Assembly (NCBI GenBank): GCA_913060665.1 | Contig: CAJXUY010000009.1 | Coordinates: 1 to 64,000, forward strand | Length of the DNA: 64,000 bases | Direction of reading: 5' to 3' | DNA from: an uncultured Oleiphilaceae bacterium | GTDB taxonomy: Bacteria; Pseudomonadota; Gammaproteobacteria; Pseudomonadales; Oleiphilaceae | Part shown: piece by piece, positions 1 through 64,000 of the stretch | Layout: every line of letters begins with the position of its first letter | Numbering within the stretch: position 1 is the first letter of the stretch | Made by a program: the position numbers and the translations under genes | Notes under the pieces: generated by a model | Seen by the model: the letters and a program-made list of their open reading frames with translations, nothing else | What the model was told of the DNA's origin: nothing | Database searches by the model: none

Positions 1-60
1 CTCGAACCCGCGACCCCCGGCGTGACAGGCCGGTATTCTAACCAACTGAACTACCGGTCC
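1..60 (-). tRNA. tRNA-Asp (GTC), cut by the window start
   Basis: Read on the minus strand, the sequence starts with the GGACCGG acceptor strand, followed by TA and a normal D arm. The anticodon loop carries GTC and the T arm begins at the window edge. The 3' acceptor strand lies outside the window. It is directly downstream of tRNA-Val and very probably in the same transcript. Confidence 0.93.
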
Positions 61-93
61 GCAATATCAAAACACTCACTTTATTTCCAATAT

Positions 94-169
94 TGGTGGG
101 TGGTACAGGGATCGAACCTGTGACCCTCGCCTTGTAAGGGCGATGCTCTCCCAGCTGAGCTAACCACCC
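94..169 (-). tRNA. tRNA-Val (TAC) with encoded CCA
   Basis: On the minus strand a 76-nt cloverleaf can be drawn. The acceptor GGGTGGT pairs with ACCACCC, followed by discriminator A and an encoded CCA. The anticodon loop is CTTACAA, giving anticodon TAC. The D and T arms match the gammaproteobacterial tRNA-Val pattern. It is followed 33 nt later by tRNA-Asp. Confidence 0.96.
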
Positions 170-190
170 CAACCCGTATTGGAGATGCGC

Positions 191-218
191 ATTCTACTGA
201 TTCTTAGCAAAGTGTCAA
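191..218 (-). promoter_or_regulatory. Sigma-70 promoter of the tRNA-Val/tRNA-Asp unit
   Basis: On the minus strand a consensus TTGACA (-35, 213-218) is followed after 16 nt by TAGAAT (-10, 191-196). A GCGC stretch follows directly downstream. A GC-rich discriminator is typical of stringently controlled stable-RNA promoters, so growth-rate control is a reasonable inference. Confidence 0.82.
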
Positions 219-453
219 ATGCATTCTTCTAACTTTTCTAAAAAAAAGGACCAATTGTTGAAATATGCTCAAAATTCAAATTATTCGCTTATATTTTAAG
301 CGACTAAGAACAACAAACGTACTATCAATAAATTATGATCATTCATTGGATAATATCCAACCCTCTGACTATATTTCAGGTAGCTATGGAGTGAAAACAC
401 AACAAGCGTGTGATTGCGCAACAAACTAACAACAATAAATAAAAACGTACTCA

Positions 454-473
454 GATGCTCTTTTATGAGCATC
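454..473 (+). promoter_or_regulatory. Short perfect hairpin in the leader of the small gene at 508
   Basis: GATGCTC, a loop of six bases, and GAGCATC form a perfect 7-bp stem about 22 nt before the Shine-Dalgarno site. There is no T-run, so it is not an ordinary terminator. It could be an operator or an RNA stem in the leader. The rest of 170-507 holds the tRNA promoter and otherwise only AT-rich sequence. Confidence 0.4.
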
Positions 474-507
474 CAACGAAGTCAGTCTAAATGACAAGGA
501 GAAAACA

Positions 508-726
508 ATGGGGCGCGCACAAGAAATCCATTTTCAAGGACACCACTACCAAGTTGGTATCGTCAAAAAGATGCTAGTAGAAGAAATAAACCTTTATGAA
601 AGACGACTTACGATCATCAAACGAGCCTCATTAAAAGGGCAAGACAGCCTAGTAAAAACGTATCAAGACATGATTGATGCTCGAGTCAGCATTTTAAATC
701 AACTGAATAAAATGAAACACTCCTAG
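508..726 (+). CDS. Small hypothetical protein, 72 aa, charged and helical
   Basis: I do not recognise this family. The ATG is preceded by a good AAGGAG Shine-Dalgarno site at 7-nt spacing, which supports real translation. The protein is cytoplasmic-looking, with no signal peptide or membrane segment. It is rich in Lys, Arg, Glu and Ile and has a likely amphipathic helix over residues 20-68. It stands alone between the tRNA promoter and a convergent phasin-like gene. The leader carries a small hairpin. Function unknown; a small nucleic-acid-binding or regulatory protein would fit the composition, but that is only a guess. Confidence 0.6.
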   Translation: MGRAQEIHFQGHHYQVGIVKKMLVEEINLYERRLTIIKRASLKGQDSLVKTYQDMIDARVSILNQLNKMKHS

Positions 727-771
727 CTACGAACGGCTCACTACTCATATAAATCAACACACAAAATAAAA

Positions 772-800
772 AAACCCCAACAACTGGATTGCTGGGGTTT
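772..800 (-). terminator. Rho-independent terminator of the phasin-like gene
   Basis: AAACCCCA (772-779) pairs with TGGGGTTT (793-800). Read on the minus strand, the stem is followed by a run of T residues. It lies just past the stop of the minus-strand gene ending at 837. It could also slow plus-strand transcription from the small gene ending at 726. Confidence 0.8.
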
Positions 801-836
801 ATGTATAGTAGATCAAACTTAGTTAGCTAAATGTTT

Positions 837-1265
837 CTATTTTTTCACTTGAGCCTTCTTACTAGCTTTTCCTCTCGCAATAGCACTTCTGGTAGCAGAT
901 GTCTTTGCACCAGGACTTTTTGCCCTTGGAGTATTCACTTTAACCTGGACAGCTTTAGTTTCTGCAGACTGTACTCCTTTCGCCTTTTTATCTAACTGCT
1001 CCCTAGATACAGCCCCCTTTCTAAAAGAAGGGATCGCTTTATCAGCCAACGACTGATTAAACTCATCTAATACTGCTTGAGCACTATGAATACCGTCTTC
1101 AACTGCGGTTCGAAATCTTGGCTGGATATCTTTGATCAGCTCTTCAACGCCGCCTTTACGCACTTCAGTCGCTTTGCTATACGCACTTTCATAAACCGAC
1201 CTGAGACTATCAGCAAATGATCGTGCTTTTTCCAGCCGACCTGCAACAACACTCTTTACACTCAT
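837..1265 (-). CDS. Phasin-like protein with a basic Ala/Lys-rich tail
   Basis: 142 aa from the ATG at 1265. A GTG one codon upstream is possible, but the GGGGGGAG Shine-Dalgarno sits 6 nt before this ATG. Residues 1-75 look like one long amphipathic helix rich in Ala, Glu, Ser and Val, as in phasins of polyhydroxyalkanoate granules. Residues 85-142 are Lys/Ala/Ser/Pro-rich like histone H1 tails, reminiscent of PhaF. PhaF-type proteins coat granules and bind DNA. No pha biosynthesis gene is nearby, so the granule role rests only on composition. An H1-like nucleoid protein is the alternative. Confidence 0.5.
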   Translation of the reverse strand: MSVKSVVAGRLEKARSFADSLRSVYESAYSKATEVRKGGVEELIKDIQPRFRTAVEDGIHSAQAVLDEFNQSLADKAIPSFRKGAVSREQLDKKAKGVQSAETKAVQVKVNTPRAKSPGAKTSATRSAIARGKASKKAQVKK

Positions 1266-1374
1266 CACTATCTCCCCCCCTAAACATCCTTACTTAGTCA
1301 CTCACCTAATGAATACTTAGTTTCTATTTATTATAGTCAACTATCAAGGCAACTGTGACCCCATGCCACCATCA

Positions 1375-2319
1375 TTAATGTCTATGACTGATGCCTGTCA
1401 CTTTTTGCTCTTGCTCTTTCAGATCTTGCCGCTCTTGCTCATCCTCCTGCTTACTACCAAACGGCCACCACCATCGAGTTTTTTTATCTCGCTCGTTCTC
1501 TTCAGCTAATGCTAGAAGGTAAGCTTCTCGTTCCTTTTCAAGCTCCTTAAGCTCAACACTTGCCTCAGTACGCTTCGTTGGGCCTCCACCAAAAGGCCAA
1601 TACCACTTGCTACTCTTCCAGTGACCATCTATCTTAAGCTGCGCTAACTCTTCCTCATGGGCAGCTTCCAACCTGGCCTTCTCTTTCTCATAAACATCCT
1701 CTTTATTCTGCTCTACAATAGACGTGCCTGCAGAATTTTTAGCGAAAGGCGGCTCACTTTCAATGAATCGAGTAGCCACTATTTCCTTAATGGCAACCTC
1801 GCGAGAAACTAGCTGCATATCACCTTGAGCCAATGTATCCTCAGCATCTAAATCAGGATTTGGCAGTGGTGGCGCTTCTATTTCAGAGTATCTAAAGTAG
1901 TACACTTTGCCCGCTTCAACATCAAACTCAGCATCAACAATTTTGCTTAAAGCGAAACTACCGACCCCCTCGAAACCCAACAACAGACCTATAGGCCTTC
2001 TCATTGTTATCTGCTTTGGCCCTGGAGCCATTTCCAGCCAAGTAAAACCATTAGCCCGAAGGCCCACATATCGATGGTCATCAATAAAGACACTAGGGGC
2101 ATCTATTTCTTCAGATGCCCAACGACTATCGGGACGATAAAAGTAAACCAACGCATTATTAGTTGAGTCCCACTTGTCATTTGGTATATGAACAAATTGC
2201 TCTCCCTTTACTTGCACTAAAAAAGCCCCGCCATGCTTCTCAAACGCCATATACAGACAACCCGCCTGAGAAGCCGTCATGAGAGCAACCAGTGCTACCT
2301 GCAATATTCTTTTTAACAT
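1375..2319 (-). CDS. Lipoprotein with DUF2846-like domain and two W-W-PFG repeats
   Basis: The start is placed at the ATG at 2319, because GGAG lies 9 nt upstream; an in-frame TTG at 2334 would include that site. The 314-aa product has a lipoprotein signal with lipobox SQAGC (Cys21), so it should be a membrane-anchored lipoprotein. The middle part (about 35-155), with YFYRP, V-x-I-D and K-x-Y-Y-F-R-Y elements, resembles the DUF2846 family. The C-terminal third is strongly charged coiled coil with two related motifs, KWYWPFGG (about 237-244) and RWWWPFGS (about 285-292). Cellular role unknown. It is a single gene, and the following 2335-2638 stretch is AT-rich and looks like promoter DNA. Confidence 0.62.
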   Translation of the reverse strand: MLKRILQVALVALMTASQAGCLYMAFEKHGGAFLVQVKGEQFVHIPNDKWDSTNNALVYFYRPDSRWASEEIDAPSVFIDDHRYVGLRANGFTWLEMAPGPKQITMRRPIGLLLGFEGVGSFALSKIVDAEFDVEAGKVYYFRYSEIEAPPLPNPDLDAEDTLAQGDMQLVSREVAIKEIVATRFIESEPPFAKNSAGTSIVEQNKEDVYEKEKARLEAAHEEELAQLKIDGHWKSSKWYWPFGGGPTKRTEASVELKELEKEREAYLLALAEENERDKKTRWWWPFGSKQEDEQERQDLKEQEQKVTGISHRH

Positions 2320-2638
2320 ATTAGTAAACTCCAAAATCTCATCACTAATACTTTTCTATTTATATTCAATCACAGTATTAGAGGTAATCTCCCATACTAA
2401 CAAACTTATGGTTGAAAAATTGAGAAGCACCTCTAGTCATAGGATACATTTTGAAACATTTAGGTTGATATTAACCGGCACTTATAATCGTTTGTCATGC
2501 TAAACATTGGGTAAAATGGCGAGAAAGTGGTAATCAAAAACTATGAAATCAAAAACCTTCGTCTATACTTTGATATTAAACAATTGGTTATAAACAACAA
2601 GACTCGCAGCAAAGTAACAATATAAAGGTCATTGTTTT

Positions 2639-3241
2639 ATGTCAGACAATCACGCCAATCAAACCGTGGCGGCAGCGCAAATTGCCTCTGAGCTACACCA
2701 GGCTCGACAGGTCGCTAGGCAACTTGCTATTTCATCGAAAAATGCAAGAGCAATCGTTTTGAGAGCCGGCAGTCAGGCTGCTGGACTTGCAGTAATCGCG
2801 AATTTCTACGATGAATTGGCTAACGAGACGATCACTTTAGCAAAATCAATTAACATAACCGCACTTGAAATTTCCACACACTCAGTCATGGAATGGAGAA
2901 ATAGTGCCGTTTTGAATAATCTTAACCTTGCTTACAGACAAGCAGAATCGGCAACCTATCAAAATGACATTGTCTTTTTTATTAACGAAATTAATACCAA
3001 ACAAAAATTGCTAGATCACCGTTTCGGCCAACTGATGAGTGAATTACGCAACAAATTGGGTGAAATACAACAACACATGAGAGCCATAGATGTTATTGCC
3101 GTCACCTCAAAACTTGAGGCGGTCCGTACCGGTGAATTCCAAGGTCACTTAGTTGAAATGGCTGATGGTATTCAAGTAATGGCCAACAAAATAAAGGAAC
3201 ACGTATCTCACTCAATTTCATTATTGGGAAATCAAAAATAA
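2639..3241 (+). CDS. Soluble MCP-like signalling protein, no membrane segment
   Basis: 200 aa, almost entirely helical, with no transmembrane segment and no sensory domain. Residues 145-190 (MRAIDVIAVTSKLEAVRTGE and on) follow the pattern of the methyl-accepting chemotaxis protein tip, where I-x-x-I-A-x-x-T-N-L-L-A-L-N-A-A-I-E-A is usual, but with drift. The family normally relays signals to CheA/CheW. The next gene, 25 nt downstream, is an ODP-type di-iron MBL-fold protein. Such proteins are known in Treponema as oxygen sensors feeding chemotaxis, so I infer that this is the partner helical domain of a two-piece oxygen/iron sensor. The Shine-Dalgarno is weak. No che genes are in the window. 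Confidence 0.55.
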   Translation: MSDNHANQTVAAAQIASELHQARQVARQLAISSKNARAIVLRAGSQAAGLAVIANFYDELANETITLAKSINITALEISTHSVMEWRNSAVLNNLNLAYRQAESATYQNDIVFFINEINTKQKLLDHRFGQLMSELRNKLGEIQQHMRAIDVIAVTSKLEAVRTGEFQGHLVEMADGIQVMANKIKEHVSHSISLLGNQK

Positions 3242-3266
3242 CAGCACCGAAAGAGAATAGAAGATC

Positions 3267-3998
3267 ATGCAGGCAACAACGCTCTACAATGAAAACCACC
3301 GATGGGTAATGTTTGGTCGAGACCCCGGGAAACCTGAAAAAATAATTGATACCAACCAGTTTCTAATTACTTCTGGCGAGCAATCAATTCTACTGGACCC
3401 AGGTGGCATTGAACTGTTTGCCCCCATGCTTGCTGCCACACTTAAATACGTCCCTATTGATAATATCACCCATTTATTTGCCTCACACCAAGACCCGGAC
3501 ATTATATCGTCTCTCGGCCTTTGGGATCAGGTATTACCCAACGCAAAGCTCCACTGCCCTTGGCTTTGGGAAGGGTTCGTTCGTCACTTTGGCATGAATA
3601 ATATCGAATATGCGCCCATTAGGGATCAAGGGGAAACGATTCGCATAGGTAATATCGACCTGCAACTGATCCCAGCACACTACCTCCACTCTTCAGGCAA
3701 CTTTAATGTATACGATCCTGTCGCGAAAATACTTTTTTCAGGTGATATCGGCGCCGCCCTCGAGGCCCCAGACGCCCCCTTTGAGATAGAAAACTTTAAT
3801 GACCAAATTGATAAAATGCAGCTTTTCCATCAACGCTGGATGCCATCTAACCGAGCAAAGCAAGACTGGATACGTCGAGTTCGAAAACTAGACATTGAAA
3901 TAATGGTTCCACAACATGGCAGAATATTCAGAGGCGAAAATGTAGGGAAGTTTCTTGATTGGTTTGAAGCATTAGAAGTAGGGGTGGCTGTACAGTAG
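3267..3998 (+). CDS. MBL-fold di-iron protein of the ODP / flavodiiron-like family
   Basis: 243 aa. The MBL-fold metal ligands are visible: H74-x-D76-x-D78 (SHQDPD), H138 or H141 (PAHYLH), D160 (FSGD) and H217 (PQHG). This is the flavodiiron arrangement (H-x-E-x-D-H ... H ... D ... H), but the second-shell His after D78 is Ile and there is no flavodoxin domain. Stand-alone proteins of this kind (ODP) bind di-iron and oxygen and act as sensors rather than oxygen reductases. It follows the MCP-like gene by 25 nt and probably shares its transcript. An unrelated MBL hydrolase is less likely because the zinc-type HxHxDH motif is absent. Confidence 0.72.
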   Translation: MQATTLYNENHRWVMFGRDPGKPEKIIDTNQFLITSGEQSILLDPGGIELFAPMLAATLKYVPIDNITHLFASHQDPDIISSLGLWDQVLPNAKLHCPWLWEGFVRHFGMNNIEYAPIRDQGETIRIGNIDLQLIPAHYLHSSGNFNVYDPVAKILFSGDIGAALEAPDAPFEIENFNDQIDKMQLFHQRWMPSNRAKQDWIRRVRKLDIEIMVPQHGRIFRGENVGKFLDWFEALEVGVAVQ

Positions 3999-4019
3999 TG
4001 AGCACCTGGCCGAAAGGGG

Positions 4020-4967
4020 TTAAGTTAGCCTCAATCGGCTCAATGCTTTTTTATACCTAGCAGATCTAGCATGACTGGCAATTTTAAGAATTGCTCTATC
4101 ACGCTTCCAGCCGACTGCAACAGATGAGTCGACACTCGCCCAAGCTTGGTCGTAATGATCAAGCCAGCACTCCAACCTAGACACTTGCTCAAACATGATA
4201 ATATGAGCTATAGGCTCATCCGCCCCCATACCCTGCATGCTTAATAGCGTGGCTAAAATAGATATAATCTCCACTTTTGACTCTAATGGCCATTGGTTAG
4301 TCAACGCTATTTTTAGTAAGTAGCCTGATAGAGATATAAACACATTAATATCTTCACACCAACGAAATGGTTTTACAAAATCACCGTACCCGTCACCTGA
4401 AAAAATATCATCACCATCAACCTCAACAGCATTAAAGGTCACGACTCCATGACTGACATCCGGTATAAAAGGCAATGATGGCAGCACTACAACATCAACT
4501 CCCGACGATGAAACATCAACTTTAACAAGCTTGATCTGGTTACGCCCATCACTTGATAAACCTGATTTCGCAGCAACCAGAAGCCATTTAGCCCCCGCAG
4601 CTAACGTTACAAAATCTTTTCTGCCATTCAAAAAGACCTGACCATTTTCCCCCTTTGATAAAGATACATTGATTGACTGAGGGTGAGTACTCTTGTTTTC
4701 AGTTACACAGAACGCAGCCAACTGCTCCTTCGTATTTAGCCCAGTTAAACGCTGAATCGCGATCTCATAACCGTAAACAAATGCCTGACCTACACTGTTA
4801 GCAGAAAAGCCACCCTGAAGGGCGCTTAACTCTTCTGAAACAACATCCTCACTTACATGCCTGATACGTCTATACCAGTCCAGAAGTGTTTCTTCTCGCC
4901 CTTCATTAAGGTGTGATGTTTTTATTAAGCTCTGCAGCAAGCTATCTACTGTTGAATACTGTTTCAT
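4020..4967 (-). CDS. Divergent acyl-CoA dehydrogenase-fold protein
   Basis: 315 aa, shorter than the usual ~380-400 aa acyl-CoA dehydrogenases. The central beta domain is recognisable (AAFCVTE at about 84, LNGRKDFVT about 113-121, W-x-L-V-A-A-K), where FAD and acyl-CoA contacts usually lie. The C-terminal helical domain is reduced and I cannot see the usual catalytic Glu context. It may be a flavoprotein with altered function or a structural homologue. It is a single gene, convergent with the ODP gene 21 nt away, with no beta-oxidation neighbours. Confidence 0.6.
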   Translation of the reverse strand: MKQYSTVDSLLQSLIKTSHLNEGREETLLDWYRRIRHVSEDVVSEELSALQGGFSANSVGQAFVYGYEIAIQRLTGLNTKEQLAAFCVTENKSTHPQSINVSLSKGENGQVFLNGRKDFVTLAAGAKWLLVAAKSGLSSDGRNQIKLVKVDVSSSGVDVVVLPSLPFIPDVSHGVVTFNAVEVDGDDIFSGDGYGDFVKPFRWCEDINVFISLSGYLLKIALTNQWPLESKVEIISILATLLSMQGMGADEPIAHIIMFEQVSRLECWLDHYDQAWASVDSSVAVGWKRDRAILKIASHARSARYKKALSRLRLT

Positions 4968-5055
4968 TTATCACCTTGTAGGTTCATCGCGACGATTAGA
5001 CCTATTAAGCAATAGGTAGAATCAATAAACCTTATCAACCTATAGATTCCTACAC

Positions 5056-5922
5056 TTAAGGCGCCTGAGTGCTTGTTGACTGTGCTGACTTAATCGATAA
5101 CTGAAGGTCATTTAAACGACTATCAAGTGCTACAATACGCTCGTTCAATTGAAGGCGAGAGGCATCAATTGCTTCAATAGCAACCTCATTCATTAACACC
5201 CTACCTTCGACGTTTTGCGTATTCTTTAGTGCTTCAATACTTTGCCTAACTTCTGCTATAGCACTACTAGACGCATCCTCAATGGCCTTCACCTGGTCAA
5301 ACAACTCATCATTTAGCCCTCTCAATAAAATAACCTCAGATTGCAATGCAACTGCCGAAGCTGCGCTTTTTTCTGTTTCGACCTTCGCCTCAGTCAGGCT
5401 CTTCGTTTGTTGCTTAATCAGTAAAGCCATATTCGTTAACTCGGCTCCGTGTTGCTTAATGGCCGCATCACTTGCCGCTATGGCCTTTCGGTTGCGGTCA
5501 TATGCAACACCCCAAAGTTTGCGAATCTCAGACTCAAGAAATTTCAATTTCTTTTGCGCACCTGAATCATTCTCTTCAAGCTCGGCGCCGGTCTCACTTA
5601 ACTCCCCCTCAAACCGCGCCATCAATAACTTACTCTGTCTAATAAATACCAACGCATCATTCAACTCGGCAGTCGTCGCATCTAGCAACTGCTGCTGTTT
5701 ATACCCTTCCCACCCAAACCAGGAAACCACGGTAGCAATCACTACCATCATGAGCCATACAGTGATAGGCGTACCAGACTTTGGCGCCACGGCACTCGTC
5801 TTTCCAGTCTTGGATACAGGGTTAGCACTAGGAGTGACATTTGGTTTTGCTGCAGCCTTCCCCGCCTTTCGGCTTCGTTGAAAGCTATCGACTTCATCTC
5901 TATCAGGTCTCAAACCTTCCAT
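5056..5922 (-). CDS. Single-pass inner-membrane coiled-coil protein
   Basis: 288 aa. Residues 1-50 are charged, Lys/Pro/Ala-rich and presumably cytoplasmic. One transmembrane helix follows at about 54-71 (WLMMVVIATVVSWFGWEG), then an extended Ala/Glu/Leu/Gln-rich coiled coil to the end. The topology suggests a periplasmic coiled coil anchored in the inner membrane. There are no catalytic motifs and I cannot assign a function. It is divergently placed from purE, with about 255 bp of shared promoter region between them. Confidence 0.6.
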   Translation of the reverse strand: MEGLRPDRDEVDSFQRSRKAGKAAAKPNVTPSANPVSKTGKTSAVAPKSGTPITVWLMMVVIATVVSWFGWEGYKQQQLLDATTAELNDALVFIRQSKLLMARFEGELSETGAELEENDSGAQKKLKFLESEIRKLWGVAYDRNRKAIAASDAAIKQHGAELTNMALLIKQQTKSLTEAKVETEKSAASAVALQSEVILLRGLNDELFDQVKAIEDASSSAIAEVRQSIEALKNTQNVEGRVLMNEVAIEAIDASRLQLNERIVALDSRLNDLQLSIKSAQSTSTQAP

Positions 5923-6094
5923 TTAAACTCCTTAACGTTAACTTTTTCATTAGAAACTATTGTTTTACTGCCGACAATTATGTGATTCCATACCGCCAAA
6001 GTAAATTGAGTTTGCATGGTAATCGCTGAATCTCTACTATATGCCCCTTTTTCTGGCTAATATTCATTCAATACAGCATTAGAGTGTCTTTTTC

Positions 6095-6108
6095 GAAGGG
6101 TACCCTTC
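6095..6108. promoter_or_regulatory. 14-bp perfect palindrome overlapping the purE promoter
   Basis: GAAGGGTACCCTTC is a perfect inverted repeat. It overlaps the place where the -35 element should lie for a TATAAT at 6126-6131 upstream of purE. It does not match the PurR box of enterobacteria. I infer an operator for an unidentified regulator. Confidence 0.5.
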
Positions 6109-6178
6109 TTTACTAAACTACTCTATATAATGTTGAATAGTAGTCGCAATACGCATTGAATTATCTTGAGGACACAAA

Positions 6179-6688
6179 ATGCAACCACTTGTTGGCCTAA
6201 TCATGGGTTCTAAGTCAGACTGGCCCACCATGGAAAATGCCGCAACAATGCTTGAAAAGCTAGGCATTGCTTACGAAGCCAAGGTTGTTTCAGCACACCG
6301 CACCCCAGACTTACTGTTTGATTATGCAAAGACTGCTGAGTCCAACGGTATTCAAGTTATAATTGCAGGTGCCGGTGGTGCAGCCCATCTACCCGGCATG
6401 GTAGCTTCGCAAACATCATTACCGGTACTGGGGGTTCCTGTCCAGTCTAGAACACTGAATGGTGTTGACTCACTTTTGTCTATCGCGCAAATGCCTGGCG
6501 GAGTGGCGGTAGGCACACTGGCCATTGGTAAAGCAGGGGCAACGAATGCAGGCCTGCTTGCAGGCCAGATACTTGCTTTGCAAAACCCAGAGATTAAGCA
6601 AGCAGTCGATGATTTCAGAGCAAATCAAACTCAAACGATACTTGATAATCCAGACCCTAGAGGCGAATCCGAGAGAGCGGCAAAATGA
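6179..6688 (+). CDS. purE: N5-carboxyaminoimidazole ribonucleotide mutase
   Basis: 169 aa, normal length for class I PurE. It converts N5-CAIR to CAIR in de novo purine synthesis. Hallmarks are [10 protein letters not shown] near the N terminus, SAHRTPD (about 39-45) and [12 protein letters not shown] (about 61-72), which together bind the substrate phosphate and carry the catalytic His. The stop overlaps the purK start (ATGA), so the two are translationally coupled and their products act consecutively. A consensus-like TATAAT and a 14-bp palindrome lie upstream. Confidence 0.96.
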
Positions 6689-7800
6689 AAGTAGGCATAT
6701 TGGGTGCAGGTCAATTGGGGCGCATGCTTGCAATAGCAGGTTACCCCTTAGAGATGTCATTTAGTTTTTACGACACCAGTGGTGCTCCTAGCGTCGGCTT
6801 TGGCGATATTTTAGTTGATAAAGGAGGTTCTGGGACTCAATTAGATGAATTTCTGCGAAAAGTTGATGTCGTTACATACGAGTTTGAGCACTTACCGCTT
6901 GAGCTCACTCAATCGATAGAAAAACAAAAGCCTTTATACCCTTCATCCAAGTCTATTGAAGTATGCCAAAACAGGGCAAAAGAAAAGGCACTATTTAAAG
7001 AGCTAGGAATACCTACTGCTGAATACCGTATCGCAACTAATGCAGAAGAACTAGCTAAAGCCGCGGCAGAACTTGGCTGCCCAGTAGTCGCCAAGTCAGT
7101 CACTGAAGGATACGATGGCAAAGGCCAGGCGGTACTTCGAGATGTGGCGGACGCAGAAGAAGCATGGAGTTCAATCAATCACGACGCCGTAATCGTTGAG
7201 TCTTTCATCAATTTCTCACGTGAACTCTCCATTATTGCAGCCCGATCAACCACTGGTGAAGTTGCCTTCTACCCGCTAGCTGAAAATAATCACCATGACG
7301 GCATTCTTCGGTACTCAATAGCACCCGCCCCTAAAGTACCCGCTGAACTACAGCAACAAGCCGAAAGCCATATTAAAGCTCTGATTAACGAATTAAATCA
7401 TGTCGGAATCCTAACACTGGAACTGTTCGAAACGCCTGGCGGATTGATGGCAAACGAAATGGCTCCAAGAGTTCATAACTCAGGTCATTGGTCCATTGAA
7501 GGTGCTGCAAGTAGCCAGTTTGAAAACCACCTGAGAGCAATTTCAGGGCTACCATTAGGCAACACCTTAGCGAACAAACCGACCTGCATGATCAATATCA
7601 TTACAGAAAAGGGTGATAAAGAAGCCATACTTAAACTGCCCTACGCCCACCTCCACCTCTACGGTAAAGAAGAGCGAAAAGGCAGGAAACTGGGACACGT
7701 CACCGTCCAAGCAGATAGCTATGAAGAGCTGGCCTGGCGAGTTAAAAATGTAGCATCGTTTTTGCCCGGCAGTCCTGACTTCATATCCTCTATCAGCTAA
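6685..7800 (+). CDS. purK: 5-(carboxyamino)imidazole ribonucleotide synthase
   Basis: 371 aa ATP-grasp enzyme that makes N5-CAIR from AIR, ATP and bicarbonate, the substrate of PurE. Visible features are the N-terminal [11 protein letters not shown], the ATP-grasp segment [16 protein letters not shown] and the metal-binding [13 protein letters not shown] (about 258-270). Its ATG overlaps the purE stop by 4 bp. Length and motifs are standard. A strong hairpin closes the unit. Confidence 0.96.
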
Positions 7801-7828
7801 AGGCCACCCGCAACAAATTAGCTTTTTA

Positions 7829-7860
7829 CGCCAACTATCATTAGTTTCTGATAGTTGGCG
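7829..7860 (+). terminator. 12-bp perfect hairpin after purK, no T-run
   Basis: CGCCAACTATCA and TGATAGTTGGCG form a perfect 12-bp stem with an 8-nt loop, 29 nt after the purK stop. A T-tract is missing downstream, so this may be an atypical terminator or an mRNA 3'-end protecting stem. Confidence 0.5.
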
Positions 7861-7929
7861 GCAATCAATATGCAGCAGATATATAGATACCTAGAGATTT
7901 CAGTGCTATTATCTCGCGACAAAAGAGAT

Positions 7930-7943
7930 TTGATGTAGATCAG
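7930..7943. promoter_or_regulatory. FNR/ANR-like box upstream of sodB
   Basis: TTGATgtagATCAG differs at one position from the FNR-family consensus TTGAT-N4-ATCAA. It lies about 95 nt before the sodB ATG. Anaerobic control of superoxide dismutase would be plausible, but no footprint evidence can be read from sequence alone. Confidence 0.4.
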
Positions 7944-8037
7944 CAAATAGCATCAGACTTTGGCTCCGCCTAAAATTCTAATGATGAAAAATCAAATCAA
8001 ATGCAATTCCTGATAGAAAAGAATGGAGAAGACCAGC

Positions 8038-8619
8038 ATGGCTTTTGAACTACCTGCACTACCTTACGCACAAGATGCATTAGCACCTCACATCTCAGCA
8101 GAAACATTAGAGTTTCACCACGGCAAACACCACAAGACTTATGTTGATAAGTTGAATGGCATGGTTCCTGGCACTGAATTTGAAGGGAAGACACTAGAAG
8201 AAATCATTAAATCTTCCAGCGGTCCGGTATTCAATAATGCAGCTCAAATCTGGAATCACACGTTTTACTGGAACTGCCTAAGCCCTAATGGGGGCGGCGC
8301 ACCAGAAGGCGCTGTAGCTGACGCGATTAATACAGCATTTGGCTCTTTCGAAGCATTTCAAACTCAGCTTAACGATAAAGCAGTCAATAACTTCGGCGCT
8401 AGCTGGACGTGGCTAGTGAAGAATGCAGACGGGTCTCTAGAAATCGTAAACACAAGCAATGCTGGCACCCCAATGACTGAAGGTCAAACAGCATTATTAA
8501 CCGTAGATCTATGGGAGCATGCTTACTACATAGACTACCGTAATGCGCGCCCTGCTTACTTAAGCGCATTCTGGAACTTGGTTAACTGGGAGTTTGTTGC
8601 CCAAAACCTGGCCGCTTAA
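8038..8619 (+). CDS. sodB: Superoxide dismutase [Fe]
   Basis: 193 aa from the ATG at 8038. A GGAG lies 9-10 nt upstream, and an earlier in-frame ATG at 8023 would put that site inside the gene. It dismutates superoxide in the cytoplasm. Metal ligands of the family are seen in LEFHHGKHH, WNHTFYWN and DLWEHAYYIDY. The AAQIWNHTF stretch, with Gln at the position where Mn enzymes have Gly, points to the iron type. A T-rich hairpin terminator follows, and an FNR-like box lies upstream. Confidence 0.96.
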   Translation: MAFELPALPYAQDALAPHISAETLEFHHGKHHKTYVDKLNGMVPGTEFEGKTLEEIIKSSSGPVFNNAAQIWNHTFYWNCLSPNGGGAPEGAVADAINTAFGSFEAFQTQLNDKAVNNFGASWTWLVKNADGSLEIVNTSNAGTPMTEGQTALLTVDLWEHAYYIDYRNARPAYLSAFWNLVNWEFVAQNLAA

Positions 8620-8632
8620 AGCTTACGCTAAA

Positions 8633-8658
8633 AAGAAACCGCCACTGTGCGGTTTCTT
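8633..8658 (+). terminator. Rho-independent terminator of sodB
   Basis: AAGAAACCGC (8633-8642), loop CACTGT, GCGGTTTCTT (8649-8658) form a 10-bp stem ending in T residues, 13 nt after the sodB stop. Confidence 0.88.
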
Positions 8659-8793
8659 TCACCCCCCCCTCTGTTTAGAAAATGATTCAAATTTCTTTCC
8701 ACCCCCCCTTTCCCGATCTATTTTTTTTGCTACACTGATAGTTAGTTAATTGATTTTACACTAACTTCTCCGCTACTAAGAATATTTCTGCTA

Positions 8794-10848
8794 ATGACAA
8801 AGATGCACCCACAAAACCAGCGACTATCTATCAAACTCCTTCGCTGGGTCATACTAACAGCCCTAATCGCGGGCGGAGTACTCAGTATCGGGCAAATTTC
8901 ACTAGATGCGTTCAGAGCGATGGATGAGCTGGATAACCAAGCAGCTCAAATACTCGATGTGGTAAAAGACCCCGCTACTCAGGCCGTGTATAGCATAGAC
9001 CCTGAGCTCGCCCAGCAAGTCGTAGAAGGACTCTTTCAACAGAGAGAGGTTCATTATGCCGCTATAGGTCATCCAGATGAAACACTGTTAGCCCAAAAAT
9101 CTCGCCCCCTGCACCACGCCCCTTTTCGATGGCTTACTGACTCAGTTTTTGGCCAAGAAAAACAATTTAGTGTTCAACTCATTAAAAATGAACCCCAACC
9201 TGTTTATTACGGCTACTTAGTTATTACCATCGATACCGCCCACAAGTCCGAATTATTTTTAGAGCGTTCAGTAGTCGTATTCGCCTCTGGTATTCTCAGA
9301 GCCGGCATACTTGCCGCGATCTTATTTCTTGTCTATCACTACCTTCTAACACGACCACTTTCAGGAATCATTCAGTCACTATTAAAGGTCAACCCATCAG
9401 AGCCTGGCAGACAGACAATTCCCGCCCCCAAGAATCACGAATATGATGAGTTAGGGGTCTGGGTGAGCACAGCGAACGATCTTCTTGAAGAGATCTCTGA
9501 CAACCAACAAAAACGAAGAGCTGCAGAAGCGAGAGTTCTTAAACTCTCGCAATACGACCCCTTAACTGGGCTACCTAATAGACTGATGTTTAGAAACCAC
9601 CTGCAAAGCACTCTCGATGATGCCAAGCATGCAGGCCATAAGGTAGCCGTTTTGTGTTGTGGAATAGATGATTTTAAATCGATCAATAGCCAATTCAACT
9701 ATACAGTAGGCGACCGATTACTCCAGGCATTCGCTGAGAGACTGTCAAACAACAATGGGGCGTTGCATACAGCCTCCAGGCTAGGCGGAGACCAGTTTTC
9801 CCTCATTCAGTATAATATCCACAACGCATATAACGTGGCTGAACTGGCCGAACAACTGCTTAAATGCTTAAGCGCACCTTTTGAAATTGATGAATTTAGC
9901 ATCAATTTATACACCACCATTGGTATTACTATCTTCCCTGATGATGGCTCTAATGCAGATGACCTTTTACAGAAGTCAGAACAGACTATGACACTGGCAA
10001 AAACCGTTAGCCGAAATCAGTTTCAATTCTATGTTGCAAGCGTAGACAGCGAAATGCGTGAAAGAAAGCTGATGGAAAAAGATCTTTCCCATGCTCTTAC
10101 CAATAATGAATTCAACATCGTATTTCAGCCTCAAATAGACTACCAAAACAATACTATTGTTGGTGCAGAAGTATTACTTCGATGGGTTCACCCTACCCGT
10201 GGCTTTGTACCGCCAGACATATTTATTCCGATTGCTGAAGACAACGGAACCATTGTCGATATCGGAAACTGGGTATTAGATGAAGCCTGCAAACAAGCTG
10301 CCATCTGGCAAAAACAAGGCCACTTTATAAAGTTAGCCATTAACCTATCTGCAGTTCAGCTAAAAGATTCAACCATAGAAAAGTACATTAAAAGCACATT
10401 AGACAAGCATCATATTGAGGCCCAGTATCTAGAAGTCGAAATTACAGAGACAGGCGTAATGGAAAACCTTTCAAATGCGGTCGACACCCTTAACCATATA
10501 AAACAGTATGGGGTATCAACAGCCATTGATGACTTCGGTACCGGCTATTCTTCATTGAGTTACCTCAAAAAGCTACCGATCGATAAGGTTAAAATTGACA
10601 AGCAATTTGTTCATGACCTGCTTGTTGACGAAGACGATACTAGTATCGTTAACGCGGTGATTCAACTCAGTAAAAGCCTTCACCTAAATGTCATAGCCGA
10701 AGGCGTAGAAACCGAGGAGCAAGAGTCTTATTTAGTCAGTCGCGGCTGCGATATGGGGCAAGGATATTTTTATAGCAGACCCGTACCTGCAGATGAATTT
10801 TTGACGTACATTTTGGAATATTCTAAAACTCCCTCTAAAATTGATTAA
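8794..10848 (+). CDS. Membrane GGDEF-EAL protein, degenerate GGDEF, likely c-di-GMP phosphodiesterase
   Basis: 684 aa. A transmembrane helix near 15-32 and another at about 160-185 flank a periplasmic sensor part. A linker/HAMP-like segment and coiled coil lead to GGDEF (about 250-415) and EAL (about 425-680). The GGDEF signature reads GGDQF, so cyclase activity is doubtful. In the EAL domain the signature is EVLLRW, keeping the catalytic Glu, and DDFGTGYSS and AEGVET are intact, so hydrolysis of c-di-GMP is the more likely activity. The lemA-M48 pair follows 37 nt later and may be co-transcribed. Two C-tracts of 7-8 nt lie in its upstream region. Confidence 0.9.
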   Translation: MTKMHPQNQRLSIKLLRWVILTALIAGGVLSIGQISLDAFRAMDELDNQAAQILDVVKDPATQAVYSIDPELAQQVVEGLFQQREVHYAAIGHPDETLLAQKSRPLHHAPFRWLTDSVFGQEKQFSVQLIKNEPQPVYYGYLVITIDTAHKSELFLERSVVVFASGILRAGILAAILFLVYHYLLTRPLSGIIQSLLKVNPSEPGRQTIPAPKNHEYDELGVWVSTANDLLEEISDNQQKRRAAEARVLKLSQYDPLTGLPNRLMFRNHLQSTLDDAKHAGHKVAVLCCGIDDFKSINSQFNYTVGDRLLQAFAERLSNNNGALHTASRLGGDQFSLIQYNIHNAYNVAELAEQLLKCLSAPFEIDEFSINLYTTIGITIFPDDGSNADDLLQKSEQTMTLAKTVSRNQFQFYVASVDSEMRERKLMEKDLSHALTNNEFNIVFQPQIDYQNNTIVGAEVLLRWVHPTRGFVPPDIFIPIAEDNGTIVDIGNWVLDEACKQAAIWQKQGHFIKLAINLSAVQLKDSTIEKYIKSTLDKHHIEAQYLEVEITETGVMENLSNAVDTLNHIKQYGVSTAIDDFGTGYSSLSYLKKLPIDKVKIDKQFVHDLLVDEDDTSIVNAVIQLSKSLHLNVIAEGVETEEQESYLVSRGCDMGQGYFYSRPVPADEFLTYILEYSKTPSKID

Positions 10849-10885
10849 CCATTAAATCAACCTGATAATCCATTCAAGGTGAATT

Positions 10886-11479
10886 ATGTCAACCAGTACA
10901 ATCATCGGACTAGTAGTAATAGTGATATCAGTCTTTTACTTAATTTCAATATATAACAAGCTGGTTACCCTCAAAAACCGCTTTAAGAATGGTTTCTCAC
11001 AAATTGATGTACAGTTACAGCGCAGGCATGACCTAATCCCCAATTTAGTCGATTCTGCAAAAGCCTTTATGAATCACGAAAAGGATACCCTTGAAAAGGT
11101 TATTTCGGCTCGTAATCAGGCCACCCAAGCAACAAAATCAGCCGCTCAACACCCAGAAGATGGGTCAGCAGTTAAGAAGCTAATGGGGGCGGAGAATCTA
11201 CTCAACAAAGCGCTGGCCAATTTTTATGCAGTGGCAGAAGCCTATCCAGATATCAAAGCAAACGAGACGATTCAACAACTAATGGAAGAGCTATCAAGTA
11301 CTGAAAACAAGATTTCATTCGCAAGGCAAGCATACAATGACTTTGTAATGGCCTATCACACTTACCGAGAGCAGTTTCCAAACAACTTCATTGCCGGTTT
11401 TTTTGGTTTTAAAGAAACAGCGCTTTTCGAGCTAGAAGATATAGAGGCTAAAAAAGCGGTAAAAATATCTTTCAATTAA
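10886..11479 (+). CDS. lemA: LemA family protein
   Basis: 197 aa. An N-terminal membrane anchor (about 4-22, IIGLVVIVISVFYLISIYN) is followed by a helical bundle with the LemA signature (NKLVTLKNRFKNGFSQIDVQ, QRRHDLIPNLV). The biochemical role of LemA proteins is not settled; they are commonly encoded beside M48 membrane peptidases, as here, with 13 nt between the two genes. The pair probably works together in envelope proteolysis or signalling. Confidence 0.92.
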   Translation: MSTSTIIGLVVIVISVFYLISIYNKLVTLKNRFKNGFSQIDVQLQRRHDLIPNLVDSAKAFMNHEKDTLEKVISARNQATQATKSAAQHPEDGSAVKKLMGAENLLNKALANFYAVAEAYPDIKANETIQQLMEELSSTENKISFARQAYNDFVMAYHTYREQFPNNFIAGFFGFKETALFELEDIEAKKAVKISFN

Positions 11480-11492
11480 GCGTTAATAGTTT

Positions 11493-13502
11493 ATGAATTT
11501 TTTCGACCACCAAGCAACCGCACGAAAGAAATCATTGCTTCTAGGGGTCCTGTTTCTAATAGCAGTGACCCTTATTATCATCGTTACCAACCTGATCTGT
11601 TATTTTATATTGAACTTTTCCGACACCCAGTCTTTAAGGCTTCAAGATTGGTTCTCTAGCCGCATTAGCCTCTCAATCTCAGCTGCAATGACACTTACCA
11701 TTCTCGCAGGAACTATCCATCAATTTGTCAATCTCTCTAAAGGTGGCAGAGCGGTGGCAGACATGGCCAAAGGCAGGAAAGTAGACACAGACTCACAAGG
11801 CAAATTAGAGCAGCGTTTTATCAACCTAGTAGAAGAGATGTCAATTGCCTCAGGAACGATGATGCCAGAACTCTACATTATGGATCACGAGCATTCAATC
11901 AATGCATTTGTGGCAGGCTATGAGCCCACTGAATGTGTTCTCGTCATTACGAAAGGGGCACTTGAACAGCTATCGCGCGATGAGCTTCAAGGTATTATTG
12001 GCCATGAGTTCAGCCATATATTAAACGGGGATATGCGTATTAACATTCGCTTGATCGCCATTTTGGCGGGAATTCTGTTAATTGGCCAAATAGGCCAATT
12101 TCTAATACGAACCTCTTTCAGTCGCTCTCACAGCTACCGTTCCAGCAATAGGAGCAAACATGGTATAGCGCAACTGTTTATTGGCATTGCGCTGATCTGC
12201 ATTGGCTACACCGGTTTATTTATGGGGCGCGTTATCAAGGCTGCAATATCGAGACAACGAGAGTTTTTAGCGGACGCAGCCTCTGTTCAGTTCACGCGAA
12301 ACCCAGAAGGCATTGCCAGTGCACTTTACAAAATATTCGATAACCAAGAAGGTTCCCAACTTAGAGTAACTCGCCACGCAGAGGACCTTAATCATTTATG
12401 CTTTGCGGAATCCGTTAAACTACAATTTAGTAGTCTTTTAGCCTCACACCCGCCACTAAACGAGCGCATATCGACTATTGATACATCGTACCTAGTACGC
12501 TTTAAAGCACGTAAGCATGCCTCTAAGAAACGAGCATCAACATCTAAACCAAGTGAATATAAGCCAGCGGCTTCACACCCAAACGCCGAGCCAATAGCGA
12601 ACAGTACAATAGGGTTTGCTCAAACGACGATAGGCCTAACTAATTCGCATTCTTTAAACACCCCTCAGACAGCTAATAATTCTACACAGTCATTAACTGC
12701 AATAGAACAAACAGCGGGAACGGTAACCCCAGCTCACGTTGATTATGCGGTCACGCTACTAAAAAGCATACCTGCTGAGATAAAAACCCTCGTGCACACC
12801 CCAGAAGGCGCTAAGGTCGCAGTACTGTTGCTGATGTTGAATGAAACATCCAAAGAACTTCACGCAAAAGCTATAAAACAATTATCCCAACGATCACAAA
12901 ACGACCTTAGTTCACCGACCTATTCCCAGGCTAAAATGCTGATCGACGACATAACACTTCGTCAGAGGACTCCCATTTTTGAAATGGCCATCAGCTCACT
13001 CAGAAACCTAAGCAATGAACATAAACAAACACTAATAGAGGATTTATCTCGCATAGCAAATACTGATGAAAAAATAACCTTCTTTGAATTTGCATTAGTC
13101 ACGTTAACAAAACAGCAACTCACTGTATCTTATGGTCATAGAATAAAAAGTAAGTATCATTCGTTCACAGATGTAAGCAGTGAGATCGCGCTAATTCTAA
13201 GGTTGTTTGTCATAGCATCAACCACCAACAAAAAAGAGCAACAGACTCGTTTTACTCAGGCGATTCAGTTATTTTCAGATAATATTCAGTGGGTAGAAAA
13301 GCCAACTTACAACGCTCGTAAAATTAGTCATGCTTTAAACAAGCTAAGACTGCTATCCCCCATACTCAAACGACCTTTAATAGACTCATTTATAGAGTGT
13401 GTCATGGCCGACAATCAGGTCAGCCCTCGAGAATATGAACTATTAAGACTCGTAGCCGTCGTACTTGACTGCCCAATGCCTCCACTTTTACCTCAAGACT
13501 AG
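11493..13502 (+). CDS. M48 family membrane metalloprotease with TerB-like C-terminal domain
   Basis: 669 aa, much longer than HtpX (~290 aa). Two transmembrane helices (about 15-40 and 60-80) precede the zinc protease domain, with HEFSH at 171-175 and the downstream Glu in REFLADAASV. Two more hydrophobic helices lie at about 183-205 and 230-247. A low-complexity Ser/Thr/Pro linker (about 340-410) leads to a helical C-terminal region. Its last part (FIECVMADNQVSPREYELLR) resembles TerB-like domains. It likely degrades membrane or periplasmic proteins together with LemA. Confidence 0.88.
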   Translation: MNFFDHQATARKKSLLLGVLFLIAVTLIIIVTNLICYFILNFSDTQSLRLQDWFSSRISLSISAAMTLTILAGTIHQFVNLSKGGRAVADMAKGRKVDTDSQGKLEQRFINLVEEMSIASGTMMPELYIMDHEHSINAFVAGYEPTECVLVITKGALEQLSRDELQGIIGHEFSHILNGDMRINIRLIAILAGILLIGQIGQFLIRTSFSRSHSYRSSNRSKHGIAQLFIGIALICIGYTGLFMGRVIKAAISRQREFLADAASVQFTRNPEGIASALYKIFDNQEGSQLRVTRHAEDLNHLCFAESVKLQFSSLLASHPPLNERISTIDTSYLVRFKARKHASKKRASTSKPSEYKPAASHPNAEPIANSTIGFAQTTIGLTNSHSLNTPQTANNSTQSLTAIEQTAGTVTPAHVDYAVTLLKSIPAEIKTLVHTPEGAKVAVLLLMLNETSKELHAKAIKQLSQRSQNDLSSPTYSQAKMLIDDITLRQRTPIFEMAISSLRNLSNEHKQTLIEDLSRIANTDEKITFFEFALVTLTKQQLTVSYGHRIKSKYHSFTDVSSEIALILRLFVIASTTNKKEQQTRFTQAIQLFSDNIQWVEKPTYNARKISHALNKLRLLSPILKRPLIDSFIECVMADNQVSPREYELLRLVAVVLDCPMPPLLPQD

Positions 13503-13620
13503 GTAGAGCCCATACCTGGCACCCCCTCAGGTGCGCTCTTTTAACGGTGCGCTGTATCACAGCTACGGGTAGCTCGGAGTGTTTAGTACGCAACAAGCAC
13601 ACCCTTTACATTAGACCAAA

Positions 13621-13656
13621 AAAAGGGCCAGACACTTTTCGGTATCTGGCCCTTTT
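13621..13656. terminator. Bidirectional terminator between the M48 gene and gspD
   Basis: AAAAGGGCCAGA (13621-13632) pairs with TCTGGCCCTTTT (13645-13656). It is flanked by A-run and T-run, so it works in both directions and serves the convergent genes ending at 13502 and 13705. The rest of 13503-13704 holds nothing else I can see. Confidence 0.93.
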
Positions 13657-13704
13657 TACGAATATAAACCAAAAACCCGTTATTCAATGACCCTGAGCGA
13701 GATA

Positions 13705-15711
13705 TCACTCTTCAGTTTCGGGTTCTTCATCCTCAATCGTATCATTGAGCCTATTTCCTTCGAATAGCGAGTCCACTGGAGGCCGAGGAATAATCTCCCC
13801 CTCTGGTCGCTCTCTAGTACGGCCTCTGTCTTCTTTAATCCCAAGATTCAGCTCCCAAAGCGCATTAAACTTCTCTTCTGTAATCTCTTTAGTTCTCTCC
13901 TTGTCTCTTAATATCGTTGGGCGAAGGAAAATTAATAGGTTTCGCTTTTCACGTTTATTCTCAGTACTCCTAAATAACGCACCTACCCATGGTATATCAC
14001 CTAAGAATGGTACCTTACTAACCTTAACTCTATAATCCTCAGTAATTAAGCCACCCAATACAATCGTTTCTCCATCATCAGCTAGCACATTGGTTTTGAT
14101 CTCGCGCTTTTGAGTCACAATATCCGTTGCCACATCTACACTATCCGCAATTGATGAGATCTCTTGAGTAATGTCAAGGCGAACCAAATCCCCCTCACTA
14201 ATACTCGGTGTCACGACCAACTTAACACCTATATCTTCACGAGTAATCGTAGTAAATGGGTTTGAAGTACCATCCCCAGCTGTCGTCGACTCACCTGTTT
14301 TAATTGGAATATTCTGCCCAACAATAATTGAGGACTCTTGATTGTCCATGGTAATGATTTTAGGTGTAGACAGTAGGTTTGCATCAATGTTTGAATCAAG
14401 GGCCTGTATTAATGCCCCCCAACTCGTGCCACCGTTTTCTTGCCCAACACCTAGCGTAAGTCCACCTTGAGCAACACCAGCTACCGCAGATGGATCATCA
14501 CTTGCTATAGCACTCAATACACTAGCTGCACTCAGGCCCACCTCACCAAAATTCGTTAATGCTCCAGGAATCGCTCCTCCTGCATCATAAAGCGCCCACT
14601 GCACACCTAAACCTTTGGTATTTTCATCACCGATTTCAACGATAGCAGCTTCAATTAAGACCTGCGCACGACGAATATCCAGTTGTCGGATAATCTCTTC
14701 GGTTTCTTGAAGTACAGATGGCTCAGCTCTAATAACCAAGGCGTTAATACCTTCATCTGCATAAACGGTTGCTGATGCACTACTATTTTTCTTTGCACCT
14801 AGGTCTTTGCTTTCTGAGCTAATGTCACCCATGATGCCTTTCAACAACTCAGCCATCTCTTTCGCATCAGCATGCTTAAGTCGAACGACTTTTGTTGTTC
14901 CTGAAGTAGCGGCAGGCTGGTCTAGCTTAGTAATTAACTTTTTAATTTTATCCCTAAAGTTTTCATCACCTTTAATAATTAATCGATTACTTCTTTCATC
15001 TGCCACTACACTAAACTTCTTCGCGGACGCTTTTGCACCCGACTTACCTAACTCGGATGGAGCGAGTTCCTCGAGCAGTTTTACCAAATCCCCCACCCAA
15101 GCCTCATTGAGTTGAACCACTTCAAGTTCATACTGTGATGGACTATCTAGCTCTTCGATAATTCCACTAATACGTTTAATATTAGAAATATGGTCACTAA
15201 TAATTAAGGCATTAGCAGCAGCAACACCTGCCAAGTGACCGTACTTGGCAACCATTGGACGAAGAATCGGCACGAGCTCTAAAGCATTCGCATTCTTAAC
15301 CTGAATGACTCGTGTCACTAATTGCTCTGCGGGCACTCTAGACAGTAAGCGAAGATTGGTGGCCTTCTGCTTTGCTTCATTTTGCTGAACAATTTTAATA
15401 ACCCCTTCAGAAGGAATTGCGGAAAAACCGTGAACTTGAAGCACTGAAAGAAACATCTCATATACAGCATCACGATCCATCGGAGCATTTGATATAACCG
15501 TCACTTTCCCCTTTACTCGAGGGTCAATTACAAAGCTGTAGCCGGTAATATCAGAAACTTGAGTAACAAATGCACGGATATCAGCATCTTTAAGGTTCAC
15601 CTTCCACGTCTGCTCTTCAGACCAAGATACCTGAGAGAACATAAACAAAAAGCTCAAAATAATTACGTGACTAACCGAAATAAACCGCTTCATCGAAAAC
15701 TGTATTCCCAT
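13705..15711 (-). CDS. gspD: Type II secretion system secretin GspD
   Basis: 668 aa outer-membrane channel of the type II secretion system. A signal peptide (about 1-32, cut near SWSEEQ) is followed by the N0 domain (VNLKDADIRAFVTQVSDITG), N1-N3 repeats (LRLLSRVPAEQLVTRVIQVK and on) and the secretin core with VLGGLITEDY and VPFLGDIPWVGALF. The C terminus is acidic. An internal ATG at 15693 is an alternative start. It is the last gene of a gspN-gspC-gspD unit; the remaining gsp genes are not in the window. Confidence 0.95.
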   Translation of the reverse strand: MGIQFSMKRFISVSHVIILSFLFMFSQVSWSEEQTWKVNLKDADIRAFVTQVSDITGYSFVIDPRVKGKVTVISNAPMDRDAVYEMFLSVLQVHGFSAIPSEGVIKIVQQNEAKQKATNLRLLSRVPAEQLVTRVIQVKNANALELVPILRPMVAKYGHLAGVAAANALIISDHISNIKRISGIIEELDSPSQYELEVVQLNEAWVGDLVKLLEELAPSELGKSGAKASAKKFSVVADERSNRLIIKGDENFRDKIKKLITKLDQPAATSGTTKVVRLKHADAKEMAELLKGIMGDISSESKDLGAKKNSSASATVYADEGINALVIRAEPSVLQETEEIIRQLDIRRAQVLIEAAIVEIGDENTKGLGVQWALYDAGGAIPGALTNFGEVGLSAASVLSAIASDDPSAVAGVAQGGLTLGVGQENGGTSWGALIQALDSNIDANLLSTPKIITMDNQESSIIVGQNIPIKTGESTTAGDGTSNPFTTITREDIGVKLVVTPSISEGDLVRLDITQEISSIADSVDVATDIVTQKREIKTNVLADDGETIVLGGLITEDYRVKVSKVPFLGDIPWVGALFRSTENKREKRNLLIFLRPTILRDKERTKEITEEKFNALWELNLGIKEDRGRTRERPEGEIIPRPPVDSLFEGNRLNDTIEDEEPETEE

Positions 15712-15806
15712 GTGTCTATAATATGTTTGGTTATTTTATTATTGCTTAAATCAAAAATATAACGTTATAACCATGACTAATTCATGAATAAAATCTGTAA
15801 TCTATT

Positions 15807-16679
15807 TCAACGTAACGGATAATTTATATAGAAACTGGTTCCGCCACGCTCAACTTCAACCTCTAAGCTACCCTCTTGATAAAGTTGCTTCAAGAGTGCT
15901 TTATCTTTGTTGATATCCCCTAAGGGGTTACCATTGACCGAACGAACAACATCACCCGGTTTCAAATTCATGCCTGCTAACATAGGATTATTTCCATCAT
16001 AAACATATCCAGATGCAGAGCCATCTTTTACAGGTTTCAACCCCACAGACGCTAATGCCGTTGACGGATTTTCAGCTAACCTTTTCTCAGCGACATCAAC
16101 AAACTGCCTTGGGGATGATACCTGCGACCTATTAACTGCCGATTTTACTTTTGCGATTCCATTGCTGGCTTGAGTTACATCTTCAAAACTAAGGGCTTCA
16201 AGCCTGCCACGTCTCTTCAGCAGAACTCTATCACTATACACAGCGACCAACTCGGCATTACCCGGAAGTTTGTCACCGACCTTAAAATATTCACCTTTCT
16301 GACCTCTCTGAGCAACTATAGCACTAGATTCACTCTCACGCTCGGAGGTAAATACGCCTTTAAGTTGTAACTGTAGCTTAGTCTTGGGAGCCTCTATGTT
16401 TTTCATTAGTGGCTGCGTACGGCTAGATGCACTCTGTTTGCCGAATAAGCTTTGCGTCAACAATATAGAGCTATCTATCGACTCGCGGGAACCCTGCTCA
16501 ACACTCTCGCTCGAAAAATGGGTAGGACCAACAAACTGCTCATCAGCCTCTAATACATTCCACGTAAGCGCTGCTAACAGATTTGAACAATAGATGACGA
16601 AACACAACAATAAGAGGGATAATATCCATTGCGGAAGTTTATCTAATGTCGTCACCTTACGAAGCTTTTCTGTTACCAC
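15807..16679 (-). CDS. gspC: Type II secretion inner-membrane protein GspC
   Basis: 290 aa. A short cytoplasmic start and one transmembrane helix (about 17-38) are followed by a periplasmic linker. The homology region (about 90-155, LQLKGVFTSERESESSAIVA) contacts the GspD N0 domain. A C-terminal PDZ-like domain follows (about 205-285, NPMLAGMNLKPGDVVRSVNG), thought to take part in substrate choice. It sits between gspN and gspD in the same direction. Confidence 0.93.
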   Translation of the reverse strand: MVTEKLRKVTTLDKLPQWILSLLLLCFVIYCSNLLAALTWNVLEADEQFVGPTHFSSESVEQGSRESIDSSILLTQSLFGKQSASSRTQPLMKNIEAPKTKLQLQLKGVFTSERESESSAIVAQRGQKGEYFKVGDKLPGNAELVAVYSDRVLLKRRGRLEALSFEDVTQASNGIAKVKSAVNRSQVSSPRQFVDVAEKRLAENPSTALASVGLKPVKDGSASGYVYDGNNPMLAGMNLKPGDVVRSVNGNPLGDINKDKALLKQLYQEGSLEVEVERGGTSFYINYPLR

Positions 16680-16756
16680 GTTCTAAAACTCACTTTTTAA
16701 CACTTAATTCACTGTATAAAGCAATATCAATACTCGTTACTCACGCTGTTATCAAC

Positions 16757-17506
16757 TTACAGAATTTTTCTTCTAACCTTAAAAACCACGTCATTTTCTG
16801 AAGAATTTTTTGGCCACGGCTCATTTGCTAAGTCCAAAAGCCGTCGCTTTACTTTTAACGTCGCGATACCGGTATTTTCCATAATCGCTTCAATAGAGTT
16901 TATCGAAGACTCAGCATCTTTGATTATAAGCGACGTTATATCTGCTTTTTGCCCTAACTCACCTGTAAACGGTGGGAATTGGTTACCATGAATTTCCCTT
17001 CCCGCCGGATATTCAACTCGCCCTCCCGTCCAACTAAACAGCCCTTTTGCAGCCGTTAAAGCACCATCAAAATACCCAATGCTTAAGTGATTTATCTGAA
17101 ATTCACCATTAACTGTAACACGCTGCTTTTTAAGCAGTGGGTTCAAAGACTGCAAATTTACAGTACCCTGAGTATGATCCAACTCAATACCATCGGAAAA
17201 AAAACGGGCATTGGTCGCCAATGTCCCACCATTACTTTTCAATTCAAAATCTACCGGAAGTGATCCGGTCAAAAGACCTGAGAATAATATATCCCAGCCT
17301 AATACACCTTCAATACCGTTTGAATGAAGGTGTGCGTAACCTTTCCAGGCAGTGCCAGAAACACCTTTAACATCAAGCTGCAAAGACTTCAGTGGCAACT
17401 GCGGGGAAACATGCTTCCAAACAAAACTGGCGGGAAGTGTTGCAATCAAAAAACAGGTATAAGAGATCACTCCAACCAGTAAAAATAACAGTATTTTCTT
17501 AAACAC
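16757..17506 (-). CDS. gspN: Type II secretion protein GspN
   Basis: 249 aa with an N-terminal membrane anchor (about 4-24) and a periplasmic beta-rich body containing GVSGTAWKGYA and LGWDILFSGLLTGSLPVDFEL, typical of GspN. GspN is a non-universal T2SS component related to bridge-like AsmA/TamB-type proteins. It is first in this gspN-C-D unit; in many species it comes last after gspM. It lacks gspE-M beside it. Confidence 0.9.
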   Translation of the reverse strand: MFKKILLFLLVGVISYTCFLIATLPASFVWKHVSPQLPLKSLQLDVKGVSGTAWKGYAHLHSNGIEGVLGWDILFSGLLTGSLPVDFELKSNGGTLATNARFFSDGIELDHTQGTVNLQSLNPLLKKQRVTVNGEFQINHLSIGYFDGALTAAKGLFSWTGGRVEYPAGREIHGNQFPPFTGELGQKADITSLIIKDAESSINSIEAIMENTGIATLKVKRRLLDLANEPWPKNSSENDVVFKVRRKIL

Positions 17507-17653
17507 GCGGCTCTTTTCTTCTCTGCTGCTCGCAAATGAGCGTATAACTTCAATGAATTACAGACCAATTCTAACGTTAAATCCAGCTTTTATCAGGTAT
17601 TTGTGCCCAAAATTATAACTTTCTCACTTTCACCTTCTAACGACCCAGCAATA

Positions 17654-17685
17654 AAAAAGCCTCTTTTAATAAAAAGAGGCTTTTT
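17654..17685 (-). terminator. Rho-independent terminator downstream of groEL
   Basis: AAAAAGCCTCTTTT (17654-17667), loop AATA, AAAAGAGGCTTTTT (17672-17685) make a 14-bp stem with T-runs on both strands, about 60 nt past the groEL stop. Confidence 0.9.
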
Positions 17686-17736
17686 AAAAGTGCAACTGAC
17701 AAACACATATCAGCTGCATTTATCAGTCAATAGCGA

Positions 17737-17746
17737 GGGGGGGGGG
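17737..17746. repeat. G10 homopolymer directly after the groEL stop
   Basis: A run of ten G on the plus strand begins one base beyond the groEL stop codon (C10 in the mRNA). It lies between the stop and the terminator, so length changes would not alter the protein. Confidence 0.9.
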
Positions 17747-17747
17747 C

Positions 17748-19406
<1,659 letters not shown>

Positions 19407-19464
19407 TTATCCTTCCTATTAACCTTTAATATCTAACCTGTTAAAAGCTTAAAAAACTGGGCGA

Positions 19465-19758
19465 TTAGCTTTCAAGAACACCGTAGATTTCACTTTCACT
19501 CATGATTAACAGTTCTTCGCCGTCAACCTTAACAGTGTTGTTACCTGAGTACTGACCAAACACAACGATATCGCCTTCTTTAAGCGCTAATGGACGAACG
19601 TCTCCGTTATCCATTATACGTCCAGTACCAACAGCGACTACTTCGCCTTGAGATGGTTTTTCAGCAGCACTTCCAGGAAGTACGATGCCGCTTGCAGTAG
19701 TAGTTTCTTCATCTTTACGACGTACAACTACACGATCATGTAACGGGCGGATCTTCAT
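19465..19758 (-). CDS. groES: Co-chaperonin GroES
   Basis: 97 aa, standard length. It begins [14 protein letters not shown] and has the mobile loop around residues 17-34 ([20 protein letters not shown]) and the conserved C-terminal SEIYGVLE. It forms the heptameric lid of GroEL. First gene of the groES-groEL operon, with a sigma-32-type promoter about 150 nt upstream. Confidence 0.98.
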
Positions 19759-19912
19759 TTCACAGATTCTCCAAAATTAGGTTATTAATCCGAAAAAAAT
19801 CAATTTTACAATCAATGTTGACTATACAAATACCAATATCAGCTATTTAACAGGCGCTACAATTAATCAGCCAACTGCTCATACGCTAACATCAGTTGAA
19901 TAGTGGTGGCTC

Positions 19913-19944
19913 TATAAATGGGGCTGCATAAACTCATTTCAATA
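19913..19944 (-). promoter_or_regulatory. Sigma-32 (heat-shock) promoter of groES-groEL
   Basis: On the minus strand TATTGAAA (-35) is followed after 13 nt by CCCCATTTATA (-10), closely matching the sigma-32 consensus CTTGAAA-N11-16-CCCCATnT. It leaves a 5' leader of roughly 145 nt. No CIRCE element was seen. Confidence 0.78.
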
Positions 19945-19961
19945 GACAAAGAGAAAAATAA

Positions 19962-20483
19962 TCAGTTTTTTTCTATCTGATCCGAATGATGATCTTTTCT
20001 GGGAGATTCTTCTTGGAACTCCCCTTCAATTATAACACCGTCCTGATCTTGGTAGGTTCGATAAGAGGTTTTCGTCTGGGTAAATGGTCCTTCACTAGTT
20101 CCGTAGCCATGAGTAAATTGCTGAGCGCCTGTCACGACCATTTTTTTCATTATCTGGCCTATCATCAAGCCTCTAACACCCGGCATTAAAAGCGCAAACC
20201 CAATCGCATCCGTTACAAAACCGGGGGTCAACAGAAGCGCGCCCCCCACAGCAAGCATAAAGCCCTCCGCGACTTCTTTCGCAGGTATTTCGCCTGCATT
20301 CATTTTCTGATTAGCGCGCATCAACGTGCTAAGCCCCTGACGCTTTAACAAGGAGGCGCCAATAACAGCTGTAAGTAACACGAAAAGTATTGTAGGCCAC
20401 ACACCTATTAGGGATCCCACTTTGATTAAAACCGTCATCTCTACAACGGGCATAACAATAAAAAGCATGAACAAAAGTTTCAT
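19962..20483 (-). CDS. fxsA: FxsA family membrane protein
   Basis: 173 aa from the ATG at 20483, chosen because AGGA lies 7 nt upstream and FxsA proteins begin directly with the first membrane helix. A longer reading from 20624 would add 47 residues of non-conserved sequence. Four hydrophobic segments are seen, with the family pattern EMTVLIKVGSLIG, GASLLKRQG and GALLLTPGFVTDAIGF. The tail is charged. E. coli FxsA modulates exclusion of phage T7 by F; its normal role is unclear. It is often located next to groES as here. Confidence 0.93.
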   Translation of the reverse strand: MKLLFMLFIVMPVVEMTVLIKVGSLIGVWPTILFVLLTAVIGASLLKRQGLSTLMRANQKMNAGEIPAKEVAEGFMLAVGGALLLTPGFVTDAIGFALLMPGVRGLMIGQIMKKMVVTGAQQFTHGYGTSEGPFTQTKTSYRTYQDQDGVIIEGEFQEESPRKDHHSDQIEKN

Positions 20484-20700
20484 AATAATCCTGATATTGG
20501 GTGACGAACACCTAAAAATCCTCGATACGCTGAGTCCATTAAAGACACTATAACAAGCGACTTGAGAGGATAGTATAGATTTTGACGATGTGAATTTGTG
20601 GCCACATGTCACGATTGCTGACATAATATCTTGCCGTGTGTGAATGTCACAAACTTCTCTGTATTATTAAACCAACTATCTCTTATTATTAAGGTCAAAT

Positions 20701-21462
20701 ATGAAACTTCAAGATTCTGTTGTAGCAATTACGGGTGGTGGGCAAGGATTAGGGCGTGCAATGGCCGTCTACTTAGCCGGAAAAGGCGTTAAACTTGCAT
20801 TAATAGACCTTAGCCAGGACAAGCTCGACGAGACCGTTGCTCTGTGTGAAGACGTGGGCAGCCAAGCAAAAGCTTATTTGTGCAATGTCGCTAAAGAAGA
20901 AGATGTTATCGCAACATTTGAGTCTATCAGCAATGACTTTGGCAAGGTTGATGGCCTTATTAATAATGCAGGTATTCTTCGTGATGGCCTATTAATAAAA
21001 GCCAAAAACGGAGAAATCATTAAGCGAATGTCGCTGGAACAGTGGCAATCCGTTATTGATGTGAATCTAACAGGGGTATTTTTATGTGGCAGAGAAGCCG
21101 CAACCCAAATGATTCAAAACAATAACAAAGGCTGCATTATCAATATAGCCAGTATTTCACGCGCTGGAAATATGGGCCAAAGCAATTACTCTGCCGCTAA
21201 ATCAGGCGTTTCAGCGATGTCCGTCACGTGGGCTAAGGAGCTCTCTCGCTATGGTATTCGCTCAATGGCCATAGCCCCAGGTTTTATCGCCACCGAAATG
21301 ACCGCATCAATGAAGCCCGAAGCATTAGAAATAATGTCTAGCCAGATTCCACTTCGGCGCATGGGGGAGCCTGATGAGATCGCTCAGACTGTTGCATTTA
21401 TACTAGAAAATGACTACCTGTCAGGCCGAGTGATAGAGGTTGATGGCGGTTTAAGAATTTAA
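20701..21462 (+). CDS. Short-chain dehydrogenase/reductase, FabG-like
   Basis: 253 aa classical [11 protein letters not shown] (about 12-19) binds the dinucleotide, NNAG (about 87-90) is present, and the catalytic Ser (NIASIS) and YSAAK are intact. The C-terminal GGLRI is like FabG-type 3-oxoacyl reductases. Substrate cannot be told from the sequence. It is divergent from fxsA. Confidence 0.9.
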
Positions 21463-21556
21463 AGAACAATTTTAGAGTTTGAGAAAGAGAAATGAGGGGG
21501 CGGCACGTTAACAGTGTCGCACCTGAATTCTACCACTACGGTCTGAAGTTACCACG

Positions 21557-21865
21557 ATGGACAATAACGAGCCTTCACAAGCTATTTTAACAGCCATTAG
21601 CCAGATTCCGTTTGGCTGTGTCACCAGTTATGGCGAAATAGCAAAAAGGGCTGGCCTCCCAGGGCACGCACGCTACGTCGGTTATATTTTGCGTAACCTA
21701 CCAGAGCAGACAAACGTCCCGTGGCACCGAGTCATAAATTCTCAGGGATTTATCTCATTCCCGCCCAATACTGAACAACATGCGGAGCAACGACTGAGAC
21801 TGCAAGCTGAAGGTATTTCATTTTCACCAACAGGTAAAATCAAGCTATCTGCTTATCAGTGCTAA
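21557..21865 (+). CDS. Alkyltransferase-like (ATL) DNA-repair protein
   Basis: 102 aa, equivalent to the C-terminal DNA-binding domain of O6-alkylguanine-DNA alkyltransferase. The active-site motif PCHR is PWHR here (about 57-60), with Trp in place of the acceptor Cys, the defining change of ATL proteins. These cannot take the alkyl group but bind O6-alkylguanine and flag it for nucleotide excision repair. The helix RYVGYILRNLP fits the arginine-finger region. About 95 bp separate it from the SDR gene. Confidence 0.9.
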   Translation: MDNNEPSQAILTAISQIPFGCVTSYGEIAKRAGLPGHARYVGYILRNLPEQTNVPWHRVINSQGFISFPPNTEQHAEQRLRLQAEGISFSPTGKIKLSAYQC

Positions 21866-21932
21866 AGGCAATCGCCAAGCCGCCCAAAAGTGTTTATGAT
21901 AGCGGCACTTTTATGTTTACGAACAAATATTT

Positions 21933-23477
21933 ATGCACAACCATCACAATTGGCTTCAGTCACTAAAATCATTTCGACACCCGCAAGTCATCACGATGCT
22001 TTTCTTGGGGTTTTCTGCAGGTATTCCCCTGCTATTGATTTTTTCCTCACTCTCTCTATGGTTGCGCGAAGCGGGTGTTGAGCGCTCGACCGTCACTTAT
22101 TTTAGCTGGGCCGCCCTTGCCTATTCGTTTAAGTTCTTATGGGCACCGTTAGTCGATAGAATGCCGCTCCCCTTACTAACACGTATACTTGGACGTAGAA
22201 GAGCGTGGCTCGGCGTTTCACAGTTCGGGATCATGTCATCTATTGCACTTATTGGATTAGTAGACCCGGCACAAGAGAATGCTTTAAACCTTATGGCTGT
22301 GGTGGTGGTCATGCTAGGATTTTCTGCTGCCACACAAGATATAGTTATAGACGCGTACCGAATTGAATCTGCAGAACAAGACCTTCAAGCGTTAATGTCA
22401 TCAACCTACATTGCTGGGTACCGCATAGGAATGCTAACGTCAGGGGCAGGTGCGTTAGTATTAGCAAGCTACCTTGGGTCAACTGCAGACGCATACAGCT
22501 ATAACGCTTGGAAAGTAACCTACCTATGCATGAGTCTATCGATGCTAATAGGTCTCGTCACAACGTTTGTAATCAAAGAACCGGTTCATCAACCGAACTC
22601 AAGTCACCCATATAGCACTCAACAGTACCTTAAATTCCTATCGATATTCATCATGTGTATCGCAATTTTTGTATTGACTTACCTCTTCACCGCTAGCGAC
22701 TCTACACTACTTAAAATACAGCTAAAGGAGCTTACTCATAACGGCGTACTATCGAACCTGGCGATTGAAGCCGGGCGCCTAACGTTAGGTATTTTGCTGG
22801 TAATAGGTTTCATAAAGGTAATGTCATATTCACCATTATATGAACGCCAACTGGTTCAAGAGACTTATATAGACCCTATTGCAGACTTTTTCAGCCGCTA
22901 TGGCATTAAGCTAGCCATTTTATTACTCGCATTCATAGGGTTTTATCGCATTTCAGATATTGTACTCGGTGTTATCTCAAATGTTTTTTTCCAAGATATG
23001 GGGTTCACAAAATCTGAAATCGCCACGGTCGTTAAGACCTTTGGCCTCTTCATGACCATTGCCGGAGGTTTTTTAGGTGGTTTACTGGCCATGCGCTATG
23101 GTGTCATTCGGATTCTGTATTTAGGTGCTGCATTAACAGTGGCGACCAATTTACTGTTTATGTTCCTCGCTGAATCGGGTCACAATATCGAACTATTATA
23201 TGTGGTAATTTCTGCAGATAACCTTACTGCGGGGTTAGCAAGTGCAGCATTTGTTGCGTTTCTCTCAAGCTTAACAAACATCTCATTTACTGCTGTTCAA
23301 TACGCTGTCTTCAGCTCTTTAATGACGTTACTACCTAAAATGATTGGCGGTTATTCAGGCAGCATGGTAGATAACCTGGGCTACTCCACATTCTTTCTAG
23401 TCGCAAGCTTAATCGGGCTGCCTGTTTTGCTGCTCATCTACCTTATTCAACGTCATGCAGCGTTCAAAAACCAATAG
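21933..23477 (+). CDS. MFS transporter, AmpG-like
   Basis: 514 aa with 12 or more hydrophobic segments. The N-terminal part (LLFLGFSAGIPLLLIFSSLSLWLREAGV, with a later GFSAATQDIVIDAYRIE) matches the AmpG muropeptide permease family, which imports GlcNAc-anhydroMurNAc peptides for cell-wall recycling. It is longer than E. coli AmpG (491 aa), with an insert around 225-300. No ampC/ampD neighbours are present, so substrate specificity is inferred from the family only. Confidence 0.88.
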   Translation: MHNHHNWLQSLKSFRHPQVITMLFLGFSAGIPLLLIFSSLSLWLREAGVERSTVTYFSWAALAYSFKFLWAPLVDRMPLPLLTRILGRRRAWLGVSQFGIMSSIALIGLVDPAQENALNLMAVVVVMLGFSAATQDIVIDAYRIESAEQDLQALMSSTYIAGYRIGMLTSGAGALVLASYLGSTADAYSYNAWKVTYLCMSLSMLIGLVTTFVIKEPVHQPNSSHPYSTQQYLKFLSIFIMCIAIFVLTYLFTASDSTLLKIQLKELTHNGVLSNLAIEAGRLTLGILLVIGFIKVMSYSPLYERQLVQETYIDPIADFFSRYGIKLAILLLAFIGFYRISDIVLGVISNVFFQDMGFTKSEIATVVKTFGLFMTIAGGFLGGLLAMRYGVIRILYLGAALTVATNLLFMFLAESGHNIELLYVVISADNLTAGLASAAFVAFLSSLTNISFTAVQYAVFSSLMTLLPKMIGGYSGSMVDNLGYSTFFLVASLIGLPVLLLIYLIQRHAAFKNQ

Positions 23478-23482
23478 CGCTA

Positions 23483-23971
23483 TCAATCTCTGAAATTATC
23501 AAACTGTAATGGAGTATCCAAATCGGCCTCCCTTAAGAACGCCATCACTTCTTGCAAATCATCACGCTTTTTACCTGTCATGCGGACTTTTTCACCCTGT
23601 ATCGCCGCCTGAACCTTTAACTTGGCATCTTTAACCATTTTGACAATTTTCTTGGCTGTGGGCTGATCAATACCCTGTCTTAGTTTGTAGCTTCGCTTAA
23701 CCTGCTTGCCTGCCTTACTATCTTCCCCTTCTGCTAAGGCACGTCCATCAAGCTTACGTTTTACAAACGCCATCAGTAATATGTCGTAGAGTTGATCTAG
23801 CTGAAACTCTTCTTCTGCACTTAAAAGTATCACCTCGTCTTTTGTTTTAAACTCGATGTTTGAGTCCACTTTCTTAAAATCCCAGCGACTCCCCATCTCT
23901 CGCTTAGCCTGATCGACAGCGTTGGTTACTTCATGCATATCTACTTCTGAAACAGTATCAAATGATGGCAT
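23483..23971 (-). CDS. yajQ: YajQ family nucleotide-binding protein
   Basis: 162 aa, normal for the family. It begins MPSFDTVSEVDMHEVTNAVD and carries WDFKK, KDEVILLSAEEEFQLDQ and GEKVRMTGKKRDDLQ. YajQ proteins bind nucleic acid or nucleotides, and a Xanthomonas homologue is a c-di-GMP effector, of interest given the several GGDEF proteins nearby. Convergent with the AmpG-like gene, 5 bp apart. Confidence 0.95.
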   Translation of the reverse strand: MPSFDTVSEVDMHEVTNAVDQAKREMGSRWDFKKVDSNIEFKTKDEVILLSAEEEFQLDQLYDILLMAFVKRKLDGRALAEGEDSKAGKQVKRSYKLRQGIDQPTAKKIVKMVKDAKLKVQAAIQGEKVRMTGKKRDDLQEVMAFLREADLDTPLQFDNFRD

Positions 23972-24245
23972 TCCATGATTCCCATAATAATTCGTTAATG
24001 CAAATATCTATAATCAGCAATCATTATAACCAATCGAATCATTTTTTTAATATCAGAGATCCAGTTCACTCCAATTAAAGTTGACCGTAGACAGAAAACG
24101 ATAATCACTCTATGCTGTGCCAGACTTCTTTATATTCCAACCAGGTATTTAGATGCCTGTATTGAATCAGTTTTCATGGCAATAACAAAAATGAACACCA
24201 CCCATTGAAGACTTATCTATAGATCACTTTTTAGACACTTTAAAT

Positions 24246-25223
24246 ATGCCTAATTTAGACTTACCTATTCTTGTTGTTGATGATGCAAAATTCAGTAGTA
24301 CTATCATTGGAAAAACCCTCAAATTAGCGGGTTACAGAGATATCCGTTTCGCCAATAGCGCCGCTGCTGCATTAACCATAATGGAAGAGAGACCCGTTAG
24401 CGTTCTCGTTGCAGACTGGTTAATGCCAGAAATGGACGGTTTGCAAATGGCCGGCCGTGTGCGACAGTTTGACGAACAAATAAATCACTACACTTATATT
24501 ATTCTGTTAACCGCAAGAGAAGGCGTAGAAGCACTGTCAGAAGCGTTTGACAGAGGTGTGGACGACTTTATTTATAAGTCTGATATGAACAAGCAGCTAC
24601 TACCACGCATATACGCGGCCGACCGAATTGTTGACCTGCAAAACTCCCTTCTGATCGCCAACCAGCTATTGGTTGACAATAACCGCGAACTTGAAGCAAA
24701 GAATGTTATTGACCTGCAAACAGGGTTGGGCAATCAACAATTTGCACAGCAAAAGCTATCTGGAAGCCTCGAGCATTCTGAATCACGTGGCGGCGCAACC
24801 AGCTATTTATTACTCGGCGTCAAAAATTGGACCCAGATCAAAAGCAATTACAGCCATACGGTACAAGAAGAGATCCTACTCGGTATTGCTAGACGCCTGC
24901 GTCACTTAATACGACCTCTAGACACCGTGTGTCGAGTCAGTGAAAGTCAGTTTGCAGTAATAGCAAGCTTTGGCAATATCGACCACTGCACGACTAACTG
25001 CTACCGTAGAATTCACGATGGTATTAATTTAAAAGCGTTTAAAACCACGGCAGGTTTTGTCTCTGTTCAAGCCGGTACCAGTGTGTGCGCCGTTAGCAGC
25101 GAGCAAACTCCGCCTAAAGCGCAAGAAGTTGAACGATCAGCCCTTAACAAGCTTCAGTATTCTTACGATACAGGCACTATTTCAATCTATCCTTGGAAAA
25201 GTACACCACAAGAAATGGCATAA
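24246..25223 (+). CDS. Response regulator with degenerate GGDEF domain
   Basis: 325 aa. The receiver domain (about 5-125) has the acidic pair VDD (11-13), phospho-acceptor D57 (VADWLMPEMDG), Thr in LLTA and K111. The following domain (about 150-310) has the GGDEF fold pattern (DLQTGLGNQQF in place of D-x-L-T-G-L-x-N-R) but SESQF replaces GGDEF. It should not synthesise c-di-GMP and may bind nucleotide or partners. No histidine kinase is adjacent. Two hairpins follow the gene. Confidence 0.85.
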   Translation: MPNLDLPILVVDDAKFSSTIIGKTLKLAGYRDIRFANSAAAALTIMEERPVSVLVADWLMPEMDGLQMAGRVRQFDEQINHYTYIILLTAREGVEALSEAFDRGVDDFIYKSDMNKQLLPRIYAADRIVDLQNSLLIANQLLVDNNRELEAKNVIDLQTGLGNQQFAQQKLSGSLEHSESRGGATSYLLLGVKNWTQIKSNYSHTVQEEILLGIARRLRHLIRPLDTVCRVSESQFAVIASFGNIDHCTTNCYRRIHDGINLKAFKTTAGFVSVQAGTSVCAVSSEQTPPKAQEVERSALNKLQYSYDTGTISIYPWKSTPQEMA

Positions 25224-25358
25224 CCGTCTGACTAAGCACTTCCTTACAATTGGTTACGCGGTGTTAACGTTTAAAAACAGACTATTACCAATCTATCGTA
25301 GAACAAAAAACCTGCAGCTCTTATTATTTAATTGTGGATTTGAGTAGTATCCCCCATA

Positions 25359-25385
25359 AGCGGAGGGTTAAGTAGTACCTCCGCT
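25359..25385 (+). terminator. First of two related hairpins after the response regulator
   Basis: AGCGGAGG (25359-25366) and CCTCCGCT (25378-25385) form an 8-bp stem followed by GTTTTTA. It is a plausible terminator for the gene ending at 25223. Confidence 0.72.
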
Positions 25386-25468
25386 GTTTTTATGGGCCTA
25401 TACAGTCATTGGTATAGCTTAGGATTACAGTCCAAACGTTTTATTGTTTTCATGCCTTTTATTTCTTT

Positions 25469-25494
25469 AAGCGGATGACCTTAGTCCTCCGCTT
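25469..25494 (+). terminator. Second related hairpin with a T-run
   Basis: AAGCGGA (25469-25475) and TCCGCTT (25488-25494) form a stem followed by T6. Its arms resemble those of the hairpin 110 bp upstream. Apart from these two hairpins, 25224-25713 holds no gene I can support. Confidence 0.7.
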
Positions 25495-25713
25495 TTTTTA
25501 TGTCTGAAAGAAAACCAAAATCAACCAGGATAAGGAAAACACCAGGCGAATACCGCGACCCATCTTAGCCAAGCAACCAGCCTTCACCATACTTTTTAAT
25601 TAGTCCTCAGAAAAACCTTGCTCTAACAGTACTTGTTCATGGACAGGGTTAACGCCTGATGCGTATCGTCAGGGCGAACGATAAAAATAAATAATGTGAA
25701 TAACAAAACCTTA

Positions 25714-26796
25714 TTAATGAAGGTCTAGCGCATCAACCAACGAACATCGGGGCGGCTTATGTTTCTTCATCTGGTATAGTTTTTCATCTGCTGCTTTGAG
25801 CAGTGTTTTATGGGTGGGCTCCACCAGCTGATCAGTCGAAATAGACCCATAACTAATCGAAACCGATACTTGCAGGCCTCGATAGGTCAAAGGTGATTCT
25901 GATAAGTGATCTTTAATTCGACCTGCAATCATTTCAGCATCAGCCGTATTTTGATTGGGCAACAGCAATACAAATTCATCGCCAGCAAAACGAAAAACCA
26001 TATCACCCTTACGCGTCATATCAATTAGTTTACTCGCCACGTACTTAAGATACATATCACCGCAATCGTGACCATAGGTATCATTTACTAGCTTAAAATC
26101 ATCACAGTCGATAAAGACCAACGCCAACGGATCATGATGACGCCGACTGCGGCTTAACTCTCGATCAAGAGACTCCTCCATTTCGCGCCTGTTTCGTAGT
26201 AGCGTAAGAGGGTCACGGGTTGCCAGAAAGCTAATTTTTTCACGAATAGACACTCCCGCTAATGAAATAGACGCCTTAACGGCCAGCTGTTTCAAAAAGA
26301 AGCTGTCTTTAGTAGGTTCATAACGATCAGGTGATCTGTCACCCAAATTAAGGCTACCAATTATTTTCCCATCAACCACCAACGGCAAAATCGCCATAGA
26401 GCCTAATTTTGGATAGACCGAGCTGGGGATAAGGTAACGATACCTTTTAAAGCCATCACCCACCAAGATTGGCTCTCGACTACTTTGAGTGGCTTGCAGA
26501 AAGTCCATGGTTGCCATTATATGCAATGCTGGATTTTTTTCGTGATCTCTGTCGCCGCCTACTGAGCGAAGAATATGATCATTAACGGGCGAGTCGGTCA
26601 ATGAAACCCAAACATTTTCGATGTTAAATTTTTCTGCCACCAGAGAGAGTAACTGATCAAAAAAGTCAGCGCAGTGCCCGATATTCATAATCTGCACTTC
26701 TATATCAAACAATCGACGTGCAATATCTTCGTTCTTTCTCGCTCGTTCAATCAGCTCTTCAACTGTCGGCATAATGGTTATGTCTCTGAGATTCAT
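25714..26796 (-). CDS. GAF-type sensor diguanylate cyclase
   Basis: 360 aa, soluble. An N-terminal coiled segment leads to a GAF/DUF484-like domain (about 40-180), then GGDEF (about 195-350) with the active signature AGDEF and the preceding FIDCDDFKLVNDTYGHDCGD. It is therefore likely an active diguanylate cyclase that senses a cytoplasmic signal. An internal ATG at 26772 is an alternative start; neither start has a strong Shine-Dalgarno. No partner gene is adjacent. Confidence 0.88.
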   Translation of the reverse strand: MNLRDITIMPTVEELIERARKNEDIARRLFDIEVQIMNIGHCADFFDQLLSLVAEKFNIENVWVSLTDSPVNDHILRSVGGDRDHEKNPALHIMATMDFLQATQSSREPILVGDGFKRYRYLIPSSVYPKLGSMAILPLVVDGKIIGSLNLGDRSPDRYEPTKDSFFLKQLAVKASISLAGVSIREKISFLATRDPLTLLRNRREMEESLDRELSRSRRHHDPLALVFIDCDDFKLVNDTYGHDCGDMYLKYVASKLIDMTRKGDMVFRFAGDEFVLLLPNQNTADAEMIAGRIKDHLSESPLTYRGLQVSVSISYGSISTDQLVEPTHKTLLKAADEKLYQMKKHKPPRCSLVDALDLH

Positions 26797-26976
26797 CTCG
26801 TTTTCAAATCATCGATATTATTTTTATATACAAACTATCTAGTTTAGCCTAAACCAATATACATTTATTTTCAGTATTTAGGTTGTATAGTTCCTGTATC
26901 AACCATTACCTTTTTCGCTTTTTACTTTACTAACTCTTTCTATCACGTTCAATTATACTCTCAGTGCAATAAACAC

Positions 26977-27005
26977 TTGACCTATCCACACCCCATCTAT
27001 AGTAT
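26977..27005 (+). promoter_or_regulatory. Promoter of initiator tRNA-Met
   Basis: TTGACC (26977-26982) and TAGTAT (27000-27005) with a 17-nt spacer lie 15 nt before the tRNA 5' end, followed by ACGCCCC. Confidence 0.6.
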
Positions 27006-27019
27006 ACGCCCCACGTTGA

Positions 27020-27096
<77 letters not shown>

Positions 27097-27100
27097 ATTA

Positions 27101-27128
27101 AAAAAGATCAGCTTAGCTGGTCTTTTTT
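27101..27128 (+). terminator. Terminator of tRNA-fMet
   Basis: AAAAAGATCAGC, loop TTA and GCTGGTCTTTTTTT form a stem (one G-T pair) ending in a T-run, starting 5 nt after the tRNA. Confidence 0.82.
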
Positions 27129-27160
27129 TCGTCTATAAAAAAAAGACTAACCAAAAACCA

Positions 27161-27199
27161 TCGTCGGGCTCAGCTCTTCAGTAGCCAGCGAAGGTCGTC
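27161..27199 (+). repeat. Degenerate partial copy of the tRNA-fMet anticodon region
   Basis: TCGTCGGGCTCA (27161-27172) and CGAAGGTCGTC (27189-27199) are exact copies of tRNA segments at 27044-27055 and 27061-27071, but lie 28 instead of 17 bp apart. The copy lacks acceptor arms and cannot be a tRNA. It marks the start of the accessory patch. Confidence 0.6.
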
Positions 27200-27229
27200 T
27201 GAATCGACCAGACTTCTCTACACACATTC

Positions 27230-27499
27230 TTGCTTTATAATTGTGTGTACTTAAGGAGTAATAATGTCGCAACATATCTGCAAGAGCGCTGGAAACTCGC
27301 GCCTGTCGAGGCAGACTTTGCAGAACGCCTGCTTCAGGGCTTTTCCATTAATGATATCGCCGATAAATTATCCATGACCCGTAATACTGTCCGCTGGTAC
27401 TCCAAGCAGGTCATGCGCAAGATTGATGTTAACGGCCAAAATGATCTAATCATCACGCTGATGAACGATATCTCATCCATTGTTACTCTCAAGCGTTAA
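27230..27499 (+). pseudogene. LuxR-type HTH remnant, possibly frameshifted
   Basis: The frame encodes a helix-turn-helix of the LuxR/GerE type (LLQGFSINDIADKLSMTRNTVRWYSKQV) over most of its 89 residues, without a receiver or autoinducer domain. A strong AAGGAG with an ATG at 27264 stands at the head but is in another frame that stops soon. So either a one-base indel broke a small HTH gene, or a weak TTG/GTG start is used. It lies directly beside the degenerate tRNA copy, which supports decay of a mobile segment. Confidence 0.5.
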
Positions 27500-27514
27500 C
27501 TCTGATCGCAATCC

Positions 27515-27844
27515 TTGCTGCGTAATGTCGTGGCATCATCTCTTTCCTATATCTGGCCGAGTCAGGTTTTATTTCTGAGCCTTTTTGTGAACGCTACCGG
27601 ACAGGCGGGATTCTCTAAGCAGTCCCCCACAAAATCATTGGACGCGCTCCTGTTTCCTGATCCGGCAGGCGCTCCTCTACCAATCACCGAAACGGGCTTT
27701 CGTTCCCATTACTGCCAACCTGAAGAGCTGGAGGCGTATAATTACGACCCTGCCCAATATATGCGCGCAGCTCTTAATCATTACGCACAAACCCCAGAGT
27801 GGAAGCGCCAGCAAAATGCGGCGTGTCAATATGCCTTTTTTTGA
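27515..27844 (+). CDS. Hypothetical protein, 109 aa, uncertain start
   Basis: Not recognised. The C-terminal two thirds look protein-like (PLPITETGFRSHYCQPEELE, YMRAALNHYAQTPEW), while the N-terminal part is hydrophobic and lacks an ATG, using TTG or GTG. Its last 19 bp overlap the convergent gene at 27826. It could be a fragment of an accessory-element gene. Confidence 0.35.
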   Translation: MLRNVVASSLSYIWPSQVLFLSLFVNATGQAGFSKQSPTKSLDALLFPDPAGAPLPITETGFRSHYCQPEELEAYNYDPAQYMRAALNHYAQTPEWKRQQNAACQYAFF

Positions 27845-28110
27845 TTGGCGATTTTCATTGAGGCATTTATGGGCTCGTTTGAAATTGACGTGGCTATTAT
27901 TTTGCCCTGATTGTGAATGGCGCTCTTCACTATCATATTCTCATTCTTCTCGCCCGATGCATGAATGATCAGTCTGATTTTTAAATCATCATCAGGGCGA
28001 ATTTCATAGAGATAGACCTCATAGTCTTCACCATTCCAAAGCGCTTCCACCCAGCCCGCCTTGAATAGGTCAGTGCCAACATTGAGAATGAATGCTTCGA
28101 TTTTCTGCAC
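27826..28110 (-). CDS. Hypothetical protein, 94 aa, accessory
   Basis: Not recognised. A GTG start at 28110 with no clear Shine-Dalgarno. The composition is normal for a small globular protein, with likely beta strands (EDYEVYLYEIRPDDDLKIRL), and there is no signal peptide. Neighbours are equally orphan. It may be a small accessory-region protein; no function can be given. Confidence 0.4.
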   Translation of the reverse strand: MQKIEAFILNVGTDLFKAGWVEALWNGEDYEVYLYEIRPDDDLKIRLIIHASGEKNENMIVKSAIHNQGKIIATSISNEPINASMKIANQKKAY

Positions 28111-28721
28111 ACTACATCTGAAATATCTTCAAAGTGAATTGTCTGGCAGACCTTTCTGTTTTAGGTAATTCTCGTTACTTCTGGTGAGCCTTGGCGAACC
28201 CCGTCAGCCGTTGTTAGAGTTGGGGCTATTTTCTGGGGCAATATTCGCACATGCACAATAGTCCCGCTATTGGTATGGATTAAGGCTGACCGCAAGATGT
28301 ACGCGTGTAGTACAAAATGTGCCATTTCTCCGTTCACGCGCCTATCTTGAAAAGGACGTTGCCCCGTCCATTTTATCCTCTGGCGACGCTCTAAGCATAG
28401 AATTATCATTCTCTGACAAGAGCTTATGTGGTGCTTGTATGGCATCTAGCCATTTCAGCACCAGTAAACGTATGGCCGTTTAATCACCACTTATGGGAGC
28501 CTCCGAGCTACCCCTTAAAACCCTTGATAACTTCATTAAGCCCAACCCTGCGCGGATTGGATACCGTGAGCGTTTCGGCGCTCAATTACGACCACTGTTT
28601 CGTCAGTGGATAACGACCAAGGAGCTTCCTTGGATTGGTAGGTGTACGTATGGTTGCTGTACAACTGTGTACGATTGGTGATATATTTAATGTAGCAACC
28701 ATTTTATGAGAGGTATGCGTA
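28111..28721. other. About 600 bp without a convincing gene
   Basis: Open frames here have poor composition (many Cys, Arg, Ile, His) or lack starts. A plus-strand frame at about 28500-28640 looks mildly protein-like and could be a remnant. I searched for integron attC-like sites and did not find a convincing pair. The right end carries the promoter and operator-like site of the toxin-antitoxin pair. Confidence 0.4.
28659..28672. promoter_or_regulatory. Palindrome in the toxin-antitoxin promoter
   Basis: GTACA-ACTG-TGTAC is a perfect inverted repeat, one of three GTAC cores in 30 bp, about 50 nt before the antitoxin ATG and near a TATATT. TacA-type antitoxins repress their own promoter, so this is the likely operator. 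Confidence 0.5.
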
Positions 28722-28994
28722 ATGGCTACGACAACACGTATAGATATGAGAATAGATAAATCCGTTAAGGCCGCCGCTGAGAAAGCTGCCGCCCTCAAAG
28801 GCATGAAAAGCCTAACTGAGTATGTCGTGCGCCTGATAGAAAAAGACGCAGAGTCAGTTATACGTCAGCATGAATCCATCACGATTAAAGACGATGTGTT
28901 TGATCGTTTTATTGCTGCTTGTGATGCGGCAGATGCGCCGAATAAGAAACTGCGTGAGGCAATGGAGTTCGCCAAAGATCAGGGTATTCTGTGA
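28722..28994 (+). CDS. Type II antitoxin, DUF1778 / TacA family
   Basis: 90 aa. The N terminus is a ribbon-helix-helix (ATTTRIDMRIDKSVKAAAEKAAALKGMKSLTEYV), as in DUF1778 antitoxins. The C-terminal part (about 55-90) normally wraps the toxin. It binds DNA as a dimer and neutralises the GNAT toxin encoded next; the two frames overlap by 4 bp. A palindrome lies in the promoter. Confidence 0.9.
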   Translation: MATTTRIDMRIDKSVKAAAEKAAALKGMKSLTEYVVRLIEKDAESVIRQHESITIKDDVFDRFIAACDAADAPNKKLREAMEFAKDQGIL

Positions 28995-29512
28995 CGCCAC
29001 CTTCTGCATTTGTTGAGCTCGATAAAGCCGTACATAACAGAAAATCATTCGATTGTGGCACTGAGGAGCTAAACAGCTTCCTCCATCAATTTGCAGTGCG
29101 TCATCGTGATGCGGGTATAAGCATGACTATGGTGCTTCCCGCTAAGGAAAATGAGGCAGATATCTGTGCTTATTATACTCTGTCTCATACTGAGATTGAG
29201 CGCCAAACCTTGCCACAAAACCTCGCAAAGAAACTTCCGCGCTACCCCATTCCTGTTATGCTGATAGCACAGCTTGCAGTGCATAAAGATGCGCAAGGCT
29301 TTGGGCTTGGTAAGGTGTCTCTCATTAGGGCATTAAGACATACCCATGAGATTAATCACCACCTGCCATCCTACGCCGTGGTGGTTGATGCTCTTAATGG
29401 TGATGTTCAGGCTTTTTATGAGCAATATGGCTTTAAGGTGCTCGATACAGATAACCATCGCACAAGGTTATTTATATCAATGAAAACAGTCGCGCAGTTA
29501 TTCACTGACTGA
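28991..29512 (+). CDS. GNAT toxin, TacT-like
   Basis: 173 aa GCN5-type acetyltransferase. FDCGTEELNSFLHQFA is typical of the TacT/AtaT group, acetyl-CoA binding is seen at LAVHKDAQGFGLGK, and a C-terminal FYEQYGF holds the usual catalytic Tyr. Family members acetylate the amino acid on charged tRNA and block translation. It starts at GTG within the antitoxin stop (GTGA), implying coupled translation. Confidence 0.9.
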   Translation: MTPPSAFVELDKAVHNRKSFDCGTEELNSFLHQFAVRHRDAGISMTMVLPAKENEADICAYYTLSHTEIERQTLPQNLAKKLPRYPIPVMLIAQLAVHKDAQGFGLGKVSLIRALRHTHEINHHLPSYAVVVDALNGDVQAFYEQYGFKVLDTDNHRTRLFISMKTVAQLFTD

Positions 29513-29688
29513 CTATTGAAAATAGACTAAAAGCATTTACATGCACTCAACAATTGATATGTTGAGGTTAGCAAATAATGTCTGACCACGACCCAAAGCG
29601 GTCATCAAAGGACGAGTGTCATTTTGTTGTGAAGTTGGACTTATTGATGGTCCGGGAACAAATCGGGGCTTTGGTCAATTAACCCCTT

Positions 29689-30489
29689 TCAGGCCTTGCT
29701 TAACACTACCACCATATGCACCTGGCGCTCGCTCAAACTGTCAATCGCGCAATGTACCGTGACCCCGGCGGCTTTGTTGCTGGAACCATCGATCTGACGG
29801 GCACTGCCATCGTTGATCCAGGCTTCGTAGAAAGTCCTCGGGCCCTTGTAGTGGTTGACGGAAACAGCACAGTCATTCTTTCCATTCTCCGGTGAACGCC
29901 AGCCAATAAATACGCCATTGGGTAACTGATGCGTGTCGTGCGCGTGAAGATGAATGGCGCCTTCTGTTCCATAGAAACCCACCCCAGCTCGGCTGTGTTT
30001 TTCAAACAGGAAAAAACCGAGCCCAGCGCCATCGGTGTTAGCAGCAGGTATACGGTTGCTATGGGCGACTTTTCCCTGCTTATTATAAACGCCGGGACGG
30101 CACACCAGATGCCCAGTTTCCTGATGCAGGGCTTTCGGTCCGAAGTGGAGGTCAGTGGGCAGTTCGTTGATCACGGTGATGGCCATAGAGCGAACGCTGT
30201 CGAACAGATTAACACACGCAAAAACGGTACCGATCGAGGATAGTAAGCCAGTTAACGTGTAGGCCAGGTTACTTCCCAGGCGTTCGGGCTCACCTTTCCA
30301 CAAATTGCCGGTGAGTTCAGTAATCGATACCATCCCATTGTCATCCTTGATTTCGTCAAAGAGAAAGGACATTGGATTTTTACCCTTTATCAACGCATCG
30401 CTCTGGGCGGCTTGATGAAACAGCGGCAGGAGTCGTTGGGGTATATGGAGAGCAGCGGAGTAGTCCGCGTCATCAAAGGGGCTGGACAT
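29689..30489 (-). CDS. Hypothetical protein, 266 aa, accessory
   Basis: Not recognised. It starts at ATG 30489 with AGAGGT upstream. There is no signal peptide; one weakly hydrophobic segment lies at about 75-100 (LAYTLTGLLSSIGTVFACVN). The second half is rich in Gly, His and Asn (GAIHLHAHDTHQLPNG, FIGWRSPENG), suggesting a beta-rich fold. Base composition is visibly more GC-rich than the neighbours, which points to transfer. It stands alone between the toxin-antitoxin pair and the catabolic operon. Confidence 0.55.
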   Translation of the reverse strand: MSSPFDDADYSAALHIPQRLLPLFHQAAQSDALIKGKNPMSFLFDEIKDDNGMVSITELTGNLWKGEPERLGSNLAYTLTGLLSSIGTVFACVNLFDSVRSMAITVINELPTDLHFGPKALHQETGHLVCRPGVYNKQGKVAHSNRIPAANTDGAGLGFFLFEKHSRAGVGFYGTEGAIHLHAHDTHQLPNGVFIGWRSPENGKNDCAVSVNHYKGPRTFYEAWINDGSARQIDGSSNKAAGVTVHCAIDSLSERQVHMVVVLSKA

Positions 30490-31175
30490 GTTCAGAGACC
30501 TCTTTAGATGATCACGAACTGCGGAAGCGCGATCAGGGCTTAGATTTTCTGTTTATCGTGACCTGCTTGAAAGAAAACATCAAGCAGAACATCGATTTTC
30601 TTAATGTCGAGTCGACTATAGCGAGCAAAACTTTCTAATTTTTCTTGCTGAACGCGGGGGGGGGGGATCTCGAATCTGAACTAACAGAACTCGCAAATCA
30701 GACCGTTTTTTACCCATTCAAAAGACCCTCGCTACTCACCTCGCCAAAATCAACAAATCGACTGTGCGATGGCTAGCAAATCCAACTGTCGTGCCACATA
30801 AATCTTTGAACGAAATTTATTCACAGTCTTGAACCGGAAACTGCTGTACAAGCATATCTTTCACGCTGTTAAGTCGACGATGTTCTCCAAAATCAGTCTT
30901 GTGATGATTGATCTTTTATAAGCGAGGCAAGCCTGCAAATACGTATACTCTAACTATTTTTATTCGGGCACATACTGATGCCAGGATCAAAAGAAACACT
31001 TTCGTTTTTTTCAGATGATTGTTACGACGTTAGCAGAACTCAACAACTCAGTGCGAAAATGGGAACCTGTAAGCAGGCGCCAGTTTTTTATTTGATACTT
31101 TCAATTCTCGGAAAAGCCACTCTTCAATTAACCAGTATTTGACCTGCGTCAACTAGAAGCACACATTTATAGAAT
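30490..31175. other. Long intergenic stretch with an 11-G tract
   Basis: No gene was found on either strand. It contains a run of eleven G at 30656-30666 and otherwise AT-rich unique sequence leading into the promoter region of the catabolic operon. Confidence 0.6.
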
Positions 31176-31206
31176 TGACACTTGTGTCATAATGACAAAC
31201 ATGTCA
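31176..31206. promoter_or_regulatory. Two adjacent palindromic operators before the ring-cleavage operon
   Basis: TGACACTTGTGTCA (31176-31189) is a perfect 14-bp palindrome that shares its first bases with a TTGACA -35-like element. TGACA-AACA-TGTCA (31193-31206) follows 3 bp later, and a further AATGACATG half-site lies at 31213-31221. The pattern fits a dimeric repressor such as TetR or GntR type, which is not encoded next to the operon. Confidence 0.65.
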
Positions 31207-31293
31207 ATAATAATGACATGTACATTATGAATCAGTTCATCACATAACGTGCAGCCGCTGATGCAAATGTGTCATTCAAAATTGGAGAGAGAA

Positions 31294-31854
31294 ATGCCGA
31301 AGAGCGAAAACAAAATCAACTCTATGGATTACCGAGCCGTTATGGGTCTATGGCCAACTGGCGTGAGTGTCGTTAGTGGTCTAGATACCGAAGGTGAGCA
31401 TTTAGGGATGGTTATTGGCTCTTTTACCTCTGTCAGTATCGAACCGGCTTTAGTTGCATTCTGTCCTCAAAAAAGCTCAGTGACTTGGCAGAAAATGAAA
31501 GAAAACAAAAACCTGTGCATTAATTTCTTATCGGATCGCCAAAGCGATATCTGCTGGAAGTTTGCATCAGGAGAATTGTACGGACGATTTGAATCGCTGG
31601 ACTATACAAAAAATTCTAATGACATCGCTGAGATCCCAGATTGCAGCGCATGGTTAGATGTAACAATCGATAACATCGTTGATGGCGGTGACCATGACAT
31701 TGTGGTTTGCCGTATCAATGCCTTAAGAAAAGGAAGCATAAATTTACCTATGGCTTTTTCTAAAGGGCAGCTTTGTTCAACCCAACCCATTACAAACCTT
31801 CCTATTGATCACCTGGATCAATGGGAGCAATCCATTCACTCAATTTATCAATAA
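31294..31854 (+). CDS. Flavin reductase component of a two-component monooxygenase
   Basis: 186 aa from the ATG at 31294; GGAGAGAG lies 4-11 nt upstream, while an earlier in-frame ATG at 31249 lacks a site. The flavin-binding split-barrel pattern is clear (MGLWPTGVSVVSG, GMVIGSFTSVSIEPALVAFC, CINFLSD). Such proteins (HsaB, HpaC) supply reduced flavin to an oxygenase, here the next gene 23 nt downstream. NAD(P)H preference cannot be read. Confidence 0.88.
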   Translation: MPKSENKINSMDYRAVMGLWPTGVSVVSGLDTEGEHLGMVIGSFTSVSIEPALVAFCPQKSSVTWQKMKENKNLCINFLSDRQSDICWKFASGELYGRFESLDYTKNSNDIAEIPDCSAWLDVTIDNIVDGGDHDIVVCRINALRKGSINLPMAFSKGQLCSTQPITNLPIDHLDQWEQSIHSIYQ

Positions 31855-31877
31855 TAATTATGACAGGATAAGCTTCT

Positions 31878-33098
31878 ATGAATGCTACCGTTAATCAGAT
31901 TACAGAAGAAACTCGCGAAATTGGTCGTTCGATGATCGAAAAGGCCAAGGCCATGCTAGAAACCTTGAGAGAGCGGGCATCTACAACGGAATCTCTAGGT
32001 AAAGTAGACCCGCGTACCATTGATGATTTTCATCAGGCTGGCTTCTTTAAAATGTTCCAATCTTCACTTTGGGGTGGTTACGAGTGTCACCCTGCGGATA
32101 TATTTAAGGTACAAGAAATCATTGGTCAAGCGTGTCCTTCAAGTTCATGGATCATGGGTGTTGTAGGTGTCCACAACTGGCAAATGGCTCACTTCAGTAA
32201 AGAAGCGCAAGAAGATGTTTGGAAAGATGACTCTAATGTACTAATTTCATCTTCTTATGCACCCACTGGCTCAGTAGAAGAGGTAGAAGGTGGTTGTATT
32301 CTTAAAGGTCGCTGGTTCTATTCAAGTGGTGTAGATCATTGTGATTGGATTCTTGTAGGCGCCAACATTGTAACAGAAGGCTCACCGTTCCCAGATTACC
32401 GTACTTACTTAGTACCACGCAGCGAATTCAAAGTTATTGATGATTGGCAAGTTCTAGGCCTTAAAGGTACAGGTAGTAAGAGTGTAGAAATCAAAGAAGC
32501 CTTTGTTCCATTGCACCGCCAACTGCCGGCGATTGCTAGCCAAATGAATAACACACCAGGTATGCAAGATGGTACTGCTGATTCGCCACTATTCAGAATT
32601 CCTTTCCCAGGAATCTTCGGTGCTTGTATTACTACACCAGCATTGGGTGCAGCTCAAGGTATGTTAGATATCTTCACTGAAGCATCTAAATCAGCAACCA
32701 GTTTGTACAGCGGTGCAAAATGGTCTGCAGAGCAAATGACTCAAATGCGTATTGCTGAGTCCGATGCCGAACTTCGTGGTGCTCGTCTGCAAATGGAAGC
32801 TAACTACAACGAAATGATTGACGTTATTTCTCGAGACGAAGACTTAGAATTAGTTGATCGCGGTAGATACCGTTTCGATCACTGTAACTTGGTAGACACG
32901 GCGGATAAGGCAGCTGACCGGTTATTTGTTGCCAGTGGAGCTCGTTCACTAATGATCAATCAACCGCTGCAAAGATTTTACTTAGACATTCAAGCAGCCC
33001 GAGTGCACGCAATTAACAACCGTGTTAAATGGGGCAGCGTATTCGGTCAAATGTCCATGGATCACTACCCTGACGACATTCTAGCGCTATTCATCTAA
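31878..33098 (+). CDS. Flavin-dependent monooxygenase, oxygenase subunit (HsaA-like)
   Basis: 406 aa with the acyl-CoA dehydrogenase fold as in HsaA and HpaB/C2-type hydroxylases. SSWIMGVVGVHNWQMAHF, LKGRWFYSSGVDHCDWILVG and LGLKGTGSKSVEI are family features. It would hydroxylate a phenolic ring using FADH2 or FMNH2 from the reductase upstream, yielding a catechol for the extradiol dioxygenase two genes downstream. In actinobacteria HsaA acts on the steroid A-ring product 3-HSA; here the substrate is unproven. Confidence 0.86.
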   Translation: MNATVNQITEETREIGRSMIEKAKAMLETLRERASTTESLGKVDPRTIDDFHQAGFFKMFQSSLWGGYECHPADIFKVQEIIGQACPSSSWIMGVVGVHNWQMAHFSKEAQEDVWKDDSNVLISSSYAPTGSVEEVEGGCILKGRWFYSSGVDHCDWILVGANIVTEGSPFPDYRTYLVPRSEFKVIDDWQVLGLKGTGSKSVEIKEAFVPLHRQLPAIASQMNNTPGMQDGTADSPLFRIPFPGIFGACITTPALGAAQGMLDIFTEASKSATSLYSGAKWSAEQMTQMRIAESDAELRGARLQMEANYNEMIDVISRDEDLELVDRGRYRFDHCNLVDTADKAADRLFVASGARSLMINQPLQRFYLDIQAARVHAINNRVKWGSVFGQMSMDHYPDDILALFI

Positions 33099-33190
33099 AG
33101 CCGGTGAAATTTGCTAGGGCATAGGCCCTAGCGACTAGTCAAACGTGGGCTTAGTAAGTGTTATTCAAGGTAGAGCAAGGTTAAAGAATT

Positions 33191-33511
33191 ATGAGTGAAG
33201 AATTAAGTTTTCAATTTTTGGCTGATGAACTGGCTGAAAAAGCAAAAGATCTAGGCAAGCTGGGCGTTACACTAAAATTCGTTTTTTTAGGAGAGGGTGT
33301 TGTTTATATTGATGCAACAAATGATGAACCTGTGATTGACAGAAATGATCGTGATGCGGATGTAAGTGTCGAAGCAAAAACGGATGTTTGGTTGAAGCTT
33401 AGAGCAAAAACATTAGCGCCACACGTTGCCGCTATGACACGAAAAATCAAACTAAAAGGTGATATTAAAAAAGGTATGGCATTAGCACCTAAGATTATGA
33501 AGATCCTTTAA
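33191..33511 (+). CDS. SCP2-like sterol/lipid-binding protein
   Basis: 106 aa, a single SCP2-like domain (LGVTLKFVFLGEGVVYIDAT ... IKLKGDIKKGMALAPKIMKIL). SCP2 domains bind lipids or sterols in a hydrophobic tunnel. Its place between HsaA-like and HsaC-like genes suggests it handles a hydrophobic substrate or intermediate, which strengthens the steroid hypothesis. The Shine-Dalgarno is modest. Confidence 0.8.
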   Translation: MSEELSFQFLADELAEKAKDLGKLGVTLKFVFLGEGVVYIDATNDEPVIDRNDRDADVSVEAKTDVWLKLRAKTLAPHVAAMTRKIKLKGDIKKGMALAPKIMKIL

Positions 33512-33626
33512 CAAAAAACGTCAGATGTTTGCTTGAAGATTAATAAGGATTAACGATTAAACATACGGTAACCCTTTTTTTTCATGTTTTGTTTTTGACG
33601 AAAATAAGAATGACGAGGTAAGTGTT

Positions 33627-34619
33627 ATGACAGGCAAAAAGGTTGATATCTTTAATCAAATCTCAATCGGCTACATGGTAATTGAGTCGGAAAATTTAGA
33701 AAAATGGTGCGAGTTTTTTGTGGATGGGATTGGTCTAGAGCTTTCCTATAAAACGCAAGAGCAAATGGCCTTTCGCATGGATGATCATGTGAGTCGTATT
33801 ATCGTAAAAAAAGGGCCAGCGGAAGACGTGGTTGCCTTTGGGTGGGAGGTGGCCAATGAAGGTACCCTAGAGGTTATTCGTGAGCGCCTTGCTAAAAATA
33901 ATATTGATATGACACCATCCAGTACCTCAGAAGCTCAGTCTCGCGGTGTTGAAGATTTTTTCAAGATTCGTGGCCCCAAAGACATGGCTTTTGAATACTA
34001 CACCAAGCCAATACTAGCCACTGAACCATTGAATGCCAAGGTGTCTGGTTTTGAAACGGGAATGGGAGGCATGGGGCATGCGGCCATTGTTTCTCGTGTT
34101 CCTGATAAAATGCTGAAGTTCTATACTGATATTATGGATGCGCGTATTAGCGATTACATCACTCAGACCATTGCTGGCATCACTCTGGATTTCACATTTC
34201 TACGCTTTAATGAACGACATCACACAGTGGCGATTGCCTCATCAAAAGGCATCAAATTGGATCCGGTTCGCGCCCGTGCCCAGCATATAAATGTCATGGT
34301 AGAATCCATGGACGATTTAACCGCTGCACTGCAACGTGTACGTAGTTTGGGTTATGAAGTGGTTCGAGAAGTTGGTCGTCATCCAAATGACCATGACATT
34401 TCGTTTTACGCGGTAACGCCATCGGGTTTTGAAATGGAAATTGGTTGGAATGCCCGTACTGTAGATGAAGAGAGCTGGGAAGTTCGGCATTACGACCGGA
34501 TCAGTGAATGGGGGCATGCGCCAGAAAATCCTAGTATGTGGAATTTCGTCAAGGTTAACTCAGCCAATTTATGGCGGGGCGTTGGCTCACTGACCCGTAA
34601 GGAGCACTCGCCTCTTTAA
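33627..34619 (+). CDS. Type I extradiol ring-cleavage dioxygenase (HsaC/BphC-like)
   Basis: 330 aa made of two VOC modules. The Fe(II) ligands of the C-terminal module appear as His in GMGHAAI, His in AQHINVM and Glu in FEMEIGW. It opens a catechol ring next to the hydroxyls with O2. With the oxygenase and reductase upstream it makes a minimal hydroxylate-and-cleave pathway. A dedicated meta-cleavage hydrolase (HsaD type) is missing, and the sequence that follows is decayed. Confidence 0.9.
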   Translation: MTGKKVDIFNQISIGYMVIESENLEKWCEFFVDGIGLELSYKTQEQMAFRMDDHVSRIIVKKGPAEDVVAFGWEVANEGTLEVIRERLAKNNIDMTPSSTSEAQSRGVEDFFKIRGPKDMAFEYYTKPILATEPLNAKVSGFETGMGGMGHAAIVSRVPDKMLKFYTDIMDARISDYITQTIAGITLDFTFLRFNERHHTVAIASSKGIKLDPVRARAQHINVMVESMDDLTAALQRVRSLGYEVVREVGRHPNDHDISFYAVTPSGFEMEIGWNARTVDEESWEVRHYDRISEWGHAPENPSMWNFVKVNSANLWRGVGSLTRKEHSPL

Positions 34620-34648
34620 GTAATCAGCAAAACGAAACAATCAGAATA

Positions 34649-34702
34649 ATGGGCACACAAGTATTAATAGCAGGAGGCGGAACCGGAAGGTCATGGGGTT
34701 GA
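34649..34702 (+). pseudogene. N-terminal scrap of a flavoprotein gene
   Basis: A 17-codon frame reads MGTQVLIAGGGTGRSWG and stops. The VLIAGGG pattern is the start of a Rossmann FAD-binding fold. The rest of the gene is gone. A second frame nearby (about 34705-34785) recalls the C terminus of disulfide-oxidoreductase-like proteins but is too short to trust. Confidence 0.4.
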
Positions 34703-34905
34703 TATGATTTGGGCATCCAATTTAGCAAGGCATGAATTGGCTCAATTTACGTACCCTACTCCTGCTATATTCAATATTCCGCCGAGATCGCCATAAAGGT
34801 CGATAATGAGGCCTTTCTCTTGAGCCGCTTCAGTTTCCAAGCGTTTTATAAGCACTCTTCCATTTAAAAAGACTAGAATCTTAATAACTCTAAAAGAGAA
34901 TAAGT

Positions 34906-35030
34906 TTATGAACGGTTCTCCCAATACGGGTTATTCCCAAACCGTTCAGTAAATAAATCAATAGAAGCCCTCACTTTAGGTGCTAAGCTACTTGGTCTGG
35001 CTATTAGCTCAACGCTTAAAATGTAAACAT
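34906..35030 (-). pseudogene. C-terminal remnant of a LysR-type regulator
   Basis: On the minus strand the frame reads VYILSVELIARPSSLAPKVR, continues with ASIDLFTERFG, and ends with a stop at 34906. The P-K-V-R-x-x-I-D-x-x-x-E-R-F signature is the usual end of LysR effector domains. An in-frame stop lies just upstream and the rest is missing; the amidase gene begins at once. A deletion scar is inferred. Confidence 0.6.
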
Positions 35031-35037
35031 CCTAAAT

Positions 35038-36420
35038 CTAGCAGCCTGGCGTAATTTCACTTATAGCCTCCCAAGCAGCGGCGAATTCAAGCACTGTATC
35101 GTCCCCAAGCATTGGAGCCATAAAACTGATCCCGAATGGTAGACCATCCGTTCGAAAATAAGCGGGAACAGATACAATAGAAAGATCAAGTAAATTACCA
35201 AAATTAGTGTAGTAGGCCATATTTTGATTGAGCCGAATCGGATCCTGATTTAACTCCTCAATTTTATAAATTGTACCTGTCGTAGGCGTAAGGAGAATAT
35301 CTACGCTCCTCATAGTCTCTTCTGCAAGAATGCGGTACTCATTGAGTTTGTAAATATCACCCCATATTTCTGACTGGAGAGTGAATTCTGCCGAACAGAT
35401 AATATCAGCGACTACTGGATTTACCTGGTCACTATGGCTCTTAATAAAGGGGCCTACGGACGTATACCTTTCATTAAGATAAGCGCCTTCAAACAACATA
35501 TTTCCTGCTTTGACAAAAGGATCAAAATCTATTTCTACTACTATACTCCCTAATTCGCGGAGTACCTCGACGACATCGGAGAAACTTTTTTGAGACGTTT
35601 CATCGCCAAAAAACTTTAGATCTTCTGCGCGCGGTATCGCGATCCTCGCGTTCGCAAATATAGACGGTGAATCCTGAGCCGAGTTGGCATATGTCTTCTT
35701 TCTTGATGCTGTGGTTGAGAGAACAGCTTCAAATACGTATTTTGCCTCCGATACGGTCTTCGAAAATATTGGAATACAATCAATACTGCGGTTAGCATAG
35801 ATCATATTATCGTTACTCAAAACATGGGGGGTAGGTTTGAACCCCACAACATTACAAAGTGCTGCCGGCACGCGACCAGATCCTCCTGTATCACTACCCA
35901 GTGAAAAACTTACGCACTTCTTCGCTACTACCACGCCAGAACCTGAGCTAGATCCACCACATATATACTCCTCATCGAAAGGATTAACCGGATGAGGGTC
36001 ACTTCTCACACCAACAACTCCAGTTGCGAACTCATCCATTGTATTTTTACCTATCAAGATTCCCCCCATATCAAGTAAGCGAGTTACAACTGAAGATGTG
36101 TTATCTGGGTAGAAAGAAAAGGCGGTGCAGCCCGCAGCAGTAGGCATGCCTTTGACGTTGATATTATCTTTTATGGAAAATGGTATTCCATATAGTGGTA
36201 ATGACCTATCAAAGGATTTGAGGGTATTAGCTCGATCACGAAGTCGCTCTTCCGGTTCTAAATAAATCCATTCGGCTGAGCATGTTTTCTTTTTTACTCT
36301 AGAAATAACTTCTTCAATTACTTCAATGGGATCAAGTTGATTTTTTCGATAATGTTCTAATAAAAAAAGGAGATCGAGATCACCATACTTCATATCACTA
36401 CTGTGTGCATTTCTGTTCAT
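35038..36420 (-). CDS. Amidase-signature hydrolase
   Basis: 460 aa from the ATG at 36420, chosen for GAGG 5 nt upstream; an upstream reading from 36501 would overlap the binding-protein gene. The amidase catalytic residues are visible: Lys in SIKDNINV, Ser in GGSSSGSG and nucleophile Ser in SDTGGSGRVPAA. It cleaves a C-N amide bond in the cytoplasm. It is the last gene of the GntR-headed operon with a TauABC-like transporter and an M20 deacylase, so its substrate is probably what the transporter imports. An allophanate-hydrolase-like role is possible. Confidence 0.85.
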   Translation of the reverse strand: MNRNAHSSDMKYGDLDLLFLLEHYRKNQLDPIEVIEEVISRVKKKTCSAEWIYLEPEERLRDRANTLKSFDRSLPLYGIPFSIKDNINVKGMPTAAGCTAFSFYPDNTSSVVTRLLDMGGILIGKNTMDEFATGVVGVRSDPHPVNPFDEEYICGGSSSGSGVVVAKKCVSFSLGSDTGGSGRVPAALCNVVGFKPTPHVLSNDNMIYANRSIDCIPIFSKTVSEAKYVFEAVLSTTASRKKTYANSAQDSPSIFANARIAIPRAEDLKFFGDETSQKSFSDVVEVLRELGSIVVEIDFDPFVKAGNMLFEGAYLNERYTSVGPFIKSHSDQVNPVVADIICSAEFTLQSEIWGDIYKLNEYRILAEETMRSVDILLTPTTGTIYKIEELNQDPIRLNQNMAYYTNFGNLLDLSIVSVPAYFRTDGLPFGISFMAPMLGDDTVLEFAAAWEAISEITPGC

Positions 36421-36454
36421 AGGGACCTCGTCTCGAAGAGAGTTTATGAAAATG

Positions 36455-37462
36455 TTATTTACTAACTGCCTCAAGATATGAAGCATCCAAGAACGTCTCA
36501 AACGTTTCTCTCGAAGGTACCTTAGGAAGGCGCTTTTGGTCTTTTAGAAAGGTTGCGGTTGAAATAAGAGTATCCACAAATTGCCCTTTCTTGTTTGAGG
36601 TACCGATATACTGCTGAGTGAGTTGTTTAGCACAAGGCACCATCTCGGTTCCTTTCATCATACGTGTCGCATCTTCCAAAGATAACTCCAGCTCATCTGC
36701 GATGATTGCGGCAGTTTTTACAGGATTGTTTAACCAATAGTCGATACCTGCGCATTCAGCTCTAACAAACTTCTCTACGTATTCAGGATGTTTTTTTGCA
36801 AACCTATTCATAACGACACCCACATCCCATGTTGGGTAGCCTCGTGCAGCCATTATTCCAGAGGTCATGAATAGGTTGCCGTCGTCTTTCAAAACCTTAC
36901 CTAAAGCAGGCTCCCAGAACCATGCTGCATCGATATCTCCTCGAGACCATGCCAGTGCTATGTCATTTGGACGAAGGTCAATGATCTTCATTGAAGCAGG
37001 GTTAATGCCCTCGTCATTTAAGGCATTTAGTAGCAAGTAATGCGTGGTCGAACCGAAGGGAGCAGCGATAGTCTTTCCCTTAAGGTCTTCCAGTTTTTTA
37101 ATGTTTGCAGAGGTTCTCACCGCCATCGCTTCGACGTAGTCAAGCATATTGAGTACCATGATGCCTGTGATAGGCAAATCACGCGTGACCCCAATGGCGG
37201 TTGGAGGGTTGCCCAGGCCTCCAAAGTCGATTTGATCACCGGCAATCGCTCGCAGCATGTCACCGCCACCACCGACTTTGATATAGTTGATCTTCACGCC
37301 CGGCATTTCTTTTTGAACAAGACCCAGAGACTTAGTTACCAATTGCGCATTAACCAAATTGAGATACCCAACGGTCACTTCTTCTGGCGCATCTGCGCTC
37401 GCCATAGAAGCACTCATAGCAAATAGCAAAGAAGTTGATAATACTTTCCTAATAAATTTCAT
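36455..37462 (-). CDS. ABC transporter substrate-binding protein, TauA-like
   Basis: 335 aa from the ATG at 37462 (GGAG 6 nt upstream). A signal peptide (about 1-23, cut near ASADAPEE) directs it to the periplasm. APFGSTTHYLLLNAL and AWSRGDIDAAWFWEPAL closely resemble TauA and other sulfonate/nitrate-type binding proteins. It delivers ligand to the permease encoded 33 nt downstream of the ATPase-M20-permease order. Aromatic Trp and Phe in the pocket region suggest a small anionic organic ligand. Confidence 0.88.
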   Translation of the reverse strand: MKFIRKVLSTSLLFAMSASMASADAPEEVTVGYLNLVNAQLVTKSLGLVQKEMPGVKINYIKVGGGGDMLRAIAGDQIDFGGLGNPPTAIGVTRDLPITGIMVLNMLDYVEAMAVRTSANIKKLEDLKGKTIAAPFGSTTHYLLLNALNDEGINPASMKIIDLRPNDIALAWSRGDIDAAWFWEPALGKVLKDDGNLFMTSGIMAARGYPTWDVGVVMNRFAKKHPEYVEKFVRAECAGIDYWLNNPVKTAAIIADELELSLEDATRMMKGTEMVPCAKQLTQQYIGTSNKKGQFVDTLISTATFLKDQKRLPKVPSRETFETFLDASYLEAVSK

Positions 37463-37495
37463 AGTTGACTCCAAGATTTTAATGAACGTGTGGTA

Positions 37496-38356
37496 TTACA
37501 TTTTTTTAACTGCCGTCCATGGCATCAAGATTCTCCCGAATATTTTCAATGTGAGGTCCAACAGCATGCCGGTTATGCCCAGTACGATGAGCCCCATAAT
37601 CACAACATCGCTAAGTAAAAACTTTGCTGCATCCCATATCATCCATCCTATACCTGCCGTTGCTGCCACAATCTCAGCGGCAACCAGAACCGTATATATA
37701 AAACCAAGAGAAATTCGCATTCCCGTCAGAATTGTGGGACCAGCACCCGGCAGATAGACCTCACGAATTAAGTCCCAGCGTTTCGCGCCTACGGACCTTG
37801 CCGCACGAACGTAATTTGGATTAATGTCAGATACTGCTTGAATAGTTGCGATGATTATTCCCGGCAACCCTGACAGAAACAGCAGTGCAAGCTTTGAGGT
37901 CTCGCCGATACCAAGCCACATAACGAGCAGCGTATAAAGACCAAGCGGTGGTAAAGGCCTATAAAACTCAATGACCGGGTTAAAGACTTGATGAAATGAA
38001 TGTGAGATTCCCATCATAATTCCCAAGGGGATACCCACCAAACACGCCATGAAAAAAGCGAATAGAATTCGATATAGACTCGTACCAATGTGTTCTAACA
38101 AGGTAGAACCTTGATAGCCTTCCAGTGAAACCTCTAAAAAGCTGTCTGCCACTGCCGCAGGTGAGGGCAAAAATAAGGGGTTTGCCCAACCCATGGACGT
38201 TACGAGCCACCAGGCAAAAAACAAAAACAGAATGGTCATCACGGAAAGGTGACGCTTGCTGTCTATTTGTTTTCTAACAAACAGCTTTACTCGCCCAGTG
38301 GGTTTGAGGGTTTGACTTGGCCGCCGTTGCGTTTGGCTCTCTGCAAGATTATTCAC
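37496..38356 (-). CDS. ABC transporter permease, TauC/SsuC-like
   Basis: 286 aa with six hydrophobic segments. The EAA-type cytoplasmic loop is seen as NYVRAARSVGAKRWDLIREVYLPG, which contacts the ATPase. LFLPSPAAVADSF is typical of the TauC/SsuC group. It forms the inner-membrane channel for the TauA-like binding protein. Only one permease gene is present, so a homodimer is expected. Confidence 0.9.
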   Translation of the reverse strand: MNNLAESQTQRRPSQTLKPTGRVKLFVRKQIDSKRHLSVMTILFLFFAWWLVTSMGWANPLFLPSPAAVADSFLEVSLEGYQGSTLLEHIGTSLYRILFAFFMACLVGIPLGIMMGISHSFHQVFNPVIEFYRPLPPLGLYTLLVMWLGIGETSKLALLFLSGLPGIIIATIQAVSDINPNYVRAARSVGAKRWDLIREVYLPGAGPTILTGMRISLGFIYTVLVAAEIVAATAGIGWMIWDAAKFLLSDVVIMGLIVLGITGMLLDLTLKIFGRILMPWTAVKKM

Positions 38357-38422
38357 CTTGATCTCCTAAAGTCATTTTCGAAACAGGTTTGTTGCTAAGT
38401 GTTCGCCCGTTTGATGTGAAAA

Positions 38423-39712
38423 CTATTCCGAAACTCCTAGAATACTAGGTATCGCCAGTGCGAGTATTTTCATCGCAGCAACAGATTTTTTGACCGAAAT
38501 ACACTCATTAATTGGGGCCCAGCCATCTTCACCTGGCCCGAATGTCACAGCATTGATGCCAGCCTCCCTAAAACGTATGGTGTCGTTAAACGCATTTTTT
38601 CGATTAGGTACAGGCTCTCCACCAAGTATTTTTGAGTAGGCTTTTCGTATTGAAAGATTCGGCTCTTCGTCTAGAGGCACAGGTTCGGTTCCTTCAACGA
38701 AAAGCGATCCACAAATTTGCTCAACATCAAAATCTTCACCTCGAATACCGCCTGTCGCTTCAGCAACGACAGAGGTGATATCGTCAATAATTCCATCTAG
38801 CGTCATTCCAGGTAGCATGCCCACAACCGCCAAGGACAATTCGCAAGAATCCGGTGTAAATTGCATCTCACCGCGTAAACCACCCGCGACCCTGACCACA
38901 CACGCGCATGGAGGTGTGTGCCCTGGAAATTCGGAAGGAGTATGCTCAAAGGTCATATCGTTAATCGCAGGGATAACAGTCGAGGCCATCGTAATTGCAT
39001 TTTTGCCTGTATCAGGTCTCCAAATATGGGATTTTACGCCTCGTAGTACGACGGAAATCAGACAGTGCCCAGAGTTCGCCACGGATAGATTCATCCCCCA
39101 TTCATCTTCGCCTTTTCCCCAAGCGGTCGGTTCAACGGTCACTGAGTAGTCTGTTTTTATGCCAATTGTTTTGGTGATAAAAATCGACCCATGAAAACCA
39201 TCCTTTTCTTCGTCTACGGTGTAACAACAAACTAGATCGCCCTTTAAATTAATTCCGCTTTCCACCACCGCTTTAACCGCCAACAAAGAAGCGGCTAGGT
39301 TGGCTCGAGTATCAGACGTACCACGACCATATATCCAGTCGCCATGTTGAGTTGCATTGAAAGGGTTTCCTTCACATTTATCCCAGCGCTCTGTCTCAAC
39401 AGCGGGATAGGTATCAAGGTGATCATTTATCATCAGAGATGGCCCATCTCCTGTACCTTTCAGAATACCTACAATGTTTGGACGCTTAGGTTGAGAGTAA
39501 TATTTGTTAACCTCAAAACCCATAGACTCCAATTTGCCAGCGACAAAAAGTGCGATGGCTTCTTCTTCTCCAGCAGGAACATCTGGGTCAAGCGGGTTGG
39601 TTGAATTGGGTTGACCAATCGCGACCATCTCTTTCGTCAGCGCTATCCATTCGGCTTCGTTAATGTGCTGGACTAATGAGCTCTCTAGCTCGGGGGTCAA
39701 TGGCATACTCAT
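38423..39712 (-). CDS. M20 family deacylase, ArgE/DapE-like, atypical last ligand
   Basis: 429 aa. Metal-site elements are present: H98 in NDHLDTYP, D134 in GRGTSDTR, E168-E169 in VDEEKDG, and Glu in VEPTAWG. At the C terminus the usual GPG-x-x-x-x-A-H motif reads GPGEDGWAP, so the His ligand seems replaced. The family removes N-acyl or N-formyl groups. Encoded between the ATPase and permease genes of the importer, it probably acts on the imported compound, before or after the amidase. Confidence 0.86.
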   Translation of the reverse strand: MSMPLTPELESSLVQHINEAEWIALTKEMVAIGQPNSTNPLDPDVPAGEEEAIALFVAGKLESMGFEVNKYYSQPKRPNIVGILKGTGDGPSLMINDHLDTYPAVETERWDKCEGNPFNATQHGDWIYGRGTSDTRANLAASLLAVKAVVESGINLKGDLVCCYTVDEEKDGFHGSIFITKTIGIKTDYSVTVEPTAWGKGEDEWGMNLSVANSGHCLISVVLRGVKSHIWRPDTGKNAITMASTVIPAINDMTFEHTPSEFPGHTPPCACVVRVAGGLRGEMQFTPDSCELSLAVVGMLPGMTLDGIIDDITSVVAEATGGIRGEDFDVEQICGSLFVEGTEPVPLDEEPNLSIRKAYSKILGGEPVPNRKNAFNDTIRFREAGINAVTFGPGEDGWAPINECISVKKSVAAMKILALAIPSILGVSE

Positions 39713-39770
39713 TTTTTGTTATCTCCAGTTTTTCTAGCCCCTGAAGGACCAAAAATTAATCAGAACTGTC

Positions 39771-40592
39771 CTAGGGTTTGCTCATACTTTGAGTGCGGAT
39801 CAACTCTAGACACTCTCGTTTTAAATCGATAAAAATGGGGTCAGACGATACAAACTGATCTCTGGGTCGACCGAGTGGGTTCTTTATATCTTTGATGATT
39901 CGCCCCGGTGCGGCACTCATTACTAGAATCCGGTCGGAAAGAAAGATCGCTTCATCAACGTCGTGAGTAATGAAAACGACGGTGGATTTAAACTCCCCCC
40001 ACAGATTCAACAGATTTTCTTGCATCACAAGGCGAGTTTGATAATCAAGAGCGCCAAACGGCTCGTCCATCAACAGCACTCTCGGATAAGTTGCTAATGC
40101 TCGGGCAATCCCTACACGTTGTTGCATTCCGCCCGATAGCTGATCGGGGTAGTGATTTCTGTATTCACTTAACCCCACCATGTCTAAAAAATAAGTGACC
40201 GTTTGCTGTGCCTCTAGATCGCCCGTAAGGCGAGGTCCCATCTCAATGTTCCCGCCCACGGTTTTCCATGGCAATAATGAGTGATGTTGAAAAACCATGC
40301 TGCGTTCAGGACCTGGCTCATTAATTACCTTCCCATCTAGTAAGGCCTCACCACTTGTAGCATCGAGAAAACCTGCCATCACGTTTAGTAGCGTCGACTT
40401 TCCACAGCCGGATGGGCCTAATATGCAAACAAACTCCCCAGGATTAACGCGCAAATTGGTGGTTTGAAGTGCAACGTTGCGCGTATCTTTAGACTCGAAC
40501 ACGACACTAAGGTCTTTTATATCTATTGAGCCCTTCTGCTGTTGGATGTTAGATTGAGGGCTAATTTCTGATACGAGTGCATTTTCGTTCAT
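39771..40592 (-). CDS. ABC transporter ATP-binding protein, TauB/SsuB-like
   Basis: 273 aa. Walker A GPSGCGKST, signature LSGGMQQR, Walker B VLLMDEP followed by FGALD, and switch His in FITHDVDEA are all intact. It powers import through the TauC-like permease encoded two genes downstream. It follows the GntR gene by 17 bp. Confidence 0.93.
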   Translation of the reverse strand: MNENALVSEISPQSNIQQQKGSIDIKDLSVVFESKDTRNVALQTTNLRVNPGEFVCILGPSGCGKSTLLNVMAGFLDATSGEALLDGKVINEPGPERSMVFQHHSLLPWKTVGGNIEMGPRLTGDLEAQQTVTYFLDMVGLSEYRNHYPDQLSGGMQQRVGIARALATYPRVLLMDEPFGALDYQTRLVMQENLLNLWGEFKSTVVFITHDVDEAIFLSDRILVMSAAPGRIIKDIKNPLGRPRDQFVSSDPIFIDLKRECLELIRTQSMSKP

Positions 40593-40609
40593 TCGATTTG
40601 CCTATTTAT

Positions 40610-41368
40610 TTAATTGGAAAGATGCGAACGTAAGACATTCATGCCAAATTTAAAATTGTCCCCTCTGTAATAAAGGTTTTCGTAAAGAAGTGGCAAATGA
40701 TTGGCATCCAAGATAGTGCGCTCTATATGCATAATCGCACTTGCCTCTTCCACAGAAAGCTGCTCGGCCAAATTTTTTTCGCAAAGCAAGGCTTCGATTC
40801 CCACGTCAGCCATGTCTATGTGCAACTGGAAGTCGTTCTCAAGTATCTCCAGAATGTCGCGTCGTTCTATATCAGAAGCTGCGAGTCGCTCTCCTAGATC
40901 TTTGGGAGCATAAGTGATATCAAATGCCAACGGTTCTCTATTCAAGTAACGTAAACGCTGGATTCGTACGGCGGTTTCGCCTGGTGGCAGATTTAACTTT
41001 TTATTAATCGTATTGAAGTTGGAATGGTGTGAAACCGAAATAAGCTTTGAAAACGACTCTTGACCAAGGCTAACTGCGGTCTCGCCAAAGCCTTTTAAGG
41101 TTGATACATCAAAACTCGCCTTTGGTTTGGATACAAACGTACCTTTGCCATTTATCTTGAAGATCAAACCTTCGCGCTGCAACTCGCTCAAAGCCTGCCT
41201 AATTGTTACCCGACTCATTTTAAACTGTTCTGTCAGCTCCCTCTCGCTTGGCAACTTATCGTGGGGAGCAAAGGTCCCATCGAGAATCTTGCGCTTTATT
41301 TCATCTTTTGCCTGCTGAAATAACGGAATAGGAAGCACGTTTCGGCTTTTATTAGAATCTTCAAACAT
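40610..41368 (-). CDS. GntR/HutC family regulator with UTRA domain
   Basis: 252 aa. An N-terminal winged helix (about 20-85, LPSERELTEQFKMSRVTIRQ) is followed by a UTRA effector domain (about 100-245). It heads the importer-hydrolase operon and probably represses it until the substrate or a breakdown product binds. A 10-bp-arm palindrome and a repeated 12-bp half-site lie upstream and are the likely operators. Confidence 0.92.
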   Translation of the reverse strand: MFEDSNKSRNVLPIPLFQQAKDEIKRKILDGTFAPHDKLPSERELTEQFKMSRVTIRQALSELQREGLIFKINGKGTFVSKPKASFDVSTLKGFGETAVSLGQESFSKLISVSHHSNFNTINKKLNLPPGETAVRIQRLRYLNREPLAFDITYAPKDLGERLAASDIERRDILEILENDFQLHIDMADVGIEALLCEKNLAEQLSVEEASAIMHIERTILDANHLPLLYENLYYRGDNFKFGMNVLRSHLSN

Positions 41369-41375
41369 ACATCAC

Positions 41376-41407
41376 CTATAGTAACCTGTATTAACCAGTT
41401 ACTATAG
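41376..41407. promoter_or_regulatory. Operator palindrome upstream of the GntR gene
   Basis: CTATAGTAAC (41376-41385) and GTTACTATAG (41398-41407) are perfect 10-bp arms, 8 bp before the GntR start codon. Inside lies an AACCTGTATTAACCAGTT dyad of the type bound by HutC-like repressors. Confidence 0.7.
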
Positions 41408-41570
41408 ATAGTTGCATTAAGTCTGCCAGTATAAAAAAGGCTTATATATTCAGTAGGATAGGTTTTTTCCGAAAAATATTATCTTTCGAAAATTGGGCTG
41501 AGCTAGTGCGTAAAGTGGATCACTGCCGTGTAGTGGTGCAAATTTTTTGGGGTATTGAGAGGTATTTTAT

Positions 41571-41582
41571 AACCTGTATTAA
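41571..41582. promoter_or_regulatory. Second copy of the AACCTGTATTAA operator half
   Basis: The 12-bp AACCTGTATTAA is identical to 41383-41394 and lies 188 bp away, over the LysR stop codon. It may be a second binding site allowing looping by the GntR repressor. Confidence 0.5.
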
Positions 41583-42469
41583 ACAATATTTTGTCTCATA
41601 TGCTCGATAAATTTGGTCGCCGCAATTGAAAGGGTTATCTTCGCAGGATAGATCATGCCGAACTCCCATTTGATAGGTGGCTCCAGGGGGCGTGAAGTCA
41701 CTAATGTGGGATCTAAATACTGACACACGTCCGGATCCACTATCGATATACCAGCGTGGGCTCCGACCATAATACCTACAGCTCTCTGCGTCCTCGCGGC
41801 AGCGACTTCATGTAGCGTGCCGCCTGCCATTTTAACCATCTGATTGATTACTTGGCGAAAAGGGTTGGCGCCACTTAAGCCAACAAATCCGTATTTATTC
41901 AATTTGTTTAATTCTATTCTGTCGTTTTTGCTCAAGACATGATTGGGCGGCAAGATACAAACTGCCTCACGTCTGCCGAGCTTTATTTCTTTGTACCAAT
42001 TGTTGTCTACCGGAAGCGTAGAAACGACCAAATCAAAACGTCCGTTTTGAAGACCTGATAGTAGATCATCTCGATCAGCACTTTCGAGTTCGATCCTGAT
42101 ACCGGGGTTGGCCGCGATAAATTTTCCAGCTTGTTCAGCCAGCAACCCACCGGCATAGACTGGCAACGCGCCTACCCTTAGCTTGCCTAGTTCTCCTTCT
42201 CGTATCGAAGAAGCCACCTCTTCGACTAAACCTAAGCCTAAATACACCCGCTCGACCGTTTGATAGAGTCTTTTTCCATCAGCTGTCGGCACAAGGCCCC
42301 GCCCCTGTCTCTCGAAAAGGGAAAAACCGATTGACTCTTCAAGATCCGACAATAAACGACTCACCGCAGGTTGAGTAATATAAAGGGTCTCAGCAGCAGC
42401 ACTTGCTGAACCTTGCAGCATTGCAGCTCTAAATGCTTCTATTTGACGAGGTTTTATCTGCTTTCTCAT
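41579..42469 (-). CDS. LysR-type transcriptional regulator
   Basis: 296 aa. The N-terminal winged HTH (RQIEAFRAAMLQGSASAAAE, ITQPAVSRLLSDLEE) is followed by a two-lobed effector domain (about 92-290). It is divergent from the TSUP gene, with a 7-bp-arm palindrome in between, so it probably controls that exporter and itself. CbbR/CysB-like use of a small sulfur or nitrogen metabolite would fit the setting but is only inferred. Confidence 0.92.
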   Translation of the reverse strand: MRKQIKPRQIEAFRAAMLQGSASAAAETLYITQPAVSRLLSDLEESIGFSLFERQGRGLVPTADGKRLYQTVERVYLGLGLVEEVASSIREGELGKLRVGALPVYAGGLLAEQAGKFIAANPGIRIELESADRDDLLSGLQNGRFDLVVSTLPVDNNWYKEIKLGRREAVCILPPNHVLSKNDRIELNKLNKYGFVGLSGANPFRQVINQMVKMAGGTLHEVAAARTQRAVGIMVGAHAGISIVDPDVCQYLDPTLVTSRPLEPPIKWEFGMIYPAKITLSIAATKFIEHMRQNIV

Positions 42470-42486
42470 ACCAACCCATAATATTT

Positions 42487-42510
42487 ACTTATATATTATA
42501 CCTTATAAGT
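42487..42510. promoter_or_regulatory. Palindrome between the LysR and TSUP genes
   Basis: ACTTATA (42487-42493) and TATAAGT (42504-42510), 10 bp apart, form a perfect dyad in the AT-rich divergent promoter. LysR-type sites are often such interrupted dyads. Confidence 0.55.
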
Positions 42511-42568
42511 GATTTTATATTATATCAAAAATTATTGATAATAGTCTCAATATATTGAGGAAAAAACA

Positions 42569-43321
42569 TTGTCGCTATTAACTCTGACTGAATTTTTACT
42601 ACCTGCTATGGTTTTCGCTGGGGCAGCATTGCAAATAGCCGGAGGTTTGGGGTTTGGCGTGGTAGCAGGGCCCGCTCTAGTTGCATGTCTTGGACCAACT
42701 TCTGGGATTCAAGCATCCATTATTCTAAATATTGGTGTGGCTATTTTTGGATGGTTAGCTGGCAGAAAAGACGTAAGATATGATGCAATTCGCCCAATGG
42801 TTCCTGGAATATTGATCGGTACACTTTCAGGTTTGACCGCCACCCTTTTGACTCCTGAATGGCTAATCAAAATCGTAATGTGTGGCAGTTTAGGGTGGAT
42901 ATGTTTACTCCCTCATATACGTCAAAACCCTTGCCCGCCAGAGGCAAAAGAAACGTTCAAATTTTCAGTTACTTCTGGAATCATGGGAGGTGCCTTGGCA
43001 ATTCCGGGACCGGCAGCAGCAGTATATTTACGAAAAGTCATCACATCACCCAAAGCGCTCCGAAACTCAATGATGCCGTTACTTACTTTTGCCTATATTC
43101 TTACCGGATTTATTTTGTTTACGAGCCAAGGGATCACCGAAGAGGCTCTAAGTACATCATTTAAAACGTTCCCTGCGGCTATAGCAGGACTAATTACAGG
43201 CACTTTGATTGTTACCAGAATATCAGAAGCAACCCTAGAGCGAGTTACCCAAGTAATTCTGCTAGCAACATTTACTAGCTTGGCAATTATCACAACTGGT
43301 GATATTGCGGTATTGCTCTGA
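42569..43321 (+). CDS. TSUP family transporter (TauE/SafE-like)
   Basis: 250 aa with about eight hydrophobic segments in two similar halves, characteristic of TauE/SafE sulfite or organosulfonate exporters. GLGFGVVAGPALVACLGP begins the first half. The start is TTG with GAGG 8 nt upstream, so translation may be modest. Divergent from LysR. Beside a TauABC-like importer it could export sulfite or sulfoacetate from sulfonate breakdown. Confidence 0.86.
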   Translation: MSLLTLTEFLLPAMVFAGAALQIAGGLGFGVVAGPALVACLGPTSGIQASIILNIGVAIFGWLAGRKDVRYDAIRPMVPGILIGTLSGLTATLLTPEWLIKIVMCGSLGWICLLPHIRQNPCPPEAKETFKFSVTSGIMGGALAIPGPAAAVYLRKVITSPKALRNSMMPLLTFAYILTGFILFTSQGITEEALSTSFKTFPAAIAGLITGTLIVTRISEATLERVTQVILLATFTSLAIITTGDIAVLL

Positions 43322-43484
43322 ATCGTTGATTATTTCCTGGTAGCTCAGTAATCAAACAATGACAGCAAATAAGGCATTTTTTCTATCCAGGCCGAAAATG
43401 GTGCTTGTTAGTGATGTATAAAGCATGTTCACAACTAACCATAATTGAAAGCTGCAGATTAATATGCTATGAAACTTTCATCCC

Positions 43485-44354
43485 TTAGGGCACTTTGATT
43501 GATTTAGTAGCAAAATCACTAACCAATTTTTTTTCGATTTTTATCATGGATTGAGACTTACCATCATAGCGATAACCTTTTGTTTCTTTTAGGTATTGCA
43601 TTTCTCTTCCAAAGGTTGTCAGCAATGGTTTCCCATCAGGGCCCCTCAAAATTTCTCCATTCTTTTTTTTGTATAAAACTCGAGAAGTCGGCTTGGTAAC
43701 AACGGCTATTCTATCTCCCCTAGCCACAGCCTTATCTAGGAAGGGCTTGTTGTATCGATTAAAAAACAGCTTATCATTACCCTTATATAAACTATCCGGC
43801 GTATTTAGCACATTAAAATGTCCCTTCTTTGCAGCAAAGTCTACATTTCTCATATAACTAAGGTCTAACTTTAACTCTTTGATGATGTGCTCCATATCTT
43901 TCTTGTAGCTTCCCAAAACCGTGGTCGTTCGTTTAGGGTCTACTTTTAAACGTGCACCATTAGAAGAAACATAATTAAGAGTCTTTGGCTGAGATTTAAG
44001 CCGCCCCCTCAAACCAGAAACAATTTGCATTCGATCCCACTGAGGCTTGGTCAAGCTAACAGCTGCTCTATCACTGTTTGATTTACGCGGCTCCGGCGTT
44101 TTGTTGATTTTCGAGGAATCACTAACCCGCGTATCTGATTTCGGCTTTTTGTTTGCTGTCGCCTTAGCGCTCTTTTTATTTTCGGTACTTTTAATGGATT
44201 TATTCTGTACTGATTTGTTAGTAGCAAACTTATCTTTTTTAGCCTTGACCTGGTTCTGATAATTTGAACCAGGTTTAGCGTAAGAGGTAGAAATATCACC
44301 AATGAAAAGCGAAAAGAGAAGAACTATCAGCAAAAGGAATTTTGAGTTTTGCAT
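43485..44354 (-). CDS. Secreted basic protein with CdiA/polymorphic-toxin-like C-terminal domain
   Basis: 289 aa. A signal peptide (about 1-26, ending TSYAKPG) is followed by a Lys/Ser/Asn-rich low-complexity stretch (about 30-100). The C-terminal domain (about 130-285) has TTVLGSYKKDMEHII, FNVLNTPDSLY, NKPFLDKAVARGD and TTFGREMQYLKETKGYRYD. To my recollection this pattern recurs at the ends of hemagglutinin/CdiA-type polymorphic toxins. So it may be an exported toxin or effector. No immunity gene is obvious beside it. It is the most distal gene of the Srf-like unit. Confidence 0.6.
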   Translation of the reverse strand: MQNSKFLLLIVLLFSLFIGDISTSYAKPGSNYQNQVKAKKDKFATNKSVQNKSIKSTENKKSAKATANKKPKSDTRVSDSSKINKTPEPRKSNSDRAAVSLTKPQWDRMQIVSGLRGRLKSQPKTLNYVSSNGARLKVDPKRTTTVLGSYKKDMEHIIKELKLDLSYMRNVDFAAKKGHFNVLNTPDSLYKGNDKLFFNRYNKPFLDKAVARGDRIAVVTKPTSRVLYKKKNGEILRGPDGKPLLTTFGREMQYLKETKGYRYDGKSQSMIKIEKKLVSDFATKSIKVP

Positions 44355-44437
44355 AAGACTGTCAACGAAGTGATGTGGCCGCCATGCTTTAAGGAAATAA
44401 AACTGGCGGCGTAGAAATTACAATTACTTTCTAAGAA

Positions 44438-46489
44438 CTAAATACCTGCTTTGATAGATGCCTTACAAGAGGTATGAGCCATCACCCAAGACCCGGGGTT
44501 CTTAGTTTTATACTCAGCACTAAGGTACTTATCACATGGTCCCTTTTTTCTTAGCTTCGTTACTACTTTCTTGGGCGTAGATTTTGACTTATACGCGTGC
44601 GCACATTGGTCTAGCTTCCAGCTTGGGATATTTTCTCCCAGTTTGACTTGAGACCATTTAGCGTGCACGTCAGCACTTCCCGCATTTCGTTTAAGTTTGC
44701 CAATTTCACTTTCCAAAGAGCTATAGATATCATTGATCTGACGACAACGCTTTACATAGTAACTATTTTTTTGCGTAGAAAAGTCTTTCGATACCATTAG
44801 GGCTTTAATGGCAATGGTCTCGACATCAGACTCCATCCAGGCGTAGTCCTGGCGCGTTAACTCACTACTTACATAGGATAACCCGTCAGGAAAATCCGAG
44901 GTTGAAATTGACACGACGTGAATATCTTCAAAATCCTGCGGATACTTTCTAAAACGTTCATTTAGCTTTACAAAGTAATTCAACGGTTTACCACCCACGA
45001 ACAGCATAGCCTCTACTTGACCATTCTTAAGAGCTTGTAGTGCCTGACCTTCTTTTTGAGCAATAAACTCCGGTTCAATATCCAAGACTTGAGACAACAG
45101 CTGAGCCGTCATATAGGTGCCGCTCCCCTCTCGTCCAGCAGATACTTTCTTACCATCTAAATCTTTAAAAGAGCGGACAGATTTATTAGCTAGTAAATGT
45201 ACTTCTTCATCATAGAGTGGCGTGATCAGTCTTAGTTGATCGGCCATCTTTCGCTCTTCAGGCTTAGTGCTAAACTTGAAGCGGGAGATAACATCAGACT
45301 GAACAATACCTATCGCTACGTTTTCAAATCCATCCATTCGTCGAATATTATCCTCTGATCCATTTGAATTCTTAACCTCGACGAGCACTTTGTCTTTGCT
45401 GATTTCAGCAATTTGTTTGCCAAAGGCAAAATAGGTACCGCGCTTTGAGCCCGTCGCAATACTGATTGAATTCCAGGAACAAAGGTCACGTTCCCAACCT
45501 GGCACCTGGGCATCCAAATCAACCTGCTGCCACTTTGAGTGCCACCCATTCACGTTATTTTTCAAAGACCCTATATTATCTCTTAATACCGTACCAATTT
45601 GGTCAAACTGCGAACAGCGGCGCTCAAAGTAATTCAACTTGCGCTTGCTGAACGAATCTGTGATTTTCGCGAAGTCATATGAAATAAGTAGCGCTTTTAC
45701 GGCCAGAGTACTCACACTTTCTTCCATCCAAGGGTAATCCTGAGGTGTTATTTCAGTCTGAAAGTAAGGCAAGTTTGATGCATCATCGAAGTCTTCTCTT
45801 GCTCCAGATACAAAATGAACATTTTTCATTCGTTTGCTTCCCTTGTACTTCTTCAAGTCAGCAAATAATTCAACCGGCTTACCTGCCACATAAATCATGG
45901 CATCTATTTCACCATCTAATACCGCTTCGAGCGCTTCACTTTGGTCCATAGTTAGTATTGTCGGGTGCTTTTCAATCGGCAGATTCAGCGCTTGTATAAT
46001 CGCGGTCGCGGTTACCCAGGAGCCACCACGAAATGTTCCTACATTGAGTTTTTTATTCGCCAAATCTTTTAGTGATTTTACTTTCTTATTCGCGAGAATA
46101 TGAACCTCTTCATTATATAGAGGTGCAATCAATCTCAACTCTTTAATATCCCGACTACTATTTAACTCTTGAGTTTTTAGCGTCTCTATAACGTCAGACT
46201 GAACAATGCCTATACCCGCATTCTCTGCACTCGCTAAGCGTTGGACGTTAGCAAAACTACCCGCTGACTCTTTAACACAAAGCTCTAGGTAATCCGTACC
46301 TAACTCTCTGGACATTAAGCGATGCAAGTCACTACCAATTTTCTTGTAGGTTCCCTTTGCCCCCCCTGTCACTACACCGATCTGCCGCATTTTATCGTTA
46401 CAGATATCTTTAGCCTGCGCATTAGCCGAAAAAGCCGCTGAACTGATTACCATAAGTATGAGTAAGGCTGCATTTTTGATATTTACCAT
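44438..46489 (-). CDS. Secreted protein with two tandem TAXI solute-binding domains
   Basis: 683 aa, about twice the usual TAXI size (~320 aa). A signal peptide (about 1-26) precedes TAXI repeat 1 (about 37-310) and repeat 2 (about 350-620). The repeats match in order: GGAKGTY / GSKRGTY, GIVQSDVI / GIVQSDVI, RLIAPLYNEEVHILANK / RLITPLYDEEVHLLANK, and A-M-I-Y-V-A-G-K-P / A-M-L-F-V-G-G-K-P. TAXI proteins normally feed TRAP transporters; no TRAP membrane subunit is near. A Cys-containing basic tail follows. It may serve as a periplasmic ligand sensor for the Srf-like system. Confidence 0.85.
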   Translation of the reverse strand: MVNIKNAALLILMVISSAAFSANAQAKDICNDKMRQIGVVTGGAKGTYKKIGSDLHRLMSRELGTDYLELCVKESAGSFANVQRLASAENAGIGIVQSDVIETLKTQELNSSRDIKELRLIAPLYNEEVHILANKKVKSLKDLANKKLNVGTFRGGSWVTATAIIQALNLPIEKHPTILTMDQSEALEAVLDGEIDAMIYVAGKPVELFADLKKYKGSKRMKNVHFVSGAREDFDDASNLPYFQTEITPQDYPWMEESVSTLAVKALLISYDFAKITDSFSKRKLNYFERRCSQFDQIGTVLRDNIGSLKNNVNGWHSKWQQVDLDAQVPGWERDLCSWNSISIATGSKRGTYFAFGKQIAEISKDKVLVEVKNSNGSEDNIRRMDGFENVAIGIVQSDVISRFKFSTKPEERKMADQLRLITPLYDEEVHLLANKSVRSFKDLDGKKVSAGREGSGTYMTAQLLSQVLDIEPEFIAQKEGQALQALKNGQVEAMLFVGGKPLNYFVKLNERFRKYPQDFEDIHVVSISTSDFPDGLSYVSSELTRQDYAWMESDVETIAIKALMVSKDFSTQKNSYYVKRCRQINDIYSSLESEIGKLKRNAGSADVHAKWSQVKLGENIPSWKLDQCAHAYKSKSTPKKVVTKLRKKGPCDKYLSAEYKTKNPGSWVMAHTSCKASIKAGI

Positions 46490-46541
46490 GTTAGAACCTC
46501 CTACGTTCTAATCCCTTTTTACATCACTTTTCTATCGACGA

Positions 46542-47507
46542 TTATCGAGCAATCACCACGCGGGCAGAAACCTGTTGACCATGCTTATCTTTAATCGTGT
46601 AGCCAATTTTATCTTGCCCATAATCTTCCGTATACCATGTATAGAGCAAAGTTTTATAATCATCATCAATACGAATCGAGCCATACTTACTCGCAGTCGC
46701 GTCAACGGACACAATTTCGAGGCCGTTGCCTTTGTCGTTATTGAGAACCTCCAAAACCATCTCAACTTCGTCTTCTAGGTCATAGGTATAGCGATATATA
46801 TCATTCTGCGCATCCAGTGATTGCACAAGAGGAGCCCCCTTAGATCCAGTATTACCTCCAGACCCTGTATTGCTACCAGATCCGGCATTGCTACCAGATC
46901 CGGCATTGCTACCAGATCCTGTATTACCTCCAGATCCGGCACTACTAGATTCAGTTGTAACCTCTTCTATAGCTTTCGTCTCATCCGAACCAATTGCCAA
47001 ATAAAGATACACAGCCATTGCGGCTAAAAAAGCTGGAACTAGCAAGAATAGCAAGGGCAAGTAGTTAGACTTTGATTCTTCAGCAAGATCGGGCGGTGGC
47101 GGCGATGGCGGCGATGGCGGCGATGGTGGAGGTGGCGAACCTATTATCTCTTCATCCGTTTCTCGACCTAATACCAGATCCTCTGGGTCCCAACTAAACA
47201 CCCCTACCGCTTCACCTGCACAGACACTTGCTTGAACTGTTTCGAACTCATCAACAAGATCGCTCACATCTTCCGATATCTCCATTAGCCATGAATTTTC
47301 GATTTTCAAATCGCTACTAAAGGAAAGGTGTGTCGCGTTTTCAACCCAGCCATCGACACTTAAGAAGTGCGGTTCATAACCTCTTTTTACTACTAAATCA
47401 CCAGGATGCTTAGCGCATGCAGACTTGGGCACCTCAATGAAGATACGCCTATCACCGTGCTCGCTGTAAAACTCTCGCAACCCCCACGCACTACCAGGCT
47501 GACTCAT
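46542..47507 (-). CDS. Membrane protein with Gly/Ser repeat linker and Ig/cadherin-like tail
   Basis: 321 aa. The N-terminal 120 residues are a globular, presumably cytoplasmic domain. A Pro-rich stretch of PPS repeats (about 130-145) leads to a transmembrane helix (about 153-175). Then comes a GSGSNAGSGSN-type linker encoded by an 18-bp tandem repeat, and a C-terminal domain (about 235-320) with EVLNNDKGNGLEIVSVD, the hallmark of bacterial Ig/cadherin-like VCBS modules. The last bases overlap the start of the SrfC-like gene. Function unknown; it likely carries signals or contacts across the inner membrane. Confidence 0.7.
   Translation of the reverse strand: MSQPGSAWGLREFYSEHGDRRIFIEVPKSACAKHPGDLVVKRGYEPHFLSVDGWVENATHLSFSSDLKIENSWLMEISEDVSDLVDEFETVQASVCAGEAVGVFSWDPEDLVLGRETDEEIIGSPPPPSPPSPPSPPPPDLAEESKSNYLPLLFLLVPAFLAAMAVYLYLAIGSDETKAIEEVTTESSSAGSGGNTGSGSNAGSGSNAGSGSNTGSGGNTGSKGAPLVQSLDAQNDIYRYTYDLEDEVEMVLEVLNNDKGNGLEIVSVDATASKYGSIRIDDDYKTLLYTWYTEDYGQDKIGYTIKDKHGQQVSARVVIAR
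46843..46950 (-). repeat. 18-bp tandem repeat, about 5.5 copies
   Basis: Units such as GATCCGGCATTGCTACCA repeat in frame from 46843 to 46950, with small differences. They encode the Gly/Ser/Asn linker of the membrane protein and can vary in copy number without frameshift. Confidence 0.85.
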
Positions 47508-50092
47508 GCAATGTCTCCAAGCGTTGCCAAGATACTTCCTAGTTTGGCATTTTCTTCTACGTTAACTAGTGTGCCTTTGCTAGAGCTGGCATTAACTTCT
47601 GTCACAAATACCAAGGCAGCTAGCCAACTACGGCTAAATTCATTACGGGCCTCAGCCATATCTTTCGTTCTTTCATGTAAAACCGGGATACCTTTCGTTT
47701 CATCAATCCTGATCAACGGTCTAAACAAGTCATTAGGATAATCAACAGCTGGCGCCTTAAGTTCACCTTTACAACCTAAATGATTCACAAAATCATTGAT
47801 TAATGTTGCAACCATAGTAGCTGCATGGTCCGCAATTTTCGTCGCGCTGGACACGTAAGCCTCAATTTTCTCTAGTTTTTCGTTTATCGCGTCAACAAGC
47901 TCAACGAGCTGAGTCCCCGCCTGTAATTCATTGGCGACGCTACGCATATGATCAGGCTCCAAGCTATAAAACTCACACAAATGCTCGTTATTGCATTTTT
48001 TTGCCATACTACTCACCCAGGATGAGACAATCATTTGCCCTGCACTTTCATAGTATGCATATCGAGACTTAGCGACACCTAATTGTTTATTCCGCCGATA
48101 GTCTAGATAAATTGCTCGAATTTTCTCCTGCGTCACTTGATACTCACCAATAAAACTCGGAATAAGATCAGGGTGTGTTTCTAAACGCGTTATCACTTCC
48201 TTAATTGCGCCGATGCGCTGCTTAATGCGCTCTTCAATATCGCCGTCCTCAAAGAAAGGCTTTAAGTTCTGGGTCAAGTTCTTTATCAAGGAGTCGGCTT
48301 TAGGTTGAATCTGATCGAACTTCACATCTGTGGTGCACGCCTCAGCTAGACCATTGGCTAAGTAAGTAATCCCACCATCATCTGGCTTAATCATTTCATC
48401 CCAGGCAGAAGCAACGTCCTTAAAATATTTCTGAGCGATATCTGTTCCCAAAAATGCGTCCTTATATTCTTGAGCTAACGTTAGGCTCTCAGGCTTTATA
48501 CCTAGCTCAATCCATGCACCTCCATGACCGATATCGCTAATAGAGAATAGATTATCCAAACGACACCCGGCAGGGTTACGAATTAAATAACTGTTATTAA
48601 AAGGTTGCGCAGGCGTCCACTCATTAACTGACGGTGAAAACTCGTCGACAACATTAAGCAGGTTACTAATTTTTAACGCTTTGTCTTTCTGACCTTGAGA
48701 TACTTCGAAGAAGCGATCGCACATGGTCACAGCAAAAAGTAAGTTTACCGACTTGCCTACTCTAGATTCGGCAGTCGAACCATGCGTACGCTTCACCCAG
48801 TCTTCTACAAGGTCCGGGTAATTTGGCACTTCCAATTGACTGGCTTTATGCACTGCAATCATGGTGTTTAAGTCGTAATTAGCTGAGTAATTATCAAACA
48901 TTACGGCAACCTTTCCACGCACAAAGGCTTCTCCTACAGGATGCTCTTCCCCGGAATCGGCAAAGAATTTCTCTCTGGATGCCCCTTTACGTGATCGTGC
49001 CCCTGGGAAGTCCAGAAGGTCTGTCGATTCCAGAAAGTCAAAAACGCCTTTCTCCAGCCTTGCAATCATCTCAAAGGCGAGTGCAGTCACCAAAGGTTTA
49101 CGTAACGTGGCAGTCTTGCCATCTAAGGTACATAACTGAGTTAGTTCACCTTCACCAGGGTTACCCAGACTTTCCTTGACGGTCAAAACATGAAGAATTG
49201 TTTTCCCTGGTGTGTTATTAGTAATTGCATCAAGTGGTGCAAAAACCCATTCCGAATGCCCTAGTTTGTCCAGAGCATCTTTGAGCTCAATATAAATCTG
49301 ATTAAATTGAGGCACTTCCCCCCATAAAAGAGAGAAAGCTGCCATGCGTTTATTTGGCGACAGTTTAGGAATCAGGTTATCAACCCTATCCCAAAACCAT
49401 TCACCTAACTCACGCTCTACTAAGGGGTGGCGACTCAAAGAATGCTCAAAATAATCTTGTAATTCATAAATATCTTCAGCCCTTAACTGATCAATATTTT
49501 CAGCTTGAGCATCAGCCTCCAGTTCATTGAGTACCTTAGAGACATAAGCCATATCCAAAGGGTTTACTGCATCCTTATCAAGATCCAAAACAAAGGAGTT
49601 AGCAAGAATCTTAACAACATCAATCTCCCGAAATACTCTCAGACAAACAGGGGAGTTTGCAGGCGACTGAGTATCCTGAAGCGTAAAGCGTGTTACTAAA
49701 CCAGTGGTTTCTCGTCCGCCTTGAGGGTTCACTTCATTAAGAAAATCGAGAAACTGATACTCACCCTCATTACCAAATCGTACTCGACCCTCTCGCTCAA
49801 TAGAGCTTTTATCGTCGCCTTTAGTTTCGGTAATAAAGCCCTGCATCATAAAGGACTTACCATGCTGACTTGGGCCAAAAATACCGACAGACATTGGGCG
49901 CTCGGACGCTCGAGATATCTTTCTCGCTTCCGTACTTTGCTTCTTAAGTTGCTTTACCAGCTCATCTTTTTTATCACCAACCAGCTCTTCATTATCAGCT
50001 ATCCATTGCAAAGCACCGGATGCTACGTCCACAAGTTTTTCACACTGTTCCGACAGTCGCTTATCTTTTTCACGCATCATGGAACCCATCAT
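47504..50092 (-). CDS. srfC: SrfC-like large P-loop protein
   Basis: 862 aa. It resembles the SrfC family of so-called virulence factors. A P-loop is clear at about 70-80 (GIFGPSQHGKS), and a DFPGARS at about 360 may be the G3/Walker B element, giving a dynamin-like or TRAFAC-like GTPase reading. The rest is helical. It starts within the SrfB-like stop (up to 23 bp overlap, several possible ATGs), so the two proteins are probably made together and interact. Its biochemical role in any organism is unclear. Confidence 0.82.
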   Translation of the reverse strand: MMGSMMREKDKRLSEQCEKLVDVASGALQWIADNEELVGDKKDELVKQLKKQSTEARKISRASERPMSVGIFGPSQHGKSFMMQGFITETKGDDKSSIEREGRVRFGNEGEYQFLDFLNEVNPQGGRETTGLVTRFTLQDTQSPANSPVCLRVFREIDVVKILANSFVLDLDKDAVNPLDMAYVSKVLNELEADAQAENIDQLRAEDIYELQDYFEHSLSRHPLVERELGEWFWDRVDNLIPKLSPNKRMAAFSLLWGEVPQFNQIYIELKDALDKLGHSEWVFAPLDAITNNTPGKTILHVLTVKESLGNPGEGELTQLCTLDGKTATLRKPLVTALAFEMIARLEKGVFDFLESTDLLDFPGARSRKGASREKFFADSGEEHPVGEAFVRGKVAVMFDNYSANYDLNTMIAVHKASQLEVPNYPDLVEDWVKRTHGSTAESRVGKSVNLLFAVTMCDRFFEVSQGQKDKALKISNLLNVVDEFSPSVNEWTPAQPFNNSYLIRNPAGCRLDNLFSISDIGHGGAWIELGIKPESLTLAQEYKDAFLGTDIAQKYFKDVASAWDEMIKPDDGGITYLANGLAEACTTDVKFDQIQPKADSLIKNLTQNLKPFFEDGDIEERIKQRIGAIKEVITRLETHPDLIPSFIGEYQVTQEKIRAIYLDYRRNKQLGVAKSRYAYYESAGQMIVSSWVSSMAKKCNNEHLCEFYSLEPDHMRSVANELQAGTQLVELVDAINEKLEKIEAYVSSATKIADHAATMVATLINDFVNHLGCKGELKAPAVDYPNDLFRPLIRIDETKGIPVLHERTKDMAEARNEFSRSWLAALVFVTEVNASSSKGTLVNVEENAKLGSILATLGDIA

Positions 50093-53000
50093 CCATTAAA
50101 TCTGTTGTCGCCAATATACCCGTATCCAGCCAATACCCAGACTCCTGCTTATCAACTGATTTCACCGTTTGCATCCGCAGACCAATGTCTCTCTTGGGAA
50201 TCGAATCACCTCGCCTATCCACTTGCTCGGTGATTTTAAATTGTTCGAGGTTAAAATCTGTCGATTTCTCTTCTTCGTCCAAGTAGCGTTGGTTCACTGA
50301 GCTATCTTCAATATGCTTTCTTTCGAAGATCAATTTAATTGGCTGCGCAATTCGTCTGGCTGTCTCATCGTCTTTATAAAAAACATGATAAATTTGCGCG
50401 GTAACCCAACGCTCTATCGGTAACTGGCGATAACCAATATCGAGTTTCGATGTCATTGATACAGTAAAGGCACTAGAAGAAGGATCACTTGCATCGACCT
50501 CCTCTTCAAAAACATCCTGGGTACTAATAAGACCTTTAGGGTCCATCTTGCCAATGTAGTTTGCCGTTGACTTATACTGCAACTGTTCGGACTGAAAGAC
50601 AAAGCTTGCATATCGCCCCTGACACAAATGACACAACAGAGCGCCCACAGAGGCTGTGGTTTTCGGATCATCTATCGTACCACTATCGCTTCTAAAGCTA
50701 TACCAGCCTCCCACACGATAACCGTACATAGGCACTACCCTATCTGGCGGAACCGCCACATTACTTATCACTCTATCCTTAATCGCGGGAAGTGCCGATG
50801 GCCTGCCTGTCAGTAGCAATATATCACAATCGAATGCTCGTACGACATCGCAGATATCATCCAAGGCTCGTCCAATCACACTTTGGATAACACCCGCTAT
50901 TTCCCGCGTATCCATATGTAAGACAATATCGTCAATAGAGAAACTGTCTCTTTCAACCTTAAAGACTGTATCTTCAATAAAGCGGAGTACTTCCGGCCTC
51001 ACTGACAATTCATCGATAATCTCTTCGAGCTGGAATGATTGCCCTTGATTATGTGTTCTCAGGTCACTATCTTCATGTAACTGAAGCAAACGAATCGCAG
51101 CAGGAATAAGTATCTGGTTAACAAATAAAGCCCGACGGACCTCATCAACGGTAGATATTCCCGTGGAATCCCCACCAAAATACCGGTTCATCAGCTGAGC
51201 AGCATTTTCTATACCTTGCAACTTAGCGTGTTTAACCAGTGCAGGTAGAATAAGAGCTTCGATCACTTGCTTAACGATGTCATCACCCGCTTGCCGGAAA
51301 CCCTCTCTAAATAACTGTACAGGGGTAATAATCTCATCATAGAGCTGATGCTCCATGACCATCAGGTCCGTTGTGCCACCTCCAATATCCAAGCTGGCAA
51401 TTCTGAGAGAAGGTGCACTTTGACCCTCTCGCACCTTGCCTACAATTGAGAAGAACTCTCTAGGGAAGCTCTGAAAGCGGTATTCTAATTCATTATACAA
51501 ATAAACCAGTTGCGCACAGGTTGCTTCATCCCACTCAAGCATTGGCTCAGGGCAACCTTGTATGTCCCATTCAAAAGCATTCCAGATAAGCTTGATCGCA
51601 GACCTTATTTGCCGACGTATTTCATTTCTTTCAGCTGCTGGAGTTGCTGAGGGTAACGTCACAAAAATTTTGCGCAGTTTTCGAGGAACATGGCTATTCG
51701 GGCGCAACATTCGATGTGAAACCGAATTCATCTGTGAGATCGCGTGTGACACAAGCTCTGCGACCAATAACATATACATTGCACGCCTGGAATAACGAAC
51801 CTCAAGCCCCAACCCCTGCTTGTTGATCTTTCCATCAACAGTAAGTTGAGCAGGTATTCGGCCACGAATCGGAGGAATCATTTCTTCGACAGAGAGCCTG
51901 CCTCGATTGTTAATCCAATTTTGCGGCCTTTCAGCTTCATCCCAAATATAACGTTTTGGGCTAGACATACCAGAAATACCTTCTCTACCGTTAGATAAAG
52001 AGGCAAGCCAGGCTGCTTCAGGACCGGTACGAATAGGGCTCGGCCACCAAAAAGCGTCACGGGACTTGGGGCGCCCAGAGCGCCTCGCAAACTCGCTCTT
52101 GCCAAACGACGCAGAAAAGAATTCTACTCGACTATCAAAAGGCTCAGTAACAACAAGCTCAGGCCGGCTCAGATCCCTTAGTTCCAAAATGGCAGGTTTA
52201 CCAATATTAGTGACATCATCGTCAAGCGCTTGCTCAGATAAAATACCGCAAGTTCTGCTATTACCAATATCGAGTATTAAATCGACATCAATATAATTCT
52301 TGACCCCTTTGCCTTGCTCGTAGATATCAGTCAAATTAATGGTCGGGAATTCAAAAATCTTTTGTAAGCTCTGCAACAAGGCTTCATAGTGTGCCCAAGG
52401 TTCACCTGTGTTATCAAAGTCATCTGCCCCTTTAAAACGAGGGCTCTTCTTCTTTTTCCCATCGATATACGATTCTTTTATCCAGTTATGTTGCCAATCA
52501 CCACTGGCAAAATTCATTTGCTGGATCTGATCACCTAACCAAGCAAAGCGAATCGCGGGGTCAGTCGCGTCTGCCTCCTCCGGCCCAGCATAAGCGCGAT
52601 TAGGCTTACGATCTAATACCTCAGTATCAAAAGCAATCACCAAACGATAAGGGCTACCTGGCGGATCACTTTCCAAAGGTTTAGCGATATATAGTCTCGC
52701 CCAGTTAGTTGGGCCATTATCAAAGACATCACTAACACTCGTAAGGCGGAAATACGGAATCGGTAACCACTGGCGATCAAAGACTTCTAGAGCGTTTTTA
52801 CCCGACACCTCATAGACTGCATCTGGGCTGGTATTCTTTGGACCGTCACTGTAGATTGAAGAGTATGTTTCATCGCCATAAGAAGACTCATCCTCACCTT
52901 TATCTTCTTCAACCGGATGAACAAATTGCTTGATAGTGGCGGATGTTTCATTTGAACTGACCTCTCGTTCAACATCCAAAAAGTGAAACTTAAACGATTT

Positions 53001-53114
53001 ACACTGAGTGGTATCAAGCGAGTAATCCAAAAACTGTATACCTGAATCAGGGATAAGCGATAAGGTCGTATCCTTCGGGTCTATCAGCTTAATGTTACCT
53101 TCTTCTAACCTCAT
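50070..53114 (-). CDS. srfB: SrfB-like Hsp70/actin-fold ATPase
   Basis: 1014 aa. Hsp70/actin-type nucleotide motifs are seen as phosphate-1 LILDIGNSRTCGIL (about 280), phosphate-2 ASLDIGGGTTDLMV (about 570) and adenosine motif LLLTGRPSALPAI (about 770). This fits the SrfB family. No signal peptide, so cytoplasmic. Its end overlaps the SrfC start and its beginning follows the SrfA-like gene by 15 bp. It may act as an ATP-driven scaffold for SrfC, by analogy with chaperone or cytoskeletal ATPases; that is inference. Confidence 0.85.
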   Translation of the reverse strand: MRLEEGNIKLIDPKDTTLSLIPDSGIQFLDYSLDTTQCKSFKFHFLDVEREVSSNETSATIKQFVHPVEEDKGEDESSYGDETYSSIYSDGPKNTSPDAVYEVSGKNALEVFDRQWLPIPYFRLTSVSDVFDNGPTNWARLYIAKPLESDPPGSPYRLVIAFDTEVLDRKPNRAYAGPEEADATDPAIRFAWLGDQIQQMNFASGDWQHNWIKESYIDGKKKKSPRFKGADDFDNTGEPWAHYEALLQSLQKIFEFPTINLTDIYEQGKGVKNYIDVDLILDIGNSRTCGILSEQALDDDVTNIGKPAILELRDLSRPELVVTEPFDSRVEFFSASFGKSEFARRSGRPKSRDAFWWPSPIRTGPEAAWLASLSNGREGISGMSSPKRYIWDEAERPQNWINNRGRLSVEEMIPPIRGRIPAQLTVDGKINKQGLGLEVRYSRRAMYMLLVAELVSHAISQMNSVSHRMLRPNSHVPRKLRKIFVTLPSATPAAERNEIRRQIRSAIKLIWNAFEWDIQGCPEPMLEWDEATCAQLVYLYNELEYRFQSFPREFFSIVGKVREGQSAPSLRIASLDIGGGTTDLMVMEHQLYDEIITPVQLFREGFRQAGDDIVKQVIEALILPALVKHAKLQGIENAAQLMNRYFGGDSTGISTVDEVRRALFVNQILIPAAIRLLQLHEDSDLRTHNQGQSFQLEEIIDELSVRPEVLRFIEDTVFKVERDSFSIDDIVLHMDTREIAGVIQSVIGRALDDICDVVRAFDCDILLLTGRPSALPAIKDRVISNVAVPPDRVVPMYGYRVGGWYSFRSDSGTIDDPKTTASVGALLCHLCQGRYASFVFQSEQLQYKSTANYIGKMDPKGLISTQDVFEEEVDASDPSSSAFTVSMTSKLDIGYRQLPIERWVTAQIYHVFYKDDETARRIAQPIKLIFERKHIEDSSVNQRYLDEEEKSTDFNLEQFKITEQVDRRGDSIPKRDIGLRMQTVKSVDKQESGYWLDTGILATTDLMDDGFHDA

Positions 53115-53129
53115 TATTCTCTCGCCTTA

Positions 53130-54416
53130 TCAATCTTGTAGGGTGATATTTAGACCCAGCTCGTATTCTGAGTTGGCGGCCACGTCTATTTCAAGTTGAT
53201 CTATTAAATCTCCTCCACGGCTCAAGAGTTTTACCCCCTGAACGGCCTTATCGCCATTGTTATAAACACTTGCCAGATATTTATCAAACTCAGCATCTTC
53301 AGAGATACAAATTCGTTCCATATGAGACTCCTGCGCAGTACTTCCATCGTTACTGACATCCATTACTGCATACTCAGTTTTCGTATTGTAGGGATCAACC
53401 AAAAGGTCAGGGTTTATCTCATCTGTAGGGGTTATGGGGTATAACACCAAATCAATATCCACTGCATCATTCCATATAGCAAAGACTTCAACCCCAGAAC
53501 AAGTTGCCGCTTTCGCCTCGTCCAGCAAGCTATTTAGGAGCAGATGATCCGCCACCAGTTGCTTACCTGCCTTAGGCACAAAAGTGTCGTCGTCTTGATT
53601 TGAAGTACTATTATTCGAAGGACTATTCGACACACTGTTTTGCGCACCCGCTATATCACAATACTCATTGTCCAAAGCTCTATTTTGCAGAGCCAAAAAC
53701 TCATTCTGCAAACGCATGGTTTCCATGCTTTCACTCTCTAGCGACTCACTTGCCTCAACTACCAATTCACAATGCCCTAGGGGGCCAAGGTTATAGGCAC
53801 CAAACATGCCACAACCATCGATAAGCTTCACATGAATAAAACCACAAACAGCGATAAACACCAGCCATAACAAGGCGTTAATAACCTGATATAAATAGTC
53901 TTTTTTGGGTTCAATGGGTTTAGCGACCGTCTTTGTACTCACAACCAACGGGCCAGCTCCATCGTATTCAGGGCGGTCAATACGCGCGCCCCAGTTTACA
54001 AATACTGGATTCCCGTCAACGCAGTAAAGTGAGTGCTCCAAACGTTCTTCTGGAATGGTAATCGCGGCCCAAAGAATTTCACCAAATAACCTTACTTGCC
54101 TATCTGACGCATCTTTTGAACGTTCTGCTAGATCTTTAAGTTTTGCCAAACTGGAAGCAGCCTTATGGCACACTTTCTCATAGGCTTGCGGTCCTAGATC
54201 TTTAGCTAAATTCGCCTGACCATCCCATGCAGAAAACCAGCTGTAAGATCCGCCACCTAAATTTTCAGGTTCAGCAAGAAGATTGGCATCTTTATCCCCT
54301 AATTCATTCCGGATAAAGGTATCCAAGTTCTCCCAAGTATCGACAGCTGTGTAACCCCTCGCCCCCATCAGGCGAAGACCACTGTAACTTGTGTCGGTTA
54401 TATACTGGCGTTCCAT
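53130..54416 (-). CDS. SrfA-like membrane protein
   Basis: 428 aa, placed where srfA lies before srfB in known srfABC clusters, but I identify it mainly by position and topology. A soluble N-terminal part (about 1-180) and one or two hydrophobic segments (about 188-212, VINALLWLVFIAVCGFIHVK) are followed by an acidic Asn/Ser-rich linker. A C-terminal beta-rich domain follows (about 300-428), which would be periplasmic. It could couple the ATPase and GTPase to the envelope. The gap to the protease gene is 5 bp. Confidence 0.6.
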   Translation of the reverse strand: MERQYITDTSYSGLRLMGARGYTAVDTWENLDTFIRNELGDKDANLLAEPENLGGGSYSWFSAWDGQANLAKDLGPQAYEKVCHKAASSLAKLKDLAERSKDASDRQVRLFGEILWAAITIPEERLEHSLYCVDGNPVFVNWGARIDRPEYDGAGPLVVSTKTVAKPIEPKKDYLYQVINALLWLVFIAVCGFIHVKLIDGCGMFGAYNLGPLGHCELVVEASESLESESMETMRLQNEFLALQNRALDNEYCDIAGAQNSVSNSPSNNSTSNQDDDTFVPKAGKQLVADHLLLNSLLDEAKAATCSGVEVFAIWNDAVDIDLVLYPITPTDEINPDLLVDPYNTKTEYAVMDVSNDGSTAQESHMERICISEDAEFDKYLASVYNNGDKAVQGVKLLSRGGDLIDQLEIDVAANSEYELGLNITLQD

Positions 54417-54421
54417 AATAC

Positions 54422-55492
54422 TCAGATATCTTCCGGAAGAGGGGTGTTGGAAATGGTGAAAGGCTCTAGATTTCTCGTTCTAAAAAATGCTTGAATAGTT
54501 TCCAAAGAAATTGACTTGGAAACAGGCGTCTGAATACTTCCCTTACCTGCTTGAATCTGGGTATTTACGCCGACGACCCGGCCACATTTATCGAGAAGCG
54601 GGCCTCCCGAGTTACCTTTTGCAATATAGGCATCGTGATATAACCAAACACCATCCTTTTCTTCCTGCTTCATAATCACTTCACCTGAATCAATAACAGG
54701 CTCTTTGTCGAACTTCACACTTTCAGGGTTCGACGTCGCGTTAATAAAATTCAAATCGTTAGCAATAATGTGGCCGGGGTACCCTGCAGAACGGACTCGA
54801 CTAGACTGCTCGACATTAGCAAATGCGAGAGGGGCAGAGCCGTTCACTGAATCAATGAAAAGTACCGCTAGGTCCGAATCCGTTCCGGATTTATAGTCGC
54901 CTATCGCTATCATCTTGGCTTCAACCGGCTCAAACTTAGTACTGAAAATTAGTATTCGATTACTAGCACCGTCCCCTTCAACAACATGCGCATTAGTCAA
55001 TATGCGTTGATCATCGATAAAAAAACCGGTGCCTATTCCGATAGAGCCGCCTTCCCCCCTCTTCGTTACCAATACTGTGGATGATAGTATTAGCTCTTTC
55101 AGCGATACAAACTCACCACTTGAAGCGTCCGCACAAGCCTGAGTCACAGCGACCGGTGATTGCGGCAAATTTTGTTGAATCGAATTCGATAGCAGCTTGC
55201 CATCCTGATTTAGGTACTCACCATCTACCAAACACATGCCATCATCAAGCGCAGAGCGTAAACCATCAATACGTTGTCGCAACATAGTATTATGTTGCTG
55301 AGCAATCTTAAGCAATTTGTCTTCTTGCACCTTGCTATCATATTGCTCTAGGTCTTCGGGGTAAGTTAGTACCCCTGGAATCAACAGTATTACCAGCGCT
55401 AGCAATGCCACTGTACAGGCAATTACCGGAGCTTTGATTTGCTGTAGAAAATCTTTTTTATCTTCCGCTTCCTTACTCACACTCAGCCCCAA
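54422..55492 (-). CDS. Membrane-anchored trypsin-like serine protease
   Basis: 356 aa. A transmembrane anchor (about 20-42, VIACTVALLALVILLIPGVL) and a coiled segment precede an S1C-type domain. The catalytic triad is visible: His in LTNAHVVEG, Asp in GTDSDLAVLF and Ser in AKGNSGGPLL. It lacks the PDZ domains of DegP/DegS. The periplasmic protease could process components or substrates of this system. It follows the vWA gene by 16 bp. Confidence 0.85.
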   Translation of the reverse strand: MGLSVSKEAEDKKDFLQQIKAPVIACTVALLALVILLIPGVLTYPEDLEQYDSKVQEDKLLKIAQQHNTMLRQRIDGLRSALDDGMCLVDGEYLNQDGKLLSNSIQQNLPQSPVAVTQACADASSGEFVSLKELILSSTVLVTKRGEGGSIGIGTGFFIDDQRILTNAHVVEGDGASNRILIFSTKFEPVEAKMIAIGDYKSGTDSDLAVLFIDSVNGSAPLAFANVEQSSRVRSAGYPGHIIANDLNFINATSNPESVKFDKEPVIDSGEVIMKQEEKDGVWLYHDAYIAKGNSGGPLLDKCGRVVGVNTQIQAGKGSIQTPVSKSISLETIQAFFRTRNLEPFTISNTPLPEDI

Positions 55493-55508
55493 TCATGATC
55501 AAAAATTT

Positions 55509-56513
55509 CTATTTACTCTCTTCAGCGATGTATTCCAACATCTTACTCAAGCTCTCTTGGTCACCCGCCACACCTGCAATCCCACCCGTTTCATCCGCGA
55601 CACACCTTACCGCATCCAGATTATCAACCAATGACACAGAGTGAATGTATATGTACGGATATGCTTTCTTAAGCTGCCTCGCTGAAGAACAGACACTGGC
55701 CCCGAGAAGCTTATCTTCCTCTTTTAAACAATTGTCCTGGCCATCCGTAAACAATACAACATTAATAGACTTATCCGCTGACTTACCAGCCCCCCCAAGA
55801 CTTATCATCTTGGGAATAAAGTCTATAGTTTCAGCAATAGGCGTGTTACCAATAGCCTCAAGTTGCACAACCGAATCCTTCGCACTAACATCTCCAACTG
55901 GAAAATGCTTTTTGGGTTGAAGCTCACAGTTATTGAAGCTCCACAAAGATATCGGAGATTCGTGTTCACTGCTTAATACTGGGATAATGGCATTTTTTGC
56001 CGTCTGAAGTCTGGACTTATTTTGATCACCATATACCTGCAAAGTCTTATTTATTTCTTGAAACTCCTTTTCGTGCTCTCTAGTGAATTTCTTGGCATCA
56101 TATAACCCTAGCAAATCCGCTCGTCGATTAAATAGGTCCTGCCACGTAGAGTGTTTGTTAGCATCACTGGCTTCTAGCATAGATATTGAGTCATCCAATA
56201 TAATGAGAACCTCAGCAGCTTTTTTTACCTCCACATCCGTCACTATGGGCGGCGGAATGGGCGCGTCTTCAACTTCGCATTCTTTAATACCAGATAGCTC
56301 GATTCGGAGATTTTGAAGAGCTTTCGTTAGTCGCCGTGTATCAGCAAGTTCGTCAACATAAGGTTTAACTAACGGTTGGCTAGGGCAATGAGATATTAAG
56401 CCGCCCAATACAGGAAGATTGAGTTCACACGCTTTTAAAGAAATGTATGCAACAAATGCCAGTACTACTGCAAACAGCACCCATGTAATTCTTGTTATGA
56501 TCATCCCTGCCAT
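55509..56513 (-). CDS. Membrane-anchored von Willebrand A-domain protein
   Basis: 334 aa. An N-terminal transmembrane helix (about 5-27) is followed by a vWA domain from about 95. The MIDAS metal site is complete: D-x-S-x-S in LDDSISM, Thr in NTPIAETID and Asp in LFTDGQDN. Such domains bind protein ligands through a divalent ion. The orientation suggests the domain faces the periplasm, next to the protease made by the following gene. Confidence 0.85.
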   Translation of the reverse strand: MAGMIITRITWVLFAVVLAFVAYISLKACELNLPVLGGLISHCPSQPLVKPYVDELADTRRLTKALQNLRIELSGIKECEVEDAPIPPPIVTDVEVKKAAEVLIILDDSISMLEASDANKHSTWQDLFNRRADLLGLYDAKKFTREHEKEFQEINKTLQVYGDQNKSRLQTAKNAIIPVLSSEHESPISLWSFNNCELQPKKHFPVGDVSAKDSVVQLEAIGNTPIAETIDFIPKMISLGGAGKSADKSINVVLFTDGQDNCLKEEDKLLGASVCSSARQLKKAYPYIYIHSVSLVDNLDAVRCVADETGGIAGVAGDQESLSKMLEYIAEESK

Positions 56514-56655
56514 GCTCTTAATCGCTGATTACAGAAGAAAAAACTAGCCATAAAATTTATCTTATTGAAAATCGATATTACCATAACTTCCTGTTAATTC
56601 TTAGAACTGCCCTTTATTAAGTCAACCACAGGCTATTCCTTCACTCAAATGATTA

Positions 56656-57300
56656 TTATGGGCTTGGAGGTCTCGGTGCCGGTACAGGGGGTGGCGAAGG
56701 GGGTGGCCCGTTACCACCACCATTGCGAGCCACGTCATTAAACTTACCGCTAATTCGCCCTACACCCAAGGAGCCTTGATTAAATTTTCGGGTTAAATAG
56801 CCTGGCTTTTTGCCACCAATTCCGGGGCTGGAATGAGAAATACCTGGGTTATTCTTATTCTTTAGCCAACCTAAAGCGGTCCTGGGTATACTCCTCCGGC
56901 TTTTTGCACTGACCTTACTTGCATTTTTTAACTTTGATCGAGAATAGCTTTTGTTACTATGGCCTTTCCCTTTCGCAGCCGATTTAAAGCGCTGATTTAA
57001 ACTTCTTTTACTGCTACCACGCTTTGGCCTTGAACCCGTTTTTGGTTTTGCCGCTCGATTAAACACCTGTTTAGAAGAACCCTTTCGCGCACTCTTATTA
57101 AATGATGACTTCGCCCGGCCTTTATTTGCAACTTTATTGAACTTAGGTTTAATTGCTTTGGGCTTCGCCCCCATCATTACAAACTTGTTCGTGGCACTTG
57201 AGCCAGGCTTAGTGCTCTGCGACTCTGCCACCCAAGACAAAAAACTAACCACGCAAGCCAGTATGCACAGCACTACCAAACTAAACATCCGTATCGTCAT
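56656..57300 (-). CDS. Secreted or anchored highly basic protein with Pro-rich tail
   Basis: 214 aa. An N-terminal hydrophobic segment (about 5-25) is followed by roughly 150 residues dominated by Lys, Arg, Ser, Asn and Gly with imperfect repeats of the K-F/S-N-K-x-A-x-K-G type. It ends with PPPSPPPVPAPRPPSP. No known family. It might bind polyanions such as LPS, DNA or peptidoglycan. It lies 140 bp before the vWA gene and 19 bp after the TPR gene. The low-complexity tail resembles that of the toxin-like protein at 43485. Confidence 0.6.
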   Translation of the reverse strand: MTIRMFSLVVLCILACVVSFLSWVAESQSTKPGSSATNKFVMMGAKPKAIKPKFNKVANKGRAKSSFNKSARKGSSKQVFNRAAKPKTGSRPKRGSSKRSLNQRFKSAAKGKGHSNKSYSRSKLKNASKVSAKSRRSIPRTALGWLKNKNNPGISHSSPGIGGKKPGYLTRKFNQGSLGVGRISGKFNDVARNGGGNGPPPSPPPVPAPRPPSP

Positions 57301-57319
57301 TTAGCACCTCCAGCAGCCA

Positions 57320-59155
57320 TCAAATCACTTCACACTGCTCAACAGCCTGACTTAACACTCTATCGTCAGGGTTTTTGAATGAACGGGCCAATTTACTTGC
57401 CAAATCAAAAAATCGACTATTAGGCATTCCCGAGCCATAAAGATTCTGAACCATGCAATGACATTGAGCTGAAGCTTTTAAATCACCTCTTCCTTGAGCG
57501 ATCAAGTAATTTCCACATTGATCATAGAAAAGTTTCGCCCCACTCTTTTTGTCATAACGCGAGTGATAAAACAAATCTCTATGCGGCATAGGCCTTCCTT
57601 CCACAAAAGCAGTCATATTTTCTACCAGAGGGCGACCTGGTTCTTCACAACCAAGCTTCTTCACGAAGGTATCAGCATCTCTCGAAGCATAATGCCCAGC
57701 CTTACTCATATTTAACTTACTTGATTTCCAATCATCATACATGGCTGACATATTGCCGTTTTTAAACATGGCACCAAATGATTCGTTCAAGAACTGTTCA
57801 CCTTTTTGTTTATCAAGCATTGAACCCACCATTTTAAATAGAGCCTCTTGTTCCATCTCCATTCTCATCTTAGCAATCGCATAAGTAGCTTCACCCTTAA
57901 AGTACACATCTGACTCTCTCTCACAGAAAAAGTCTTCTTTTCCTGACATGCTAGTAGAAATAAACTTCTCTAAATAACTTAGTAAGAACATGTTCGTCTC
58001 TTTTCCATAAAACACATCAACAAGTTCATGATTTCTTGGTGCAAGCAAATAAATCGAAGTTCGATCTCCATGATAGAATGCAGCCAAAAGATCAGAGGCT
58101 GAGTAATCTTCCGGGTTAAACGGATGAGCAACCAAGTTACCTAAACGAATAGCTTCGGCCAAAGCTGCATTATAACTAAGCTCATCGCCTTCCAATTCAT
58201 AAATTCTAGATAAGTTAAGGTGTAAACTGGAATTCTGGGGGTCCAAGTAAGCAGCGACTTCACAAATCGGTCTGGCATTCTCGACCAATACTTCACTTTC
58301 GTGAACCCCTCTGCCTTTTGCTGCTGGGTCCTCCGGGTGGCCTGCCTCCGCCATACAAAGACCAACAGCCATCCAGATAGCATCACTTTCCGTATCTGGA
58401 TCATTGGAAGAACCCAAAATTAATAAGATCTCACCAACAGAGTCATAGTCGCTATAATAGAGCATGAGTGTTGCGTAATTGAAACCAATCGTCGCCCAAC
58501 CCTTATCCCCCGGACTCAACACCGAAATCACACTCTCGCAAGTAAGCGCCGCAATATATATCGGGTCAATATTTCGAAATGCCGAATGTTTCTTTGTGAC
58601 CAATTCAGGATTATTAGAATCAAAAACCAAACAAATATCTGCAGCCTCTTGTAAGGCCGCCGTACTTCCTCCTTTTACTGCTTGCCCTAATAGATTCAAA
58701 TACTCTTCAACCTTGCCTTCAGATAACAGTTGCTTTGCGGAACTTAAAACCAAAGCGCTATCACCAGCACCATATTCACTCACCCAAGAACATGCTTTAT
58801 TCCTTACCCGGCTTGGAGCTCCTTTTGAGGCACAGATCATAGCAGCTAGCTCACTAGACTCTTCTTCCTCTTCAATCACACTTTCGAGTCGAACGAAAGC
58901 CTCACTCAACTTACCCGACCAGATTAATGCCTTGGCTAAGGAAAGTTTAATTGTTGGAGAGTCTGGCGATTGGCGCTCTGCCTTTCGGCAACTGGATACA
59001 GCTTTAGTAAGTAAACTATTACTTCCTACTTTCAAACCATTGTGGGTCGCTTGATGGCTAAGGTTTTCTACTAATGACAGGCAAGTATCAATTGAAGCTG
59101 TGGCTAACCCTGATAAACCGCTTAACAGCAGTAGTATCAATAAATATCTCAACAT
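57320..59155 (-). CDS. Secreted TPR-like repeat protein, first gene of the Srf-like unit
   Basis: 611 aa. A signal peptide (about 1-21, LLLLSGLSGLATAS) is followed by helical pairs with TPR-like spacing (SPTIKLSLAKALIWSGKLSE, SSLHLNLSRIYELEGDELSY). Many Cys and Gly positions are conserved within the repeats in the style of Sel1-like domains. It should be periplasmic and serve protein-protein contacts. It is the promoter-proximal gene of ten on this strand, with about 195 bp of upstream sequence before the barrel gene. Confidence 0.72.
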   Translation of the reverse strand: MLRYLLILLLLSGLSGLATASIDTCLSLVENLSHQATHNGLKVGSNSLLTKAVSSCRKAERQSPDSPTIKLSLAKALIWSGKLSEAFVRLESVIEEEEESSELAAMICASKGAPSRVRNKACSWVSEYGAGDSALVLSSAKQLLSEGKVEEYLNLLGQAVKGGSTAALQEAADICLVFDSNNPELVTKKHSAFRNIDPIYIAALTCESVISVLSPGDKGWATIGFNYATLMLYYSDYDSVGEILLILGSSNDPDTESDAIWMAVGLCMAEAGHPEDPAAKGRGVHESEVLVENARPICEVAAYLDPQNSSLHLNLSRIYELEGDELSYNAALAEAIRLGNLVAHPFNPEDYSASDLLAAFYHGDRTSIYLLAPRNHELVDVFYGKETNMFLLSYLEKFISTSMSGKEDFFCERESDVYFKGEATYAIAKMRMEMEQEALFKMVGSMLDKQKGEQFLNESFGAMFKNGNMSAMYDDWKSSKLNMSKAGHYASRDADTFVKKLGCEEPGRPLVENMTAFVEGRPMPHRDLFYHSRYDKKSGAKLFYDQCGNYLIAQGRGDLKASAQCHCMVQNLYGSGMPNSRFFDLASKLARSFKNPDDRVLSQAVEQCEVI

Positions 59156-59350
59156 AAATTTTAAAAACCTATAGTCCGAGCAATCCTTTTCCTTATCTTA
59201 CTCTAGGCTGGCTATTTTTAACTAGCGTTTTGTATATCAATAGACTCATAATAAAAACAAAGGTCGGAAAGCCTCTACAGTGTACAACTACGATATGGGT
59301 CAAGCACAGCTATAAAGCGTGGAACGCCTCGGTAATGCAAATGCAAGCGA

Positions 59351-60646
59351 TCAAAAACCTAACTCCGCCCCCACAGCCACTCGATCAGCCTGGTCAAACT
59401 GACCGAAGAGTCCTTTATGATTACCATAAAAACGATCCCCTCCTAAATACACATCCAGGTTCGATATCAGGTTATAGCTCATCTTGACACGAACCAGTCC
59501 GTCATGCCGATTAAGGGAAGATAGATTGCTTGCACGAAACGTCAGCGTATCATTCAGAAAGCGATGCTCCCAGATGAGGGATATTATATTTTCTCTCTCG
59601 TCTTTGACGGTCAAATTGTTTTGACCCAGTACACGACTTTGAAACCATTGAAGCGATATAAGCTGATCGGTCCACCCTTGATAATCAAGCCCAATGACAC
59701 TCCCCCATTGATTGGTTTTTACCACCCCTGGTAATGACACAACACTGCGCTGGTAGCGATCAGTCTCATACGCTAACTCCGTACGCAAAACCCAGTCTCC
59801 CAGTGCGGTACTGGCTGAACCTCCAAGCAAGTGGCTGCGTTCATAATTAGCCGATACGAAAGGGGTCACACCCTCTATGCTTGTTCTCAATACGGGGTCA
59901 TCTATATAGTGGTAGAGATAGTTTAGGGTAATATCCCAACCGTTCCAAAAATGCGCCAAACGGACACCAAAGTCGCTATCCCTAATCCAGTGCGAAGGTG
60001 CCTTTGGGCTTTCTACTCTGTCATCGGTTGCCCCTCCCTTTTGAGGAACCAGCAAAGGACTCGTAAATTCATAAGGTGAGCCGCTAGGGGCCAGCTCATG
60101 AGTGGTTCCATCGACAATCCATAGTATCTGCAAAATACTATCATTGGGTAAAGAGAACTCACCATTAAACATCCAAAGAGGTATACGAGACTCATCAAAG
60201 TCATCCAATAAAAATTCCCGATAGCTCTGCGGATTAACCACATCCAATAACTTTAAGCCATCTGCCTCACCCCAAACAACTTGCTGTTTACCTAGACGCC
60301 AGTACCCCAAGCCTGTTTCAAACTCCCAGTACAACTCGCTCAGCTCCAACCCTCCATGGGGAGCATCGTAGCGAAATGCTCGTCCACTGGCATAGGTGTC
60401 AGGTGTACTAACGGGATTCAACACTGTCTGCTGATCCAGAAAGCCTTTCACTATGAAGGTGAGGTCTCCTTTAGGAAGCTCACCGTTCACCTCCAGGTCA
60501 GCCTCTAACACCTGTTTTTGCCATTCGTTATCTAAATAGTTGTAGGCATTTTCAGCCTTGATTGTTCCACCAATATCTAGAGCCGACACCTCCCGAACAA
60601 CTAGCAACAACAGTAATAACAAAGCAGAGTATTTAGAAAACCTCAC
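59351..60646 (-). CDS. DUF1302-like outer-membrane beta-barrel protein
   Basis: 431 aa from a GTG at 60646, preferred because GGGAG lies 7 nt upstream; a longer ATG reading overlaps the RND gene and hides the signal peptide. After the signal peptide (about 1-23, cut near VSALDIGG) come alternating amphipathic strands ending in Phe (AVGAELGF), as in outer-membrane barrels. WRLGKQQVVWGEADGLKLLDVVNP is a hallmark of DUF1302-like proteins. It is co-transcribed with the RND-LolA fusion and may be its outer-membrane partner. Confidence 0.78.
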   Translation of the reverse strand: MRFSKYSALLLLLLLVVREVSALDIGGTIKAENAYNYLDNEWQKQVLEADLEVNGELPKGDLTFIVKGFLDQQTVLNPVSTPDTYASGRAFRYDAPHGGLELSELYWEFETGLGYWRLGKQQVVWGEADGLKLLDVVNPQSYREFLLDDFDESRIPLWMFNGEFSLPNDSILQILWIVDGTTHELAPSGSPYEFTSPLLVPQKGGATDDRVESPKAPSHWIRDSDFGVRLAHFWNGWDITLNYLYHYIDDPVLRTSIEGVTPFVSANYERSHLLGGSASTALGDWVLRTELAYETDRYQRSVVSLPGVVKTNQWGSVIGLDYQGWTDQLISLQWFQSRVLGQNNLTVKDERENIISLIWEHRFLNDTLTFRASNLSSLNRHDGLVRVKMSYNLISNLDVYLGGDRFYGNHKGLFGQFDQADRVAVGAELGF

Positions 60647-60659
60647 ATCATTACTCCCT

Positions 60660-63600
60660 TTATGGTGCGCCACGTTTGAGCGAGTTACGATTGAATAGGC
60701 TATCGTTGATGGGTGAAACATAATCAGCATCTGATATGCGCCATTGCGTGAGGTGGCCCGTTTTATGGTTTTTAATCTTCAAATAATGCCGTGTCCAAAT
60801 GCCATCTACCTGCCTGATGTCATCCAGTTCCATTGTTTTCAGAGGGTGCAAGTGGGTATCGCTATACTGAGCTTTCATGATGATCCAGTTCTCTGGGTCC
60901 ACCCAGGCTTCGACTTTTCCATATCCCAGTTCCTGGGCAATTTCATCACTTTTCGGCGTTGACTCAAGTACTAACATGCGCTTGCCGCTGAATTCTTCAT
61001 AACCTTTTGTTTTGAAAAAATAATCATTGAGATCAAACTTCCCTTCCTTTTTCATGTCTTCGTAGGTTAGGTCTGTTCCCAAAAAATAGTCGCCACGATC
61101 AGAAGCCGATATCCGCCGCGATTTACGTAACGCAGGGAGGTACAACCACTGGTCATCATCAACCTTAAATGAAGGGTAATCATAGGTTAAAAAAGCGGTA
61201 TCTCGCACGTTACGCGGCGCTAGGTAATACAGAACGGTACGCTTCTCTTCACCAAAGTATTTTCGATACACAACAGCTTCACGTACACGCTCTTTACCGC
61301 GCCTGTCAGTCAATATCATAGAGACCTTAGAGAAGCGCAACGCCCCTTCGTCAACGCTATTGATTTGTTCTGCCACCCACTGCCCTTCTGGCAGTTCAGT
61401 CGCGCTCAAATTAGGGCTAACGAAGATTACCACCGCCAAAATCGCGACCAACAGCGCCAACAAGCTCGTAAACAAAGGTGTTTTTGCCTTAACTTTGGTT
61501 TGACGAATCTGACCAACAACAAAATGTGGTTTGAATAATAGAATCAACGCGGGCAACAGACTCATGCTGAACAAAAAGCTAGTAACCACAGACAACACAA
61601 CGATGGTGCCAAAGTTATTTAATGGCACGACCTCGCTTGAAATCAGCACCCCAAAACCAAACGAAATTGCCAGCAAGTTAAAAAACAAAGCCCGCCCTGT
61701 ACTTGGATAAAAGCGCTTGAGACAGGCCTCGATCGAGCCCGTGACCTGATAGAGTGTTTTGATACGATCAATTGTGTGGATAGCAAAGTCGACCCCCAAA
61801 CCAATGGCAACCGCTGCAAACATTGAGGTACCAATACCGAGCCCGATATTCATTACTACCATAGCGGTGTACACCAGAAGAATGCTGGTTGCCACGGGAA
61901 TGAGCGCAAAAGAACCCGCAACAACAGAGCGAAACAGCAGAGACGACACCAACCAAACCAGAAACAAAGCGATGCCCATACCCATAAAGTGACTGGTCCC
62001 TAGATCTTTGATCCAGTGGTAAGTCAGGTTCACGCGCCCGCTCATTGAAGCTTGAACAGCATCATCATTAAATTCCTGGTCTATGTAACGCTGCAAAGCA
62101 AGTAGCACATTTTTGTTCTCTACAAATGCGCCTTCGTTAAGAAATAAGCGAACGTTGGCTAGACGATAGTCGTAATCCACTTCCTCTTCAAAGTCAGTCG
62201 GCTCTCCCGATGTTGAATATAAAAGAAAGTACTGCGCGATCAGATCTTTATCTTGTGGCAAACGATAAAAGATATCTTTCCCTTCATTCAAAGAGCGGTT
62301 CATTTGTTTGAGGTAATCAACTATGGACACCGCGCCCTGCACATGAGGCAATGTTTGTGCGTAGCGCTGAAGCGCGCCTATCTTTTCAAGTACTTTGGGT
62401 TCGAATATGCCTTCTGCATATCCGGTTTCAATAACGATATCCAGATAATTGGTACCGTCGAAACGCGTATTTATTACGCTATCTGCGATGTATAATGGCT
62501 CATCACTGTGGAAAGAGTCGATGCGGTCATCATTGACAACGAGATAGTTAGAAGACACTAATCCCAGTGCTATCGTCACCACTGATAGCAGCACAATCGT
62601 TTTCGGAAAGCGCATAGTAACCCTACCAAGTAGCAACATCGATTGAGCAAAAATGTCTGGTTTGCTAGCTACTTTTCTCGTTGAAAACTTAGCTATAAGA
62701 CGAGGATGAACACTTGTTTTAAACAACACCATCGCAGCAGGCAATACCATCAATGAATACAACCAAGCGGTCACGACACCTAGAGCCGTAAATAAACCAA
62801 AATACTTGAATGGAGGCATATAAGCCGCAAAATACAAACCCATAAATCCGGCAGCAGTAGTCAGAGTAGTCAGCGTAATGGGGCGCCACATAGACTCCAT
62901 GCTAGCTACGACCGAGTCACTTATAGACTCATTGGGATACTCCGCGCGCCGCTCAAAATACTCGCTGTATATATGAATACTGTCAGCAACAGCAATCCCG
63001 ATCAGGATCACTGGCAACGCATTGGTAATGACGAAAAAAGACACGTCCATAGCCGCCATGCTGCCGAAGGTAACCAGGGCGGAAGCCACAATAATAACAT
63101 TCGCTAGAAGCGTCGGGGCTAAACGTTGAAACGCTATAAACACTATCAAAGTGATAATGAGGGCCGCAATCGGGTTTAACCGACTGGCGTCCGAATCGAT
63201 ATAACTGCCCAAATAACCTGAAATGGCACCTTCGCCTGCAACATGAACCGCCAACCCAGAAGGTAGATTCAATTCGTTGAGGCTGGCGAGTATGGCCTGA
63301 TAGGTCTCTTCTGTTTTGCTGTCATCTAGCAATTCAGTGACGATAAGAGAAGCAGTCTCGTCATTGGCCACGAGTGTTCCCTGATAGAGAGGGAAATCAC
63401 GAATGGCTTCCCGCACAGCAATAGCCTGCTCTTGGCTCACGTCTTCATTTTCATAAAAAGGGGTCACCTCCATGCCATCGTAAGTTCCAACGATATTATT
63501 TTCAGTCGCTAAGCTGGTGATGCCTTCAGGGTCGATGTTTTTAATATTTCGCATGGCATCAGTAATCTGCCAAATTGCTGTCAGGCCCTCTGGTGTAAAA

Positions 63601-63851
63601 ATTGACCCTTCAGCCACTAGCGCAATCACCATGGGGTCACTAAGACCAAATATGTCTCTAACTTTTTCCTTGTATACGAGCGCGGGGTTATCTTTTTCCA
63701 AAAAAGCGTCGGCGCTGGTATCCTTTTGTAACTGCGGTATAAAGCTACCAAACCCAATCATCAAGCTAATACCAACAACAATAACTAGTTTGGGGTGCGT
63801 AACCACCCACCTGAAAAACGCGTCTATGGTAACGGGAAATTTCTTGTTCAT
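60660..63851 (-). CDS. RND/MMPL transporter fused to a LolA-like lipoprotein-sorting domain
   Basis: 1063 aa. Residues 1 to about 790 are an RND/MMPL-type permease with twelve membrane helices in two halves, each with a large periplasmic loop (SADAFLEKDNPALVYKEKVR, VNDDRIDSFHSDEPLYIADS). About 820-1063 is an outer-membrane lipoprotein-sorting (LolA-like) domain (VYRKYFGEEKRTVLYYLAPR, DQWLYLPALRKSRRIS, YEDMKKEGKFDL). These are usually separate adjacent genes; here they are one polypeptide. The system likely extracts a lipid or lipoprotein from the inner membrane and hands it on toward the barrel encoded next. Confidence 0.88.
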   Translation of the reverse strand: MNKKFPVTIDAFFRWVVTHPKLVIVVGISLMIGFGSFIPQLQKDTSADAFLEKDNPALVYKEKVRDIFGLSDPMVIALVAEGSIFTPEGLTAIWQITDAMRNIKNIDPEGITSLATENNIVGTYDGMEVTPFYENEDVSQEQAIAVREAIRDFPLYQGTLVANDETASLIVTELLDDSKTEETYQAILASLNELNLPSGLAVHVAGEGAISGYLGSYIDSDASRLNPIAALIITLIVFIAFQRLAPTLLANVIIVASALVTFGSMAAMDVSFFVITNALPVILIGIAVADSIHIYSEYFERRAEYPNESISDSVVASMESMWRPITLTTLTTAAGFMGLYFAAYMPPFKYFGLFTALGVVTAWLYSLMVLPAAMVLFKTSVHPRLIAKFSTRKVASKPDIFAQSMLLLGRVTMRFPKTIVLLSVVTIALGLVSSNYLVVNDDRIDSFHSDEPLYIADSVINTRFDGTNYLDIVIETGYAEGIFEPKVLEKIGALQRYAQTLPHVQGAVSIVDYLKQMNRSLNEGKDIFYRLPQDKDLIAQYFLLYSTSGEPTDFEEEVDYDYRLANVRLFLNEGAFVENKNVLLALQRYIDQEFNDDAVQASMSGRVNLTYHWIKDLGTSHFMGMGIALFLVWLVSSLLFRSVVAGSFALIPVATSILLVYTAMVVMNIGLGIGTSMFAAVAIGLGVDFAIHTIDRIKTLYQVTGSIEACLKRFYPSTGRALFFNLLAISFGFGVLISSEVVPLNNFGTIVVLSVVTSFLFSMSLLPALILLFKPHFVVGQIRQTKVKAKTPLFTSLLALLVAILAVVIFVSPNLSATELPEGQWVAEQINSVDEGALRFSKVSMILTDRRGKERVREAVVYRKYFGEEKRTVLYYLAPRNVRDTAFLTYDYPSFKVDDDQWLYLPALRKSRRISASDRGDYFLGTDLTYEDMKKEGKFDLNDYFFKTKGYEEFSGKRMLVLESTPKSDEIAQELGYGKVEAWVDPENWIIMKAQYSDTHLHPLKTMELDDIRQVDGIWTRHYLKIKNHKTGHLTQWRISDADYVSPINDSLFNRNSLKRGAP

Positions 63852-64000
63852 TTCACTCTCCGGTTATTAGATATAAATATGCGTACACATGTATTATGCA
63901 AAAAAATCGGCAGTTTTTTCCCACACAACAGGCTGTCTAACAATCGCTCGATGCCCAAACCCTTCAGTTGAAAAAAGAGCGGCACTTTGCCAGTTTCGCT
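63848..64000 (-). CDS. Possible 3' end of an upstream gene, cut by the window
   Basis: A minus-strand frame is open from the window edge to a stop that overlaps the ATG of the RND gene (ATGA). It includes VPLFFQLKGLGIERLLDSLL. The 4-bp stop-start overlap suggests a coupled upstream gene, but only about 50 residues are visible and they match no family I know. It could also be chance. Confidence 0.3.
   Translation of the reverse strand, partial: SETGKVPLFFQLKGLGIERLLDSLLCGKKLPIFLHNTCVRIFISNNRRVK

Follow-up and report, generated by a model that had tools for sequence, protein, structure and literature searches.

The SrfABC operon of enterobacteria such as Salmonella and Xenorhabdus (PF07520, PF10139, NF040486) bears the annotation 'virulence factor', but there is no agreement on how it works. 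A second system of relevance is PpkA/TagQRST, the outer-membrane-damage sensor of type VI secretion. According to the accessible part of a 2013 paper, srfB and srfC lie beside tagQ, tagR, tagS, tagT and ppkA in host-associated Deltaproteobacteria (PMC3608642). In the accessible parts of two other papers, Xenorhabdus SrfABC is reported to be cytotoxic for HeLa cells (PMC6950479), and GTPase-centric conflict systems with HSP70, vWA and FGS domains are described (PMC7159879).

Here, we analyse a gene cluster in a 64,000-nt stretch of DNA, called the window below, and compare it with these systems. We will argue that the cluster is a variant of SrfABC, and that the predicted folds, the exchange of heads and of periplasmic parts, and the Tag/PpkA-like genes present in many loci lead to a testable envelope-surveillance model for SrfABC. 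The relatives were examined in a survey of 49 SrfB loci, the window's included (48 others), and TM and hydrophobic segments were called by hydropathy.

The sequence-only reading of the window had described ten co-directional genes with short gaps or overlaps, and this is borne out: all ten open reading frames are present at 43485..59155 on the minus strand (Table 1). By their coordinates, the gaps are 19 nt for TPR-BAS, 142 for BAS-VWA, 16 for VWA-S1C, 5 for S1C-SrfA, 15 for SrfA-SrfB, 52 for IgC-TAXI and 83 for TAXI-TOX, while SrfB and SrfC overlap by 23 nt and SrfC and IgC by 4 nt.

Table 1. The ten genes of the cluster, with positions in the window.
Gene	Position	Strand	Length	Features
TPR	57320..59155	-	611 aa	tetratricopeptide-repeat protein, signal-like N terminus
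BAS	56656..57300	-	214 aa	small basic protein, N-terminal hydrophobic segment, proline-rich tail
VWA	55509..56513	-	334 aa	N-terminal TM, three-cysteine stalk, vWA domain
S1C	54422..55492	-	356 aa	single-pass trypsin-fold serine protease, TTG start
SrfA	53130..54416	-	428 aa	SrfA head 1-143, TM 178-196, three-cysteine stalk, unrecognised C-terminal domain
SrfB	50070..53114	-	1014 aa	Hsp70-like ATPase (predicted model)
SrfC	47504..50092	-	862 aa	dynamin-like GTPase (predicted model; PF10139)
IgC	46542..47507	-	321 aa	N-terminal part, proline-rich linker, TM 152-170, Gly/Ser repeat linker, Big_9 domain
TAXI	44438..46489	-	683 aa	tandem TAXI-type solute-binding protein, signal-like N terminus
TOX	43485..44354	-	289 aa	signal-like N terminus, lysine-rich first half, plasmid-ORF-related C-terminal domain

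SrfB belongs to PF07520, which it matches with 826 bits (Pfam cut-off 27.1). A sequence search of the PDB gives no match at E <= 1, while the AlphaFold model is Hsp70-like when compared with the PDB. In this model, a nucleotide domain of the Hsp70 type, with the motif residues present, spans approximately 275-840 and is followed by a beta domain (ca 850-983) in place of the Hsp70 substrate domain, roughly where the latter stands in DnaK. The structural alignments with Hsp70 reach into the beta domain (up to ca 983), at 6-8 Å overall. Unlike Hsp70/DnaK, SrfB has 270 additional N-terminal residues, which are without a fold assignment; the identity is 10-20%, and J-domain and GrpE families were not found among the ten genes. 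By its predicted fold and motif residues, SrfB is a member of the Hsp70 superfamily.

SrfC, encoded directly downstream of SrfB, scores 552 bits against PF10139 (cut-off 28.1), and its residues G73, K79 and D361 are invariant in 24 sequences. The AF2 model (pLDDT 85.8) matches dynamin-superfamily structures in the PDB with low TM-scores (0.20-0.25 of the query) and with Z-scores of a level that helical proteins can reach by chance, and in a viral structure library the giant-virus dynamins lead. By sequence, the PDB gives only a weak match to GBP5 (E 0.011). SrfC resembles the bacterial dynamin-like proteins (BDLP, SynDLP, the 5owv/5oxf pair and IniA) in its fold match and in its G1/G3-type invariant residues, whereas the identity is 8-14%, the gene lies beside that of an Hsp70-like partner, and neither a TM nor a paddle-like segment is seen by hydropathy. 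We assign to SrfC a predicted dynamin-type G domain and a possible helical stalk/bundle of the dynamin type, with putative GTP hydrolysis and membrane binding. A membrane action of SrfC is unproven in view of the low TM-scores, of Z-scores that may arise by chance and of the lack of a TM or paddle segment by hydropathy.

The head of the window SrfA (residues 1-143) scores 56.8 bits with a held-out head HMM, while the match of the protein to NCBIfam SrfA_fam amounts to 49 bits (cut-off 150) and covers the N-terminal part only. Judged by sequence, SrfA is a divergent member of its family, recognised only by the head, and its C-terminal domain is unrecognised. Many of the 49 loci encode single-pass proteins with either of two cytosolic heads, the SrfA head or the c408 head, and on these common heads the periplasmic parts (vWA, S1C protease, Ig) are exchanged. 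The three-cysteine stalk was found in 9 of 65 head and S1C proteins, compared to 2.2 expected from shuffling; it is characteristic of the window/Tistlia/plasmid group and not of the family at large.

The window has in common with the enterobacterial operon that SrfA, SrfB and SrfC follow in this order, that SrfB and SrfC are of the same families, and that SrfA has head, linker and TM. It differs in the recognition of SrfA by the head only, in its SrfB, which forms a long branch beside Tistlia in the tree, and in the added S1C, vWA, Ig and TAXI genes. The named enterobacterial loci (L020-L024 and L026) contain SrfA-B-C alone in 6/6 cases, which means that periplasmic sensors need not adjoin the core. 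The HeLa toxicity reported in the accessible part of PMC6950479 would suit a tripartite SrfABC cytotoxin acting on eukaryotic cells, with the rest of the cluster serving it. We regard this as highly improbable, considering that the SrfB and SrfC models fold like cytosolic Hsp70 and dynamin-type NTPases, that a TM segment is present in almost every SrfA member listed, and that Srf loci are found in Methylococcus, Methylobacterium, Cereibacter and rhizobia. Since the genes occur in a methanotroph, in phototrophs and in rhizobia, the annotation 'virulence factor SrfB' should not be taken for evidence of pathogenicity.

Turning to the periplasmic modules, S1C matches the trypsin-type protease family with 70 bits and keeps the His-Asp-Ser positions, with no PDZ match. 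The catalytic positions are conserved in 7/7 aligned S1C proteins, and the gene adjoins an SrfA-head gene in all 12 S1C-holding loci (11 of the 49-locus survey and G976). Two of the proteins in the S1C profile have SrfA heads, and the profile picks up one SrfA (L096) as well; in each of the 11 loci, the protease was confirmed by separate searches. VWA scores 24 bits against PF13519, under the Pfam cut-off of 27, has a DxSxS motif at residue 104 and is similar to the Tistlia SrfA (26 bits). As head or stalk are shared, the first vWA profiles drifted into SrfA, and their matches were not counted as vWA.

The IgC protein matches Big_9 (33 bits), and its Ig domain is common to a G976 protein (34 bits). 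Its head has only a weak likeness to the c408 head: hhalign gives a probability of 67, hmmsearch gives E 0.37 and 1.2 for two profiles, and a three-sequence profile finds no match. TAXI matches TIGR02122 in two stretches (210 bits), and both of its domains are 42-45% identical to the TAXI of G006 and G976, compared to 30-34% for two TAXI outside Srf loci. Of a TAXI-TRAP transporter, the binding protein is present, and the TRAP permease was not found among the ten genes and the flanking genes scanned.

For the remaining three genes, membership in the cluster is unproven. TPR has an N-terminal hydrophobic segment and matches TPR_19 with 32 bits; BAS has a net charge of +44 and a hydrophobic segment at 6-24, and neither BAS nor TOX matches any Pfam family. 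In a plasmid collection, the C-terminal half of TOX has two matching records, one from Listeria (43%) and one from Subdoligranulum (40%), the latter by tblastn as a 40% match of residues 119-266 to a cassette-like ORF on the plasmid. The PDB gives no sequence match to TOX below E 0.6. Among 274 genomes of the class, TOX is found only in the window's own (0/273 others).

We now consider whether the cluster recurs. SrfC is present in 44 of the 49 SrfB loci. It was not seen in L036, where the contig ends inside SrfB, in L038, where the SrfB ORF has half the length and no SrfC is found in the remaining 6.7 kb, or in L070-L072, where none is found within 19.9 kb. SrfA, SrfB, SrfC, S1C, Ig and TAXI occur together in 3/3 SrfB-positive genomes of the family (the window's own included), and the two others belong to other genera. 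The combination proposed by the sequence-only reading, a cytoplasmic ATPase/GTPase pair with inner-membrane anchors and periplasmic modules, thus does recur, and flanking genes do stand beside SrfBC elsewhere as far as these six families are concerned. A fixed ten-gene unit, on the other hand, is not supported, as TPR, BAS and TOX are found in 0/48 other SrfB loci and are also not found in the G976 stretches, and the small vWA recurs at other loci only as shared parts. That SrfABC came to stand beside unrelated envelope genes by chance would agree with these missing counterparts and with the variability of the region in a genus-mate. However, the recurrence of six of the ten families in two other genera means that the cluster is not accidental, and S1C and vWA are linked to SrfA by fusions of the head and by the stalk that they share. 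An accidental assembly has thus only a very slight probability, and it is largely refuted for SrfA, SrfB, SrfC, S1C, Ig and TAXI.

TagS and TagR of the PpkA/TagQRST sensor are present in 17/49 SrfB loci, and SrfABC with PpkA-vWA/TagT/S/R/Q-type modules also occurs in Pseudomonas, Halomonadaceae and others of the survey. These loci share with the window the SrfA-B-C core and a single-pass protein directly after SrfC, the c408 position being that of IgC. They differ in the sensor: no window ORF is matched by the TagQ, TagR, TagS or PpkA-vWA profiles, and S1C, vWA, Ig and the tandem TAXI are found instead. The TagT profile is unspecific, matching an unrelated ABC ATPase at 39771-40592, and was left out of the evidence. 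Elsewhere in the window's genome (G000), a search confined to TagQ gives one sub-threshold match, on C17 with 37.7 bits, and 77/145 genomes have a match of this kind; a classical lipoprotein gene reaches 34 bits against NCBIfam TagQ, far under the cut-off of 300. The cluster had been taken to be undescribed as a unit. For the wider family this is only partly right, given srfB and srfC beside tag and ppkA in the accessible part of PMC3608642, while the window's architecture, that of an SrfABC variant, was not found described in the open PMC literature.

Our preferred reading, to which we give somewhat less than an even chance, is that the cluster is an envelope-surveillance transducer. Single-pass inner-membrane proteins would probe the envelope with their periplasmic modules (vWA, the S1C protease, the SrfA C-domain and the Ig domain), assisted by the soluble TAXI binding protein, and their cytosolic heads would dock on a complex of SrfB and SrfC. 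The state of the heads would be altered by an event in the periplasm, such as a ligand, an exposed peptide, proteolysis or damage. In its ATPase cycle, SrfB may then remodel or release the heads and load SrfC, which would assemble on the inner membrane and tether, remodel or seal it. The computed basis consists of the gene content, the predicted folds, the hydropathy TMs, the module exchange on the heads, the recurrence in related genomes, and the Tag/PpkA-type sensor genes in many relatives; we infer the docking of the heads, what is sensed, and membrane remodelling as the output. As the window is without specific Tag/PpkA parts, a role in damage sensing is extrapolated from the relatives. 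Further points against this reading are the five loci in which SrfC was not seen, the six enterobacterial loci with the core alone, the weak likeness of the IgC head to the c408 head, the unproven membrane action of SrfC, and the published view of SrfABC as a cytotoxin. Somewhat more tentatively, SrfB and SrfC may represent an unnamed general class of trans-envelope machines, which would read interchangeable periplasmic sensors via two families of adaptor heads. The window's S1C/vWA/Ig/TAXI set and PpkA/Tag would be two such plug-ins, with damage coupled directly to inner-membrane remodelling and not to a kinase or sigma factor.

Another option is an export or assembly machine, with BAS, TOX or TAXI as the proteins that SrfB/SrfC and the membrane proteins would mature or secrete. 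Signal-like N termini are present on TPR, BAS, TAXI and TOX, and an Hsp70-like protein could serve as a targeting chaperone. However, the putative cargo has ordinary N-terminal hydrophobic segments, a pore or permease family was not found among the ten, and BAS, TOX and TPR are not conserved, which makes this option improbable.

Genomes with SrfB, the window's own included, number 3/163 in the family and 3/194 in the order, and those over the cut-off 8/370 in the class and 26/397 in the phylum; carriage on plasmids is seen in 142 of 72,556 records, and the stretch around the cluster is different in a genus-mate. Such sporadic presence speaks for defence or retaliation against phage or rival bacteria, in which the sensors would detect attack, the response at the membrane would be carried out by SrfB/SrfC, and TOX (and BAS) would be released or delivered. 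The Tag/PpkA-type genes of the relatives and the cassette-like context of the TOX C-terminal domain point the same way, as do the conflict systems of PMC7159879, which, likened by description, have the GTPase, Hsp70, vWA and peptidase themes; in the accessible part of that paper, however, Srf has 0 occurrences. PHROGs and PADLOC match none of SrfA, SrfB and SrfC; PADLOC models are matched by S1C only, besides a weak ZorB match of TOX (E 0.009). Moreover, TOX is absent from the other loci, and it is flanked by TAXI and a TauE-family gene, no immunity gene being evident. Type VI sheath genes in the window's genome would fit as well, but 5/5 genomes tested have them, with no SrfB-negative genome for control, and their presence is not discriminating. 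Taken together, we consider defence unlikely.

As to the surroundings of the cluster, promoter-like sites are fewer than expected (17 observed against 29.9 in shuffles), and therefore no promoter is claimed. Integration at the tRNA-Met was considered and is unsupported, since its last 18 bases are found only in the tRNA itself (window and following 35 kb) and no integrase is seen among the ORFs of at least 140 aa at 25.7-43.3 kb. Upstream of TPR, 195 nt on, a DUF1302 gene lies on the same strand (59351-60730), followed by an MMPL/LolA gene (60660-63851).

The Srf cluster is a real recurring system and not an accident of assembly, but it is not a fixed ten-gene unit. The ten genes listed in the sequence-only reading are all present on the minus strand; neighbours lie 5 to 142 nt apart or overlap, the two overlaps being 23 and 4 nt long. 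From the coordinates, the widest intergenic distance (142 nt) separates the small basic protein (BAS) from the vWA protein (VWA), and because this gap is the largest, TPR-BAS and VWA-to-TOX (the toxin-like protein) are possibly two separate putative units. Comparison with Pfam and NCBIfam gave 826 bits for SrfB and 552 bits for SrfC, together with matches to two TAXI domains, a trypsin-type protease (S1C), the Big_9 Ig domain of the membrane protein IgC and a TPR segment; the vWA domain of VWA is a sub-threshold match, and SrfA is recognised by its N-terminal part only.

We compared 49 SrfB loci (27 from genome contigs, 15 further ones, those of genomes G006, G055 and G063, three from plasmids, and the window), while G976, like G006 a member of the window's family, was treated separately. 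The counts are lower bounds because contig or stretch ends cut many loci; some of these loci also served to train the profiles. SrfC is found in 44 of the 49, a protein with the SrfA type of cytosolic head in 37, one with the other type (c408) in 30, PpkA-vWA in 22, TagS in 19, TagR in 17, TagS and TagR together in 17, TagQ in 12 (three of them without other specific Tag genes), S1C in 11, and S1C plus both TagS and TagR in 4. Among the five loci without SrfC, SrfB runs off the contig end in L036 and has a half-length ORF in L038; the others are L070 (G557), L071 (G283) and L072 (G400), where the 19.9 kb examined show SrfB but neither SrfC nor a recognised head protein. Immediately upstream of SrfB in L071 are genes for a response regulator and a 333-aa protein.

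An S1C gene adjoins a SrfA-head gene in all 12 S1C loci (11 of the 49, plus G976), and the His, Asp and Ser positions are conserved in 7/7 aligned proteins. Among the 48 other loci, only that of G006 has relatives of the window Ig and TAXI proteins; G976 has them as well. Of the proposed ten families, SrfA, SrfB, SrfC, S1C, Ig and TAXI recur in the family, while TPR, BAS and TOX have no counterpart in the 48 other loci or G976.

Hydropathy finds no TM segment in SrfB or SrfC, a single central one in SrfA and IgC, preceded by roughly 150-175 N-terminal residues, and an N-terminal one in VWA and S1C; the N termini of TPR, BAS, TAXI and TOX are signal-like. From these segments, and from where the periplasmic domain families normally reside, we infer the sidedness of the membrane proteins. 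The repeat-containing linker of IgC could vary in length among strains.

An HMM of the SrfA head was built from 23 members, with the window, G006, vWA and S1C proteins held out (script E-values refer to small ORF sets). With 56.8 bits it matches the SrfA of the window, and it also matches eight vWAup-group proteins, five of which have a vWA motif, and two S1C proteases, plus two further ones on plasmids; therefore, periplasmic parts of three or more kinds share one cytosolic head. The gene that follows SrfC commonly encodes a c408 head, then a TM segment and another domain, which in the classical c408 protein is TPR-like by eye and has no Pfam match. In G006 and G976 the c408-head profiles pick out the Ig proteins, and in genome G277 a cut-off protein. 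The window IgC has the same position and layout as the c408 proteins, although its head is only weakly similar; its Ig domain is common to the G976 protein (34 bits). A three-cysteine stalk behind the TM segment is found in the SrfA proteins of the window/Tistlia/plasmid group and in the window vWA protein, and in 9 of 65 proteins overall vs 2.2 expected from shuffling. Fold assignments and module swapping are computational results.

Of the 163 genomes of the window's family, SrfB was found in 3, one of them the window's own, and these belong to three genera; all three loci contain SrfA, SrfB, SrfC, S1C, Ig and TAXI, each in an order of its own. Both window TAXI domains share 42-45% identity with their counterparts in G006 and G976, against 30-34% with two TAXI proteins that are not encoded in Srf loci; the G006 and G976 proteins are 61-64% identical to each other. 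In the SrfB tree (47 rows, G976 left out), Tistlia, whose locus holds both S1C and Tag modules, is the sister of the window (support 100/100), and G006 groups with G277; the window branch is long (1.28), and the deeper forks are tentative. Since Ig and TAXI stand beside two separate SrfB lineages, exchange of this accessory set between loci is suggested, the alternative being that the hosts simply share family membership. The cluster sits in a variable stretch, because the distance between tRNA-Met and the DUF1302-MMPL pair is 32 kb in the window and roughly 5 kb in G002 (L089), a genus-mate with two tRNA-Met copies. SrfB is absent from the four genus-mates examined.

The genes after c408 in many loci match the presumed PpkA C-terminal part, TagT, TagS, TagR and TagQ of genome G127 and stand in that order, with scores of 613 bits for the PpkA part, 394 for TagS, 328 for TagR and 118 for TagQ, the TagT match being unspecific. 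G127 is the sole genome of 145 in the order with TagQ above the NCBIfam cut-off, and it has a T6SS sheath gene at a distance of about 12 kb. The co-occurrence of SrfB and Tag genes is already in the literature: a 2013 paper reported srfB and srfC of host-associated Deltaproteobacteria alongside tagQ, tagR, tagS, tagT and ppkA (PMC3608642). In P. aeruginosa, H1-T6SS assembly after outer-membrane damage requires TagQ and PpkA (PMC11881912), and TssK assembly on contact needs TagQ and TagR (PMC6657622). A Salmonella srfC mutant is impaired in swarming but not in swimming (PMC4219756), and for Xenorhabdus a complex of SrfA, SrfB and SrfC is reported (PMC6950479). The role of the system is most likely envelope surveillance with an Hsp70-dynamin core, for which we infer docking, signal and output. 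In a search of largely open-access papers, mainly by titles and abstract openings, we found no description of SrfB as Hsp70-like and SrfC as dynamin-like, nor of the S1C/Ig/TAXI variant.

Positions of features in the window and in compared loci
Feature	Sequence	Position
Variable stretch between tRNA-Met and DUF1302-MMPL pair	window	27020-59350
IgC linker (Gly/Ser/Asn, TM to Ig domain), five repeat copies, 18-nt spacing	window	46842-46947
Second S1C protease, close to SrfB	L019 (Desulfovibrio sp. An276)	17881-18990
Second, divergent SrfC-like protein (PF10139, 32 bits) between SrfB and SrfC	L033	13168-15516
Region with larger ORF and, downstream of it, short ORF with relative of TOX C-terminal domain	L091 (Subdoligranulum variabile plasmid)	1-4400
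S1C-SrfA-SrfB-SrfC-c408, then PAN-domain proteins and family-3 glycoside hydrolase	L095 (Mesorhizobium japonicum plasmid pMLa)	15842-21013
TAXI binding protein directly after long coiled-coil-like protein	L097	5148-7963
TAXI binding protein directly after long coiled-coil-like protein	L098	5411-7951

The L033 locus holds five SrfA-head proteins. The second S1C protease of L019 has an N-terminal part that reads as zinc-ribbon and FHA-like by eye. In a plasmid collection, SrfB-like genes are found on 142 of 72,556 records, 114 of them from Klebsiella, and the PAN-domain and glycoside hydrolase genes of L095 are possibly another plug-in sensor set. The TAXI proteins of L097 and L098 have no TRAP permease immediately adjacent, perhaps another non-transport use of such proteins. 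The short ORF of L091 repeats the junction sequence DSQSPAGDNGGNASAE of the larger upstream ORF, an arrangement that we take to resemble orphan toxin-tip cassettes.
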